Source: Favolaschia claudopus (taxonomy: Eukaryota > Basidiomycota > Agaricomycetes > Agaricales > Mycenaceae). Taken from it: a stretch of 64,000 nt of DNA. Both the position numbers and the translations under genes were made by a program. Location of the stretch: positions 1 to 64,000 of the forward strand of contig JAWWNJ010000073.1 in assembly GCA_037176885.1 (NCBI GenBank), in the 5' to 3' direction. The notes under the pieces are model-generated. The model ran no database searches and had not been told where the DNA came from. It was given only the letters and a program-made list of their open reading frames with translations. Below are positions 1-64,000 of this stretch, piece by piece (the stretch's first letter is position 1; every line of letters starts with the position of its first letter).

Positions 1-1183
1 GGGTTGGGCGGCCGGGCGGTACTCCTCTACCTGCTGCTTCTTGGACTTGTAGCCCCGTCTTTCGGGATTGGTATCCCATCGGGGAAACAGTCTCTGAACC
101 CTACGACCTTCATCTTTCCACTCCCTATGTGGGCTTGCCGAAGGAGACACTTATCTCTAAAGTGCCCGAACTTGTCGCAATAAAGACACCCCTGATCCGC
201 CAGGTTCCCTTTGAATTGCACGGTTGGCATTCGCGGGAAGACTGGGAGGTCAGCGGCGCCTGGGACTCTGCCCGGTAGGGACTTATAGAAGGACTCCAAC
301 TCGGCCATCCTCTTCTTGGTCGCGGCGTCGATCTCTTTTAATTGGGAGGTCTGGTTATCCAGCCGCTCCATCATAGTGACGACCGACACCTTAATCGTCT
401 CAAGAAGGGACTTGTTAGGGTCCTCCTCTTCTTTCTTTACCGTCAACGTTTGGGTGAGGTAGTATGGATCGCCCGCTCGACGCCTTTCCAGACCCGCTGG
501 AGGTCTTGGACTTGCTCGAGTAACCCCGGTCAGAGGCGCCAAAGAACTCAGAGTTAGCGGCGAGCGTTTTGCGATCCTTTTGGCTTCAGTCATGACCTCG
601 GCCAGCGTCCATGTGCGGACCTCTGGCTCGTCAGCATCATCCCCGGCAGCGGGAGGTTTCCGCTCGAGGTTCTCCAGAATCCGTTCCTTGAACTCAGGAC
701 TCAACTTGGAGAAGAACATCGGGAGAGCCTCCGGTGCGAAATTAATTTCGAATCGAGAAGCTTGTTCGCCTCGACGTTCATGACGCGCATTAGGCGCATG
801 AGTTCGTCTTCATCGTCCCGGTCGATCCCCTCTTCCGTGAACTTACGAAGCTGCCGGTGCAATTTCTGCACAGAGCCCTTCTTTTGGTCGACTACGGACG
901 GGTAATTTTCCAGGATTTCTTTCTTGAAGTCGTCGAACTTCTTAGAATACGAGGCGAATTGCCGCCACTCCTCGGCGGTTGCCTGAGCAGTATAGCGGCA
1001 GACAAACTCGTTCTTCTTATCATCCGGCGTCTCATCTAATTCCATCATACGCTCCACATGGTCCAGGAAACGAACAAGCTCCTCCGGCTCTTCCTCTTTG
1101 AAGAGCGGGGGCGTTCCTGTCCCATGGTTCCGGCGCGCGCTTCTTCCTCGAACGACAGGGTTGTTGTTGCCGTCGTCAGCCAT
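1..1183 (-). pseudogene. gag: gag, 3' end cut by window, frameshifted
   Basis: Minus-strand gag of the upstream element. The start ATG (MADDGNNNP) is at 1,183-1,181, matching the intact copy at 39,909. The frame is open in blocks shifted against each other, with breaks near 700-760 and near 1,130. The zinc knuckle CLYCDKFGHFRDKC (C-x2-C-x4-H-x4-C) is encoded near 190-150. The breaks are single-base differences from the intact copy, so they may be consensus errors. The protein would package element RNA into virus-like particles. Confidence 0.8.
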
Positions 1184-1729
1184 CGGATTATTTTGAAGGG
1201 GTTGGTGAAGTGTTGAGTAGTGGTGAAGAGACAGACGAAAGAGTCCGTTGACGACTGGGTAGCTGCACCGTCGGGCGTAACAGGTCTTGTGCCGGGCGGT
1301 TGAGTTGAGGTTTGTTGTTCCAGCGGAGCAGAGGGGCTCAACGACTGGGTTTGGCGGGTTACGATAAGCGTGAGCTTGGGTTCGTCCGCGCAGAGAATAG
1401 AGTTCCCGGGCAAGAGCAACAGGCGGGCGGGAAGGATCGTCAGTCCTCGAGATCGAGAGCAGCGGCAGCGGCACGTAGGCTAGTGTTGGTCGACCGAGGT
1501 TTTGGTGGTGGTGCTCTAGCGGATCGTCCTTCTGAAGCCACGTCCTCTTCCGAAACTAAATGGCAAAATCTTCTATAGCGGGCCTGGAGCTATCGGCTCA
1601 ACGGGCGGGTGTAATATTCTATTCTCGAGTCAACCGGCGGATGGTTCGTGCTAGTTTAGAGCAGCGTCCACAAGTGATTTCTTTCGACTTGACACAAATA
1701 ATCTGTCACCCCTCGCAGTGGGCTCCAGA
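1184..1729 (-). other. gag leader and primer-binding region
   Basis: Leader between gag and the 5' LTR of the upstream element. It ends with a primer-binding site next to the LTR (about 1,710-1,727) that differs by one base from the two downstream copies (cctcgcAgtg versus cctcgcGgtg). An open frame without ATG extends gag upstream here from a TTG codon; I do not count it as coding. Confidence 0.6.
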
Positions 1730-3218
1730 TGAAACGGTGGCGTGTAGGTGTAGGCGTGAAATATACCGAAATATAAAATCACAAAATCTAATCCAATACG
1801 ACGTGTGTGTGTGTGTGTGTTCGGGGTGGCGGGAGCACGTATCGTCCCTCAGAATTACTTGTGCAAGCTTCAATCAATCAAGGTCGCTACGTTTGAGCGG
1901 GACGAACTACTAGATTGTCTAGCGAGAACGTAGCGGGCAAAACGATTCGCAGCGGGAGAAGCGAAGAGTCACTCTTCTGAGACTATCGAAATGAGAAATT
2001 CTGAGTCTAGCGGGGAGGGTTTCCGTGCCAATAGAAAAGCGTCGCCCGGTAGTGGATCGTCAACCGGCAAGAAGCTTTCTGGATGACAACCGGCGGGCAG
2101 AAGGCGCGGCTCAGCGGGACGGGGTTCTTATACGACTGGCGCGGCTCTGGCGAGAAGCGGGGCTCTTATGTCGATGGCGCGGACACTAACAGTGACCCGG
2201 GCAGGTTACACCACTACGCGGCGGCGAGCTCGAACGGGGGTCTTGGTTATACCCGCGGAACGGCTGGCACACGGGGCGTTCGACGGCGCGGAATCAAGCA
2301 CGAACGGGGGACTTGGTTATACCGCGGAACGGCGAGAAACGGGGCTTCGTATTTCAGGTGGGCTCGGGCTCAAAGGCTGGCGGGGCTCTCGAAGTTCTGG
2401 CGGCTCGGTATGCCACAAGTCTTTCCGTATCACTCGAGTCTCTCTCAGATATCATGTCTAGTCTCTTTCAAAGTTCAATTCCAAATTCTAGAGTCCGCTA
2501 CAAACTGCCCTTGTCTACGGGTAGGTAATTGACTGAGTAACAAAAAGTACAACCGGGAGATTAAATACATGCAGCGGGAGCAGAAACAACCAATAAAATC
2601 ATGATGAGAGAGTGTCCAAGTTTGATGCCGCGCCCGCTGGGAACCAATGGTATATTCAGGATTGCGAGTCGTGAGTGAAAAGACTGCCTCCCGGAGAAAG
2701 TCCATGCGGGCGGGTGGGTATTGCGCCCTTATTGCAGTGCAATGGCGGTGCTGGTTGCCATGTCCCCGGGAGGGGACACGAAATTCTTCCTTCATAATAT
2801 GCCTTGCCGCTGGTCGAGTTGAAGTCGAAAAGGCTTCCCGCTGAGTAGTAGTCAACGGCTCGACAGCGGTCCAAGTTCGTCTCGTCTTCTATCTTCAGAA
2901 CCGTCTAAGTTCCAGGGAAAATAGGGAGAGCCGAGTCGCGTTAGCGGCTCGCCACTCGCCGTTCGGGTTGTCCGCAATCAGCGGGAAATGCCCCCGGCAA
3001 CTCGCCATGTCCCTTCTCATCATTCTGACAGAGCCGTTGGCTGGATAGCCGCTGGCTCCGCGGTGCTCCCGCTGGCAGTCGGTTATCCACAGCAATAAGA
3101 TACTGCCGCCGAGGACGGGCATATCTTCTATTATCCTAGCCTCACTTCTCCCGCTGATAGGTCTCGAAAATCGATAAATTCCGGGCATTTCATGCCTAGC
3201 CGCTGAGCGGCCCTATCA
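1730..3218 (-). repeat. 5' LTR of upstream element, internally deleted
   Basis: LTR with TGAAACGG...CCCTATCA ends, 1,489 bp against about 1,815 bp in the other three. About 325 bp is missing at about 3,074: the sequence jumps from ggcagtcggt to tatccacagc, while in complete LTRs these lie on either side of the missing block, each next to a GTCGG. It contains the (TG)n microsatellite shared by all copies. Confidence 0.9.
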
Positions 3219-3264
3219 TCGCGCTGAACGAGAAGTGCGCCACTTTGATCTTGGAGGATGTCGG
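3219..3264 (-). pseudogene. 46 bp remnant of host F-box gene
   Basis: This sliver lies between the two retrotransposon insertions. It matches 53,345-53,390 of the intact F-box gene except for one G/A difference, and encodes the residues TSSKIKVAHFSFS. It starts with TCGC (target duplication of the upstream element) and ends with TCGG (left target duplication of the tandem array; the right copy is at 42,263-42,266). In the uninterrupted gene the two insertion points are 42 bp apart. Confidence 0.93.
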
Positions 3265-5085
3265 TGAAACGGTGCGTGTAGGTGGTAGGCGTGAAATATA
3301 CCGAAATATATAATCACAAAATCTAATCCAATACGACGTGTGTGTGTGTGTGTGTTCGGGGTGGCGGGAGCACGTATCGTCCCTCAGAATACTTGTGCAA
3401 GCTTCAATCAATCAAGGTCGCTACGTTTGAGCGGGACGAACTACTAGATTGTCTAGCGAGAACGTAGCGGGCAAAACGATTCGCAGCGGGAGAAGCGAAG
3501 AGTCACTCTTTCTGAGACTTCGAAATGAGAAATTCTGAGTCTAGCGGGGAGGGTTTCCGTGCCAATAGAAAAGCGTCGCCCGGTAGTGGATCGTCAACCG
3601 GCAAGAAGCTTTCTGGATGACAACCGGCGGGCAGAAGGCGCGGCTCAGCGGGACGGGGTTCATATACGACTGGCGCGGCTCTGGCGAGAAGCGGGGCTCT
3701 TATGTCGATGGCGCGGACACTAACAGTGACCCGGGCAGTTACAACCACTACGCGGCGGCGAGCTCGAACGGGGGTCTTGGTTATACCGCGGAACGGCTGG
3801 CACACGGGGCGTCGACGGCGCGGAATCAAGCACGAACGGGGGTCTTGGTTATACCGCGGAACGGCGAGAAACGGGGCTTCGTATTTCAGGAGGGCTCGGG
3901 CTCAAAGGCTGGCGGGGCTCTCGAAGTTCTGGCGGCTCGGTATGCCACAAGTCTTTCCGTATCACTCGAGTCTCTCTCAGATATCAAAGTCTAGTCTCTT
4001 TCAAAGTTCAATTCAAATTCTAGAGTCCGCTACAAACTGCCCTTGTCTACGGGTAGGTAATTGACTGAGTAACAAAAAGTACACCGGGAGATTAAATACA
4101 TGCAGCGGGAGCAGAAACAACCAAAATAAATCATGATGAGAGAGTGTCCAAGTTTGATGCCGCGCCCGCTGGGAACCAATGGTATATTCAGGATTGCAAG
4201 TCGTGAGTGAAAGGACTGCCTCCCGGAGAAAGTCCATGCGGGCGGGTGGGTATTGCGCCTTATTGCAGTGCAATGGCGTGCTGGTTGCCATGTCCCCGGG
4301 AGGGGGACACGAAATTCTTCCTTCATAATATGGTCTTGCCGCTGGTCGAGTTGAAGTCGAAAAGGCTTCCCGCTGAGTAGTTAGTCAACGGCTCGTCAGC
4401 GGTCAAGTTCGTCTCGTCTTTCTATCTTCAGAACCGTCTAAGTTCCAGGGAAAATAGGGAGAGCCGAGGTCGCGTTAGCGGCTCGCCACTCGCCGTTCGA
4501 GTTGTCCGCAATCAGCGGGAAATGCCCCCGGCAACTCGCCATGTCCTTCTCATCATTCTGACAGAGCCGTTGGCTGGATAGCCGCTGGCTCCGCGGTGCT
4601 CCCGCTGGCAGTCGGTTAAGTCCCTGCTGTCCGTAATCAGCCGGCGTGCTCTGGTAGAGCCTGCCGGTGATCCTGTTCGTCGGTAGAGTGGTGGCCGTCC
4701 TGAGTTCGAAGTTGAACTCAGTATGGTCCCCCGCTAGATCTTCTTCATGTTGGTCGGCGGGTGAGCGCCTAACCTCAGGGAGGTTGGTAGTTCCTCTTAG
4801 TCGCCTTCAGCACCTTGAGATAGTAGTTTCCCACTAAGTCTCTTGGCCCGGCAGTTTAGAAATAGTCAGCGGCAGAGTCTCGCACCCATGTTTAGGGAAA
4901 CGTCGCTATGCCCGCTGCTACCCGTTGGTGTCCCACCAGCTTGTCGGCTATCCACAGCAATAAGATACTGCCCGCGAGGAACGGGCATATCTTCTAGTAT
5001 CCTAGCCTCACTTCTCCCCGCTGATAGGTCTCGAAAATCGATAAAGTCCGGGCATTTCATGCCTAGCCGCTGAGCGGCCCTATCA
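3265..5085 (-). repeat. LTR1 (left LTR of tandem)
   Basis: A 1,821 bp LTR, TGAAACGG...CCCTATCA, nearly identical to LTR2 and LTR3 apart from scattered one-base indels. It contains a (TG)n run near 3,340 and a twice-repeated motif (cgaacgggggtcttggttat) near 3,770 and 3,835. Read on the minus strand it is the 3' LTR of the left unit. Confidence 0.95.
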
Positions 5086-5101
5086 TCTCCCCCCCCTTTC
5101 T
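5086..5101 (-). other. Polypurine tract, left unit
   Basis: On the minus strand this reads AGAAAGGGGGGGGAGA directly against the LTR start TGATAGGG. A purine run at this spot primes plus-strand DNA synthesis in LTR elements and fixes the element orientation as minus. Confidence 0.9.
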
Positions 5102-5776
5102 AGATTTCAACTCTCCCGAGTTGACGACTTGAGATCGCCCGCTAGAGATCTTATCCATCTTCCCGGGGAAGGGGACTTCAAGACAAACTTTGTCTTGGAT
5201 AATTTTAGATAACGAACGGGCCGCCAGTGAGGCCCGGTCCCCCGCTCGTCCCCTTTGGTATTTCATGAGAGAAAACCTTAACGAAGGACTCGTGGCGACC
5301 TATTTTTAGATCCCACTCTACCTCCGTTGACAGTTTTCTGGACTCAACTCCTCGCCGCGGCCGGCGATGCCGTCACTTTCATTATGAGGCGTCATTCCTG
5401 CCTTTTTCGGAAGTACATCAAATTAGAGAAGCGCTCGAATCAAACTCTAACCCTGCGCTCTCTAAAGCCGTCCTATTCATCCGCAGTTTGGAATGTTTGG
5501 GATCAAAGAAGCCGCGGGGACCCCCCGCTTCCTCATTCAAATGTTTTTCTCGGAAATTTTCTCGAGAATCCCATCAGACATTCAAACTCCGACTCCTCAG
5601 GGTATAAAGAGTCGAGAGGTTTCTGGGTGGATTCCCCACCGAATCCCCGATTGGGTACCCCCTTGCCCTCTCTTCCCTTCATTTATTCTTTCTGTCTTTC
5701 GCCCGCCGACTGGATTTCTGGCGCCTTGCACCGGGGAGCTCCTTCTTTGATTATTTCGTGACGCTACATCCACGGA
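5102..5776 (+). other. Non-coding leader upstream of cargo gene A
   Basis: No supported gene. It holds the promoter region for cargo gene A, including a TATAAAG at about 5,602-5,608. Open frames here are not conserved in position or length between the two copies. Confidence 0.5.
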
Positions 5777-8700
5777 ATGTCCTCCAAACCCAGCGGCGGT
5801 TCTGCCTCTCGCCCTGAATCTCGCTCTTCTCGTCGCGCCCCGGCAGCTTCGTCTCCACCGCCGCTTCCTCGAAAACAGCTTTCTGGACCTGGTCAGCCGC
5901 CCGCCGCTTCGTCTTCGAGGCAGCCAAGCTCCCTCCACCGCCGCTGGAGTCTTCGAGTGTCGACTGGTTCTCCGTGTGGCGCGACAAGCCGGAGGAGTGG
6001 AAGACTCTGCAGGAGTTGCTCGTCCCGTCGAAACTCGCGAAACTATTCTCAAGCGGGGGTCGGCAAGATGTTGCGTTGCCATTCAAGAGCCGCTGGTGAG
6101 TTTCCACCGTTCAGCTATTCTTTCAGTTTTTAATTTCTTTCTAGAGAGAGCACCGGGCGATCTTGGGGGGTTGCGCAAAAAGGCCTCGAGCCACCCCCGA
6201 TGGCCCTCGCCATCAGCGTTCACCTCCAGAAGGGCTATCCAGACGTACGACCCGGACGAACACCTGCCCGACGTTCAGGCCCTCCGCTATCGCAAGACTG
6301 AGCTCAAGCAAAAGAAGGTGCGTCCCGCCAATATGGCCTCTTGGTCGCACCCCCGCTGAACGTTTATTCAGCTATACCTGCCCCCGGTCCCGTCCAAGAC
6401 CATGGAAGCTTTTCCCATACCGCCGCCGCCGACGACTCAGTTCTTCGTCGACCGAAAGACCAAAGCCGCCCAGGTGAGTTTTTGTTAACATTTTTCTCTC
6501 CCGGGCCACTCTGACTAGACGCTCTTTTAGTCTGCGTCTTCATCTGGCAAAGTTAGCGGCAAGGCCGCGACGGCCCCCAGCGACTCTGGAAAAGTCAGCG
6601 GCAAGCCGCCACCGCGGCCGCTGAGTCGGGAAAAGTCAGCGGAAAGGCCTCCGCTAAGGTCAGTGACCATCGCCGCCGACTTATTTCCCTTTCTGATTCT
6701 TTCCTATAGGGAGAGGAGACGCCCCGCCCCAAGAAGCTCCCGGATTTCAAAAAGACGGTAAGCCCTTCCTTCTAATTCATTCTTAATTCTCCCGGCTGAT
6801 TGATCTTTATTTAGACCACCCGCCTCCACCACCGACAAGCCAAAGCCCGAGCGGGTCAAGGTAGTCACCAAGACCATCAAGGTCCCCGCCGACACCCCAG
6901 CCGCCAGTGGCAGCGGCACCAAGCGTAAGGCCTCGGGCGGCGCCGAGTCGTCTCCCTCAAAGAAGGTGAAGGAGGACAAGGCGGCCAAGGTTAAAGCGGC
7001 TAAGGCCCCCTCCCGTAGTCAGGTAGTTGTCGCCCGCTGCTGTCCCCAATGTAAGGCCGACATAGAATTAACAATAAACTTCTCGTAGTCCGTTATTAGT
7101 GTCCAAAGCTCCGGCGACGAGCGCGTTCCCGTCCCTGACTTCGAAATTTGTGAGTCGAAGCCGCCTCCCGCTTTAGACATTCTTATGCTGAAATCTTTCT
7201 TAGTGATAGAGACCAAGCCGCCCGCTGCTCGAAAGAGCAAGAAGACCAAGCCCGCCACCGTCGACACCGGTGCCTTCTCTCAAAGGGTTGGGCACCCGCG
7301 CCGCCCAAATCGCTGCCTTGGAGGGCGTTGGTATCAAGCCAGCCAAGCCGGTGAGTTGTTATCAGCGGGGGATTCATCCACTAACATTTTCGCTCCAGCT
7401 CCCCGAGCAGCCCCCATCCGGTCAATGGAGCCGACCAAGAAGAAGAACAAGCCCCGCCCCGAGGGGCGAGTTCAAGGTGCCGAACAAGGATGTCGTGAAC
7501 AAGCTGTTCACCAACTATCCTCAAGCCGCCCGCCGCCAGGACCTCCCGTACGACGCCGAGAGGGAGCAGTTCGCCTTGGCCGCCCCAAGCCTCATCGGCA
7601 ACCTCGAGCTGACGTCGCCAATGTAAGGCGGTTTCTTTCTCCTTTTCTTATCTTTCTCAACTTTTTCTATCTAGAACGGCCCCCGCTGCTTGCGGTGTAT
7701 TGCCTGCGGTAGCAAGTGCGAGTCTACCGGCGTCCCTGGCGAGTGCACGGCCTGCGCCAGCCGCAAGTCCACTAAGGACTGTACTTTCCTCCTCGACGGC
7801 GAAAAGCTCAGCTCCATGGGCTCCGGGTTGAAGCAGTGGGTCTCGATGACCCGGCCCGGTAAGTCAACCACTACTTTCCTGTTTGGGCCTGCTGGACCAT
7901 TTCAACAGAGTGGTTCGACTTGAACGCAGATGTCAACGCCGCGCCGCCACCTGCTTCGCTATGCAAGAAGCCTTCGAAAAGGCGCGCTGGAATCTGAACC
8001 AGAAGTCCTTCAAGATGCTTCTCTCGGTCTTGGTCACCCGCCGGGAGATCCAGCGGGAGGACTTCATCAAACGCTTCGCCGGCGAGACCCCCGAGGAGCA
8101 AGAGAAGAATATGGACCAGGTCTTGCGCATCGCTATGACCCAGGGGCTGACCGCTACGTCGACGATCCGGTCGAACCGCTGCTGGCAGTATTACCTTCCG
8201 AGGTCATCGACGAAGTCCCCATCCCCCGGCTTCACGGACGCCTACGCCTTCTACGAAGCCAAGGACCCGCCAGGACCAAAATGTCCCGCTCGCCTTCTAC
8301 CTCATCCCGGCCGAGCCTGAGCTCTCAACGCCAACACAGTGGGTCGAAGTACAGGTAAGTCTCTTTCTTTCCTACATCATTTTCCTGGGCCGCTGACCCT
8401 CCTTTTTCCATAGCCGGAGGACTGCGTGGACCTCTTCCACGACTTGAAGGGCGAGGACGACGCCGAAGAAATCCCTGACGGCTCGAAGGTCCGTCGACGC
8501 CTCTTCACGGACGGCAAGGGCCCGGTCAATCTCGACCCGAACGACGAGGACGGCAACGCCTTGCCCTACAGCTGGGAGCACAAGAGCGTCCCCGGCTTCT
8601 TCAAGATGCTGTACCGCAAGGGTACCTTCTTCGAGATCCCCGACCCGCCGCCACCAGAGCCGAAGCGCAAAGGCAAGTCCAGCGGGAAGGTGAAATCATC

Positions 8701-9250
8701 TTCCGTGGTTCACGACGACGCCGACGACGAGTTCAAACCCGACCCGACTTCCCAAGAGGAAGACATGGGCGAGGCCCCGGACGGACCGTACGTCGAATTT
8801 TTACTTCTTCGTTCTAAATTCCTTGCTAAAGTCAACTTTCCCCGCTAGCCATGGACATCTCTCGCCCGCCGACTCCTGAAAAACGCCCGAAGGGCAAACA
8901 GCGGGCAGTCCCGATCCGCCCATCCCTTCGTCTAGCGATGAAGAGGAAGGAGAGTCCGGCGAGGTGGGTGCACCCGCTTTCGACGACTTCTTAGCTGAGT
9001 CGTTTGCACAGGACGAGTCCAGCGGCGAGGAGTCCAGCGAGGCCGAGGTACGCGGCAGCGTCCAGGGTGAAGCCGACGAGGAAGACGACAGCGACCTCGA
9101 GGAAGTCCAAATCCCCGGGACTGCCCGATTTCGCAGCCAGCGGCGAGGAGGACCTTGGGCCAGAAGACGATGCAGTGGGCGAGGAAGATGTGGATGTCCA
9201 TCTTCCCCGATCATCCTGCTCCTTCGGGCGACGACGCGGTCGAGAGCTGA
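5777..9250 (+). pseudogene. Cargo gene A, left copy (indel-bearing)
   Basis: Left copy of the multi-exon gene described in full at 24,392-27,860. Splice sites and exon order are the same. Single-base differences shift the frame, for example one C fewer near 5,868 and altered runs near 5,915-5,935. At the zinc-cluster exon this copy is the better one: it reads GGCGAGTGCACG near 7,738, where the right copy has an extra G. Each copy is therefore open where the other is broken, which argues for sequencing indels rather than a dead gene. Confidence 0.65.
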
Positions 9251-10028
9251 GCGGGTAAGCACGCTCCCCCTTTCTGGAGTCTTATCTCCCCGCTGACCAC
9301 TTTGCAGCCTTTCCTCGTGGGTGGGCGGGCGGCAAGTAAGCAATTCGCCCGACCTCCCGCTGCCTTTGACTTCTTGCTGACTTCTTTCTAGAAATTTTTC
9401 TGTATTCCTAATCGCGGGGGCCGAGCGGCCCCCAATTTCATCAAAAGCTACGGGTACGGGTCCCATAATCCCGCTAGATGCGAAGGGTCTGGCCTGGTGG
9501 ATTCCACCCGCCATGACCCACCAATTAAAATGAATTACCCCATAGTAGCATAGCATCGTGTACCGGCCAAAGAGCCGATGAAGCGCAAAAATAAAACTTT
9601 TTACGATGCTCCTTTTCATGTGTGAATTAACTTCTAAGTTCTGAGTTCCAAAGTCAGAGTCCCCGGCTAGATCTTCGTTTGTAAGAGTCTGAAGCGAGGG
9701 AATCTGGCTAAGTGCTGCGCCCGTCGGCTGAGTACGACTTAGAGAGCGAGCTGAACGTTGAACTTCTCGAGTTTTTCAACATGCCGAGCGGCAACGGCGC
9801 TTATCACCGGGGTCATCAGATACCGGGGATTGCCCGTGGTACTTCTTCTGGTTGTCAGCGGCTGTCCTCGGACTCCACCGGGTGACTAGTTCCCCATTTC
9901 TCCCGCTGGTCTCGTAAGAGCGATAACGTAGAGTAGGACTGACCCGGCGGCCCGAGCCGCCCGCTACCGTACTTGTATAGTTGATAGGGGTAGATAGCCA
10001 AATCAAGTCATCTTTTCTTTCCATTGTC
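9251..10028. other. Intergenic between cargo genes A and B, left copy
   Basis: No gene seen. It contains the GGGGGCC-gagc-GGCCCCC hairpin (about 9,416-9,433) described for the right copy, and several CCCGCT hexamers. Confidence 0.5.
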
Positions 10029-10777
10029 ATGCCGCAGCCCGTAGGTGCAGTCTTAATCGACTACCATTTCTTCCCGGCGGTTAGTCAAGACTTTGTGCGC
10101 AAGATCTATACCGTGGTAGGCTGCCCTCAACACATTTCTGCGCCAAGTCCCAACCCAGCCGCTAGCCGAATCTCGTCTGCACGCCTTGTAGTGACGCCGG
10201 CGAAGATTGTGAATTTCTTCACTGGGGCTCGAAGTGCACTCGGTTGCCGGGAGTCGAAGGTCCCCAAATGCTTGTTCGTCGGGGAGGATTGGTTCAAGTA
10301 TACCTATCCCTCCTCAACCTTTCCGACACTTTTCATCTATCGCAGCGGTAAGTCCTGCCGCTCTTCGAATTCTCATCTTTCTTATTCTATTCAGAGCGGC
10401 ACGATGTACGACCTTGCATTCCTCGAACTCTGGTACCCACTTGCGCCTCGGCGGCTTAAGCCCCGATATGTTTATAGGCTCGGTGGACGGTGAGCCCGCT
10501 GACTTCTTGCGTCGGCGGGAGGAATTTGCTGGCGACCTTCGTGACTGGGACATTGCTCACGACCTAAACCACGCCGCTCACTCCAGCCGGCGGCTGTATT
10601 TCTACAACATCCTGTCTCGAGTTTTACGCGAGTGGCGTACCCAAGATCGCTCGATCCATGCCCAGTGCGACGTCGACGCGGCTATCCTGCTCCATGATAT
10701 CAGGCGACGGGACTCTAATGTTCTGACCGTCGTGCCCTTGGCCCAAGGCACGCGCCGCCAGAACCTTCGAGCGGTAA
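10029..10777 (+). pseudogene. Cargo gene B, left copy (indel-bearing)
   Basis: Same three-exon layout as 28,640-29,382, with extra bases (for example cggttgccggg near 10,241 and gagcggcac after the second intron near 10,395) that break the frame. The cysteine cluster CTPC...CTRC is still recognisable. See the right copy for function and motifs. Confidence 0.65.
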
Positions 10778-10950
10778 CCCAGGCTAGTAGCTTTTCCCCC
10801 GTTAGGGTCAAATAAATCTCTTTGCCCGGTCGCAAGCCGTTATCGTGATGTCTGATTCCTTCTGAGCTTTTGGTCCGGCAGCCGGTGGTATTCACCCGTC
10901 GGCTATAGGTTTTACTTATAGCGGCCGGTGCCCAGTGAGTCCTTCGAGCG

Positions 10951-11624
10951 ATGCCCGCCTTTTCTTGGCAGCGACTTTTTACTCAGAACGCTTTAGGAGC
11001 TTCACCGGTCCCCTCAGAGTACCAGCTCGTACTTCAAGCTCAATTTGTGGGTCTTTCGTTCTTTCTCAGTGTTCTCCCGCTGACGGTTGCCTCTTCTTAG
11101 CCGGAGTACGAATGCCAGTGCTGCCTCAAGAACTACCGCCATTGCATCTGGATCCAGTGGGGTGAAGCCTGCCTCAGCTGCATGTTCATAGGCCGCGCCG
11201 CCTTGTGCTGCTACACCAAGAAGTCCGTCTGGCAGGCCCGAGAACAGCCGTCGTCGCGACACTCTCCTAGCCTCTCGGCCAGGTAAGTCCTGCTTTCTAT
11301 CTTTATACCGCTCAGCGGGGGTCTTAGTGAATTCTAGCTCCCTCCGCCGGACGGATCGCTCAGTTTGACTGGTACGCCCGGGCTGCCGGTGCCCGGCTCG
11401 ACGAGAAGAGATACATTGATGTGCGTACTTGCACCATCCTCGCCGCCAGGTCCATGCTCGGCACCCTTGGGTTTGGCCAGCTACGCTTCTTGTACGGACT
11501 GTGGTTTGACGCGAAGGGGGCGGGCGTACGAAAGGAAATTGTAGATCTCCTCCGGGATAGGTTAGACGCTGTAGCCCTCCAGTCCGGCGCAAGGCTCCCG
11601 CCCGTCATGTTCATCGGGCCGTAA
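10951..11624 (+). pseudogene. Cargo gene C, left copy (indel-bearing)
   Basis: Left copy of the three-exon gene at 29,555-30,226. An extra C near 11,017 and another near 11,239 shift the frame; the last exon (11,338 onward) is intact to the TAA at 11,622-11,624. Confidence 0.65.
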
Positions 11625-11907
11625 GCGTAGTAGGAAATATATTCCCACTGTCATACGAACTTGCATCTTTAAAACTCTGTTTCAAGCTGCCCGATTAGGA
11701 AGGCTTCCTAGAAACCAAAGCTTCCTCGTGTTTTTGCCCAGCGGGAGCTCAGCACCTCGTTGGATATTCCACATGTATTGCGGATCTTCCGGGAGCATCG
11801 GGTGCAATGAGTCCCGCTGTCGATCTCTCTGTTTTTGGGTCTCCCGCCAGGTCTCAGAGAGATATTTAAGCTGGCGGGAAGGTCCCATTTGCTTCAGTCG
11901 TCTACTC

Positions 11908-12536
11908 ATGTCTTTGCTGGAACATCCACTCTTCCCGAATGACCCCGTCGGCCCGCTCAGGGAGTACTATGTACGTTCCTGAACATTTTGCCTCGGGTAA
12001 TTCCTCATCATTCGGCAGCCTGGCCGGGTATGCTCTGCGTGCCTCAACGCCCGTTCTCATTGCGAGTTTACTGAGTGGGGAGCGCCGTGCACCCGCTGTT
12101 ACTTGCTGAAGCACAACTGCTCGTACACCCAGACCGCTGAGCTGGCCGATGAAATTGCTGCCCGCCGGCACCGTTTCAAAGAGGGTCCCGATCGTAAGTG
12201 ACGACTTCTTTCTTATCTGTTGCGCCACAACTGATTCCCCGCTCGCTTCTAGCGGCTACGAAGGAACAGCTAGCTGCTTGGGACGTCCTTCATGAGGGGA
12301 CCCTGGCGCAGTTCCCATTCTGGCAACAATACCATTCTGTAATCGTCGGGCGGAACGTCGCAGAGGCAGCCCAACGGCTGTCTTTTTACTTCGAGGCCCG
12401 CTTGGTTTTCCATCTTCTTCAGGAGGCCAAAACGGCTAATCTCCCGGCTGCGTATGTTGCTGTTATCCGCGAGCGGTTAGACGTTCTCGCCAATAATCTT
12501 TTCCTGGATCTTCCGGCTAGGATGCGGGCAGTGTAG
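11908..12536 (+). CDS. Cargo gene D, left copy, Cys6 protein
   Basis: Three exons (about 11,908-11,970, 12,019-12,193, 12,253-12,536) with GT-AG introns; 173 residues. I saw no indel against the right copy, so this is the one cargo gene that reads through in both units. It contains CSAC..H C..APCTRC....NC (C-x2-C-x6-C-x8-C-x2-C-x6-C). Details are given at 30,510-31,138. Confidence 0.75.
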
Positions 12537-12957
12537 ATACAGGCACATGTACTTTCGGATAGTTCGTTCCGATAACACACGCTCCCCGCCCATGTGAGGC
12601 CTTGGAAACATTTATTTCTTGGTAAAGATGTGCCCGCTGCCCTCAAATGACGTGCTAGGTGACCCACCTCTCCCCCTTTCAGAAATCTCAACTGTCCCCA
12701 GTTGATCGATCAGAGGAAATTCAGGTTCCCCGGCAGCAAATTTTCGTGCCACGGAACGATCGGGTGCGTTTGAAATATTTTTCTGTGCCACCGGCGGGTG
12801 CATCTACCATAAATGGTAATCCAAGTTCGGCCGTTGACCAGATTTCGTCCAAGATTATCCTTACGGCGTTAATTACGGCCGCTCGAGTATAAGAAGCAGC
12901 GGGCGGACGGGTATACCCCCAGCCTCGTCTACTGTCTTTACTCTGCTTCCTCTCAAA

Positions 12958-14208
12958 ATGTCTCAAAACGATTACAACACCGTCAAAGCCGATTTCCTCA
13001 AGGCTATGGACGTTGCCCGCCAACCTCGTCAAGTATTCGCCGCCCGAGTCTCGTAAAAACCAGCTCAAGGACGTCGCCGAGATTCTCGTAAGAGGCCCCG
13101 GCTACATTGACCAGTCTCGTTTTGTTAACATTATTCTTTCGTTTGTAGGCGCGCCTTCCCCCGCTCATGCCTTTCATTTTGGAAGACAAGAGCGCGGTTC
13201 TTCGTGAGGCAATCTTCACCCTCGCGTGAATATTACCACTCCTTGTACGACCCGGATGGTAAACGGGACGTGGACCTTCCCCGCTGGGTACGATGCCCCT
13301 GCGGCGGATCACCAAGGCCATTCACGAAGACCGTTCCAAGAAGGCGATCCCGCCCGTCTCCACCGTTTCTTCTTCCAAGGGGACCCGGGTCGGTTTCACT
13401 GACTTTTATTGCCGTGCTCACCATTGACTCACAACCATCCCCCCGCTAGAAGAGTACTCGCGGGCGGTCTCAGGGTGAACCCGAGTCTCGAGGACGAGGA
13501 CGAAGGCACCGTTCGTGCATCCATCGCCCGCTCTCACCACCATCGGTGCTGACGAGGTTCGTTCTTTCATTTAACAGCTGGCCTGTGTAGAGCTGACGAT
13601 TGACACTTCTATCATCGCCGTTGGGTGTTTATTTACCCAGATGCTCGTTGACGATGAGCATGTCCCCGCTCCAAGGCTCCCCCTACCGGTCCCAAGGCTA
13701 AATCAGCCATGGCGGGCAAGAGGGTGCGGCGCGCTGTAAGTCGCACGTTATTTCCGCTTTAGCTTCTGTCGTTCATTTCAATCTTTCAGCATAGCCCGGC
13801 CCCCGCTAAGAAGGGCAAAGGCAACAAGCGCGCTCGCATCGACAACGTCCCGTTCCCACGAGGACTCCTTCCTCACCAACGGTGAGTTTTCCCGTCCATT
13901 GTCAGTGGTTTCCCGCTGAATGTTATTACAGCAACGGCTGAGTTTTACGCTTCGGCACCCGCTTCAGGTGCTTGTTGTCGATGAGGCCGCTAGCGTCGTC
14001 GAGATGGGTACCGAGTTCATGAGCAACCACCTTGCCTTGCGCAAGCGGATGTATTTCATCATGGTCGAGCTGGCGGTCATCCACGAGAACCTTCGTAGCT
14101 CTCTGGCCCGGCGCGAGCAGCTCCTCGACGAAGGAGAGAAGATCTCGGCTCGCCTTCGCGACTTCCCCGAGTCCCTCCTCTGCCGGCGTCGATGCTCATG
14201 TTCCCTGA
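12958..14208 (+). pseudogene. Cargo gene E, left copy (indel-bearing)
   Basis: Left copy of the six-exon gene at 31,558-32,798. There are one-base insertions near 13,015, 13,098, 13,220, 13,271 and 13,294, in the exon ending near 13,860, and near 14,175. Splice sites are conserved. Confidence 0.65.
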
Positions 14209-14430
14209 CTCGTTCCTAAAGAGCTCCCCCAGCGGGTCCCCCTTTCTTCAGAATCCTCGGTACTGGCTCAATCGTTTCGGACACCTCACGGCTCATCCTT
14301 CTGCTGGCCGCCACACACTCCCCGGGTGCGCAACCTGTTCGCAGCGCACTGGCGGGAGATGCAGACAATACAATTACTCAAGGACTTCGAATCCCGTTTC
14401 AAAATGTAACGTAGATATCGTAGCAGTAAT

Positions 14431-17400
14431 TCATTTCCGCGCAGCGGCTTTCGTGGCAGAACGAGTCTTCCGTTTGAAAGGCAGCGGCTCATCCGTGTCA
14501 GGGTTCCTCTTCCTCTTCTTCTTCCTCGGGCAAGGCCTCCTGCAGAGCCGGCTCTTCGTCAGCCGGTCCCGCTGGGGGTTAACCTCACATTCCCGAATTG
14601 GAAGTCATCTCCAGAATAACCGTCTTCCTCCTGGACCATCTTTTCTAGCGTCTCGGCCGAGAGGTCAATTAAGTCGTGAATGTCAGCGGGCAGCTTGATA
14701 GAGCGCCGCTGCTCGAAGGGGACTACCCTGAACTGAGCAATCTTTGATTGAAAGACAGAGCCGTCCATCTCCGCTACGATATAACTTCCACCTTTCGTAC
14801 GCCGGATGATAATTACTGGTCCCAGGTATCTGGCGGCCATCTTCGTATTCAGCGACTTCTCGACGGTCGTATTCCTGATGAGCACCAAGTCTCCCGGCTC
14901 GAAATGGTAATCTTTCGATAGTATGTTTATGTGCTATCTCATACCGGCGTAAATTCGCTCGCTTCTCGTCGGTGACCCGCTCCCTCATCTGTTCGACGTG
15001 AGTGGCGTGCTTAGCCAAAGCCTGGGCTCGATAGCCGATTAACTCAGCGGTTGTTAGAGTCCTGCCGGGCAGATGCACTAGCCAAGTCGCTTCTTCTATA
15101 TCCAGCGGGAGGATTGGATGTGCGCCCGTTACCATAAAGTAGGGTGAACAACCCGTTCCTCGTCGAATAGTGACCCGGTCAGCCCACAACATCTGCGGGA
15201 AGACCAGTACCACTTGCTGGGATTCCCGCCAGTAGCTTTCCATAAGGATTGCCCTCATCGAGAAGTGCCCATTTTCGACTTTCCCGTTGGCTTGAGAATT
15301 ATACGGCGAAACTCTAATATTTCTTATGCCGTATTTAGACTCAAGGTAGGCTACGGCCGCTAGGAAGGCCGGCGCATTATCTGTCACCAGTTCCTCCGGG
15401 CAAACCCACCTACAAATCACATCTTCAAGTAGGAACAAGGCCAGCGTTCTGGCATTCTCTGTTCTTTATCGGCCGCGCTTCTATGTAGCTGCTGAGAGAG
15501 CAGCGGGCGTCGACAACTTTATTGAAGCCGTTGGAAGGAGTGCCAACGACCATCACGTCGACGTGTACCACCTGGAAGAGCGAAGGGGTATGGGTAACAA
15601 CGGGCGGGATCTTTAATAAAGTCCTTTGCCTCAATTGACACAATTCGCAAGTCTTAATGTACCAAGTGACATCCCGCTCCATCTCAGGCCACCAGAAGCG
15701 CATTTCTATCAAGGATTTTGGTAGCAAAGACGCCGCGATGAGCTAGGCTATCATGAGCCGCTCGCATCATATACATTTCGGTGTTCTTTGTCTACCACCA
15801 ACTGGTGTGCGCTCCCCCGTTGTGGATTTATGATAGAGTTTTCCATCTGCATCCTCGAAGAAGCCGGTGGCGAATCGCAAGAAAGCTTTGTATTCTTTGT
15901 CGTTCATGCCATCCGGGCGAGCCAGGGTGTTTCGCCGCCATTCCCTCATGAGGAGCAGCCGCTCGTCCGCTAGCTTCGCCGCTACCGATCGTTGGTCTTC
16001 AGAATACGGTTCCCGCTTCGTCGGTCGTACTTCAATTCGAGGTCAGGGATCAGCGGCTCGCCTGCTGGCTTGTCGTCCCCCTTTGACTGAGAGAAGACTT
16101 CGAAAACGTATTCTCTACTAAGGCGGGTGTAAGCCCAGGCCTGTTCGGCGTCGTTTTCGAAGTCAGCGGCTGACCGAGCCTCATCTCCTGCCAATTCAGC
16201 TACCATATATCCACCTCGGGTGTCAATATCGTGCTTGAAATCCTCGAAATTCTTGAGAGGCGGCCAAGCACTACTTTCAGGATGAAGACCCGGCGGCTCG
16301 TTATTATCGAACTCGTCTTCTGGATGATCATACTCTGGATCCCCCGGCTGAATACGCCGGCGGGAGAGTCCATCTGGCCCGAAAGTCTTTGCCCGGTACA
16401 TGCTTCAGAGTGAAATGAAACATTAAGATCTCCTCGATCCAGCGGTTGATCGTAGCGTTGGGTCCCATTCCCGGGTGATCCAACATGCCTTTGAGGTACT
16501 GAGCGTCGGTCTCGACGACCAGCTTGCGGCAGCCCAACAGCCAATATTGCATGTGGTCTAGCGCCCTCTTCAAGCCAAACAATTCCCGCTTGGGCTGAGA
16601 ATACCTCGACTCCCGTTCGTTCAAAGGTATGGAGCTGAAGCGGGCATAGTACCGCTTATTCAGGTCCAAAGGATCCCGCTGGTACACATGCACTCCAACT
16701 CCAAGGTACGACGTATCAACCGCCAGTACCACTTCGGTGTCCCATTCATATCTTATAGGTCTAAGCGCGGGACATTCTCGCAAAGCCTTCTTCAAAACTT
16801 TCATGCAGGCGTCTTGGGGCGGGCCCCACTCGAATATGACTTCTTTCCGGGTGAGCTTCTGAATCGCTCAGCCTTGACCGTGTAGTCTTGGATGAACATC
16901 CTCATAACGCCCACAGTTCCCAGAAAGGCTTTCACATCGTGGAAATCCTTCAGCGGGCCCCCAACGCTCAATGACGCCGATTCTATCCTCATCCGGGCGC
17001 ATGCCCTCGTATGAGCAGACATGGCCGACCACCTTAAAGGTTCCCCGGCAAATCTGCAACTTCTTCCCGCTTACAGTCGCCCCAGAATAGGCTAGCCGGG
17101 TAAGTACCCGGTTGCAGTCTACCAAGTGTAACCACACAAAGACCCTTATCAGCGGGTTCTCTGGGATGGTCTCGTACGTCCCGTCAGGCTTCTCATATCG
17201 AGTGAAGCCGCCGGCGACAGGCACGTCATCTATATACGGCCGGGTAACCGCAGGAAATTTCATCTCGCAGGATGTAGGTTACGTCTTCGTGGAAGATCGG
17301 CACCGAGTTGGTCCAACCCTGCGGCAATCTTACCAATCGAAGCGCCCCAAACGGAGTTTGGAAGGTCGTGTAATCTCGAGATTCCGGGTCAATCAGCCGG

Positions 17401-18529
17401 TGGTTGTACCCAGAATAAAGATCAAACGTGGACCCACAAGCCCTTCCTGCGAAATGTTCGGCTAGATCCGCGGCGCCGGGAGGCACCCCAGAGTGCGCAA
17501 TGGTTACCGCGTTCAGCGGCTCCAACGAATGCACTAACCGAATTGACTTCTTATCACTCTTCAGAACTCCAAAGTACTTTGTGCGGTACGAGCCCGTTAG
17601 ACGGTTCGTAGATATTGGCGTCGATACTCGCCCTAAGCACCTTGCAGACTTCTTCCAGCTGCCCCGGCGGGATGGGAATGTTTCTTTCCACCCAGACCTT
17701 ATGTCTGCCCTTCACCGGGAACTTGACTGGCGGGAAGAAATCCGTCCTGAAAGTTCCTCGTTCACTGTCATCCCATGCTAACCGTATTTTCGTGTATAGA
17801 TAACATGTGATGAACCAGCTTCATCTCTTCATCATTCAGGAACCCATCATTATGCAGTTCGTCCACTACCGCTTTCCTTTCCGCTATGTACCTCCCTACG
17901 GGAACGAACTCTGGCGGGTGAGGGTCTAGCGGGACGAGATTCTGCAGCGGATCCCCAATGATATTTCTTTCTATCCTGAACTCGGGAGGGAGCGGCTCGA
18001 GGACCGGCTTTACTTTCAGCGCTACCGGCTTATATTTCTTCGAGAACACCTCCTTCACCTCGACTTCAGGCGGGTGATCCTCGGGAACGATTTCCTCCAT
18101 CAACACCACTTTCGTTTCGTTGTGTTCGAACCCGGGCACCACCCAGTCGGCGTAGTCACAGCACTGACAGCGCTCCCCCGCTGAATGCCGAGACCGCTCC
18201 TGTTTGAGCGACTCAACATCGGCACCGGCTGTCATGAACACAGCGGCTGGGTCCTTCAGTTTCTCTCTGACTTTATCCGTTATATTAGCTACGATGGCTA
18301 CATAGGATTCGCCGACGTTCTTTCCTTCTGTCAGCTGCTCATTATATTCCTGAAATAGCTGAGCAGCGGGTTTGTCATCAACTTCTGGCATGGCAGCCGC
18401 TAGGTAGGCCATTTTCGTCTCGGCCATCGAAAACCCCTCTTCTCCAGATTTCATCAAAGCGCAAATTCTAGGAACATTATTCTCGTCCAGTTCTATCTGA
18501 ACCGCTAACTCTCCTTGATGGTTAATCAA
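14431..18529 (-). pseudogene. pol: pol, left copy (many one-base indels)
   Basis: Collinear with the intact 1,362-codon pol frame at 33,021-37,109 but broken into more than ten blocks by single-base insertions or losses. Examples are atctttcgata versus atcttcgata near 14,910 and gggcccccaac versus gggccccaac near 16,955. RT (YIDD), RNase H, the integrase HH-CC and DDE motifs and the GPY/F module are all readable in pieces. Substitutions against the right copy are very few. Either the unit is freshly inactivated or, more likely, the consensus is poor here. Confidence 0.85.
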
Positions 18530-19696
18530 CTCCTCGAATTCTGAAATTTTGTTCCTCTTCGCCGCTCGCCGGCGCAGCCGGTGGGCGCATCGTTTTGTAC
18601 GCGCCGCACCTGCCGCCGCTGACCTCTGGGAAGGTAGGGACGACCACCCCGCTTCGAAGTGGAGGGGTCGGTCAGAGTCAGGAACTGGTTCCCGTCAGAA
18701 GTATTTTTGATACCGCTGGCGGTCAGAATTTCGAAGGGCCGCCCCAGCAGCACTTTGTAGGCCGGGTTCCGTATAACATGCACTTGTAGGTACACTGTCA
18801 TATCGGCCGAACCTGAAGGGGACGTTCCTCGCTAACCCGACTGACTTTTCGGTTTGGCCCGTTGGCGCTCATCATGTGGATTACAGTTATCCGGGTCCCC
18901 AACTGACTCCCAGCTCGGTGGCTACCGACAGGGCCATGGACACTATCTGTGATCCACCATCCAGAATGCATATCGACTTCGGCGGCTCCATGAATGAGCG
19001 GGAAGACCACTCTCAGGGCCGCTGATTCTCCAGCAGAAGCTTCGGAGATCGCGACGAAGATTTCTCTCACCGGCTCACCATCGGCTACCGACTGCCAATA
19101 TTGCACTGCCGGGTCGACAGTGATGAGAGCTCCCGCTGGCATGAGTCCATCGGCCACAGTTGAGACCTGAACTAATGCTTCGTAAGGGAGGTCCTCCAAG
19201 GCTACGCTGGAGGACTCATCATCTTCGTCGGCTTCTTTCTCTGCGTGGCTAATCAATTGCTCGAGGGTGACTCGAACAGCGGGCGAGACTCTCTTCTTCG
19301 AGAGCAACGCCTTAGCCTGACGCAGCAACTTCGGGCTGAGAGCGAACAGCCTCCCAGCGGGAGTGCTATTTCCAGGCTTCCAAAGATCTCCTTTATCAAG
19401 GATTCGACCTCCTCATCTTCCTGGTCCTCTACTGGCGCCTTCAACTCGTAGTTCTTTTCGTTGGGCCGCCGCCTGCGGATTTCCCGCCGGCCGAACTCTA
19501 GGTTCGTTGGGCCTTTTAGCTGGCTTGACCGGGGGAACGTTCCTATACGGAAGTTCCGGCGGCTGAGTGCCATTTTGTTCTTCTGTCTCCTCCCGCTCCC
19601 TTTTCCTTGGTCTCCACGATCGCCGGCTGTGCTTCGACAGCGGGCTTTCGTATCGTCCTCGGGTTTATAGGGCAACTTCGGCATCACAACTTCCAT
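18526..19696 (-). pseudogene. Protease ORF, left copy (indel-bearing)
   Basis: Matches the 387-codon protease ORF at 37,106-38,269, with start ATG at 19,696. Frame breaks occur at several one-base differences, for example tggattacag versus tggatacag near 18,878 and gcatatcgac versus gcattcgac near 18,970; the second lies beside the ILDGGSQI catalytic motif. Confidence 0.8.
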
Positions 19697-19783
19697 TTTC
19701 TTTCCTGCGGGCGGGCGTGCTTGTCGGTTCTCCGGGGGCTTATCCGCAGGTGGGTTTCCCCTTGGCCCCCTTCCTCGAACTCT

Positions 19784-21341
19784 CTAAAAATGCTCACCTT
19801 CGACGCTGTTCCCCGTTCGGGAAGGACCAGCCCCGTTGGAAGAGCGAGAGTTCGCTGAGACAGCCGCCAGCAGAATCGCAACAGCGTTGGCGTCGAATTG
19901 CGGCGGGGGAGATTGGCTTTGATGAGCCACAAGGGGTGGTTGAACACCCCCCTGATCCATGCGACTGGAGTTGCGTCACTTGCCGCTGGAGGTTTACTTG
20001 CTCAGCTCGCAAGGAAACCAATTCTTCTTCTCTCGGGTCATAGTAGAATTCCTCGTTCTGGCTGAACGCGGCTTGCGCGGCTTCCAGCTCCTGCTCGTCC
20101 ATGTCAAGAACGGAGAGCTGAGCGAAGACAGACTGGTAGTTTTGCGCAGCGGCCGTGGGTTGGGCGGCCGGGCGGTACTCCTCTACCTGCTGCTTCTTGG
20201 ACTTGTGCCCGTCTTTCGGGATTGGTATCCCATCGGGGAAACAGTCTCTGAACCCTACGACCTTCATCTTTCCACTCCCTATGTGGGCTTGCCGAATGAG
20301 ACACTTATCTCTAAAATGCCCAAACTTGTCGCAATAAAGACACCCCTGATCCGCCAGGTTCCCTTTGAATTGCACGGTTGGCATTCGCGGGAAAGACTGG
20401 GAGTCAGCGGCGCCTGGGACCTCTGCCCGGTAGGGACTTATAGAAGGACTCCAACTCGGCCATCCTCTTCTTGGTCGCGGCGTCGATCTCTTTTAATTGG
20501 GAGGTCTGGTTATCCAGCCGCTCCATCATAGTGACGACCGACACCTTAATCGTCTCAAGAAGGGACTTGTTAGGGTCCTCCTCTTCTTTCTTTACCGTCA
20601 CGTTTGGGTGAGGTAGTATGGACCGCCCGCTCGACGCCTTTCCGGACCCGCTGGCGTTCTTGGACTTGCTCGAGTATCCCCGGTCAGAGGCGCCAAAGAA
20701 CTCAGAGTTAGCGGTCGAGCGTTTTGCGATCCTTTTAGCTTCGGTCATGACCTCGGCCAGCGTCCATGTGCGGACCTCTGGCTCGTCAGCATCATCCCCG
20801 GCAGCGGGAGGTTTCCGCTCGAGGTTCTCCAGAATCCGTTCCTTGAACTCAGGACTCAACTTGGAGAAGAACATCGGGAGAGCCTCCCGGTGCGAAATTA
20901 ATTTCGAATCGAGAAGCTTGTTCGCCTCGACGTTCATGACGCCGCATTAGGCGCATGAGTTCGTCTTCATCGTCCCGGTCGATCCCCTCTTCCGTGAACT
21001 ACGAAGCTGCCGGTGCAATTTCTGCACAGAGCCCTTCTTTTGGTCGACTACGGACGGGTAAATTTTCCAGGATTTCTTTCTTAAAGTCGTCGAACTTCTT
21101 AGAATACGAGGCGAATTGCCGCCACTCCTCGGCGGTTGCCTGAGCAGTATAGCGGCAGACAAACTCGTTCTTCTTGTCATCCGGCGTCTCATCTAATTCC
21201 ATCATACGCTCCACATGGTCCAGGAAACGAACGAGTTCCTCCGGCTCTTCCTCTTTGAAGAGCGGGGCGTTTCCTGTCCCATGGTTCCGGCGCGCGCTTC
21301 TTTCCTCGAACGACAGGGTTGTTGTTGCCGTCGTCAGCCAT
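19784..21341 (-). pseudogene. gag: gag, left unit (indel-bearing)
   Basis: Minus-strand gag of the left unit. ATG (MADDG) is at 21,341-21,339 and the in-phase TAG at 19,786-19,784. Three or more one-base differences from the intact right copy break the frame, including near 21,000, 20,943 and 20,420. The CCHC knuckle is present. Confidence 0.8.
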
Positions 21342-21860
21342 CGGATTGTTTGAAGGGGTTGGTGAAGTGTTGAGTAGTGGTGAAGAGACAGACGAAAGAG
21401 TCGTTGACGACTGGGTAGCTGCACCGTCGGGCGTAACAGGTCTTGTGCCGGGCGGTTGAGTTGAGGTTTGTTGTTCCAGCGGAGCAGAGGGGCTCAACGA
21501 CTGGGTTTGGCGGGTACGATAAGCGTGAGCTTGGGTTCGTCCGCGCAGAGAATAGAGTTCCCGGGCAAGAGCAACAGGCGGGCGGGAAGGATCGTCAGTC
21601 TCGAGCTCGAGAGCAGCGGCAGCGGCGCGTAGGCTAGTGTTGGTTGACCGAGGTTTTGGTGGTGGTGCTCTAGCGGATCGTCCTTCTGAAGCCACGTCTC
21701 TTCCGAAACTAAATGGCAAAATCTTCTATAGCGGGCCTGGAGCTATCGGCTCAACGGGCGGGTGTATATTCTATTCTCGAGTCAACCGGCGGATGGTTCG
21801 TGCTAGGTTATAGCAGCGTCCACAAGTGATATCTTTCGACTTGACACAAATATCTGTCAC

Positions 21861-21878
21861 CCCTCGCGGTGGGCTCCA
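21861..21878 (-). other. Primer-binding site, left unit
   Basis: On the minus strand this reads TGGAGCCCACCGCGAGGG, two bases inside LTR2. It is the complement of a tRNA 3' end terminating in T-CCA; see the right unit at 40,430. Confidence 0.8.
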
Positions 21879-21880
21879 GA

Positions 21881-23696
21881 TGAAACGGTGCGTGTAGGTG
21901 TAGGCGTGAAATATACCGAAATATATAATCACAAAATCTAATCCAATACGACGTGTGTGTGTGTGTGTGTTCGGGGTGGCGGGGAGCACGTATCGTCCCT
22001 CAGAATACTTGTGCAAGCTTCAATCAATCAAGGTCGCTACGTTTGAGCGGGACGAACTACTAGATTGTCTAGCGAGAACGTAGCGGGCAAAACGATTCGC
22101 AGCGGGAGAAGCGAAGAGTCACTCTTTCTGAGACTTCGAAATGAGAAATTCTGAGTCTAGCGGGGAGGGTCTCCGTGCCAATAGAAAAGCGTCGCCCGGT
22201 AGTGGATCGTCAACCGGCAAGAAGCTTTCTGGATGACAACCGGCGGGCAGAAGGCGCGGCTCAGCGGGACGGGGTTCTTATACGACTGGCGCGGCTCTGG
22301 CGAGAAGCGGGGCTCTTACGTCGATGGCGCGGACACTAACAGTGACCCGGGCAGTTACACCACTACGCGGCGGCGAGCTCGAACGGGGGTCTTGGTTATA
22401 CCGCGGAACGGCTGGCACACGGGGCGTCGACGGCGCGGAATCAAGCTTCGAACGGGGGTCTTGGTTATACCGCGGAACAGCAAGAAACGGGGCTTCGTAT
22501 TTCAGGAGGGCTCGGGCTCAAAGGCTGGCGGGGCTCTCGAAGTTCTGGCGGCTCGGTATGCCACAAGTCTTTCCGTATCACTCGAGTCTCTCTCAGATAT
22601 CAAGTCTAGTCTCTTTCAAAGTTCAATTCAAATTCTAGAGTCCGCTACAAACTGCCCTTGTCTACGGGTAGGTAATTGACTGAGTAACAAAAAGTACACC
22701 GGGAGATTAAATACATGCAGCGGGAGCAGAAACAACCAAATAAAATCATGATGAGAGAGTGTCCAAGTTTGATGCCGCGCCCGCTGGGAACCAATGGTAT
22801 ATTCAGGATTGCGAGTCGTGAGTGAAAAGACTGCCTCCCGGAGAAAGTCCATGCGGGGCGGGTGGGTATTGCGCCTTATTGCAGTGCAATGGCGTGCTGG
22901 TTGCCATGTCCCCGGGAGGGGACACGAAATTCTTCCTTCATAATATGGTCTTGCCGCTGGTCGAGTTGAAGTCGAAAAGGCTTCCCGCTGAGTAGTTAGT
23001 CAACGGCTCGACAGCGGTCAAGTTCGTCTCGTCTTCTATCTTCAGAACCGTCTAAGTTCCAGGGAAAATAGGGAGAGCCGAGTCGCGTTAGCGGCTCGCC
23101 ACTCGCCGTTCGAGTTGTCCGCAATCAGCGGGAAATGCCCCCGGCAACTCGCCATGTCCTTCTCATCATTCTGACAGAGCCGTTGGCTGGATAGCCGCTG
23201 GCTCCGCGGTGCTCCCGCTGGCAGTCGGTTAAGTCCCGCTGTCCGTAATCAGCCGCGTGCTCTGGTAGAGCCTGCCGGTGATCCTGTTCGTCGGTAGAGT
23301 GGTGGCCGTCCTGAGTTCGAAGTTGAACTCAGTATGGTCCCCCGCTAGATCTTCTTCATGTTGGTCGGCGGGTGAGCGCCTAAACCTCAGGGAGGTTGGT
23401 AGTTCCTCTTAGTCGCCTTCAGCACCTTGAGATAGTAGTTTCCCACTAAGTCTCTTGGCCCGGCAGTTTAGAAATAGTCAGCGGCAGAGTCTCGCACCCA
23501 TGTTTAGGGAAACGTCGCTAAGCCGCTGCTACCCCGTTGGTGTCCCACCAGCTTGTCGGCTATCCACAGCAATAAGATACTGCCCGCGAGGACGGGGCAT
23601 ATCTTCTAGTATCCTAGCCTCACTTCTCCCGCTGATAGGTCTCGAAAATCGATAAATTCCGGGCATTTCATGCCTAGCCGCTGAGCGGCCCTATCA
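21881..23696 (-). repeat. LTR2 (shared middle LTR)
   Basis: A 1,816 bp LTR serving as 5' LTR of the left unit and 3' LTR of the right unit. It joins directly to PBS-side sequence on its left (21,880) and to the polypurine tract on its right (23,697), with no target duplication on either side. Confidence 0.95.
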
Positions 23697-23710
23697 TCTC
23701 CCCCCTTTCT
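23697..23710 (-). other. Polypurine tract, right unit
   Basis: Minus strand AGAAAGGGGGGAGA abutting the 3' LTR (TGATAGGG...). The left unit has two extra G in the same run, a homopolymer difference typical of this pair of copies. Confidence 0.92.
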
Positions 23711-24391
23711 AGATTTCAACTCTCCCGAGTTGACGACTTGAGATCGCCCGCTAGAGATCTTATCCATCTTCCCGGGGAAGGGGACTTCAAGACAAAACTT
23801 CTGTCTTGGAATAATTTTTAGATAACGAACGGGCCGCCAGTGAGGCCCGGTCCCCCGCTCGTCCCCTTTGGTATTTCATGAGAGAAAACCTTAACGAAGG
23901 ACTCGTGGCGACCTATTTTTAGATCCCACTCTACCTCCGTTGACAGTTTCTGGACTCAACTCCTCGCCGCGGCCGGCGATGCCGTCACTTTCATTATGAG
24001 GCCGTCATTCCTGCCTTTTTCGGAAGTACATCAAATTAGAGAAGCGCTCGAATCAAACTCTAACCCTGCGCTCTCTAAAGCGTCCTATTCATCCGCAGTT
24101 TGGAATGTTTGGGATCAAAGAAGCCGCGGGGACCCCCCGCTTCCTCATTCAAATGTTTTTCTCGGAAATTTTCTCGAGAATCCCATCAGACATTCAAACT
24201 CCGACTCCTCAGGGTATAAAGAGTCGAGAGGTTTCTGGGTGGATTCCCCACCGATTCCCCCGATTGGGTACCCCCCCTTGCCCTCTCTTCCCTTCATTTA
24301 TTCTTTCTGTCTTTCGCCCGCCGACTGGATTTCTGGCGCCTTGCACCGGGGAGCTCCTTCTTTGATTATTTCGTGACGCTACATCCACGGA
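23711..24391 (+). promoter_or_regulatory. Promoter/leader of cargo gene A
   Basis: The 680 bp between the polypurine tract and cargo gene A carries a TATAAAG at 24,215-24,221, about 170 bp before the start codon, with pyrimidine-rich sequence downstream (24,280-24,320). This would drive transcription away from the 3' LTR and against gag-pol. An open frame in this stretch changes length between copies and is not counted as a gene. Confidence 0.5.
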
Positions 24392-27300
24392 ATGTCCTCC
24401 AAACCCAGCGGCGGTTCTGCCTCTCGCCCTGAATCTCGCTCTTCTCGTCGCGCCCCGGCAGCTTCGTCTCCACCGCCCGCTTCCTCGAAAACAGCTTTCT
24501 GGACCTGGTCAGCCGCCCGCCGCTTCGTCTTCGAAGGCAGCCAAGCTCCCCCACCGCCGCTGGAGTCTTCGAGTGTCGACTGGTTCTCCGTGTGGCGCGA
24601 CAAGCCGGAGGAGTGGAAGACTCTGCAGGAGTTGCTCGTCCCGTCGAAACTCGCGAACTATTCTCAAGCGGGGGTCGGCAAGATGTTGCGTGCCATTCAA
24701 GAGCCGCTGGTGAGTTTCCACCGTTCAGCTATTCTTTCAGTTTTTAATTTCTTTCTAGAGAGAGCACCGGGCGATCTTGGGGGTTGCGCAAAAAAGGCCT
24801 CGAGCCACCCCCGATGGCCCTCGCCATCAGCGTTCACCTCCAGAAGGCTATCCAGACGTACGACCCGGACGAACACCTGCCCGACGTTCAGGCCCTCCGC
24901 TATCGCAAGACTGAGCTCAAGCAAAAGAAGGTGCGGTCCCGCCAATATGGCCTCTTGGTCGCACCCCCGCTGAACGTTTATTCAGCTATACCTGCCCCCG
25001 GTCCCGTCCAAGACCATGGAAGCTTTTCCCATACCGCCGCCGCCGACGACTCAGTTCTTCGTCGACCGAAAGACCAAAGCCGCCCAGGTGAGTTTTTGTT
25101 AACATTTTTCTCTCCCGGGCCACTCTGACTAGACGCTCTTTTAGTCTGCGTCTTCATCTGGCAAAGTTAGCGGCAAGGCCGCGACGGCCCCCAGCGACTC
25201 TGGAAAAGTCAGCGGCAAAGCCGCCACCGCGGCCGCTGAGTCGGGAAAAGTCAGCGGAAAGGCCCTCCGCTAAGGTCAGTGACCATCGCCGCCGACTTAT
25301 TTCCCTTTCTGTATTCTTTCCTATAGGGAGAGGAGACGCCCCGCCCCAAGAAGCTCCCGGATTTCAAAAAGACGGTAAGCCCTTCCTTCTAATTCATTCT
25401 TAATTCTCCCGGCTGATTGATCTTTATTTAGACCACCGCCTCCACCACCGACAAGCCAAAGGCCCGAGCGGGTCAAGGTAGTCACCAAGACCATCAAGGT
25501 CCCCGCCGACACCCCAGCCGCCAGTGGCAGCGGCACCAAGCGTAAGGCCTCGGGCGGCGCCGAGTCGTCTCCCTCAAAGAAGGTGAAGGAGGACAAGGCG
25601 GCCAAGGTTAAAGCGGCTAAGGCCCCCTCCCGTAGTCAGGTAGTTGTCGCCCGCTGCTGTCCCCAATGTAAGGCCGACATAGAATTAACAATAAACTTCT
25701 CGTAGTCCGTTATTAGTGTCCAAAGCTCCGGCGACGAGCGCGTTCCCGTCCCTGACTTCGAAATTTGTGAGTCGAAGCCGCCTCCCGCTTTAGACATTCT
25801 TATGCTGAAATCTTTCTTAGTGATAGAGGACCAAGCCGCCCGCTGCTCGAAAGAGCAAGAAGACCAAGCCCGCCACCGTCGACACGGTGCCTTCTCTCAA
25901 AGGGTTGGGCACCCCGCGCCGCCCAAATCGCTGCCTTGGAGGGCGTTGGTATCAAGCCAGCCAAGCCGGTGAGTTGTTATCAGCGGGGGATTCATCCACT
26001 AACATTTTCGCTCCAGCTCCCCGAGCAGCCATCCGGTCAATGGAGCCGACCAAGAAGAAGAACAAGCCTCGCCCCGAGGGCGAGTTCAAGGTGCCGAACA
26101 AGGATGTCGTGAACAAGCTGTTCACCAACTATCCTCAAGCCGCCCGCCGCCAGGACCTCCCGTACGACGCCGAGAGGGAGCAGTTCGCCTTGGCCGCCCC
26201 AAGCCTCATCGGCAACCTCGAGCTGAACGTCGCCAATGTAAGGCGGTTTCTTTCTCCTTTTCTTATCTTTCTCACTTTTTCTATCTAGAACGGCCCCCGC
26301 TGCTTGCGGTGTATTGCCTGCGGTAGCAAGTGCGAGTCTACCGGCGTCCCTGGCGAGGTGCACGGCCTGCGCCAGCCGCAAGTCCACTAAGGACTGTACT
26401 TTCCTCCTCGACGGCGAAAAGCTCAGCTCCATGGGCTCCGGGTTGAAGCAGTGGGTCTCGATGACCCGGCCCGGTAAGTCAACCACTACTTTCCTGTTTG
26501 GGCCTGCTGACCATTTCAACAGAGTGGTTCGACTTGAACGCAGATGTCAACGCCGCCGCCGCCACCTGCTTCGCTATGCAAGAAGCCTTCGAAAAGGCGC
26601 GCTGGAATCTGAACCAGAAGTCCTTCAAGATGCTTCTCTCGGTCTTGGTCACCCGCCGGGAGATCCAGCGGGAGGACTTCATCAAACGCTTCGCCGGCGA
26701 GACCCCCGAGGAGCAAGAGAAGAATATGGACCAGGTCTTGCGCATCGCTATGACCCAGGGGCTGACCGCTACGTCGACGATCCGGTCGAACCGCTGCTGG
26801 CAGTATTACCCTTCCGAGGTCATCGACGAAGTCCCCATCCCCGGCTTCACGGACGCCTACGCCTTCTACGAAGCCAAGGACCGCCAGGACCAAAATGTCC
26901 CGCTCGCCTTCTACCTCATCCCGGCCGAGCCTGAGCTCTCAACGCCAACACAGTGGGTCGAAGTACAGGTAAGTCTCTTTCTTTCCTTACATCATTTTCC
27001 TGGGCCGCTGACCCTCCTTTTTCCATAGCCGGAGGACTGCGTGGACCTCTTCCACGACTTGAAGGGCGAGGACGACGCCGAAGAAATCCCTGACGGCTCG
27101 AAGGTCCGTCGACGCCTCTTCACGGACGGCAAGGGCCCGGTCAATCTCGACCCGAACGACGAGGACGGCAACGCCTTGCCCTACAGCTGGGAGCACAAGA
27201 GCGTCCCCGGCTTCTTCAAGATGCTGTACCGCAAGGGTACCTTCTTCGAGATCCCCGACCCGCCGCCACCAGAGCCGAAGCGCAAAGGCAAGTCCAGCGG

Positions 27301-27860
27301 GAAGGTGAAATCATCTTCCGTGGTTCACGACGACGCCGACGACGAGTTCAAACCCGACCCGACTTCCCAAGAGGAAGACATGGGCGAGGCCCCGGACGAC
27401 CGTACGTCGAATTTTTACTTCTTCGTTCTAAATTCCTTGCTAAAGTCAACTTTCCCCGCTAGCCATGGACATCTCTCGCCCGCCGACTCCTGAAAAACGC
27501 CCGAAGGGCAAACAGCGGGCAGTCGATCCGCCCATCCCTTCGTCTAGCGATGAAGAGGAAGGAGAGTCCGGCGAGGTGGGTGCACCCGCTTTCGACGACT
27601 TCTTAGCTGAGTCGTTTGCACAGGACGAGTCCAGCGGCGAGGAGTCCAGCGAGGCCGAGGTACGCGGCAGCGTCCAGGGTGAAGCCGACGAGGAAGACGA
27701 CAGCGACCTCGAGGAAGTCCAAATCCCCGGGACTGCCGATTTCGCAGCCAGCGGCGAGGAGGACCTTGGGCCAGAAGACGATGCAGTGGGCGAGGAAGAT
27801 GTGGATGTCCATCTTCCCGATCATCCTGCTCCTTCGGGCGACGACGCGGTCGAGAGCTGA
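24392..27860 (+). CDS. Cargo gene A: ~935-aa Cys6-cluster protein
   Basis: Antisense gene of the right unit with about 13 exons: 24,392-24,709; ~24,759-24,930; 24,986-25,087; 25,145-25,274; 25,327-25,374; 25,432-25,639; 25,706-25,766; 25,821-25,968; 26,017-26,237; 26,289-26,473; 26,523-26,968; 27,029-27,401; 27,463-27,860. All introns are GT-AG, about 48-65 bp. The N-terminal third is basic and rich in Lys, Ala, Pro and Ser with a repeated SGKVSGKA motif. Exon 10 encodes CLRC-x6-C-x8-CTAC-x8-C, the Zn(II)2Cys6 spacing. The C-terminal 130 residues are strongly acidic. Basic arm, cysteine cluster and acidic tail would suit a DNA-binding regulator, but no family match can be claimed. An extra G near 26,357 falls inside the cluster exon, and homopolymers near 24,776 and 25,263 also disturb the frame; the other copy lacks the 26,357 insertion. 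Confidence 0.7.
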
Positions 27861-28639
27861 GCGGGTAAGCACGCTCCCCCTTTCTGGAGTCTTATCTCCC
27901 CGCTGACCACTTTGCAGCCTTTCCTCGTGGGTGGGCGGGCGGCAAGTAAGCAATTCGCCCGACCTCCCGCTGCCTTTGACTTCTTGCTGACTTCTTTCTA
28001 GAAATTTTTCTGTATTCCTAATCGCGGGGGCCGAGCGGCCCCCAATTTCATCAAAAGCTACGGGTACGGGTCCCATAATCCCGCTAGATGCGAAGGGTCT
28101 GGCCTGGTGGAATTCCACCCGCCATGACCCACCAATTAAAAATGAATTACCCCATAGTAGCATAGCATCGTGTACCGGCCAAAGAGCCGATGAAGCGCAA
28201 AAATAAAACTTTTTACGATGCTCCTTTTCATGTGTGAATTAACTTCTAAGTTCTGAGTTCCAAAGTCAGAGTCCCCGGCTAGATCTTCGTTTGTAAGAGT
28301 CTGAAGCGAGGGAATCTGGCTAAGTGCTGCGCCCGTCGGCTGAGTACGACTTAGAGAGCGAGCTGAACGTTGAACTTCTCGAGTTTTCAACATGCCGAGC
28401 GGCAACGGCGCTTATCACCGGGGTCATCAGATACCGGGGATTGCCCGTGGTACTTCTTCTGGTTGTCAGCGGCTGTCCTCGGACTCCACCGGGTGACTAG
28501 TTCCCCATTTCTCCCGCTGGTCTCGTAAGAGCGATAACGTAGAGTAGGACTGACCCGGCGGCCCGAGCCGCCCGCTACCGTACTTGTATAGTTGATAGGG
28601 GTAGATAGCCAAATCAAGTCATCTTTTCTTTCCATTGTC
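27861..28639. other. Intergenic between cargo genes A and B
   Basis: No gene supported. It contains a GC-rich hairpin at 28,026-28,043 and several AGCGGG/CCCGCT hexamers. The last ~250 bp is presumably the promoter of gene B; I see no clear TATA box. Confidence 0.5.
28026..28043 (+). other. GC hairpin GGGGGCC-gagc-GGCCCCC
   Basis: Perfect 7 bp stem with a 4-base loop, about 165 bp after the stop of cargo gene A and present in both units. It could mark the 3' end of gene A or stall the opposing genomic transcript; neither is shown. Confidence 0.55.
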
Positions 28640-29382
28640 ATGCCGCAGCCCGTAGGTGCAGTCTTAATCGACTACCATTTCTTCCCGGCGGTTAGTCAAG
28701 ACTTTGTGCGCAAGATCTATACCGTGGTAGGCTGCCCTCAACACATTTCTGCGCCAAGTCCAACCAGCCGCTAGCCGAATCTCGTCTGCACGCCTTGTAG
28801 TGACGCCGGCGAAGATTGTGAATTTCTTCACTGGGGCTCGAAGTGCACTCGGTGCCGGGAGTCGAAGGTCCCCAAATGCTTGTTCGTCGGGGAGGATTGG
28901 TTCAAGTATACCTATCCCTCCTCAACCTTTCCGACACTTTTCATCTATCGCAGCGGTAAGTCCTGCCGCTCTTCGAATTCTCATCTTTCTTATTCTATTC
29001 AGGCGGCACGATGTACGACCTTGCATTCCTCGAACTCTGGTACCACTTGCGCCTCGGCGGCTTAAGCCCCGATATGTTTATAGGCTCGGTGGACGGTGAG
29101 CCCGCTGACTTCTTGCGTCGGCGGGAGGAATTTGCTGGCGACCTTCGTGACTGGGACATTGCTCACGACCTAAACCACGCCGCTCACTCCAGCCGGCGGC
29201 TGTATTTCTACAACATCCTGTCTCGAGTTTTACGCGAGTGGCGTACCCAAGATCGCTCGATCCATGCCCAGTGCGACGTCGACGCGGCTATCCTGCTCCA
29301 TGATATCAGGCGACGGGACTCTAATGTTCTGACCGTCGTGCCCTTGGCCCAAGGCACGCGCCGCCAGACCTTCGAGCGGTAA
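28640..29382 (+). CDS. Cargo gene B: 215-aa Cys6-cluster protein
   Basis: Three exons, 28,640-28,726, 28,775-28,955 and 29,003-29,382, joined by GT-AG introns of 48 and 47 bp, give 215 residues with consistent phase. The first intron ends ...CCGCTAG and contains the only stop in the frame. Exon 2 encodes CTPC-x6-C-x8-CTRC-x7-C (residues about 33-60), with a conserved Trp before the fourth cysteine (EFLHWGSKC). The same Cys-Glu-Phe...Trp-Gly pattern recurs in gene D, so B and D are homologous. The rest is helical and charged with no recognised domain. It is antisense to gag-pol, collinear with genes A, C, D and E, and about 170 bp before gene C. Function unknown; a metal-binding nucleic-acid-interacting protein is likely. 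Confidence 0.78.
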
Positions 29383-29554
29383 CCCAGGCTAGTAGCTTTT
29401 CCCCGTTAGGGTCAAATAAATCTCTTTGCCCGGTCGCAAGCCGTTATCGTGATGTCTGATTCCTTCTGAGCTTTTGGTCCGGCAGCCGGTGGTATTCACC
29501 CGTCGGCTATAGGTTTTACTTATAGCGGCCGGTGCCCAGTGAGTCCTTCGAGCG

Positions 29555-30226
29555 ATGCCCGCCTTTTCTTTGGCAGCGACTTTTTACTCAGAACGCTTTA
29601 GGAGCTTCACCGGTCCCTCAGAGTACCAGCTCGTACTTCAAGCTCAATTTGTGGGTCTTTCGTTCTTTCTCAGTGTTCTCCCGCTGACGGTTGCCTCTTC
29701 TTAGCCGGAGTACGAATGCCAGTGCTGCCTCAAGAACTACCGCCATTGCATCTGGATCCAGTGGGGTGAAGCCTGCCTCAGCTGCATGTTCATAGGCCGC
29801 GCCGCCTTGTGCTGCTACACCAAGAAGTCCGTCTGGCAGGCCGAGAACAGCCGTCGTCGCGACACTCTCCTAGCCTCTCGGCCAGGTAAGTCTGCTTTCT
29901 ATCTTTATACCGCTCAGCGGGGGTCTTAGTGAATTCTAGCTCCCTCCGCCGGACGGATCGCTCAGTTTGACTGGTACGCCCGGGCTGCCGGTGCCCGGCT
30001 CGACGAGAAGAGATACATTGATGTGCGTACTTGCACCATCCTCGCCGCCAGGTCCATGCTCGGCACCCTTGGGTTTGGCCAGCTACGCTTCTTGTACGGA
30101 CTGTGGTTTGACGCGAAGGGGGCGGGCGTACGAAAGGAAATTGTAGATCTCCTCCGGGATAGGTTAGACGCTGTAGCCCTCCAGTCCGGCGCAAGGCTCC
30201 CGCCCGTCATGTTCATCGGGCCGTAA
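29555..30226 (+). CDS. Cargo gene C: 187-aa Cys6-cluster protein
   Basis: Three exons, 29,555-29,650, 29,705-29,885 and 29,940-30,226, with 54 bp GT-AG introns (first donor GTGGGT, second GTAAGT), give 187 residues. Exon 2 encodes the cysteine cluster ECQCC-x6-C-x8-CLSC-x8-C with a Trp-Gly before the fourth ligand (WIQWGEAC), matching genes B and D. Intron positions relative to the cluster are the same as in B and D (one just before it, one about 30-40 residues after), which supports origin by duplication inside the element. The C-terminal exon is mostly helical. No enzyme motif is visible. Confidence 0.78.
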
Positions 30227-30509
30227 GCGTAGTAGGAAATATATTCCCACTGTCAAACGAACTTGCATCTTTAAAACTCTGTTTCAAGCTGCCCGATTAG
30301 GAAGGCTTCCTAGAAACCAAAGCTTCCTCGTGTTTTTGCCCAGCGGGAGCTCAGCACCTCGTTGGATATTCCACATGTATTGCGGATCTTCCGGGAGCAT
30401 CGGGTGCAATGAGTCCCGCTGTCGATCTCTCTGTTTTTGGGTCTCCCGCCAGGTCTCAGAGAGATATTTAAGCTGGCGGGAAGGTCCCATTTGCTTCAGT
30501 CGTCTACTC

Positions 30510-31138
30510 ATGTCTTTGCTGGAACATCCACTCTTCCCGAATGACCCCGTCGGCCCGCTCAGGGAGTACTATGTACGTTCCTGAACATTTTGCCTCGGGT
30601 AATTCCTCATCATTCGGCAGCCTGGCCGGGTATGCTCTGCGTGCCTCAACGCCCGTTCTCATTGCGAGTTTACTGAGTGGGGAGCGCCGTGCACCCGCTG
30701 TTACTTGCTGAAGCACAACTGCTCGTACACCCAGACCGCTGAGCTGGCCGATGAAATTGCTGCCCGCCGGCACCGTTTCAAAGAGGGTCCCGATCGTAAG
30801 TGACGACTTCTTTCTTATCTGTTGCGCCACAACTGATTCCCCGCTCGCTTCTAGCGGCTACGAAGGAACAGCTAGCTGCTTGGGACGTCCTTCATGAGGG
30901 GACCCTGGCGCAGTTCCCATTCTGGCAACAATACCATTCTGTAATCGTCGGGCGGAACGTCGCAGAGGCAGCCCAACGGCTGTCTTTTTACTTCGAGGCC
31001 CGCTTGGTTTTCCATCTTCTTCAGGAGGCCAAAACGGCTAATCTCCCGGCTGCGTATGTTGCTGTTATCCGCGAGCGGTTAGACGTTCTCGCCAATAATC
31101 TTTTCCTGGATCTTCCGGCTAGGATGCGGGCAGTGTAG
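30510..31138 (+). CDS. Cargo gene D: 173-aa Cys6-cluster protein
   Basis: Three exons, 30,510-30,572, 30,621-30,795 and 30,855-31,138, with GT-AG introns of 48 and 59 bp, give 173 residues. Exon 2 encodes CSAC-x6-C-x8-CTRC-x6-C, with EFTEWGAPC matching the EFLHWGSKC of gene B. Exon 3 is a predicted helical region (QLAAWDVLHEG onward). Short introns bracket the cluster exon exactly as in B and C. A TATTTAAG-like sequence lies about 45 bp upstream (near 30,463). The metal-cluster spacing equals that of fungal Zn(II)2Cys6 proteins, but the usual basic residues between ligands 2 and 3 are poor, so DNA binding is inference. Confidence 0.8.
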
Positions 31139-31557
31139 ATACAGGCACATGTACTTTCGGATAGTTCGTTCCGATAACACACGCTCCCGCCCCATGTGAG
31201 GCCTTGGAAACATTTATTTCTTGGTAAAGATGTGCCCGCTGCCCTCAAATGACGTGCTAGGTGACCCACCTCTCCCCCTTTCAGAAATCTCAACTGTCCC
31301 CAGTTGATCGATCAGAGGAAATTCAGGTTCCCCGGCAGCAAATTTTCGTGCCACGGAACGATCGGGTGCGTTTGAAATAATTTTCTGTGCCACCGGCGGG
31401 TGCATCTACCATAAATGGTAATCCAAGTTCGGCCGTTGACCAGATTTCGTCCAAATTATCCTTACGGCGTTAATTACGGCCGCTCGAGTATAAGAAGCAG
31501 CGGGCGGACGGGTATACCCCCAGCCTCGTCTACTGTCTTTACTCTGCTTCCTCCAAA
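31139..31557 (+). promoter_or_regulatory. Promoter region of cargo gene E
   Basis: About 420 bp without a gene. A TATAAG lies at 31,499-31,504, about 55 bp before the ATG of gene E, followed by a pyrimidine-rich stretch (gtctttactctgcttcctcc). An AGCGGG hexamer lies 7 bp after the TATA motif. Confidence 0.5.
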
Positions 31558-32798
31558 ATGTCTCAAAACGATTACAACACCGTCAAAGCCGATTTCCTCA
31601 AGGCTATGGACGTTGCCGCCAACCTCGTCAAGTATTCGCCGCCCGAGTCTCGTAAAAACCAGCTCAAGGACGTCGCCGAGATTCTCGTAAGAGCCGCCGG
31701 CTACATTGACCAGTCTCGTTTTGTTAACATTATTCTTTCGTTTGTAGGCGCGCCTTCCCCCGCTCATGCCTTTCATTTTGGAAGACAAGAGCGCGGTTCT
31801 TCGTGAGGCAATCTTCACCTCGCGTGAATATTACCACTCCTTGTACGACCCGGATGGTAAACGGGACGTGACCTTCCCCGCTGGGTACGATGCCCTGCGG
31901 CGGATCACCAAGGCCATTCACGAAGACCGTTCCAAGAAGGCGATCCCGCCCGTCTCCACCGTTTCTTCTTCCAAGGGGACCCGGGTCGGTTTCACTGACT
32001 TTTATTGCCGTGCTCACCATTGACTCACAACCATCCCCCGCTAGAAGAGTACTCGCGGGCGGTCTCAGGGTGAACCCGAGTCTGAGGACGAGGACGAAGG
32101 CACCGTTCGTGCTCCATCGCCCGCTCTCACCACCATCGGTGCTGACGAGGTTCGTTCTTTCATTTAACAGCTGGCCTGTGTAGAGCTGACGATTGACACT
32201 TCTATCATCGCCGTTGGGTGTTTATTTACCCAGATGCTCGTTGACGATGAGCATGTCCCCGCTCCCAAGGCTCCCCCTACCGGTCCCAAGGCTAAATCAG
32301 CCATGGCGGGCAAGAAGGGTGCGCGCGCTGTAAGTCGCACGTTATTTCCGCTTTAGCTTCTGTCGTTCATTTCAATCTTTCAGCATAGCCCGGCCCCCGC
32401 TAAGAAGGGCAAAGGCAACAAGCGCGCTCGCATCGACAACGTCCCGTTCCACGAGGACTCCTTCCTCACCAACGGTGAGTTTCCCGTCCATTGTCAGTGG
32501 TTTCCCGCTGAATGTTATTACAGCAACGGCTGAGTTTTACGCTTCGGCACCCGCTTCAGGTGCTGTTGTCGATGAGGCCGCTAGCGTCGTCGAGATGGGT
32601 ACCGAGTTCATGAGCAACCACCTTGCCTTGCGCAAGCGGATGTATTTCATCATGGTCGAGCTGGCGGTCATCCACGAGAACCTTCGTAGCTCTCTGGCCC
32701 GGCGCGAGCAGCTCCTCGACGAAGGAGAGAAGATCTCGGCTCGCCTTCGCGACTTCCCCGAGTCCTCCTCTGCCGGCGTCGATGCTCATGTTCCCTGA
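31558..32798 (+). CDS. Cargo gene E: 310-aa basic/coiled protein
   Basis: Six exons, 31,558-31,686, 31,748-31,984, 32,045-32,149, 32,234-32,329, 32,384-32,474 and 32,524-32,798, with GT-AG introns of 49-84 bp; phases agree and give 310 residues. Unlike A-D it lacks the cysteine cluster. An N-terminal helical part is followed by an acidic patch (ESEDEDEG), a Lys/Ala/Pro-rich basic stretch (AKKGKGNKRARI, resembling a nuclear localisation signal) and a C-terminal helix with heptad-like leucines (ENLRSSLARREQLLDEGEKI). It may be a partner of the cluster proteins or a chromatin-binding protein; this is inference. It ends tail-to-tail with pol, 222 bp away. Confidence 0.75.
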
Positions 32799-33020
32799 CT
32801 CGTTCCTAAAGAGCTCCCCCAGCGGGTCCCCCTTTCTTCAGAATCCTCGGTACTGGCTCAATCGTTTCGGACACCTCACGGCTCATCCTTCTGCTGGCCG
32901 CCACACACTCCCCGGGTGCGCAACCTGTTCGCAGCGCACTGGCGGGAGATGCAGACAATACAATTACTCAAGGACTTCGAATCCCGTTTCAAAATGTAAC
33001 GTAGATATCGTAGCAGTAAT

Positions 33021-36000
33021 TCATTTCCGCGCAGCGGCTTTCGTGGCAGAACGAGTCTTCCGTTTGAAAGGCAGCGGCTCATCCGTGTCAGGTTCCTCTT
33101 CCTCTTCTTCTTCCTCGGGCAAGGCCTCCTGCAGAGCCGGCTCTTCGTCAGCCGTCCCGCTGGGGGTTAACCTCACATTCCCGAATTGGAAGTCATCTCC
33201 AGAATAACCGTCTTCCTCCTGGACCATCTTTTCTAGCGTCTCGGCCGAGAGGTCAATTAAGTCGTGAATGTCAGCGGGCAGCTTGATAGAGCGCCGCTGC
33301 TCGAAGGGGACTACCCTGAACTGAGCAATCTTTGATTGAAAGACAGAGCCGTCCATCTCCGCTACGATATAACTTCCACCTTTCGTACGCCGGATGATAA
33401 TTACTGGTCCCAGGTATCTGGCGGCCATCTTCGTATTCAGCGACTTCTCGACGGTCGTATTCCTGATGAGCACCAAGTCTCCCGGCTCGAAATGGTAATC
33501 TTCGATAGTATGTTTATGTGCTATCTCATACCGGCGTAAATTCGCTCGCTTCTCGTCGGTGACCCGCTCCCTCATCTGTTCGACGTGAGTGGCGTGCTTA
33601 GCCAAAGCCTGGGCTCGATAGCCGATTAACTCAGCGGTTGTTAGAGTCCTGCCGGGCAGATGCACTAGCCAAGTCGCTTCTTCTATATCCAGCGGGAGGA
33701 TTGGATGTGCGCCCGTTACCATAAAGTAGGGTGAACAACCCGTTCCTCGTCGAATAGTGACCCGGTCAGCCCACAACATCTGCGGGAAGAACCAGTACCA
33801 CTTGCTGGGATTCCCGCCAGTAGCTTTCCATAAGGATTGCCTCATCGAGAAGTGCCCATTTTCGACTTTCCCGTTGGCTTGAGAATTATACGGCGAAACT
33901 CTAATATTTCTTATGCCGTATTTAGACTCAAGGTAGGCTACGGCCGCTAGGAAGGCCGGCGCATTATCTGTCACCAGTTCCTCCGGGCAACCCCACCTAC
34001 AAATCACATCTTCAAGTAGGAACAAGGCCAGCGTTCTGGCATTCTCGTTCTTTATCGGCCGCGCTTCTATGTAGCTGCTGAGAGAGCAGCGGGCGTCGAC
34101 AACTTTATTGAAGCCGTTGGAAGGAGTGCCAACGACCATCACGTCGACGTGTACCACCTGGAAGAGCGAAGGGGTATGGGTAACAACGGGCGGGATCTTT
34201 AATAAAGTCCTTTGCCTCAATTGACACAATTCGCAAGTCTTAATGTACCAAGTGACATCCCGCTCCATCTCAGGCCACCAGAAGCGCATTTCTATCAAGG
34301 ATTTGGTAGCAAAGACGCCGCGATGAGCTAGGCTATCATGAGCCGCTCGCATCATATACATTCGGTGTTCTTTGTCTACCACCAACTGGTGTGCGCTCCC
34401 CGTTGTGGATTTATGATAGAGTTTTCCATCTGCATCCTCGAAGAAGCCGGTGGCGAATCGCAAGAAAGCTTTGTATTCTTTGTCGTTCATGCCATCCGGG
34501 CGAGCCAGGGTGTTTCGCCGCCATTCCCTCATGAGGAGCAGCCGCTCGTCCGCTAGCTTCGCCGCTACCGATCGTTGGTCTTCAGAATACGGTTCCCGCT
34601 TCGTCGGGTCGTACTTCAATTCGAGGTCAGGGATCAGCGGCTCGCCTGCTGGCTTGTCGTCCCCCTTTGACTGAGAGAAGACTTCGAAAACGTATTCTCT
34701 ACTAAGGCGGGTGTAAGCCCAGGCCTGTTCGGCGTCGTTTTCGAAGTCAGCGGCTGACCGAGCCTCATCTCCTGCCAATTCAGCTACCATATATCCACCT
34801 CGGGTGTCAATATCGTGCTTGAAATCCTCGAAATTCTTGAGAGGCGGCCAAGCACTACTTTCAGGATGAAGACCCGGCGGCTCGTTATTATCGAACTCGT
34901 CTTCTGGATGATCATACTCTGGATCCCCCGGCTGAATACGCCGGCGGGAGAGTCCATCTGGCCCGAAAGTCTTGCCCGGTACATGCTTCAGAGTGAAATG
35001 AAACATTAAGATCTCCTCGATCCAGCGGTTGATCGTAGCGTTGGGTCCCATTCCCGGGTGATCCAACATGCCTTTGAGGTACTGAGCGTCGGTCTCGACG
35101 ACCAGCTTGCGGCAGCCCAACAGCCAATATTGCATGTGGTCTAGCGCCCTCTTCAAGCCAAACAATTCCCGCTTGGGCTGAGAATACCTCGACTCCCGTT
35201 CGTTCAAAGGTATGGAGCTGAAGCGGGCATAGTACCGCTTATTCAGGTCCAAAGGATCCCGCTGGTACACATGCACTCCAACTCCAAGGTACGACGTATC
35301 AACCGCCAGTACCACTTCGGTGTCCCATTCATATCTTATAGGTCTAAGCGCGGGACATTCTCGCAAAGCCTTCTTCAAAACTTTCATGCAGGCGTCTTGG
35401 GGCGGGCCCCACTCGAATATGACTTCTTTCCGGGTGAGCTTCTGAATCGGCTCAGCCTTGACCGTGTAGTCTTGGATGAACATCCTCATAACGCCCACAG
35501 TTCCCAGAAAGGCTTTCACATCGTGGAAATCCTTCAGCGGGCCCCAACGCTCAATGACGCCGATTCTATCCTCATCCGGGCGCATGCCCTCGTATGAGCA
35601 GACATGGCCGACCACCTTAAAGGTTCCCCGGCAAATCTGCAACTTCTTCCCGCTTACAGTCGCCCCAGAATAGGCTAGCCGGGTAAGTACCCGGTTGCAG
35701 TCTACCAAGTGTAACCACACAAAGACCCTTATCAGCGGGTTCTCTGGGATGGTCTCGTACGTCCCGTCAGGCTTCTCATATCGAGTGAAGCCGCCGGCGA
35801 CAGGCACGTCATCTATATACGGCCGGGTAACCGCAGGAATTTCATCTCGCAGGATGTAGGTTACGTCTTCGTGGAAGATCGGCACCGAGTTGGTCCAACC
35901 CTGCGGCAATCTTACCAATCGAAGCGCCCCAAACGGAGTTTGGAAGGTCGTGTAATCTCGAGATTCCGGGTCAATCAGCCGGTGGTTGTACCCAGAATAA

Positions 36001-37109
36001 AGATCAAACGTGGACCCACAAGCCCTTCCTGCGAAATGTTCGGCTAGATCCGCGGCGCCGGGAGGCACCCCAGAGTGCGCAATGGTTACCGCGTTCAGCG
36101 GCTCCAACGAATGCACTAACCGAATTGACTTCTTATCACTCTTCAGAACTCCAAAGTACTTTGTGCGGTACGAGCCGTTAGACGGTTCGTAGATATTGGC
36201 GTCGATACTCGCCCTAAGCACCTTGCAGACTTCTTCCAGCTGCCCCGGCGGGATGGGAATGTTTCTTTCCACCCAGACCTTATGGTCTGCCTTCACCGGG
36301 AACTTGACTGGCGGGAAGAAATCCGTCCTGAAAGTTCCTCGTTCACTGTCATCCCATGCTACCGTATTTTCGTGTATAGATAACATGTGATGAACCAGCT
36401 TCATCTCTTCATCATTCAGGAACCCATCATTATGCAGTTCGTCCACTACCGCTTTCCTTTCCGCTATGTACCTCCCTACGGGAACGAACTCTGGCGGGTG
36501 AGGGTCTAGCGGGACGAGATTCTGCAGCGGATCCCCAATGATATTTCTTTCTATCCTGAACTCGGGAGGGAGCGGCTCGAGGACCGGCTTTACTTTCAGC
36601 GCTACCGGCTTATATTTCTTCGAGAACACCTCCTTCACCTCGACTTCAGGCGGGTGATCCTCGGGAACGATTTCCTCCATCAACACCACTTTCGTTTCGT
36701 TGTGTTCGAACCCGGGCACCACCCAGTCGGCGTAGTCACAGCACTGACAGCGCTCCCCCGCTGAATGCCGAGACCGCTCCTGTTTGAGCGACTCAACATC
36801 GGCACCGGCTGTCATGAACACAGCGGCTGGGTCCTTCAGTTTCTCTCTGACTTTATCCGTTATATTAGCTACGATGGCTACATAGGATTCGCCGACGTTC
36901 TTTCCTTCTGTCAGCTGCTCATTATATTCCTGAAATAGCTGAGCAGCGGGTTTGTCATCAACTTCTGGCATGGCAGCCGCTAGGTAGGCCATTTTCGTCT
37001 CGGCCATCGAAAACCCCTCTTCTCCAGATTTCATCAAAGCGCAAATTCTAGGAACATTATTCTCGTCCAGTTCTATCTGAACCGCTAACTCTCCTTGATG
37101 GTTAATCAA
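33021..37109 (-). CDS. pol: Pol polyprotein: RT, RNase H, integrase
   Basis: Uninterrupted frame of 1,362 codons. It opens inside the protease ORF and has no ATG at its start, so it is probably made by frameshift from the protease frame. Order: linker (1-260); reverse transcriptase with FDLYSGYNH, LPQGWTNS and RPYIDDVPV; RNase H with AVDTS, KRELF, ETDAQYL and a distal GPDGLSRR; integrase with the H-x4-H...CELC zinc domain, then HVDVMV, TDNAPAF and NGKVENGHF supplying D, D and E; finally a GPY/F-type module (RYLGPVIII). All catalytic residues are present, so this unit could be mobile. It reverse-transcribes and integrates element RNA in the particle and nucleus. Confidence 0.95.
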   Translation of the reverse strand: MINHQGELAVQIELDENNVPRICALMKSGEEGFSMAETKMAYLAAAMPEVDDKPAAQLFQEYNEQLTEGKNVGESYVAIVANITDKVREKLKDPAAVFMTAGADVESLKQERSRHSAGERCQCCDYADWVVPGFEHNETKVVLMEEIVPEDHPPEVEVKEVFSKKYKPVALKVKPVLEPLPPEFRIERNIIGDPLQNLVPLDPHPPEFVPVGRYIAERKAVVDELHNDGFLNDEEMKLVHHMLSIHENTVAWDDSERGTFRTDFFPPVKFPVKADHKVWVERNIPIPPGQLEEVCKVLRASIDANIYEPSNGSYRTKYFGVLKSDKKSIRLVHSLEPLNAVTIAHSGVPPGAADLAEHFAGRACGSTFDLYSGYNHRLIDPESRDYTTFQTPFGALRLVRLPQGWTNSVPIFHEDVTYILRDEIPAVTRPYIDDVPVAGGFTRYEKPDGTYETIPENPLIRVFVWLHLVDCNRVLTRLAYSGATVSGKKLQICRGTFKVVGHVCSYEGMRPDEDRIGVIERWGPLKDFHDVKAFLGTVGVMRMFIQDYTVKAEPIQKLTRKEVIFEWGPPQDACMKVLKKALRECPALRPIRYEWDTEVVLAVDTSYLGVGVHVYQRDPLDLNKRYYARFSSIPLNERESRYSQPKRELFGLKRALDHMQYWLLGCRKLVVETDAQYLKGMLDHPGMGPNATINRWIEEILMFHFTLKHVPGKTFGPDGLSRRRIQPGDPEYDHPEDEFDNNEPPGLHPESSAWPPLKNFEDFKHDIDTRGGYMVAELAGDEARSAADFENDAEQAWAYTRLSREYVFEVFSQSKGDDKPAGEPLIPDLELKYDPTKREPYSEDQRSVAAKLADERLLLMREWRRNTLARPDGMNDKEYKAFLRFATGFFEDADGKLYHKSTTGSAHQLVVDKEHRMYMMRAAHDSLAHRGVFATKSLIEMRFWWPEMERDVTWYIKTCELCQLRQRTLLKIPPVVTHTPSLFQVVHVDVMVVGTPSNGFNKVVDARCSLSSYIEARPIKNENARTLALFLLEDVICRWGCPEELVTDNAPAFLAAVAYLESKYGIRNIRVSPYNSQANGKVENGHFSMRQSLWKATGGNPSKWYWFFPQMLWADRVTIRRGTGCSPYFMVTGAHPILPLDIEEATWLVHLPGRTLTTAELIGYRAQALAKHATHVEQMRERVTDEKRANLRRYEIAHKHTIEDYHFEPGDLVLIRNTTVEKSLNTKMAARYLGPVIIIRRTKGGSYIVAEMDGSVFQSKIAQFRVVPFEQRRSIKLPADIHDLIDLSAETLEKMVQEEDGYSGDDFQFGNVRLTPSGTADEEPALQEALPEEEEEEEEPDTDEPLPFKRKTRSATKAAARK

Positions 37110-38269
37110 CTCCTCGAATTCTGAAAATTTTGTTCCTCTTCGCCGCTCGCCGGCGCAGCCGGTGGCGCATCGTTTTGTACGCGCCGCACCTGCCGCCGCT
37201 GACCTCTGGGGAAGGTAGGGACGACCACCCGCTTCGAAGTGGAGGGGTCGGTCAGAGTCAGGAACTGGTTCCCGTCAGAAGTATTTTTGATACCGCTGGC
37301 GGTCAGAATTTCGAAGGGCCGCCCCAGCAGCACTTTGTAGGCCGGGTTCCGTATAACATGCACTTGTAGGTACACTGTCATATCGCCGAACCTGAAGGGG
37401 ACGTTCCTCGCTAACCCGACTGACTTTTCGGTTTGCCCGTTGGCGCTCATCATGTGGATACAGTTATCCGGGTCCCAACTGACTCCCAGCTCGGTGGCTA
37501 CCGACAGGGCCATGGACACTATCTGTGATCCACCATCCAGAATGCATTCGACTTCGGCGGCTCCATGAATGAGCGGGAAGACCACTCTCAGGGCCGCTGA
37601 TTCTCCAGCAGAAGCTTCGGAGATCGCGACGAAGATTTCTCTCACCGGCTCACCATCGGCTACCGACTGCCAATATTGCACTGCCGGGTCGACAGTGATG
37701 AGAGCTCCCGCTGGCATGAGTCCATCGGCCACAGTTGAGACCTGAACTAATGCTTCGTAAGGGAGGTCCTCCAAGGCTACGCTGGAGGACTCATCATCTT
37801 CGTCGGCTTCTTTCTCTGCGTGGCTAATCAATTGCTCGAGGGTGACTCGAACAGCGGGCGAGACTCTCTTCTTCGAGAGCAACGCCTTAGCCTGACGCAG
37901 CAACTTCGGGCTGAGAGCGAACAGCCTCCCCAGCGGGAGTGCTATTTCCAGGCTTCCAAAGATCTCCTTTATCAAGGATTCGACCTCCTCATCTTCCTGG
38001 TCCTCTACTGGCGCCTTCAACTCGTAGTTCTTTTCGTTGGCCGCCGCCTGCGGATTTCCCGCCGGCCGAACTCTAGGTTCGTTGGGCCTTTTAGCTGGCT
38101 TGACCGGGGGAACGTTCCTATACGGAAGTTCCGGCGGCTGAGTGCCATTTTGTTCTTCTGTCTCCTCCCGCTCCTTTTCCTTGGTCTCCACGATCGCCGG
38201 CTGTGCTTCGACAGCGGGCTTTCGTATCGTCCTCGGTTTATAGGGCAACTTCGGCATCACAACTTCCAT
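37106..38269 (-). CDS. Retropepsin-like protease ORF, 387 aa
   Basis: ATG at 38,269 and stop TGA at 37,108-37,106, overlapping the start of the pol frame. The N-terminal 90 residues are Pro/Lys/Glu-rich, followed by a helical region and then an aspartic protease domain with ILDGGSQIVSM (Asp of the active site, D-G-G in place of the usual D-S/T-G) and a downstream LLGRPF, both typical of agaricomycete gypsy proteases. It would cleave Gag and Pol. The frame is also open upstream of the ATG to the end of gag in the -1 phase relative to gag, so it may be made as a Gag fusion. The protease/pol overlap contains AAAATTTT; see that entry. Confidence 0.9.
   Translation of the reverse strand: MEVVMPKLPYKPRTIRKPAVEAQPAIVETKEKEREETEEQNGTQPPELPYRNVPPVKPAKRPNEPRVRPAGNPQAAANEKNYELKAPVEDQEDEEVESLIKEIFGSLEIALPLGRLFALSPKLLRQAKALLSKKRVSPAVRVTLEQLISHAEKEADEDDESSSVALEDLPYEALVQVSTVADGLMPAGALITVDPAVQYWQSVADGEPVREIFVAISEASAGESAALRVVFPLIHGAAEVECILDGGSQIVSMALSVATELGVSWDPDNCIHMMSANGQTEKSVGLARNVPFRFGDMTVYLQVHVIRNPAYKVLLGRPFEILTASGIKNTSDGNQFLTLTDPSTSKRVVVPTFPRGQRRQVRRVQNDAPPAAPASGEEEQNFQNSRS
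37124..37131 (-). promoter_or_regulatory. Putative -1 frameshift site A AAU UUU
   Basis: In the protease frame the minus strand reads CAA AAT TTT CAG, a heptamer of the X XXY YYZ type, 16-23 bases before the protease stop. A -1 slip places ribosomes in an open frame that continues without a stop into pol. The left unit has one T fewer in this run. The alternative is that the true run is one T longer, which would fuse the two frames directly. Confidence 0.5.
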
Positions 38270-38355
38270 TTTCTTTCCTGCGGGCGGGCGTGCTTGTCGG
38301 TTCTCCGGGGGCTTATCCGCAGTGGGTTTCCCCTTGGCCCCCTTCCTCGAACTCT

Positions 38356-39909
38356 CTAAAAATGCTCACCTTCGACGCTGTTCCCCGTTCGGGAAGGACC
38401 AGCCCCGTTGGAAGAGCGAGAGTTCGCTGAGACAGCCGCCAGCAGAATCGCAACAGCGTTGGCGTCGAATTGCGGCGGGGGAGATTGGCTTTGATGAGCC
38501 ACAAGGGGTGGTTGAACACCCCCTGATCCATGCGACTGGAGTTGCGTCACTTGCCGCTGGAGGTTTACTTGCTCAGCTCGCAAGGAAACCAATTCTTCTT
38601 CTCTCGGGTCATAGTAGAATTCCTCGTTCTGGCTGAACGCGGCTTGCGCGGCTTCCAGCTCCTGCTCGTCCATGTCAAGAACGGAGAGCTGAGCGAAGAC
38701 AGACTGGTAGTTTTGCGCAGCGGCCGTGGGTTGGGCGGCCGGGCGGTACTCCTCTACCTGCTGCTTCTTGGACTTGTGCCCGTCTTTCGGGATTGGTATC
38801 CCATCGGGGAAACAGTCTCTGAACCCTACGACCTTCATCTTTCCACTCCCTATGTGGGCTTGCCGAATGAGACACTTATCTCTAAAATGCCCAAACTTGT
38901 CGCAATAAAGACACCCCTGATCCGCCAGGTTCCCTTTGAATTGCACGGTTGGCATTCGCGGGAAAGACTGGGAGTCAGCGGCGCCTGGGACTCTGCCCGG
39001 TAGGGACTTATAGAAGGACTCCAACTCGGCCATCCTCTTCTTGGTCGCGGCGTCGATCTCTTTTAATTGGGAGGTCTGGTTATCCAGCCGCTCCATCATA
39101 GTGACGACCGACACCTTAATCGTCTCAAGAAGGGACTTGTTAGGGTCCTCCTCTTCTTTCTTTACCGTCACGTTTGGGTGAGGTAGTATGGACCGCCCGC
39201 TCGACGCCTTTCCGGACCCGCTGGCGTTCTTGGACTTGCTCGAGTATCCCCGGTCAGAGGCGCCAAAGAACTCAGAGTTAGCGGTCGAGCGTTTTGCGAT
39301 CCTTTTAGCTTCGGTCATGACCTCGGCCAGCGTCCATGTGCGGACCTCTGGCTCGTCAGCATCATCCCCGGCAGCGGGAGGTTTCCGCTCGAGGTTCTCC
39401 AGAATCCGTTCCTTGAACTCAGGACTCAACTTGGAGAAGAACATCGGGAGAGCCTCCCGGTGCGAAATTAATTTCGAATCGAGAAGCTTGTTCGCCTCGA
39501 CGTTCATGACGCGCATTAGGCGCATGAGTTCGTCTTCATCGTCCCGGTCGATCCCCTCTTCCGTGAACTTACGAAGCTGCCGGTGCAATTTCTGCACAGA
39601 GCCCTTCTTTTGGTCGACTACGGACGGGTAATTTTCCAGGATTTCTTTCTTAAAGTCGTCGAACTTCTTAGAATACGAGGCGAATTGCCGCCACTCCTCG
39701 GCGGTTGCCTGAGCAGTATAGCGGCAGACAAACTCGTTCTTCTTGTCATCCGGCGTCTCATCTAATTCCATCATACGCTCCACATGGTCCAGGAAACGAA
39801 CGAGTTCCTCCGGCTCTTCCTCTTTGAAGAGCGGGGCGTTCCTGTCCCATGGTTCCGGCGCGCGCTTCTTTCCTCGAACGACAGGGTTGTTGTTGCCGTC
39901 GTCAGCCAT
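38356..39909 (-). CDS. gag: Gag polyprotein, intact copy
   Basis: ATG (MADDGNNNP) at 39,909-39,907, stop TAG at 38,358-38,356; 517 residues. The open frame extends upstream to 40,287, but only from a TTG, so the ATG is preferred. A retrotransposon Gag-like helical domain (about residues 30-190, with AEEWRQFASYSKKFDDFK) is followed by a low-complexity linker, a coiled segment and one CCHC zinc knuckle CLYCDKFGHFRDKC. It forms the particle and binds element RNA. The last codons are CAT TTT TAG; a -1 slip on the T-run leads into a frame open through the protease ORF. Confidence 0.92.
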   Translation of the reverse strand: MADDGNNNPVVRGKKRAPEPWDRNAPLFKEEEPEELVRFLDHVERMMELDETPDDKKNEFVCRYTAQATAEEWRQFASYSKKFDDFKKEILENYPSVVDQKKGSVQKLHRQLRKFTEEGIDRDDEDELMRLMRVMNVEANKLLDSKLISHREALPMFFSKLSPEFKERILENLERKPPAAGDDADEPEVRTWTLAEVMTEAKRIAKRSTANSEFFGASDRGYSSKSKNASGSGKASSGRSILPHPNVTVKKEEEDPNKSLLETIKVSVVTMMERLDNQTSQLKEIDAATKKRMAELESFYKSLPGRVPGAADSQSFPRMPTVQFKGNLADQGCLYCDKFGHFRDKCLIRQAHIGSGKMKVVGFRDCFPDGIPIPKDGHKSKKQQVEEYRPAAQPTAAAQNYQSVFAQLSVLDMDEQELEAAQAAFSQNEEFYYDPREEELVSLRAEQVNLQRQVTQLQSHGSGGVQPPLVAHQSQSPPPQFDANAVAILLAAVSANSRSSNGAGPSRTGNSVEGEHF

Positions 39910-40429
39910 CGGATTGTTTGAAGGGGTTGGTGAAGTGTTGAGTAGTGGTGAAGAGACAGACGAAAGAGTCGTTGACGACTGGGTAGCTGCACCGTCGGGC
40001 GTAACAGGTCTTGTGCCGGGCGGTTGAGTTGAGGTTTGTTGTTCCAGCGGAGCAGAGGGGCTCAACGACTGGGTTTGGCGGGTACGATAAGCGTGAGCTT
40101 GGGTTCGTCCGCGCAGAGAATAGAGTTCCCGGGCAAGAGCAACAGGCGGGCGGGAAGGATCGTCAGTCTCGAGCTCGAGAGCAGCGGCAGCGGCGCGTAG
40201 GCTAGTGTTGGTTGACCGAGGTTTTGGTGGTGGTGCTCTAGCGGATCGTCCTTCTGAAGCCACGTCTCTTCCGAAACTAAATGGCAAAATCTTCTATAGC
40301 GGGCCTGGAGCTATCGGCTCAACGGGCGGGTGTATATTCTATTCTCGAGTCAACCGGCGGATGGTTCGTGCTAGGTTATAGCAGCGTCCACAAGTGATAT
40401 CTTTCGACTTGACACAAATAATCTGTCAC
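39910..40429 (-). other. gag leader of right unit
   Basis: About 520 bp between the primer-binding site and the gag ATG. It is an in-frame, ATG-less open extension of gag (Pro/Ser/Thr-rich when translated). It is conserved in all three copies, so either the leader is structurally constrained or gag starts at a non-ATG codon. Confidence 0.45.
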
Positions 40430-40447
40430 CCCTCGCGGTGGGCTCCA
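40430..40447 (-). other. Primer-binding site, right unit
   Basis: Minus strand TGGAGCCCACCGCGAGGG, two bases from the end of the 5' LTR. The implied primer tRNA ends ...GGTGGGC-T-CCA. A T at position 73 is typical of eukaryotic tRNA-Cys, so tRNA-Cys is my tentative guess. Confidence 0.8.
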
Positions 40448-40449
40448 GA

Positions 40450-42262
40450 TGAAACGGTGCGTGTAGGTGTAGGCGTGAAATATACCGAAATATATAATCA
40501 CAAAATCTAATCCAATACGACGTGTGTGTGTGTGTGTGTTCGGGGTGGCGGGAGCACGTATCGTCCCTCAGAATACTTGTGCAAGCTTCAATCAATCAAG
40601 GTCGCTACGTTTGAGCGGGACGAACTACTAGATTGTCTAGCGAGAACGTAGCGGGCAAAACGATTCGCAGCGGGAGAAGCGAAGAGTCACTCTTTCTGAG
40701 ACTTCGAAATGAGAAATTCTGAGTCTAGCGGGGAGGGTCTCCGTGCCAATAGAAAAGCGTCGCCCGGTAGTGGATCGTCAACCGGCAAGAAGCTTTCTGG
40801 ATGACAACCGGCGGGCAGAAGGCGCGGCTCAGCGGGACGGGGTTCTTATACGACTGGCGCGGCTCTGGCGAGAAGCGGGGCTCTTACGTCGATGGCGCGG
40901 ACACTAACAGTGACCCGGGCAGTTACACCACTACGCGGCGGCGAGCTCGAACGGGGGTCTTGGTTATACCGCGGAACGGCTGGCACACGGGGCGTCGACG
41001 GCGCGGAATCAAGCTTCGAACGGGGGTCTTGGTTATACCGCGGAACAGCAAGAAACGGGGCTTCGTATTTCAGGAGGGCTCGGGCTCAAAGGCTGGCGGG
41101 GCTCTCGAAGTTCTGGCGGCTCGGTATGCCACAAGTCTTTCCGTATCACTCGAGTCTCTCTCAGATATCAAGTCTAGTCTCTTTCAAAGTTCAATTCAAA
41201 TTCTAGAGTCCGCTACAAACTGCCCTTGTCTACGGGTAGGTAATTGACTGAGTAACAAAAAGTACACCGGGAGATTAAATACATGCAGCGGGAGCAGAAA
41301 CAACCAAATAAAATCATGATGAGAGAGTGTCCAAGTTTGATGCCGCGCCCGCTGGGAACCAATGGTATATTCAGGATTGCGAGTCGTGAGTGAAAAGACT
41401 GCCTCCCGGAGAAAGTCCATGCGGGCGGGTGGGTATTGCGCCTTATTGCAGTGCAATGGCGTGCTGGTTGCCATGTCCCCGGGAGGGGACACGAAATTCT
41501 TCCTTCATAATATGGTCTTGCCGCTGGTCGAGTTGAAGTCGAAAAGGCTTCCCGCTGAGTAGTTAGTCAACGGCTCGACAGCGGTCAAGTTCGTCTCGTC
41601 TTCTATCTTCAGAACCGTCTAAGTTCCAGGGAAAATAGGGAGAGCCGAGTCGCGTTAGCGGCTCGCCACTCGCCGTTCGAGTTGTCCGCAATCAGCGGGA
41701 AATGCCCCCGGCAACTCGCCATGTCCTTCTCATCATTCTGACAGAGCCGTTGGCTGGATAGCCGCTGGCTCCGCGGTGCTCCCGCTGGCAGTCGGTTAAG
41801 TCCCGGCTGTCCGTAATCAGCCGGCGTGCTCTGGTAGAGCCTGCCGGTGATCCTGTTCGTCGGTAGAGTGGTGGCCGTCCTGAGTTCGAAGTTGAACTCA
41901 GTATGGTCCCCCGCTAGATCTTCTTCATGTTGGTCGGCGGGTGAGCGCCTAACCTCAGGGAGGTTGGTAGTTCCTCTTAGTCGCCTTCAGCACCTTGAGA
42001 TAGTAGTTTCCCACTAAGTCTCTTGGCCCGGCAGTTTAGAAATAGTCAGCGGCAGAGTCTCGCACCCATGTTTAGGGAAACGTCGCTAAGCCGCTGCTAC
42101 CCGTTGGTGTCCCACCAGCTTGTCGGCTATCCACAGCAATAAGATACTGCCCGCGAGGACGGGCATATCTTCTAGTATCCTAGCCTCACTTCTCCCGCTG
42201 ATAGGTCTCGAAAATCGATAAATTCCGGGCATTTCATGCCTAGCCGCTGAGCGGCCCTATCA
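40450..42262 (-). repeat. LTR3 (5' LTR of right unit)
   Basis: A 1,813 bp LTR, TGAAACGG...CCCTATCA, followed by the right target duplication TCGG (42,263-42,266). By hand I count 13 AGCGGG/CCCGCT hexamers in it. On the minus strand a TATTTAAT near 41,275 is a candidate promoter TATA element for the genomic RNA. Confidence 0.95.
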
Positions 42263-42749
42263 TCGGGATGCCTGGACAAAAGAGCCTAGCGCCCACAATC
42301 CGGAGCTCTGTAAGATTGGGAAGAGACTGGAGGCCGAGCTCGGCGAAGTGGACTTCGGAGCCGAATCGAAATTCGCATTCGAGGATGCGTACGTTCTTGA
42401 AGCTCTGGATCGATCGTAGGAGTGGCGAGACCGCAGTAGAAGCGATTGGCGCGGTGGCGCACCGGCTGCTGCTGCGGAATCCAGGGCCAAACTTGAAAGA
42501 AACTTTCAGTTTGCGAACATGGGTCGCAATAGAGGCTGATGTATAGAGCGCAAGCCTCCCGATTACTTCGTCCGTGGCAAGGTCGAGTCGATCCGGGTCC
42601 AGAATGAAGTCTCGGAAGAAGATTGAATGGGAGATGTCGTGAAATAACGACGATACGCTGTGTATTTGACGGAGATCCTCGCGTGGCAAGTTTTCGAAGA
42701 TTTCGCACCACAGCTCGTTGGGGAGGTGGAAGCAGGTGGGGAGTGGCAT
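42263..42749 (-). pseudogene. F-box gene, 5' part, cut by retrotransposon
   Basis: ATG at 42,749-42,747. The F-box lies near residues 8-40 (LPNELWCEIFENLPRED). About 162 codons remain before the retrotransposon begins; the next 15 codons survive at 3,219-3,264 and the rest lies before the window. The coding part is almost identical to the intact gene at 52,391-53,873, whereas the sequence upstream of the ATG is clearly more diverged. F-box proteins are substrate receptors of SCF ubiquitin ligases; this copy can no longer make a full receptor. Confidence 0.93.
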
Positions 42750-43201
42750 CTTGGTTGGAGTAGTCATAGGTAGACGCTCGATTGTGAGCGGCTTGTTAAA
42801 GAATCGGAAACTGCGTGGACCAAGCACCGTTTTGTTGTTTCCGCTTGGACCATTGCGACGGCCAATGCTTTGACTTGGGTCGATGCTTTGAGGATACACG
42901 GCCCCAGCTCCAGCGGACAACAATGTTGCATGAAGTCCATCGCACGCGAGCGAGAGGCTGGCACAAGGTGCAGTCCTTCCGAATTCTTGCCCGAAGGCTG
43001 TAACGGCTTGACATAGAATGACGCAGCACCATTGTGAGTCCGTTGACTTCAAGCAGAAGCAGGAGTCCTCAAGCTGTGAGCAGCAAATATACTTGTCAAT
43101 ATTATAAACCGCTGTTCATTGAATAAAGGGTACAATACTAGATGCAAATAAATGTCCTTGCGCAAGGCAGTGAAAAGCTCCGGCCCTACTTCCTAATCCT
43201 G

Positions 43202-43312
43202 CTACTTCGGTGCATTGGTGTTAATATACTGTGGCTGGTAAGTATTCTGCGGATGAGCTGGCGGTGCGTTCATGTATGATGGCTGATAACTTGCAGTTTG
43301 CTGCGGACCGGG
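43202..43312 (-). pseudogene. Last-exon copy of zinc-ribbon gene
   Basis: The final 36 codons (GPQQTASYQPSYMNAPP...NTNAPK) and about 130 bp downstream match the 3' end of the gene at 56,463-56,986, in the opposite orientation relative to the window. The earlier exons, including both CxxC pairs, are absent, so it is a dead fragment. The peptide is unchanged, while the sequence after the stop differs by many bases. Confidence 0.88.
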
Positions 43313-44240
43313 ACGATCTCCGGCAAAAACTCTCCCAAAAAGGAAATTTCCAGCCACCGACACGCTCACCTCGCAACTAAGCGCGCCGCGCGACCAAGGT
43401 CGCAAGCGACTCGCTAGCTTTGAACTTATAGTTTTCAGCTCGTGCACGGACCTCTCAAGAGCTTGGTTTGTTTTGTTTCTGACTGCCGAGTGTGGGCGAA
43501 AATTTGGATTTTGGGACCTTCAGCATGCCGTTTTCCCGGTCCGTTTGGGTGGTGGGTAGGGAGAATCATGTACTAGGTAGTTTTGAAGTCAATATATTGA
43601 TTTTTTCAAACAAATACAGTTTAAACCAAGAACGTAAACTACTTGGGTGGTAAAATTACGAGTTCGAGTCAAAAGACGCGTCGAGACACGTTAATTAGCG
43701 CGTTTCGACGCGTCAAAGTCCGTGTATTCACTCGAAGATAGTGTACAAGTCATATTTGAAGTCAATTCGACGCGTTTTACCTCTTTGTACCGCGAAATAA
43801 CAGCTAGTCGGCGGTTTGGGATCACAGTTGATATTTTGAAGTTGGAGTTGACTTGCGGTAAGACTGAGATTCGATCAAGCCTGTAAACAGCGTTTCAGCG
43901 AACTGAATGAATCCAAAACTCACTTCAAAAGAGGCCGTTTGATCTCACTCCAGGTTTGACGAGTCCACGAAAAGAAACAAAGTCAGTAAATTGAAACTAT
44001 GAACACATTTGATTTGCGCAAGACTTGCGCTCGCGAGACGAGTTCGGCCTAATTGGAATTCAAAGGGTTAGTCTGAAATCGTAGGACTTGAATAGCTGGA
44101 CATACCTGAAAGCCGTTGTTGTCCGAGTTCAAGTTCGCGGGAACTCTATAAATTTGATTCGAATTTGAAATTCGGACTTGGCGGTAAGTGAGTAGAGAAA
44201 CTATATTGAACGACTTGGTTTGCTTACCAGAACAACTTAC
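43313..44240. other. AT-richer spacer with GACGCGTCGA palindrome
   Basis: No gene seen. At 43,675-43,714 two 10-base arms, GACGCGTCGA and TCGACGCGTC, face each other across 20 bases. Related ttcgacgcgt words recur near 43,768 and 45,659. Confidence 0.45.
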
Positions 44241-44578
44241 CGCACGAAATCGGCGCTCGGCGGACGCCGAAAAATCAAATTTTTGATTTTGATCTTGGAC
44301 TTGGAAGAACGGAACAACGCCGCTCGCGGGGAGCTGGGAGACTGAAATACAGAAGTCAATAGGACTTCAAAACGAATGAAACTCACCTTAGGTTTGCCTC
44401 ATTGCGAGCTTTGCTCGCCGGACGGCGAAAAATCGAATTTCCGAATATGTCGGGAATTCGGCTTGGCGGATATTGGAAGTGCGAAAACTGTAAAATAGAG
44501 TACGGTACGAATGTAGATAGAAGAAAGCCCACCTGAGACCTTGATCAGCGGAAGAAAATCTATATACTCTAAGCATTG

Positions 44579-45340
44579 GCGCCGCTTCGCGGCGCCGGCG
44601 ACCAGCAACATAGCTCATGATGGCGAGATAACACCGCTTTGAATCTAGAGGGCAGCTTTTGCCTGCCGGCGGCAAAATCCCTAGCGCAAAAGTGCTTAGA
44701 AATGTGTCAGAATGAGCATCAAAAGAAGCAAGGAATACGCAATTGAGACCCCGCTCGCGGGGAGAATTTCTATATAGTGAAAGCTATGCAGCGCCGCTGC
44801 GCGGCGCTTCCTCGACGAGCTGAACAGCTCGGAAGGTCAAGGGGAAAGCCGCTGCTTTGACTATGGAGGGCGGCTTTTGCCTGCCGGCAGCAAAATCCCC
44901 GCTAAAAATCACGTCAAAATGAGCATCAGAAGGTGGAAGGAATACGTACCTCGAGGTGCCGCTCGCGGGAATGATTTCCATATACTCAAACCTATACGCG
45001 CCGCTGCGCGGCGCGTCGTCGACGAGCCGAAAAGCTCGTGAGGCTCCGTGGAAAGCCGCTTCTTTGAACTTTAGAGGGCGGTTCTTGCCTGCCGGCGGCA
45101 AAATCCCCGGTGAAAAGGCGCTGAAAGAGAGTCAAAAATGAGCAGAAAAAGATGAAAAGAATACACAACCTGAGGATGCCGCTCGGCGGACGACGTTCTG
45201 TATAGTCAAAGCCATACGCGCCGCTGCGCGGCGCGCGCGCAGTGACAAGGCTCGCGGGGTGGTGGTCTTGATGTTGCGATGTGAGTTGGAGAGCGGGATG
45301 AGCCTGCCGGCGGCCAAGCCAAATCCCCGGTGCAAAAGGC
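44579..45340. repeat. Tandem satellite, ~210 bp period, two palindromes per unit
   Basis: The palindrome GCGCCGCTGCGCGGCGC (or a variant) starts at 44,579, 44,791, 44,998 and 45,218, spacings of 212, 207 and 220 bp. Each unit also contains TTTTGCCTGCCGGCGGCAAAA or a variant (44,657; 44,875; about 45,085; 45,303) and a GCTCGCGG block. Degenerate forms reach left to about 44,250. Units are 70-80 percent alike by eye. No ORF is conserved. Confidence 0.8.
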
Positions 45341-46074
45341 TGAAAAAGTCGTCAGTTTTGAGAATTCAGGAACACCAAAGCAGAGGCTCACTGGGCATAA
45401 GGCTTGGACTTGAAATGGCTGGTGGTGGGGGTGAAGAGGAAGAGGGGAGAGCGGAGATGGGAGATGATGGGACGGGGAATGAGGTGGGGGAAGGAGAGAG
45501 AGGTTGATGGTAACGAAACATACGTATACCGCAATTCCGGAGATTCGCTTCAGTTGAATCAAATCCTCAACAACGCGGTCAGGTGCCCGCGTGTCGCGTT
45601 GTTCAGCGCGAATCCACCCTGCCATTCGGTTCATGCACAAGAGTCAGCAGCTTCCTGAAGTCGACGCGTCAATCAATTGGGTCAAGTTTTCAAGGGAACT
45701 TTGAGCCGTTGAGGAAAATTTACAAAGCTTGAATGGAGGGTGCATTTCTTGAAAGGTCAGCGCACAGAATTCATTGCCCAGCACACGCACGAACCAACCA
45801 GAATACCACGACGAGCTCAAGACCATGAAAAATTGAGTGCTGCCAAGTCAACGTCGGCTAGAGTTTTGCTGAGAAGCCCAGAGAAGCCCGCACTGCCTTG
45901 CAGGCAATCAATAGAATCCCAAGACACCGAGCTTTGGTCGTATGGGCGCTGGAGCAAAAGTGAGATCTGCACATGCGAGCGCGCTGGTTTGTTTCGCTAG
46001 CCGACGTCAGCCCATGAGAAGCGGGAAAAGAAATCGCCGGCGACGCGCGTCGTCGGCAGCGGTGACCCGCCCGC
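45341..46074. other. Spacer without recognised gene
   Basis: Short frames only, with no conserved motif. It begins with purine-rich, G-heavy sequence (45,418-45,510). Confidence 0.4.
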
Positions 46075-46085
46075 CCTTGCGTAAG

Positions 46086-46682
46086 GAGTCGTAGTTCGAT
46101 TGGTCTAATTAGATTCCGGCAACTTATAGTAACCGGAGTTCGTCACAGCGATCAGTCACTGTCGGAAGGCCGTCACCGGGACTCCGCCCGTTGAGGCGCA
46201 GGGCGGGCGAAGGTGCCTACTAGGTGCCTTCTGCCCAACGTTGTCTGTAGCGGGCGGGCCGGAGCGGTATCCATGCGCTGGCGAGTTCCTCGATTGCAGG
46301 AAAGGCTGTCTGTAATAGTGGCGCGAGTGCGGCGGCCTCAAATTCCCAATCATGGTCAATATGTGGGTAAAGTCGTCGGGAGTCGCGTGGCGCGACCTTC
46401 GTGCGCTAAGCGCTTCACCACAACATGGCAGAAGGTCAAATCAGATATATATTTATCAGAAACAATTAACAGAGTAATACACACAAGAGCTCATGTACTT
46501 ATTGTGGTTTAGCCACCAGAGAACTCAGAAATTCTCAAACTGAGCATTCGTGGGGGCGGGGCGGGCACTAGGGCCGTGGCGGGAAGGCGCGCAAAGTGAC
46601 CGGGTCGGCCGGCGGAGGTGCAGTCCGACGGTCACGTGATGTCTATACGGGGCAATCTAATTAGACCAATCGAACGGTTCCT
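46086..46682. mobile_element. Non-autonomous inverted-repeat element, 597 bp
   Basis: The 11-base sequence CCTTGCGTAAG occurs on both sides (46,075-46,085 and 46,683-46,693) as a direct repeat. Just inside, GTTCGATTGGTCTAATTAGA occurs in inverted orientation (46,092 onward, and in reverse ending near 46,675). The outermost few bases of the arms match poorly. There is no coding capacity. A 9-11 bp target duplication with inverted ends would suit a Mutator-like MITE. Confidence 0.7.
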
Positions 46683-46693
46683 CCTTGCGTAAG

Positions 46694-47601
46694 TTCAATT
46701 GTGCTGGCAGATGATGAAAGGAGAGAGTGAGTGTGTTGATTTTCCGTGACCGTGGGAACCAAAAACTGCGGTTTCTGAATCTGTTCGACTTTCGGCTTTG
46801 CGGAACAAAATTTCCTTCTAAGGCGAGTTTTCAACTCCTACGAGTTCCGAAAGGAGAAAACTCACCTCTTGCTTTCGACCTCCATGTTCGTTTTGCGCTA
46901 TGCTGCACCAACGCTCTCGGCACACACCGGCAAGAAAGTCAACATACCTCGGCATGTAACCTACGGCTTTGTCACCCCCATTTGGACCTCAGCAACGCGG
47001 GGAAACGGCAGAAGAACGACGATTACGCGCTTTTTCAAAAATCGGACTCATGTGGCCTCGGACCTTCCGCCATCACGTCAAACTTGATTGATATGTGTTA
47101 CTTGGATACTGCGTGGCGTTGGGCGGAATCTTTGGGGCGATTGGAGCATGGATGACTGTGATATGAATTTAGGTGTGATTTCACCTCTCTCGCTTATTTC
47201 CCGTCCTTCCGCTGACACCTCAGACTGAAATTTTCTTGTGTTTTCATTCGTCTTGCATCACCTTGCTTTGGGTGAAGTTCCAGCGCTCTGCGACTCCGTC
47301 AACCCTCAAACCTCGAAAGCTCACTTCCCCAAACTTCCGCCATTCCAGGGTCGTTTCCCCCGCCCTGTCGATTCATTACGTTATGGATTGATGCATCAGT
47401 TACGCATGAAACTCCCGAGGTGAATTTGTAGCTTCTCTGTGGGTTTCCAAGGACTTACGAATATATTCCAGTTCGCCGCACCTTCCATTTCTCCGATTGA
47501 ATGGCGGGCTGCACGGGCTTTGTAAAACACCCCACTGTCGATCCCGACAGATGTGCGGATGATTTGGCGAGAGGATTCGCGTTGCAGGCCCGGTGGGTGG
47601 G
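46694..47601. other. Spacer without recognised gene
   Basis: A 142-codon open frame (46,727-47,155) has no recognisable motif and I do not support it. The final part precedes the TATA motif at 47,602. Confidence 0.4.
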
Positions 47602-47608
47602 TATAAAG
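47602..47608 (+). promoter_or_regulatory. TATAAAG motif before the multi-intron region
   Basis: TATAAAG followed about 35 bp later by a long pyrimidine-rich stretch (ttcccacctccctccctttg), a usual arrangement for highly expressed basidiomycete promoters. Confidence 0.5.
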
Positions 47609-47629
47609 GTGAGCTCGCACCGTTGCTTT

Positions 47630-50430
47630 TAATTATGTGTTCGCCGCCCACTTCCCACCTCCCTCCCTTTGCCCTCCCACATTATCAACAACTCATCTTC
47701 ATTCAACCTTCTATTCAATTTGACTTCAAAACCCTTCACTTCCCGCTCCTTTCCTTCCATTCGACGCTTTCGTCCTTCAACTCGGCTTTCGGATTTATTC
47801 GGCCTTCGCCCTTGCTTGACTTCGTCGTTGACTCTCAAGTCAATGACTTCTCTTTTGTGACTTCACCCTTCCTACCTCTCTTATTTTGAATGAACTAACT
47901 AACATTCTCCTTCAATTCTAGGTTCTATCTTCGCTCTAGTACTTCCCTCTCTATTCGGGTTCACCGCCGCACTAATTTTCCTTGTACCACGTCTTTAACT
48001 TGTTCAATACAGTGAGTCGTCTTTTCTCGTTCGAACGATTACTGACCTTCTGATTAGTTTCGTTTCCCTTCATTCAATGCTATATGTGCTTCAAACTGCG
48101 ACCCCTTCAATACCGAACTGACCTTCAAGTTGCCTTTGAGTGTTTCGACGACTTTGATAAGGCGAGTGATTTATTTTCTTTGAATACCTCGAGCCCTTAT
48201 TGACCTTGCATTCAGTTTCTATTCATTTTTGAACTGCATGAGATGCACATTGCGGCTCCTTCAACGCCGAATTGACCTTCAAGTTATTCAATCCCTTTAT
48301 TCACTTCGAACTCTTGCTTACTGATACTTCATTCAGTCTGTACTCGTTCTATGAGTGCATGAGATGCACATTTTGACTGTGTGCGCAAGGTAAGTGAGCT
48401 CCTTATTGACTATTTCATCCTTGGATGATTGGCCGTTTGTATAGCCTCGTGAGATGCACATTTCGGCTGTCTAGGTAAGTGCTAGTACCGCTGTTATAAT
48501 CGAATACTGACCGTTTGAATATAGTTTCGCTAAACCTATCCCTTCAATGGAACGCTTTCAATCCAACTTGAACGTCAAACAGCTAACCTGGATTGACTTC
48601 GGGCCCGGGGTCGACTCGGAGATCCCCGGTGAGTCGAGTTATTCCCTCAATTCTCTTCGTTCGCTGATTGAATCGTTAGAACTGACTTGTATGAGGACTG
48701 TCGGCTTAGTTTTAGTTGAGTTTTGATTGGATTTTGCTCTGGTGAGTACGATCTTCAAGTTTACTTCAGTTGTGACTCTAATCTAACCAAAAAATTTGAA
48801 GGCCGCGTTTGTTCGTTTGACATGGAGTTGGGGGTTGGATTTTGCAGTTGGGATTGAATTGGACATGGTTTAAGGTGCGTATTGCTGACCCGTTCACTAT
48901 CTAACTCAATCTGGCTTTTACCTTTGAAAGCATTTCTTCGTATGGCTCCGTTCGAACCCACGCCGAAATATTGCCGGTATAAGTTAAGGTACGTCTAACC
49001 TTTGTACTTTTCCACCCAAACCGATACTAACTCGACTCTTCTCAGCTGTCAAGACCGAAACTCTGCCTCCCCGGCTCCAGCCTGCTGTGAATTTCGATTC
49101 GAACACCGAAATTATGCCGTTTTTGTGTCAGGTATGTTTAATCACAATTCCTTATTCTAAATATTGACTGTCTGACTTAAAATTTGAAGGCCAGACGCCG
49201 AAACTATGGTTCTCCGCACCAAACTCTCTGTGTACTTCAATCTCAACGCCGAAGCTATGCCATTTTCGTCCCAGGTACGTTCAATTTCGATTCCTTACCC
49301 TAATCTAATCATTGACTTCAAGTTTGAAGGCACAACCTACCCCGATTTGAATTGCGCGCCAGCGCGCCTCTTTGATTGAAGGTATACCAAGCATTCATTC
49401 ACTTCAACAAACCGCTCGAAACAATACTGACTTCGCTTTTGTAGATACACCCCAGACGCCGAAATTATGCCTCTCCGCGCCAAACTGGCCGTGTACTTCC
49501 AGTTTAACGCCGAAACTATGCTGCTTTCGTCTCAGGTATGTTTAATTTCAACTCGTTACTCTGATTATTGACTTGTTTGAAGGCCAGACCTATGCCGCTT
49601 TGAATCGCGCGCGCGCGCGCATCTATGCAATCGAAGGATCAATATAAGTACATGTCTTTCAAGTAAGCAAAGTTCAACTCGAACTGACCTCAACCTTTCT
49701 TTTCTTCTACAGCTCGGTTCAACCGTTACCGATTCTCGGGAGTCAACGAATCCATTCAAGGTTGAAGTTAAAGTCTGATTAGAAGTAAATCAAACCTTGG
49801 ATTGGACCGAGGTGAGCTTTGGTTTCGTTTATCTTCTCTTGTTTTCTCTCTCTTTCCTTCGTTCGGGGTCACAGGGAAAGGGAAGTCAAGGGTATTACCT
49901 TGAACTCACCTTCATCTTATCTTGATACTCGGTCATTGACGGGTACGCCTTTTCTCTCTCTTCATTTCGTTCGATTTCATTTCGTTTCATTTCATTCACC
50001 GTTTCTATCTATGTTCAACTTCGACTGATCTATACCTTGCATTTCAGATCTTGCATTCAATTCTCAAATTCCGGGTTTGTTTGACCCATGCGAGTCGATT
50101 TGTTTCGAATCACGTTGAATTTGTTCCGAAATGAAGAGTTTGAAGGGTTCTGAAGGTAAGCTCTTCATTCCCTTCGTTCTCGTGTGCTGACAACTCAACT
50201 CAGCGCACGGTTCATAACTCATCTCTTCCAAAAGCACAACCTCCGCCCTCGGGATTTCAGCTTCATTTCAACAAAGGTGAGTTTTCTTCTCACTTCTTCT
50301 CATTTCATTCGTATCAATCGACTCGTACACGGTGTACTACTTGCTAAGAATTCTCGTAGGTATCGTTTCATTCAGAAACAAACTTCATTTCATTCCAATT
50401 GATTATCTAGTTACATTGTAGCTACGCTAC
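47630..50430 (+). other. Multi-intron transcript-like region with repeated micro-exons
   Basis: No frame over about 100 codons, yet GT-AG pairs with a CTGAC/TTGAC-type branch point recur: roughly 48,010-48,057, 48,391-48,442, 48,472-48,524, 48,629-48,679, 48,741-48,800, 48,874-48,929, 48,989-49,046, 49,131-49,189, 49,276-49,329, 49,381-49,443, 49,536-49,582 and 50,157-50,203. Three exons near 49,047-49,130, 49,190-49,275 and 49,444-49,535 encode similar 28-30-residue peptides with the pattern AE-x-M...L-x-VYF...NAE-x-M...SSQ. It could be a spliced non-coding RNA or a gene of small repeated exons. Confidence 0.45.
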
Positions 50431-52221
50431 GCTACCAGGTCTGCTTGCCTCGTTTGACTTCCCCATCTCCTGCTCACCTCCGCGGTTCCGTCCGACTCCC
50501 GCCGTGAACGCGCAAAGCGCACCAACTTCTTCCCAGCTGGTTCGCACCTTTTGATTCCTCCGCAAGCGCGAATCGACGCGATTCGCGCGAACTTAACCTG
50601 GGTACGCCGGTAAGTTGTTCCGGTTCGTTCGGCGTCAAAATCGAAGGAACTTACTTGAATTCTGATTCTTTAGCGCAATTCCGAGTCGGTCGGCGAGCAG
50701 AGCGCCCAGACGACGACGACGTCGGCGTTGACGGTGACGAGGAGGGCGGCGGGGGCGCGGCGCATGGATCTGCGTATTTAGGTGAGTAAATCTTTCGTTC
50801 GTTTCGTCTCCAAACACGAGGGAAACTCACTTTATTTTGAATTTGCAGCGCAATTTTTCGAGTCCGTCGACGCTGCGCGCGCCGACGACTTCGTTGATGG
50901 TGTCGTGGGAGACGACGGGGAGACTGGCGCGCGGGGGCGATGCTGAGGGTGGAGTTGGGAGCGAAAATGAGGGCGGTGAGAGGGCGGAATGGCGAGGAAA
51001 CGAGGATGCGGCGGGATGAGTGAGTTGTCGGCGTCGGCGGGGTAGCGGTATTCGCGTCGGCGGAGCGGCGGCGGCGGCGAGTCAAAGCCGAGGTAGGGAG
51101 GAGGTGGGCTAAGGAATTGGGGATGTCGTTAGGAAGGCGCGGGAAGTAGGAGGGAATAGTAGACGCACCAAGTATTGACTACTTTGTAAATATGTACCGG
51201 TCGGCGTCGACTTCGCGAGGCGAGCGGCGGGAATGACGTCGGCGTCAGGGAGGCGGGGACTCGGTGAGGTGGTTGAGGAAGTAAACGCGGGGAGAGGAGA
51301 GGGTGGTGAAAGGGTGAAGGGAAGCTTGAGGGAAACGCTAAGAAAATGTCGTCAGTGAAGAAACTAAACAAGACAGCGGCGAACGCACGTTCGTCAGCTG
51401 CGGATCCGACGCCGAGACATCGGTAAATGTAGGTGGTGGTGGTGGGGAGGTGAGGAGAACGAGGCGGCGGGGCTTCGAGGTGAAAGCGACGCGTTTGATG
51501 CGCGTGAAGTCGGGCGAGTCGGCCGAAGAGAAGGTTGTCGATGGGGGGCGGGGGGTCAGCCGCAGAAGCGGGAGAGGGGGGGAAAGGGAAACGAGGGCGA
51601 GTTGGGGGGAAGGGGCGACGTGGCGGCGGCGCTATGTGTGTTGGTGGAAGATTCAGCTGAGGGGAGCCGTGTGAGAAAAACCCAGAGTTGCTACACGACG
51701 GACGTTTGTGACGTGGATGTCGCCGCCGAGGCGTCGGATGATGCAGGTGGCGGTGGGGAAGTGAGTAGAGCGTGAGGCGGTGGGATATTGAGGCGAAAGC
51801 GACGCGTTTGTGCGGGGTGAAGGCGGCTGAGTTGATGTAGTTGATGAATCAACGCGGGAAGGTGGATTGGGTGGAGGAGATGGGTGAGGGAGAGAAGGGG
51901 CGAGGCGTCGCAACGGCGCTGGAATGAATGAGCTAAACGGGAGAATGCGATAAACAAGAGAAAGAACTGAAAAACATCAACACGCACCTTTTGCCCGTGA
52001 TAGCGGCTGCGTGTTGTCGTTGTTGTCGGAGTGAAAGGGCGGGTCGAGCGAATGACGCGTTGGGGCGAGAGGACGAAGCTGGGGAGGGTGGTTAGTGGGA
52101 GGGACAGAGATGGGGGTGGCGCTAAGCGGAGACCTGCGGAAACGGTCACACTTGACTTCGAATGACACGGCCGACAGTGATTGGTGTACAACTGAAAGGA
52201 CCCCACAGTCACCATACATAC
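50431..52221. other. GC-rich, purine-skewed spacer with internal duplication
   Basis: Low-complexity open frames occur on both strands (Arg/Pro/Ser-rich on minus). Two stretches near 51,430-51,520 and 51,740-51,830 are similar (aggtggnggtgggga...gaaagcgacgcgtttg), suggesting a tandem duplication of about 300 bp. Near 50,675 and 50,850, acceptor-like ends lead into the same cgcaatt word. No gene is supported. Confidence 0.4.
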
Positions 52222-52275
52222 CTCAGGATCCATGGGCTGCAGGATGGACAAAGCCTCCAGCACCGACAAGGACAT
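52222..52275 (-). pseudogene. First-exon remnant of deaminase-type gene
   Basis: ATG at 52,275-52,273; 18 codons, MSLSVLEALSILQPMDPE, then a good donor GTATGT. It matches the start of the intact gene at 61,034 (MSLSVLEVLSILEPMDPV). No later exon of that gene is recognisable downstream on this strand, so this is a truncated copy or a captured first exon. Confidence 0.65.
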
Positions 52276-52390
52276 GACTCGAGATGGAGTCAGAAAAATA
52301 TACGTTGGCACGAATTCGAAAAGCCGACTCCAATTGACGGAGACTTCCGTAAACTCAGAATTTTCGTCGATCCTTTTCTCTTCCTCCGAA

Positions 52391-53873
52391 TCATCTCACC
52401 CTTCCAAACCATCTCCTCCTCGTCACTCTCACATTCCAGAGTTTCCCCTCGAATGCAATATCCATAATTCGCGGTGCCAGCCCGTTCAGCAGCATCTCGC
52501 GGAGGGCCACAAAGTCCGGCAACAAACAAGCGGCGAGGTCGCGCAAGTCCCAGTCAATGACCACGCTGGACAGCGTCGCGCATGTTCGCAGGGACGCAAT
52601 AAGGATGCAGGGGAGACGCTAAAACGAAAGGCGAAATAAGTAACATCAGTCTTGATCGTAATCTTGGGTCAAACAACTTGAAAAGACTCACCGGCAAATA
52701 CGCAGGGGCGAATAACTGAGTCTCCGCAGGACCGGAGACGCCTGAGCCATCTCCGTAAAACGAGGTGTGAGATATACGGATCCTCGCTGTCTTCAGTTTC
52801 GGAAAGGCCGCAAAGAGCTGATGTGGGGCTTTCCAAGTACACACCCCATCCAAGGAGAGATGCACCTCGAAATCCGTCACCGCGCTCACACACAACGGCG
52901 TCCCAAGGAGCGTGGCGTACAGCTCGTCCGGTCTACAGCGGGTATTAATCGCCAGACGCGTGCAGGTCGTGCCAGCGAGGAAGAGGGGTATGGATTCGGC
53001 TGGGCCAGTGAACGACCGAAGAGTGTGCGGCAGCGAACACTTTGGAGTCGGTGTGAACTCAGTGGAGCGGCAGAAACGACCGGTGAGAGTGAGGTGCTGC
53101 AGCGCGGGGAGCTGTACGAGGAATGCATGCACCGGGCGGAGGAAGGGACCGTCGCAGTCGATGGTGACTGACTGAAGATTCCGGAAGGTGGGGAAGAGGT
53201 CACTGTCGTTGGCAAGCCAAGCGCCGGGGGAGCAGTGGTGGCTCGGGGACATGGTCAGCGAGGTTAACGTCTCTGGGTCTAAAGCAGAGAGAAAGGAGCG
53301 CCGGGTGTCTGCCTCGCCTCGCTCGTCGAGAACGATTTCCGGGATCGCGCTGAACGAAAAGTGCGCCACTTTGATCTTGGAGGATGTCGGGATGCCTGGA
53401 CAAAAGAGCCTAGCGCCTACGATCCGGAGCTCTGTAAGATTGGGAAGAGACTGGAGGCCGAGCTCGGCGAAGTGGACTTCGGAGCCGAATCGAAATTCGC
53501 ATTCGAGGATGCGTACGTTCTTGAAGCTCTGGATCGATCGTAGGAGTGGCGAGACCGCAGTAGAAGCGATTGGCGCGGTGGCGCACCGGCTGCTGCTGCG
53601 GAATCCAGGGCCAAACTTGAAAGAAACTTTCAGTTTGCGAACATGGGTCGCAATAGAGGCTGATGTATAGAGCGCAAGCCTCCCGATTACTTCGTCCGTG
53701 GCAAGGTCGAGTCGATCCGGGTCCAGAATGAAGTCTCGGAAGAAGATTGAATGGGAGATGTCGTGAAATAACGACGATACGCTGTGTATTTGACGGAGAT
53801 CCTCGCGTGGCAAGTTTTCGAAGATTTCGCACCACAGCTCGTTGGGGAGGTCGAAACATGTGGGGAGTGGCAT
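52391..53873 (-). CDS. F-box protein, intact paralogue (469 aa)
   Basis: Exon 1 is 53,873-52,692 (ATG at 53,873), intron 52,691-52,619 (GTGAGT...TTTTAG), exon 2 is 52,618-52,391 with TGA; 469 residues. The F-box is near residues 8-40 (LPNELWCEIFENLPREDLRQ), followed by leucine-rich stretches with spaced LxxL segments through the rest. It is expected to bind Skp1 through the F-box and recruit substrates to an SCF ubiquitin ligase. I chose this ATG because the third paralogue (63,525) starts at the same place. Reading through the intron gives a false stop at 52,554. This sequence shows the uninterrupted target site of both retrotransposon insertions. Confidence 0.9.
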
Positions 53874-54883
53874 CTTGGTGGGAGTAGTCGTAGGTAGTCG
53901 CTCGATTGTGAGCGACTTGTTGAAGAATCGAAACTCCGTGGACCAAGCACCTTTTTGTTGTTTCCGCTTTGACCATTGCGACGACCAATGCTTTGACTTG
54001 GGTCGATGCTTTGAGGATAGAAGGCCCAGGCCTCTTGAGCTCAGAACAACAGTATTGCATGGAGTGCATCGCACGCGATCGAGCAAGCGGATGGCACTGG
54101 CATAAGGTGAACTTGAAGTCCTTGGGAGTCTTGCCAGCTTCCAAGTTCTCGCCCGACTCGGAAGCTAGAGGTGTATCGGTCCGACCCTGGCCTTTCCCAG
54201 ACGCCTGTGTCAATGAGTTCTCGAACAGCCACTACAGCCCATTGAGTCCAGCGGGTCCAAGGGATTGAACGATTTCGATTGCCTGAACAAGTCAAAACTT
54301 GTTGCAGGTTACCTGGAGGTATCTTCGAATTTTCTTCTGATATTTGACCGCACTTCCACTGGCACTGTACATTTTCACAAAGAGTAGCCAAAGCGGCGAG
54401 CGTTGATAGCAAGCAGCAATCCAGTTAAACGGCCAGCTCGCAATAGCGGTGGATGAAGGAAAGTTCTAACCCTAACCCAACGGTTCCGGCCTACCAGCCT
54501 TCAGAGGAGGCATTTTATGGTCATTCAGGTGCGTCACTCATTCTGGCTCTCGTTCGTCGATAAAATCCTCCTCACCTCCCCTGGCTCAACGAGAAATCGA
54601 GTCATCCCGCTCTGGAATCTCCGCGCCCGTAAAATACTAGATAACCACAACTCCGTCAACAAAATGATCATATGACCCCCACCAATTCTAAATCATTATA
54701 CGTAGGACTATGTTGCCGGTCATCGTCGTACGCACGCATCGCCGCGTCTCCTCGAGTCGATGCTCCCTGAACCCGCCGTTTCCGCGTCATGTGGGATGCT
54801 AAACCACGACGATGCGGGGTTGAGCGTGAAGAATATTAGATGATTGACCTAAAGCATCGACCTGTATACCTCGACCATCGAAG
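53874..54883. other. Intergenic, F-box promoter and telomere-like tract
   Basis: The first ~250 bp resembles the upstream regions of the other two F-box paralogues (ccgctttgaccattgcgacg and variants). CTAACCCTAACCC lies at 54,466-54,478. No gene is seen in the remainder. Confidence 0.6.
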
Positions 54884-56332
54884 CTATTTCCCCCCACCCG
54901 GATAGACCGCCCTCCACGACTCAAATGCCTCCACCGCGCGCTTCCCCGACACCCAATGCACATTCGTTCGCAGATGCCTATACGTCTCGGGAACGATATA
55001 CGGGCACGCACCACCCGAATCCAGCTCAAGAATCAGCAAGTCAAGCGACGGAAAGTCCGCCGCCCTCTTCCTCGTATCGAGGATCTCCAACGCCAAAAGA
55101 AACTCCTCCTCCTCGACATCGCAGAGGGTAAGGTGGCGCAGCTCGGGACATACGACCGCGCTGTCATCGTCCGGGATGACGAGCTGCGGAACGAGGAGGC
55201 TGATGGCGAAGAGCCGGCGAAGACGCAGCTCGTGCAGTGCCGGCGTGCTCTGCAGGATCGGCACCACATCGAGGAGACCCTCCAAGATCGTCAGCACTTG
55301 AAGCGTGCAGCCCGAGCGCGCAATGAAGGCGGGAAGGAAAGAGACGTTCTCGCGCACGCAGATGTCTTCCAGCGCGGGGAGGAGGAACGACTCGAGGTAG
55401 TGGCCGTCGGCGATGTAGAGAAAGCGCAGGACAGGGAGGTGGAGGGGCTGGGCGTAGGACGGCGGGGGGAGCGTGACGCTCGCTTTGCCGAGGGTGAGGT
55501 GAGTGAGGTTGAGTGCTGTGCCCAGCCGATCGGGCGTGCGGGGCATTTGGACACGCAGGCGCGTGAGTTGGGGGTACGGGACGAGGACGCGGCGGTGGCT
55601 GCCGTCGATACGCACGTCCGTGAGCCGGGGTGCGGATTCGAAGGCCGTGCATGTTTCGCTGTCGTCGCTGCGCTTGAAGCTGAGCGAGCGCAGTTCGGGG
55701 AGGAGCCGCCCTTGAAGAAGCTCGTTGTTAAATCGTAAAATCGTTTGACGTGGGGGGCGGAGCAACGAGACGGCTTTCCAACTAGCGGAGTTGTCTAGCA
55801 GAACGGCTAGAGCATGCGAGTTTGCGTAGATCCCGTCACAGGAGAAGTTAATGCTCAAGAGACGGGGTTTTGAGCGTTCCAGCTGCGCGTAGAGAGCCGG
55901 AATAGGAATATTTCGACTGGGATGGACACTGATGTGTGACCACAGCTCGGGTGACGACAGAGCAATGCTCCGCCATAGAACGCAGACGCGACTGACGTTC
56001 CAAGGACTCTGAGTCGGGAACGCCGGGCGCGATGTCGGAGAAGGCAACGTCCCGTGAAATATTGTTATCAAGATTTCGGCTGGAAGACGACGCACGGGCG
56101 ACAAGATGGCAGCATGGCGGTCTACCTTGCTCTGAATACTGTGCCGCTCATTAGAAAGTTCGTTCATTTCATGTCGAAGTCTGAGGATTTCACTTTGAAG
56201 ATATGCCGCGTGCACCCGTCCTTTGTCAACTATCCGGCGGATTTCCAGTATTTCTGAGTCTGAAGGCGGGTTATTGGTAGTAGATAGGTGTTCTGGTGGC
56301 TCATATGGGTAGAAAAAGGGCGTAACGGTCAT
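54884..56332 (-). CDS. F-box/LRR-like protein, 482 aa
   Basis: Single uninterrupted frame. The N-terminal ~27-70 residues are a likely coiled coil (ILRLRHEMNELSNERHSIQSK), followed by an F-box-like motif (RRLPAEILITIFHGTLP) and a conserved tail (WNVSRVCVLWRSIALSSPELWS), the common agaricomycete F-box arrangement. The C-terminal 300 residues are leucine-rich, irregular LRR-like. It is not closely related to the LPNELWCE F-box family around it. It is divergently arranged with the zinc-ribbon gene, whose ATG is 130 bp away. Confidence 0.9.
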   Translation of the reverse strand: MTVTPFFYPYEPPEHLSTTNNPPSDSEILEIRRIVDKGRVHAAYLQSEILRLRHEMNELSNERHSIQSKVDRHAAILSPVRRLPAEILITIFHGTLPSPTSRPAFPTQSPWNVSRVCVLWRSIALSSPELWSHISVHPSRNIPIPALYAQLERSKPRLLSINFSCDGIYANSHALAVLLDNSASWKAVSLLRPPRQTILRFNNELLQGRLLPELRSLSFKRSDDSETCTAFESAPRLTDVRIDGSHRRVLVPYPQLTRLRVQMPRTPDRLGTALNLTHLTLGKASVTLPPPSYAQPLHLPVLRFLYIADGHYLESFLLPALEDICVRENVSFLPAFIARSGCTLQVLTILEGLLDVVPILQSTPALHELRLRRLFAISLLVPQLVIPDDDSAVVCPELRHLTLCDVEEEEFLLALEILDTRKRAADFPSLDLLILELDSGGACPYIVPETYRHLRTNVHWVSGKRAVEAFESWRAVYPGGGK

Positions 56333-56462
56333 AGAAGTAAGTGGAAGGGGACAGCAGATTCGGGTCCCGTGACCCCATCAACTTTCGCAAGCCCAATTAG
56401 GAAGGAGCGATCTTTACCTTCTTTCCACCCACATCTCCGCGTTTTAACGGCTTCAGCTCAGC
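56333..56462. promoter_or_regulatory. Short divergent promoter
   Basis: 130 bp separate the start codons of the minus-strand F-box/LRR gene and the plus-strand zinc-ribbon gene, so they probably share control elements. No clear TATA box was seen. Confidence 0.5.
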
Positions 56463-56986
56463 ATGTGTATTCCTATCTTCTGTGCGCAAACTCTCGGTGT
56501 AAGTGCAACGTAATTGCTAATACAAAGATCCCTAGTCGGCTGCCAGGACAAGGTCAAGCCTGAGGGCGACTCCACGCCTCGCGTCTGTCCTAAATGTCAC
56601 AACGGTAGGCCTTGTCGGTCCAATCCTTTGTCGTTTCCGTCTCTTTACACTCAATTCATCAGTTTCCGTTCATGCTGCCAAGAAAACGAGTTGGTTTGAG
56701 CTGTTCTGGGTGCCTCTCATTCCGTTCTCCAGCGACCATATTTGGCTCTGCCAGATCTGCCATTGGGCTGCTCCTCATGAAGCCGGGTGAGCCGCGCATT
56801 TTACTTGAAGCTGAAATCTTTTCCAATGTCTCTTACAGTCAATTCGAGCCTGCCGCTGCCGCTGCCGGTGGTCATCCCGGTCCGCAGCAAACTGCAAGTT
56901 ATCAGCCATCATACATGAACGCACCGCCGGCTCATCCGCAGAATACTTACCAGCCACAGTATATCAACACCAATGCACCGAAGTAG
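56463..56986 (+). CDS. Small zinc-ribbon protein, 124 aa
   Basis: Four exons, 56,463-56,496, 56,536-56,604, 56,663-56,786 and 56,839-56,986, with phases that agree. Introns are 39, 58 and 52 bp; the first is short and least certain. The first residues are hydrophobic with Cys (MCIPIFCAQTL), then DKVKPEGDSTPRVCPKC, a conserved WFELFWVPLIPFSS segment, and WLCQIC. The two CxxC pairs, about 40 residues apart, form a zinc ribbon of the fungal zinc_ribbon_15 type. The Gln/Tyr/Pro-rich tail (residues 88-124) is probably disordered. Its function is not established as far as I know. Confidence 0.82.
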
Positions 56987-57666
56987 CGGGGGATTCCGAG
57001 TCGGAGGCATTGCGTTGTGAAGGGCATTTATTTGCATCTAGTATCGTACCCTTAATTTTGTGAACGCTCGTTATCAATATTGACACTGTTATCCGCTGTA
57101 TTCTGAGTCCGAAGAGACGTACCTGAATTCACCAGTCATCATGTTATCTATAGGGTATGAAGAGTGCGATCATCTCGTTGCGGAAAATGAATTCAAAGTC
57201 AAGAGCCTTCAAACGAAAGACAGGACAGGATCTCAGAATGATGGGCGTGATTCAGACAGATGACGCTGGGGCCGTTAAATGCAAGATACTCACACTTACA
57301 CTATATGTACCTACATTGGGCAGCATTGGGCTCGTCTAGGCGAAATCGATCGAGTTCTGGGATATTGACTCGGCTGATGGAGAATATCTACGTACCCGGC
57401 AGGTCCGCGCGTGCGCTCCTACCTGCCAGTGTTGGCTACGCCGAGATCTGTGCCTGGCAATTGAATAGTTGGGGTGAGTGCTCGGGCAACTCTTGCGAAC
57501 GCTGGATAATAACCTACGATATATGTATCATAGCTAGCTGGTTCACAGCTCGCTGGGCGCCGAAGCACTCTGTTGTGAAGGTTGACCGAGATCTCTAGCA
57601 CCACACGTCTCACATCCGTCTACAAACTATCTGACATTCTACCTCGTCATCGCCCATAAGTTTCAT
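56987..57666. other. Intergenic, no gene seen
   Basis: Includes 3' flank of the zinc-ribbon gene that is shared, inverted and diverged, with 43,080-43,200. Short frames only. Confidence 0.5.
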
Positions 57667-60433
57667 CTACGATCCCCGAAATCGCGTAAGAGGTATCAAA
57701 CTACTCTCATCGCAAGCCTTCCTCAAGAACGCATGCTATATGTTCAGTGTATTGTTTAGCACCAGAAGCCAAATCCAGCCAGCCCACTCACCGAAAGCAG
57801 CTCCCCAGCACTCGCCCTGTTATTCACGTTCCCACACAAACAACGCTCCAAAAAGTCCCGCAACTCAACACTCAACGCCCCCGGATCTTTCAGTGCCGGC
57901 GCCCCATTGGCCGCAATCGTATAAAGCACAGTAAGCGGCTCCTCCTCCATGTACGGCGGACCGTCCTCGAGTCCCGTGAGCTCGATGGCGACGATACCCA
58001 GCGACCAAATATCTACTTTCACGCCGTATGCTTCTTGTTTGACGACTTCTGGCGCCATCCAATGCGGGTTGCCTGCTATTGACAAACGCCGGGGACGGGA
58101 TTCGGATAATTTGGCGCAGTAGCCGAAGCCCTCTGCGAGATATCTCGGCATGTACGATGACAATGAAAGGAAAAAGTTCGCTCACTGATGCGAATGTGAC
58201 CAGTGACATCTACGAAGATGTTGTCGGGGCGAATATCTCGATGGACCACGTCTAGATTGTGAAGATACGCTAAACCTTGGCATGTCTTTGATAGTATAAA
58301 TTGAGCCCAAATGAGTCCCTCGATTAACTTCGAACAGTGCTCACCTGCAAACAGATACCACTCATCTGATCTTCCGCCAACTTGTTATTCCAGAGGATCT
58401 CAGACAACTCGCAGCCCTCCATATACTCCGTGACGAGCCAAAGCTCTTCTGGTTCAACCAGATAACTCGCTATGAAGATGAAGATGTTGGGGTGCTGTAA
58501 CTCTTTCATGATGGAAATCTGGGCGAGCAATAGATTCTGATTCTGCATGCTGGACAAGCTGTTGTGTGCAATGGCAACGCGTCGCCAGGTGACGCCTTCG
58601 ATGGCCTCGTAGACGGGTCCTGACCAGCTAAGCGATAGAAGAAGCAATTCGGTTGGCTGGTATTGCGATAGAGAGTGGTTAAATCAAACGCACCCATGTC
58701 CCAGTTGCCTTACTTCGCGGTAGATCGTCCTGGGATCTTCAGGCGAAACAATCTCTCGAAGGTTCTGAATCCTCTCCGCGATTTCTGCCTCCGATCCGGA
58801 GGGCAAGTTAGCGCCTGACGACACAGGTGCAGTTTGATAGAATTGTTTCCATGGTTTTTTCTTCGGTGTCGACGGAACAGGCAAGGAATCAGAGGTGTTG
58901 GTAGACTCGACGTTGACAGCAGGTTTCATGGACTGTTCAGAAAGCCGCGACATGGGACTCAACTTCCGCGCCATCAGTCGAATCAAGTCGGTGGAATCAG
59001 GACGCATAGCGGAATCCTGTGCCCAGAATGTGTTGATATAATCCCACATTGAATCTAAAAGCGCTGATTCGCCGGATGGTCGCTCTGAACGTTCGCCATT
59101 GATAACGCGGAGCAAGCTTGCAGGTTCCGACAGATCTGCAAATGGCGGCCGGCCGGTGTATAGCTGGGAAAGCATTAGATGTTAACATTTCATGATGTAG
59201 AACGAACACTTACTTCGAGACAAACGCACCCAAAAGCATACACATCCGTTGCCGTCGTTCGTAAAAACTTTTTGCCAAACCGATCGGGGTCGATCAGTTC
59301 TGGAGCCATCCAACGGATGCTCCCAGCACGATGTGAGGTATGTGTCGCCGTGGTCGCATCGGACAAGGAAGTTAGGCCGAAATCAGCCAGACACGCCGTC
59401 CATTCGGGCGTTATCAGAATATTGGACTGGATACCAACTGCGATTGAGAGAATGCACGACGAACGACTGACCCATATCTCACACCGCGCAAATCGCCATG
59501 GACGATATTTCTTGAATGGAGAAATTCCAGACCTTGGGCTATCTCGAGGAGCTATAAAGAACAATAAGCAATGAGATATGGACACCATTGAAAGACAGAC
59601 CAATCGGCTGGCATGAGCGCGTCCATGGTCATTCAGGTACTTGAGAACGGTGCCGTTTTCCATCCAAGGAGAAACCATGCAAAGCGACGATGGAAAAGTG
59701 TGGCGATCGATACCGATGAAGGGAAGTATATGTGGATGCCGCAGCTGCTGCCAGACAAGAGCTTCTCGACAGAATTGCTATGAATTTGTTTCCTGAGATA
59801 TTAGAGGGCATAAGCGTTGAAGCAACTTGCCAATCTGATGCGTCGTTGCTCCACGTCTCTCTGGAAAGTTCGGATACGCTTGAGGGCTACCCTCGTACCT
59901 TGATATGAGGCTTGGTAGATGTCGCCGAAGCCGCCGGAAAAGATTGGATATTCATTGCGACCGGTAACTCCAGAAATGAACAGGGAAGACGGAAGTTTGT
60001 CGCATACTTCAGAGAGCTTCAAAATCAATTTTCTGGTTTTGTAGATGTGGTCCTTGTCAATCAAGAATCCTCTTTCCAACGTCTATCCATGATATCAGCG
60101 GAAATCATAATGAAAATGCGAATAGGTGATGACATTTTGAAAAACGTCCAGCAAATTCTGCGCGGACTGGCCGTCGAGGCTTAACACAATCGCTCGATCG
60201 GAGTCAGAGTTGATGATTGCCGGTATAAAGACCTGTGCGATTCGCTGCTCGTCCGCCCGGAGTGCATCCCGCAGCCTTGCATCGTCGTGAATGTTCAGGG
60301 CAGTGGCAACCTATACGATGAAATCGTCGGCAAAAATTCCCCAGGCTTGGAAAATTTATACCAGCAGCAGATTCTTGCGAGAGTCGATACTCTTGATGAT
60401 GGCGGAGACTTTGTCGTTTCGATCAGCAGACAT
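57667..60433 (-). CDS. TKL kinase fused to PAK-like pseudokinase, 740 aa
   Basis: Eleven exons: 60,433-60,362; 60,310-60,134; 60,082-59,831; 59,777-59,601; 59,551-59,483; 59,426-59,214; 59,163-58,694; 58,627-58,345; 58,285-58,186; 58,132-57,792; 57,735-57,667. Phases agree; intron 3 uses a GC-AG donor (GCAAGT). Residues 1-125 are helical. The first kinase domain (about 128-385) has GGFGDIY, VALK (K151), a C-helix Glu (E172), HGD (D246), DFG (D264) and APE, so it should be active. A linker (386-465) carries a KKKPWKQF basic stretch. The second domain (about 468-735) is STE20/PAK-like (GNPHWMAPEVVKQ, VDIWSLGIVAIEL), but its VAIK lysine is Ala497, its C-helix Glu is Gln513 and its DFG reads GFG (G606); only HRD (D588) is kept. 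It is therefore probably catalytically dead and regulatory. Confidence 0.88.
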
Positions 60434-61033
60434 GGTTTCATACTGGGATTCCAAAGCGCCATAAATTCTAGCGCCCATAATTAAGCGCGCAACGATTCAG
60501 CGTTTAAATCCGCACTGTCGATCCGCAATATCCGAGACTTCCAAGAGCAAAGAAAACACGCTCTGCCTGGGCTCAACGCCACTGCGAAACGAGGACCGTT
60601 GGATCGCGTACCTGATAGACTAGGCAACGCGAGGATACTGCCAGTGGTAGGGTCGGCCAAGGAGCTTTTGAATCACTCGATTTGAGCATCGTAGGGATAC
60701 CAAGTCGATATCGCGTTTCCAGAGAAGTATAAGTATGGTACTTTGAAGCTCAAATCTTAGCGGGCCTGGTTGGTAGCGCGCCAATAGCGCCAATTTCCAA
60801 GTTAGTAACTGTGAAGCCTGAGTGCGGCGAAGTGAGGCGAAGTAAGGTAGGGTTAGGGTTAGAGCATTTCTCCTGCTACGCCAAGCTCGCGCCACAGTAG
60901 TTCTTGTTGCCACCATATACCGTCCTTTTCGCCCTTAAGTTACCACCCGCGACCCTCTGACGGACTTCAAATTCCGACTTAAAGCCTCCACTCAGTAGCG
61001 AATTAAGTTTCCAAGTTCAATATCTAACTTACG
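60434..61033. other. Divergent intergenic region with telomere-like tract
   Basis: Lies between the kinase and deaminase starts. TAGGGTTAGGGTTAG is at 60,848-60,862. The stretch 60,485-60,880 resembles 62,570-62,820 (gattcagcgtttaaat versus gattcagcatttaaat, gagacttcc, gggttagggtta), so it is one of two diverged copies of an intergenic repeat. Confidence 0.6.
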
Positions 61034-62537
61034 ATGTCATTGTCTGTGTTGGAGGTGTTGTCTATCCTCGAGCCAATGGATCCCGTGCTCAATAGGCTCA
61101 CCCTATTGCCTCGCGACATGCAACTCGAATACGGCGAGGATACGCCGAAAACCCTACACCGATGGCTGGACGGCATTGCTTCGTTGCTGACATCTTTGTC
61201 GGGCTCGCCCGCCAAGCAGGGATGTGCTGTGTCTCTGACTCTCCTTCCGTCAAACTGTACAGCTACCGTAGCCTTTGACTTCAGTCCTCCACATCCAGAA
61301 GATGCGCACAATCTCCTTCAATCCATTTGGAAGTGGATGAAGGAGGCCGCCCAACAGGAAGAAACTTTCGAGCAGGATGCGGAATTGCTCGGCATTATAT
61401 TGCAGGCTACTTTAGAGAAGACCAGGCAGTGCCTTCGGGAAAGTGGTTGGTTTGTCGAGCCTTTTCTAACGCGAGTACGCCATACCCTTTTTCTCTTCGG
61501 CGGGTTATTTTAACTGCATGTCTAGATGGACGAAGAAGGCCACAGTTTTACCGACTCTCAAAAAGCATTTCTATCCGCAGCATCCAAGCTGCACCGCATC
61601 CTAACAAACCGATTATGTGACGAGAAACCTGATCTCAGCCATGCCGCAAAATTTTTCATCGTTTTAGTTGAGCAGTACGAGACTGCAAAGCGAGAGCTGG
61701 ACGATGATTTCTCATGGCTTCGGCCGTGTGAAAAGTTGGTCGCGAAAAGTACGTGTCAGTCTTCTCTCAAGTGGAAATCCACAGTGGAAATCCATATTCA
61801 TCCGATCTACTGCAGGTGGAGCACGGACATCTCCTGCTGACTGGCCATCTTGGGTGAATTATATCACTCAATTGCGGGAGCCTTACGACCATGTACTGCT
61901 CATTCGTAGAGCGCTACGCAAGTCTCTCATGCGCAATGTCCTCGCTATTCCATTCAATGTCAATGTGCTACCTTCGTCGAGTCCCGCCCCAGCAACCGCT
62001 TTCCGCTCCATGGAGGACCTAGAAATCCGTGTTCGATCCTATCTCAAGAGTGCCCTGTTTTCAATTGAAGGCGTTTCGAGTGCAGCCTTGAAGTATCTCG
62101 AGAGCACCATTGACGAATTGTGGGATCGCATTCAGAACAGTGCCAGTTGGCAGCCTCAGTCGCCTCTGCTCCCCACTCACAGCGAATGTCTGTTGCTGTG
62201 GCACCACCACAATCCGCACCTCAATAGCCTTGCGTCGGCGGCTCCCTATTCATACATCGGAGTCTCCAAACCCCCATGCTTCCAGTGTGTTATTTTCTTC
62301 CATGCATATCGGATGTGCAAGCTGGAGCCGCGTGTCGAAATACGTCGATGCGATGACGACTTGTATGAGACAGAGCCTGGCGTCTGTGCCTTGCCCAGCC
62401 AAGTAGATCATGCCCTGGAGACTGAGATTGGCGCTCAGCTGGAGAAAATCGTTGGACAGCTTGTGAACAAGAAAATGTATAGAGTATACAAAGACGCCCT
62501 GTATGCTATTGTGCTGCCGGACTTGTCGCTGCTGTAG
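61034..62537 (+). CDS. OTT_1508-like nucleic-acid/nucleotide deaminase, 461 aa
   Basis: Three exons, 61,034-61,474, 61,526-61,748 and 61,816-62,537, with introns of 51 and 67 bp (both donors GTACG) and consistent phase; 461 residues. The C-terminal part has a deaminase-fold zinc signature: HSE (H343, E345) and PCFQC (C376, C379), with the surrounding YIGVSKPPCFQCVIFFHAY typical of the OTT_1508-like family that is expanded in mushrooms. His and two Cys bind zinc and Glu shuttles the proton. The N-terminal 220 residues are helical with no recognised domain. The substrate is unknown. It is divergent from the kinase gene. Confidence 0.85.
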
Positions 62538-63524
62538 AGGTAGATGTGGATGATCATGGCGAAGCCTGCGACAAGATTCAGCATTTAAATGCGTATTGGG
62601 GACAAACTGGCGATCTGTGATACCTGAGACTTCCGTAACCAAGAGTAGAAAAACACACTCTACCCGCGTGTGTCCAGGGAAGTATAATCGTAAGTAGTGG
62701 TAGGTACTGCCGCACTCTGTCAGAGGCAAGAAGAAGAGAGAGCCTGTTTGCTGGTACGAGTTTGAGTCGTTCGTCGAACAAGATTGGGGTTAGGGTTACA
62801 ACATATTCGTCCTCTCCTTGTCCTTTCCCGTTTACTGGCACAATCTAGCTCCTGCACCCCTCAACGGCCTCAACTCTCAGTGTGGCACAGAATTATGTTT
62901 ACACCGTCAATGAAGAACAATCTGCGATAGTGCCAATCCTTTAAAATGCACTTGGAAATGAGAACAATTTTTTTTTCCCCTGGACCGACGTCTGGCTAGC
63001 TGTACAAGCGCGAAGGTTGCCTATATCTCAAAAAGTCTTCGGATTCTCCGTTCTCCTGGGACAGATCCCTCGCAAGTCTTCTCAGCTCAAGCAAGCACTC
63101 GGTATCACTGAAGTATTGACCCGAGTCATCGCGTCAGTCATAGTGGTAGTGGTCAAAGCGGAAACATATATTCTCTCCGCTTTACGCTTGTCTACATACA
63201 AGGCTGGCGAGTACAACCCCGAAATGCTTGTTTTCTGCGTGGGGGAAGACGTCTGCGTGCGCGAGAACATGTCCTGGACCTGGTCATTCATCCGAGCAGT
63301 TCTGGCTCATTCGGTGGCGACGCCAACTACTGCGACTCGAATCGCTTTCAGGAGCTATGCAATATTGTTGTCTAAAGCGTGAGGAGGGACCTCGTAATGC
63401 CAAAGCATAGACCCGAGCACAAGCACTTGTTGCAACGGTCCAAGCGGAAACAACAAAGCGGTGCTTGGTCCTTCGAGTCTTGGGTACTTAACTGTCGCTC
63501 GCAATTCAGCCTCTGTAAACAATC
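62538..63524. other. Intergenic with telomere-like tract and F-box promoter
   Basis: GGGGTTAGGGTTA is at 62,786-62,798, in the second copy of the repeat noted at 60,485. From about 63,400 the sequence resembles the upstream region of the other F-box paralogues (caagcggaaacaacaaagcg). A 121-codon frame (63,017-63,382) has no recognised feature. Confidence 0.55.
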
Positions 63525-64000
63525 ATGTTCTCAGCCCCGATGCAACTCTCCACCTCCTTTGATCTCCCCAACGAGCTGTGGTGCGAAGTCTTCAAAAACC
63601 TTCCTAGAAATGCGCTCGGCAAAGTGCACTCCGTCTCGTCTCTCTTTCACGACATCTCCCATCCAATCTTCTTTCGAGACTTTATCCTGGACCACGACAG
63701 ACACCACCTTTCATCGAATGAGTTCATCGACCGGCTACACCTCTATTCCTCGTCATCGATTGCGCCGCATGTCCGCAAACTCACCGTCTCCTTCCAATTC
63801 GGACGCGGCTTCCACCCTAGCGGTCGATGGGCCACCGGGCCAATCTCGCCGTGCCCCGTCTCGCAGCTCCTCCGCTCCATTCAGAGTTTCCAGAATGTCT
63901 GCATCCTGGACTGCGAATTCCGTTTTGACGCGGAAGTCCACTTCGCCGAGCTCGGACTGCAGTCGCTTCCTAATCTCAAGGAGCTCCGCATCCACGGCGG
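63525..64000 (+). CDS. Third F-box paralogue, cut by window end
   Basis: ATG at 63,525 (MFSAPMQL), F-box LPNELWCEVFKNLPRN near residues 13-45, then the same leucine-rich order as the genes at 52,391 and 42,263 (HVRKLTVSF, LLRSIQSFQNV, HFAELGLQSLPNLKEL). At least 158 codons are visible, without frameshift. By eye it is about 70 percent identical to the other two, so it is the older branch of the family. It is in the opposite orientation to them. Confidence 0.92.
   Translation, partial: MFSAPMQLSTSFDLPNELWCEVFKNLPRNALGKVHSVSSLFHDISHPIFFRDFILDHDRHHLSSNEFIDRLHLYSSSSIAPHVRKLTVSFQFGRGFHPSGRWATGPISPCPVSQLLRSIQSFQNVCILDCEFRFDAEVHFAELGLQSLPNLKELRIHG

Follow-up and report, generated by a model that had tools for sequence, protein, structure and literature searches.

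The window analyzed here (64,000 nt of contig JAWWNJ010000073.1, Favolaschia claudopus) contains an LTR element of approximately 18.6 kb with gag-PR-pol on the minus strand (Table 1). The element is of the Ty3/gypsy type, with two LTRs, gag, a protease, and RT-RNaseH ahead of the integrase. Pfam models for integrase, RNase H, and Asp_protease_2 scored above their cut-offs in pol and PR, while RVT_1 (27.9 bits; cut-off, 29.6) and gag-asp_proteas (25.7 bits; cut-off, 28.2) were slightly under theirs. A primer-binding-site-like sequence starting with TGG comes after the 5' LTR of copy 2. The gag protein has three database relatives (43 to 44% identity), and the gag relative P0003 had 83 scored matches in the genome, including the gag ORF of the window. 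Searches of viral contigs yielded no relative of gag or pol, a search of genome contigs yielded none of gag, and an Rfam search gave no match.

Two copies are arranged in tandem, so that the 3' LTR of copy 2 is also the 5' LTR of copy 1. The copies differ chiefly by single-base length changes, which we read as assembly errors. Five intron-containing genes (A to E) are located on the plus strand between pol and the 3' LTR and are therefore antisense to the element. The cluster exon of gene A is open in copy 1 and frame-broken in copy 2 by a one-base length difference. Gene A has an annotated spliced homologue (P0004). No homologue of B, C, or D was found in the protein database at an E value of 0.01. 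Gene E has neither a cysteine cluster nor a Pfam match.

Table 1. Features of the gypsy-type element and its antisense genes in the window
Feature	Position	Strand	Remarks
Element copy 2	21881..40449		AGCGG sites on both strands (167)
5' LTR, copy 2	40450..42264	-	~1.8 kb; starts TGATAGGG; self-BLAST, edges inspected
gag ORF	38356..40293	-	645 aa; ORF; assigned from position and relatives
Aspartyl protease (PR) ORF	37106..38365	-	Pfam Asp_protease_2
RT-RNaseH-integrase ORF	33021..37274	-	1,417 aa; Pfam Integrase_H2C2, RT_RNaseH
3' LTR, copy 2 (5' LTR, copy 1)	21881..23698	-	Self-BLAST; highest AGCGG density
U3 block varying with gene A type	23030..23357		Five copies read
Gene A	24392..27860	+	Hypervariable; start as placed by the first-pass annotation
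Gene A exons, copy 2	26289-26473 (cluster), 26523-26968, 27029-about 27401	+
Gene A cluster exon, copy 1	7675..7858	+	Open in frame: CLRCIACGSKCESTGVPGECTACASRKSTKDC
Gene B	28640..29382	+	215 aa; exons 28640-28726, 28775-28955 (cluster), 29003-29382
Gene C	29555..30227	+	187 aa; exons 29555-29650, 29705-29885 (cluster), 29940-30227
Gene D	30510..31140	+	173 aa; exons 30510-30572, 30621-30795 (cluster), 30855-31140
Gene E	31558..32800	+	310 aa; splice model with six exons: 31558-31686, 31748-31984, 32045-32149, 32234-32329, 32384-32474, 32524-32800
Five-gene block, copy 1	5088..14200	+	Self-BLAST; many single-base length differences from copy 2

Cysteine clusters of the antisense proteins

The first-pass annotation had described a six-cysteine cluster (C-x2-C-x6-C-x8-C-x2-C-x6..8-C) in genes A to D, with B, C, and D sharing a Trp-Gly and intron positions around the cluster exon. 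A six-frame scan of the window bore out the pattern: there were exactly six matches, all on the plus strand (A, C, and D in copy 1; B, C, and D in copy 2). Forty order-1 Markov sequences as long as the window had no match. The Trp-Gly precedes the fourth cysteine in B, C, and D, and their cluster exons are preceded by a phase-0 intron and followed by a phase-1 intron; the gene A exon has identical phases.

Zn2Cys6 proteins (PF00172) have the spacing C-x2-C-x6-C-x5..12-C-x2-C-x6..8-C, and their DNA contacts typically involve basic residues in the C2-C3 loop. The Zn2Cys6 identity given to the cluster at first held for the cysteine spacing, which falls within this range in A to D, but not for the profile search, as none of the clusters reached the gathering cut-off of Zn_clus (21 bits). 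The closest were D (14.1 bits; E value, 0.053) and gene A, for which four of five clusters matched (best E value, 0.046; 13.7 bits for one); B and C had no match. The structural model of the D cluster exon, which is of low confidence (pLDDT, 65), resembles GAL4, PPR1, LEU3, HAP1, and LAC9, and 12 of its 13 PDB matches were Zn2Cys6 domains. The exon sequence had a single, irrelevant match among PDB sequences. The model of the gene A cluster was too poor for use (pLDDT, 45.7); the two halves of this cluster weakly matched LAC9 in swapped order. The antisense proteins share the cysteine spacing with fungal GAL4-type factors, and the motif described below contains the CGG that such factors bind. 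They differ from these factors in their subthreshold Pfam scores, the small size of B to D (173 to 215 aa), the possibly swapped halves of A, and the first loop of B, which is acidic (SDAGED) and has no basic residues. On balance, A to D are putative zinc-cluster proteins of Zn2Cys6-like architecture, and we infer that they bind zinc.

An origin of the four genes by duplication had also been suggested. In a whole-genome search with the D exon, one copy was matched at its B exon (46% over 37 aa; E value, 8.7e-4), which fits duplication; the profile comparison of A with B, C, and D is only suggestive (hhalign E value, 2e-4; probability, 45%).

Copies, selection, and variation of gene A

More than 100 matches were obtained across the genome, and the coding region between pol and the 3' LTR is present across copies, apparently most of them. 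In one copy (C35), gag-pol was absent from the 8 kb in which it was expected, and another stretch (C27) had only 1.7 kb of it. The cluster exons, whose constraint in other copies had been proposed as a check, proved to be constrained. Among the copies compared, cysteines and splice sites are kept, and the dN/dS of genes B to E was 0.10 to 0.19 (B, 0.14 to 0.19; C, 0.15, with a pooled pN/pS of 0.11 over 30 rows; D, 0.13 to 0.14; E, 0.10 against copy C211). The antisense genes are real and conserved under purifying selection, in agreement with the first description of a Zn2Cys6-like family encoded antisense in a gypsy element.

These data bear on two further accounts. That the genes are an artefact, with ORFs open by chance on the strand opposite to gag-pol, has a negligible probability; nothing was found in favor of this except indels or stops in some copies, and it is ruled out by the 40 random sequences and by substitutions that are strongly biased toward synonymous ones when read in the called frame, besides the existence of the annotated spliced homologue. 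A single capture of zinc-cluster genes from the host, which then traveled as passengers with no function for the element, would have a precedent in gene capture by retroelements (PMC7264820). This account is contradicted by the dN/dS between diverged copies, the conserved cysteines and splice sites, and the presence of the genes across copies, and we regard it as very improbable.

Gene A behaves differently. Its dN/dS was 0.04 to 0.10 within lineages, while between A types the cluster exon gave ratios of 0.30 to 0.75 at saturated dS, and the gene A exons compared with C211 gave ratios of 0.57 to 1.08 from unreliable DNA alignments. In copies with an identical D exon, the A proteins were 35 to 51% identical, indicating variation reassorted against the element backbone. 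In the five copies read, differences in a block of the U3 region go with differences in the type of gene A; because the two adjoin, this joint change may be due to linkage alone.

The first-pass annotation contained neither this hypervariability nor the spread of AGCGG, and both are new here.

The AGCGG motif and possible roles of the antisense genes

AGCGG, of which the best form is CAGCGGG (YAGCGGG), is scattered over both strands of the element with no obvious preferred spacing. Copy 2 contains 167 AGCGG, 85 CAGCGG, and 46 CAGCGGG sites; 4 of the last were expected, and 1 was present in the 30-kb background (six 5-kb genome stretches). Gag-pol contains 65 AGCGG compared with 25 in synonymous shuffles. 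The enrichment in gag-pol is thus beyond codon and protein constraint, which rules out an effect of codon usage or protein sequence there. In the plus-strand coding exons tested, the number of sites was not significantly raised (14 versus 10.3; 103 of 1,000 shuffles reached 14), and such an effect may still lie behind the motif in these exons. An intron branch-site effect (CCGCTGAC) fails for gag-pol and for minus-strand sites. Other G+C-rich words were raised less in gag-pol (CTGGCGG, 8 versus 2.3; GGCGGG, 15 versus 7.0). Between subfamilies, at 7% divergence, motif sites were kept no better than comparable 5-mers (45/59 versus 488/689; P = 0.45). CpG was not depleted as a sign of methylation in the element (observed/expected, 1.04 to 1.10) or the flank (1.03 to 1.16), a comparison that is uninformative on methylation.

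We tentatively propose, at a probability that we put a little below even, that the element carries its own regulatory locus, in which A to D bind AGCGG and activate or shield the family. Zinc-cluster-like genes and a CGG-type motif occur in one element, which may therefore control its own expression. The proteins A to D would bind double-stranded DNA, most likely at the AGCGG (best, YAGCGGG) accumulated over the element, with E as a partner. Once expressed, as we infer they are, they would coat or activate the DNA of their own family, drive or derepress transcription from the LTR, and keep the family from being silenced by the host, in the way that VANC proteins act for the VANDAL elements of Arabidopsis, which are not LTR retrotransposons. 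Gene A, together with the neighboring U3 block, would form a hypervariable cassette exchanged between element lineages, and such variability would be expected of a part in host conflict or in setting lineage identity.

A more specific version seems possible but doubtful. Here, a duplicated zinc-cluster set would read a 5- to 7-bp tag written by selection on both strands, in coding and noncoding DNA, and the cassette of A reader and U3 would be exchanged among lineages under balancing or arms-race selection, constituting an independent retrotransposon counterpart of VANC. The A types read share one motif despite the strong divergence of A, and therefore A need not be its reader.

Two alternatives retain the antisense genes as functional. 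They may encode real zinc-cluster accessory proteins that act on host genes by hijacking promoters with CGG sites or that partner Gag or integrase, with AGCGG caused otherwise. This is rather unlikely in our estimation, although the selection data are independent of the motif, the plus-strand exons tested lack significant enrichment, and the basic loops are weak in B; against it, a sequence-specific, element-wide, double-stranded, CGG-containing motif co-occurs with proteins resembling CGG binders. A slightly less probable alternative is that AGCGG is read by a silencing or activating host factor, or stems from a bias in how this element mutates or is copied, and that the antisense genes are needed elsewhere in the life cycle. 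Such an origin would suit the even spread of the motif and its presence in each of the two gag subfamilies sampled and, whatever the A type, in every one of the five A+LTR stretches read. It would also suit the excess of CAGCGG in one of the two pol pieces examined from other gypsy-like elements (4 versus 0.9; reached by 2 of 1,000 shuffles), the second piece having no excess. However, neither CGG per se (340 versus 349) nor AAGCGG (7 versus 5.2) was raised in gag-pol, and AGCGG sites are few in the host background and flank.

Element-encoded transcription regulators, some of them antisense, include HTLV HBZ, Tat, and foamy virus Tas, but these proteins are unrelated to those described here and are encoded by few genes in animal viruses. 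The location and orientation are shared by the antisense ORFs between pol and the 3' LTR (aORF-3R) of plant LTR retrotransposons (Grande gene23, RIRE2, Retand, and PvRetro13), which, according to PMC7264820, are present in all or most copies of many elements and have no known function, the Grande product being nuclear. The plant elements, as described there, have one antisense coding region with no clear protein relatives, in contrast to the element-wide motif found here and the set of five genes, all spliced, of which four have a putative zinc cluster; the words "zinc" and "fungi" are absent from that text. No retrotransposon with zinc-cluster antisense genes was found in the parts of the literature searched.

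The resemblance of the proposed regulatory locus to VANC lies in element-encoded proteins and a short motif enriched in the element's own copies relative to the genome (here, relative to six 5-kb stretches). Hosaka et al. 2017 (PMC5735166) describe a strong enrichment of the motif YAGTATTAY in copies of the element itself, demonstrate binding and a loss of methylation, and propose motif density as the key to specificity; proteins and targets diversify. The VANDAL motifs are mainly noncoding and arranged as tandem repeats with a single orientation, whereas those described here are on both strands and also in gag-pol coding DNA; no zinc cluster of VANC is mentioned in the sections consulted. Fungal DNA transposons carry genes for TET/JBP dioxygenases, which are thought to counter hypermutation or silencing (PMC12730594); these proteins are enzymes.

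Antisense genes of LTR retrotransposons have long been on record without an assigned function (PMC7264820); those described here have a recognizable, DNA-binding-like cysteine cluster. Together with a candidate motif, evident even within gag-pol at the synonymous level, and many copies that vary in the fastest gene, this makes the function directly testable. If the link between protein and motif holds, retrotransposons have independently evolved self-tagging by motif accumulation with self-encoded readers, and anti-silencing would rank as a general strategy. The antisense system may also bear on the large size of Mycenaceae genomes.

Tandem array and its antisense genes

The genome holding the window (264.57 Mb; 460 contigs) contains most of its Zn_clus genes in repeated copies; the published F. 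claudopus assembly is described as 265 Mbp, with 86.8% of BUSCO genes duplicated (PMC10905254). Within the window, one LTR element forms a tandem array of three LTRs and two internal regions. The two array repeats were 99.2% alike across 20.5 kb (24 mismatches and 133 gap openings), and the differences listed between copies 1 and 2 in the antisense region were mostly single-base length changes, which we read as assembly error. The array (LTR-internal-LTR-internal-LTR) is flanked on each side by CCGA, which may be a 4-bp target duplication. Part of a second same-family insertion lies 43 bp from the array, with about 1% mismatches to it and a ~324-bp internal deletion in its LTR. A duplicated F-box gene piece adjoins the array: the sequence there is 95% identical to a piece inside an F-box ORF.

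Features of the window
Feature	Position	Strand	Remark
Second insertion, part	1-3264		gag side and 5' LTR
5' LTR of second insertion	1730-3221		
Tandem array	3265-42264		
LTRs of tandem array	3265-5087, 21881-23698, 40450-42264		self-comparison of window
gag, protease, RT-RNaseH-integrase		minus	
Genes A-E		plus	between pol and 3' LTR
U3 block	23030-23357		
42-bp tandem repeat	25157-25264		inside gene A
F-box gene piece	42263-42954		
207-bp tandem repeat	44706-45116		two copies
F-box ORF	52554-54164		
Matching F-box piece	53387-54083		within F-box ORF
ORF with OTT_1508-like deaminase domain	61668-62537	plus	

In genes B (215 aa), C (187 aa), and D (173 aa), a short exon 1 and a phase-0 intron precede the cluster exon (i.e., encoding C-x2-C-x6-C-x8-C-x2-C-x6..8-C), and a phase-1 intron and exon 3 follow it. 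In gene A, modeled from the cluster exon onward, that exon has the same phases; gene E (310 aa; six exons) lacks the cluster. A six-frame scan of the window gave six matches to the cysteine pattern, every one at the A to D gene positions, and 40 random sequences gave none. One database relative of gene A was found, the F. claudopus hypothetical protein P0004, in which the residues flanking the two introns are joined (compared with DNA of another genomic copy, C211). P0004 is an independent annotation of the predicted gene A splicing.

Purifying selection on genes B to E

With haplotype copies counted separately and pieces of decayed copies included, whole-genome searches returned 420 candidates for the D cluster exon (best 150 scored; at least 63 are 100% identical over the full exon), 338 for gene B (best 150 scored), and 572 for the gag relative P0003 (best 83 scored). 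Most of the scored P0003 matches had gag in one of two forms, the frame being 645 aa long in one and 642 aa in the other.

Nei-Gojobori dN/dS between the window and C211 (642-aa gag) was 0.14 for B, 0.15 for C, 0.14 for D, and 0.10 for E; against copy C66, it was 0.19, 0.15, and 0.13 for B, C, and D. Pooled pN/pS was 0.11 for both C and D across 30 rows (the window and 29 copies; row L013 dropped), and the changed residues included no cysteine. Among readable copies (L013 dropped), cysteine codons were kept in 45/45 for C, 41/41 for D, and 14 to 15 of 15 to 16 for B. Most readable copies had GT-AG splice sites; the second C donor was GC in 7 copies, and the first B intron had exceptions in 4/16, poorly aligned rows among them.

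Counting against constraint, intact B, C, and D occurred together in only 3 of 12 hand-picked divergent copies; the other 9 had indels or stops, perhaps in part assembly error. The most diverged copy, C35, gave higher ratios (0.23 to 0.37 against the window) and had a stop in C. Locus L059 (C35:169031-171850) holds a diverged B-D block (dS, about 0.26 to 0.42 against the window), and no gag-pol was found in the expected 8 kb. In locus L064, the intron and spacer sequence between the B-D coding exons (28640-31140) differed from C211 at 43/762 sites. This divergence was below that at synonymous sites (dS, 0.12 to 0.32), and these segments may be under non-coding constraint.

Diversification of gene A

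Outside the A block, C211 was 93% identical to the window in gag-pol and 94% over the initial 1.15 kb of LTR sequence; the 4.2-kb block containing A was not DNA-alignable for most of its length, and the A proteins shared 36 to 37% identity in the cluster and third exons. Among the genome matches listed, the A third exon fell into groups of ~88 to 100%, 76 to 81%, 51%, 45 to 48%, and 35 to 41% identity, plus fragments. Among copies whose D exon matched at 100%, A identity was only 51% (C115), 46% (C70), 39% (C12), and 36% (C82). The window's A lineage (type 1; 92%) was found with the 642-aa gag (C2), and that of C211 (type 4) in both gag backgrounds (C12, C82, and C211). Because A types cross gag backgrounds and vary among identical-D copies, A has been reassorted relative to the backbone. 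The U3 block, with one version in the window, C115, and C17 and another in C12 and C211, goes with gene A type in these few (five) copies, which adjacency alone could cause.

The six-cysteine spacing was kept in all five A clusters. Within lineages, many synonymous but few replacement changes had accumulated (dN/dS, 0.10 for C115-C17 and 0.04 for C211-C12); between lineages, dN/dS was 0.30 to 0.75, with dS saturated. Further A exons gave 0.57 to 1.08 against C211 from DNA alignments, values untrustworthy at such divergence. We read gene A as old, constrained, and diversified, not decayed.

An element-wide AGCGG motif and its predicted readers

Over 18,569 bp (both strands), CAGCGGG occurred 46 times and CAGCGG 85 times, versus 4.0 and 15.1 expected (trinucleotide Markov); AGCGG occurred 167 times in the element versus 62.3 expected (73 and 94 per strand). 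Sites lie along the entire element, most densely in the LTR. The CAGCGGG excess was eleven-fold; with one base changed inside AGCGG, it was at most about three-fold (CGGCGGG, 16 versus 6.0; CAGTGGG, 6 versus 1.9), and other first bases or a final C retained more (CAGCGGC, 29 versus 4.4). Six background stretches had 2.2 AGCGG per kb and one CAGCGGG in 30 kb, and the 21-kb flank had two CAGCGGG.

In gag-PR-pol, where shuffles kept protein and codon usage fixed, AGCGG ranked first among 5-mers (65 versus 25.1; reached in 0/2000 shuffles) and CGG was not raised (340 versus 349); CTGGCGG and GGCGGG were raised less than AGCGG. In two host F-box ORFs, AGCGG was outside the top ten 5-mers (highest z, 3.6). 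C211 gag-pol was also enriched (52 versus 21.6), as were the non-alignable A blocks (window, 38 versus 15.0; C211, 24 versus 12.9). Two other gypsy-like pol pieces of 2 kb, both small samples, had 5 versus 2.6 (CAGCGG, 4 versus 0.9; reached in 2/1000 shuffles) and 8 versus 8.2. In antisense coding sequence (B, C, and D exons plus a portion of A), the excess was not significant (14 versus 10.3), and motif sites were not conserved between subfamilies above comparable 5-mers (45/59 versus 488/689).

CGG is the triplet read by Zn2Cys6 proteins, and AlcR-type binding at single TGCGG sites is a precedent. The occurrence of a double-strand, sequence-specific, element-wide, CGG-containing tag beside four conserved Zn2Cys6-like proteins would be best explained by A to D proteins reading the tag. 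The closest known working model is the Arabidopsis VANC/VANDAL pair: VANDAL21 copies are enriched in YAGTATTAY, and motif density matters for VANC21 localization (PMC5735166). Activation and anti-silencing by A to D are putative, by likeness to VANC. Our literature search found no retrotransposon with zinc-cluster antisense genes; plant LTR elements share the antisense position with the Favolaschia element, their genes there being described as of unknown function (PMC7264820). The 42-bp tandem repeat in gene A contains CAGCGG and recalls the motif-bearing tandem repeats of VANDAL elements.
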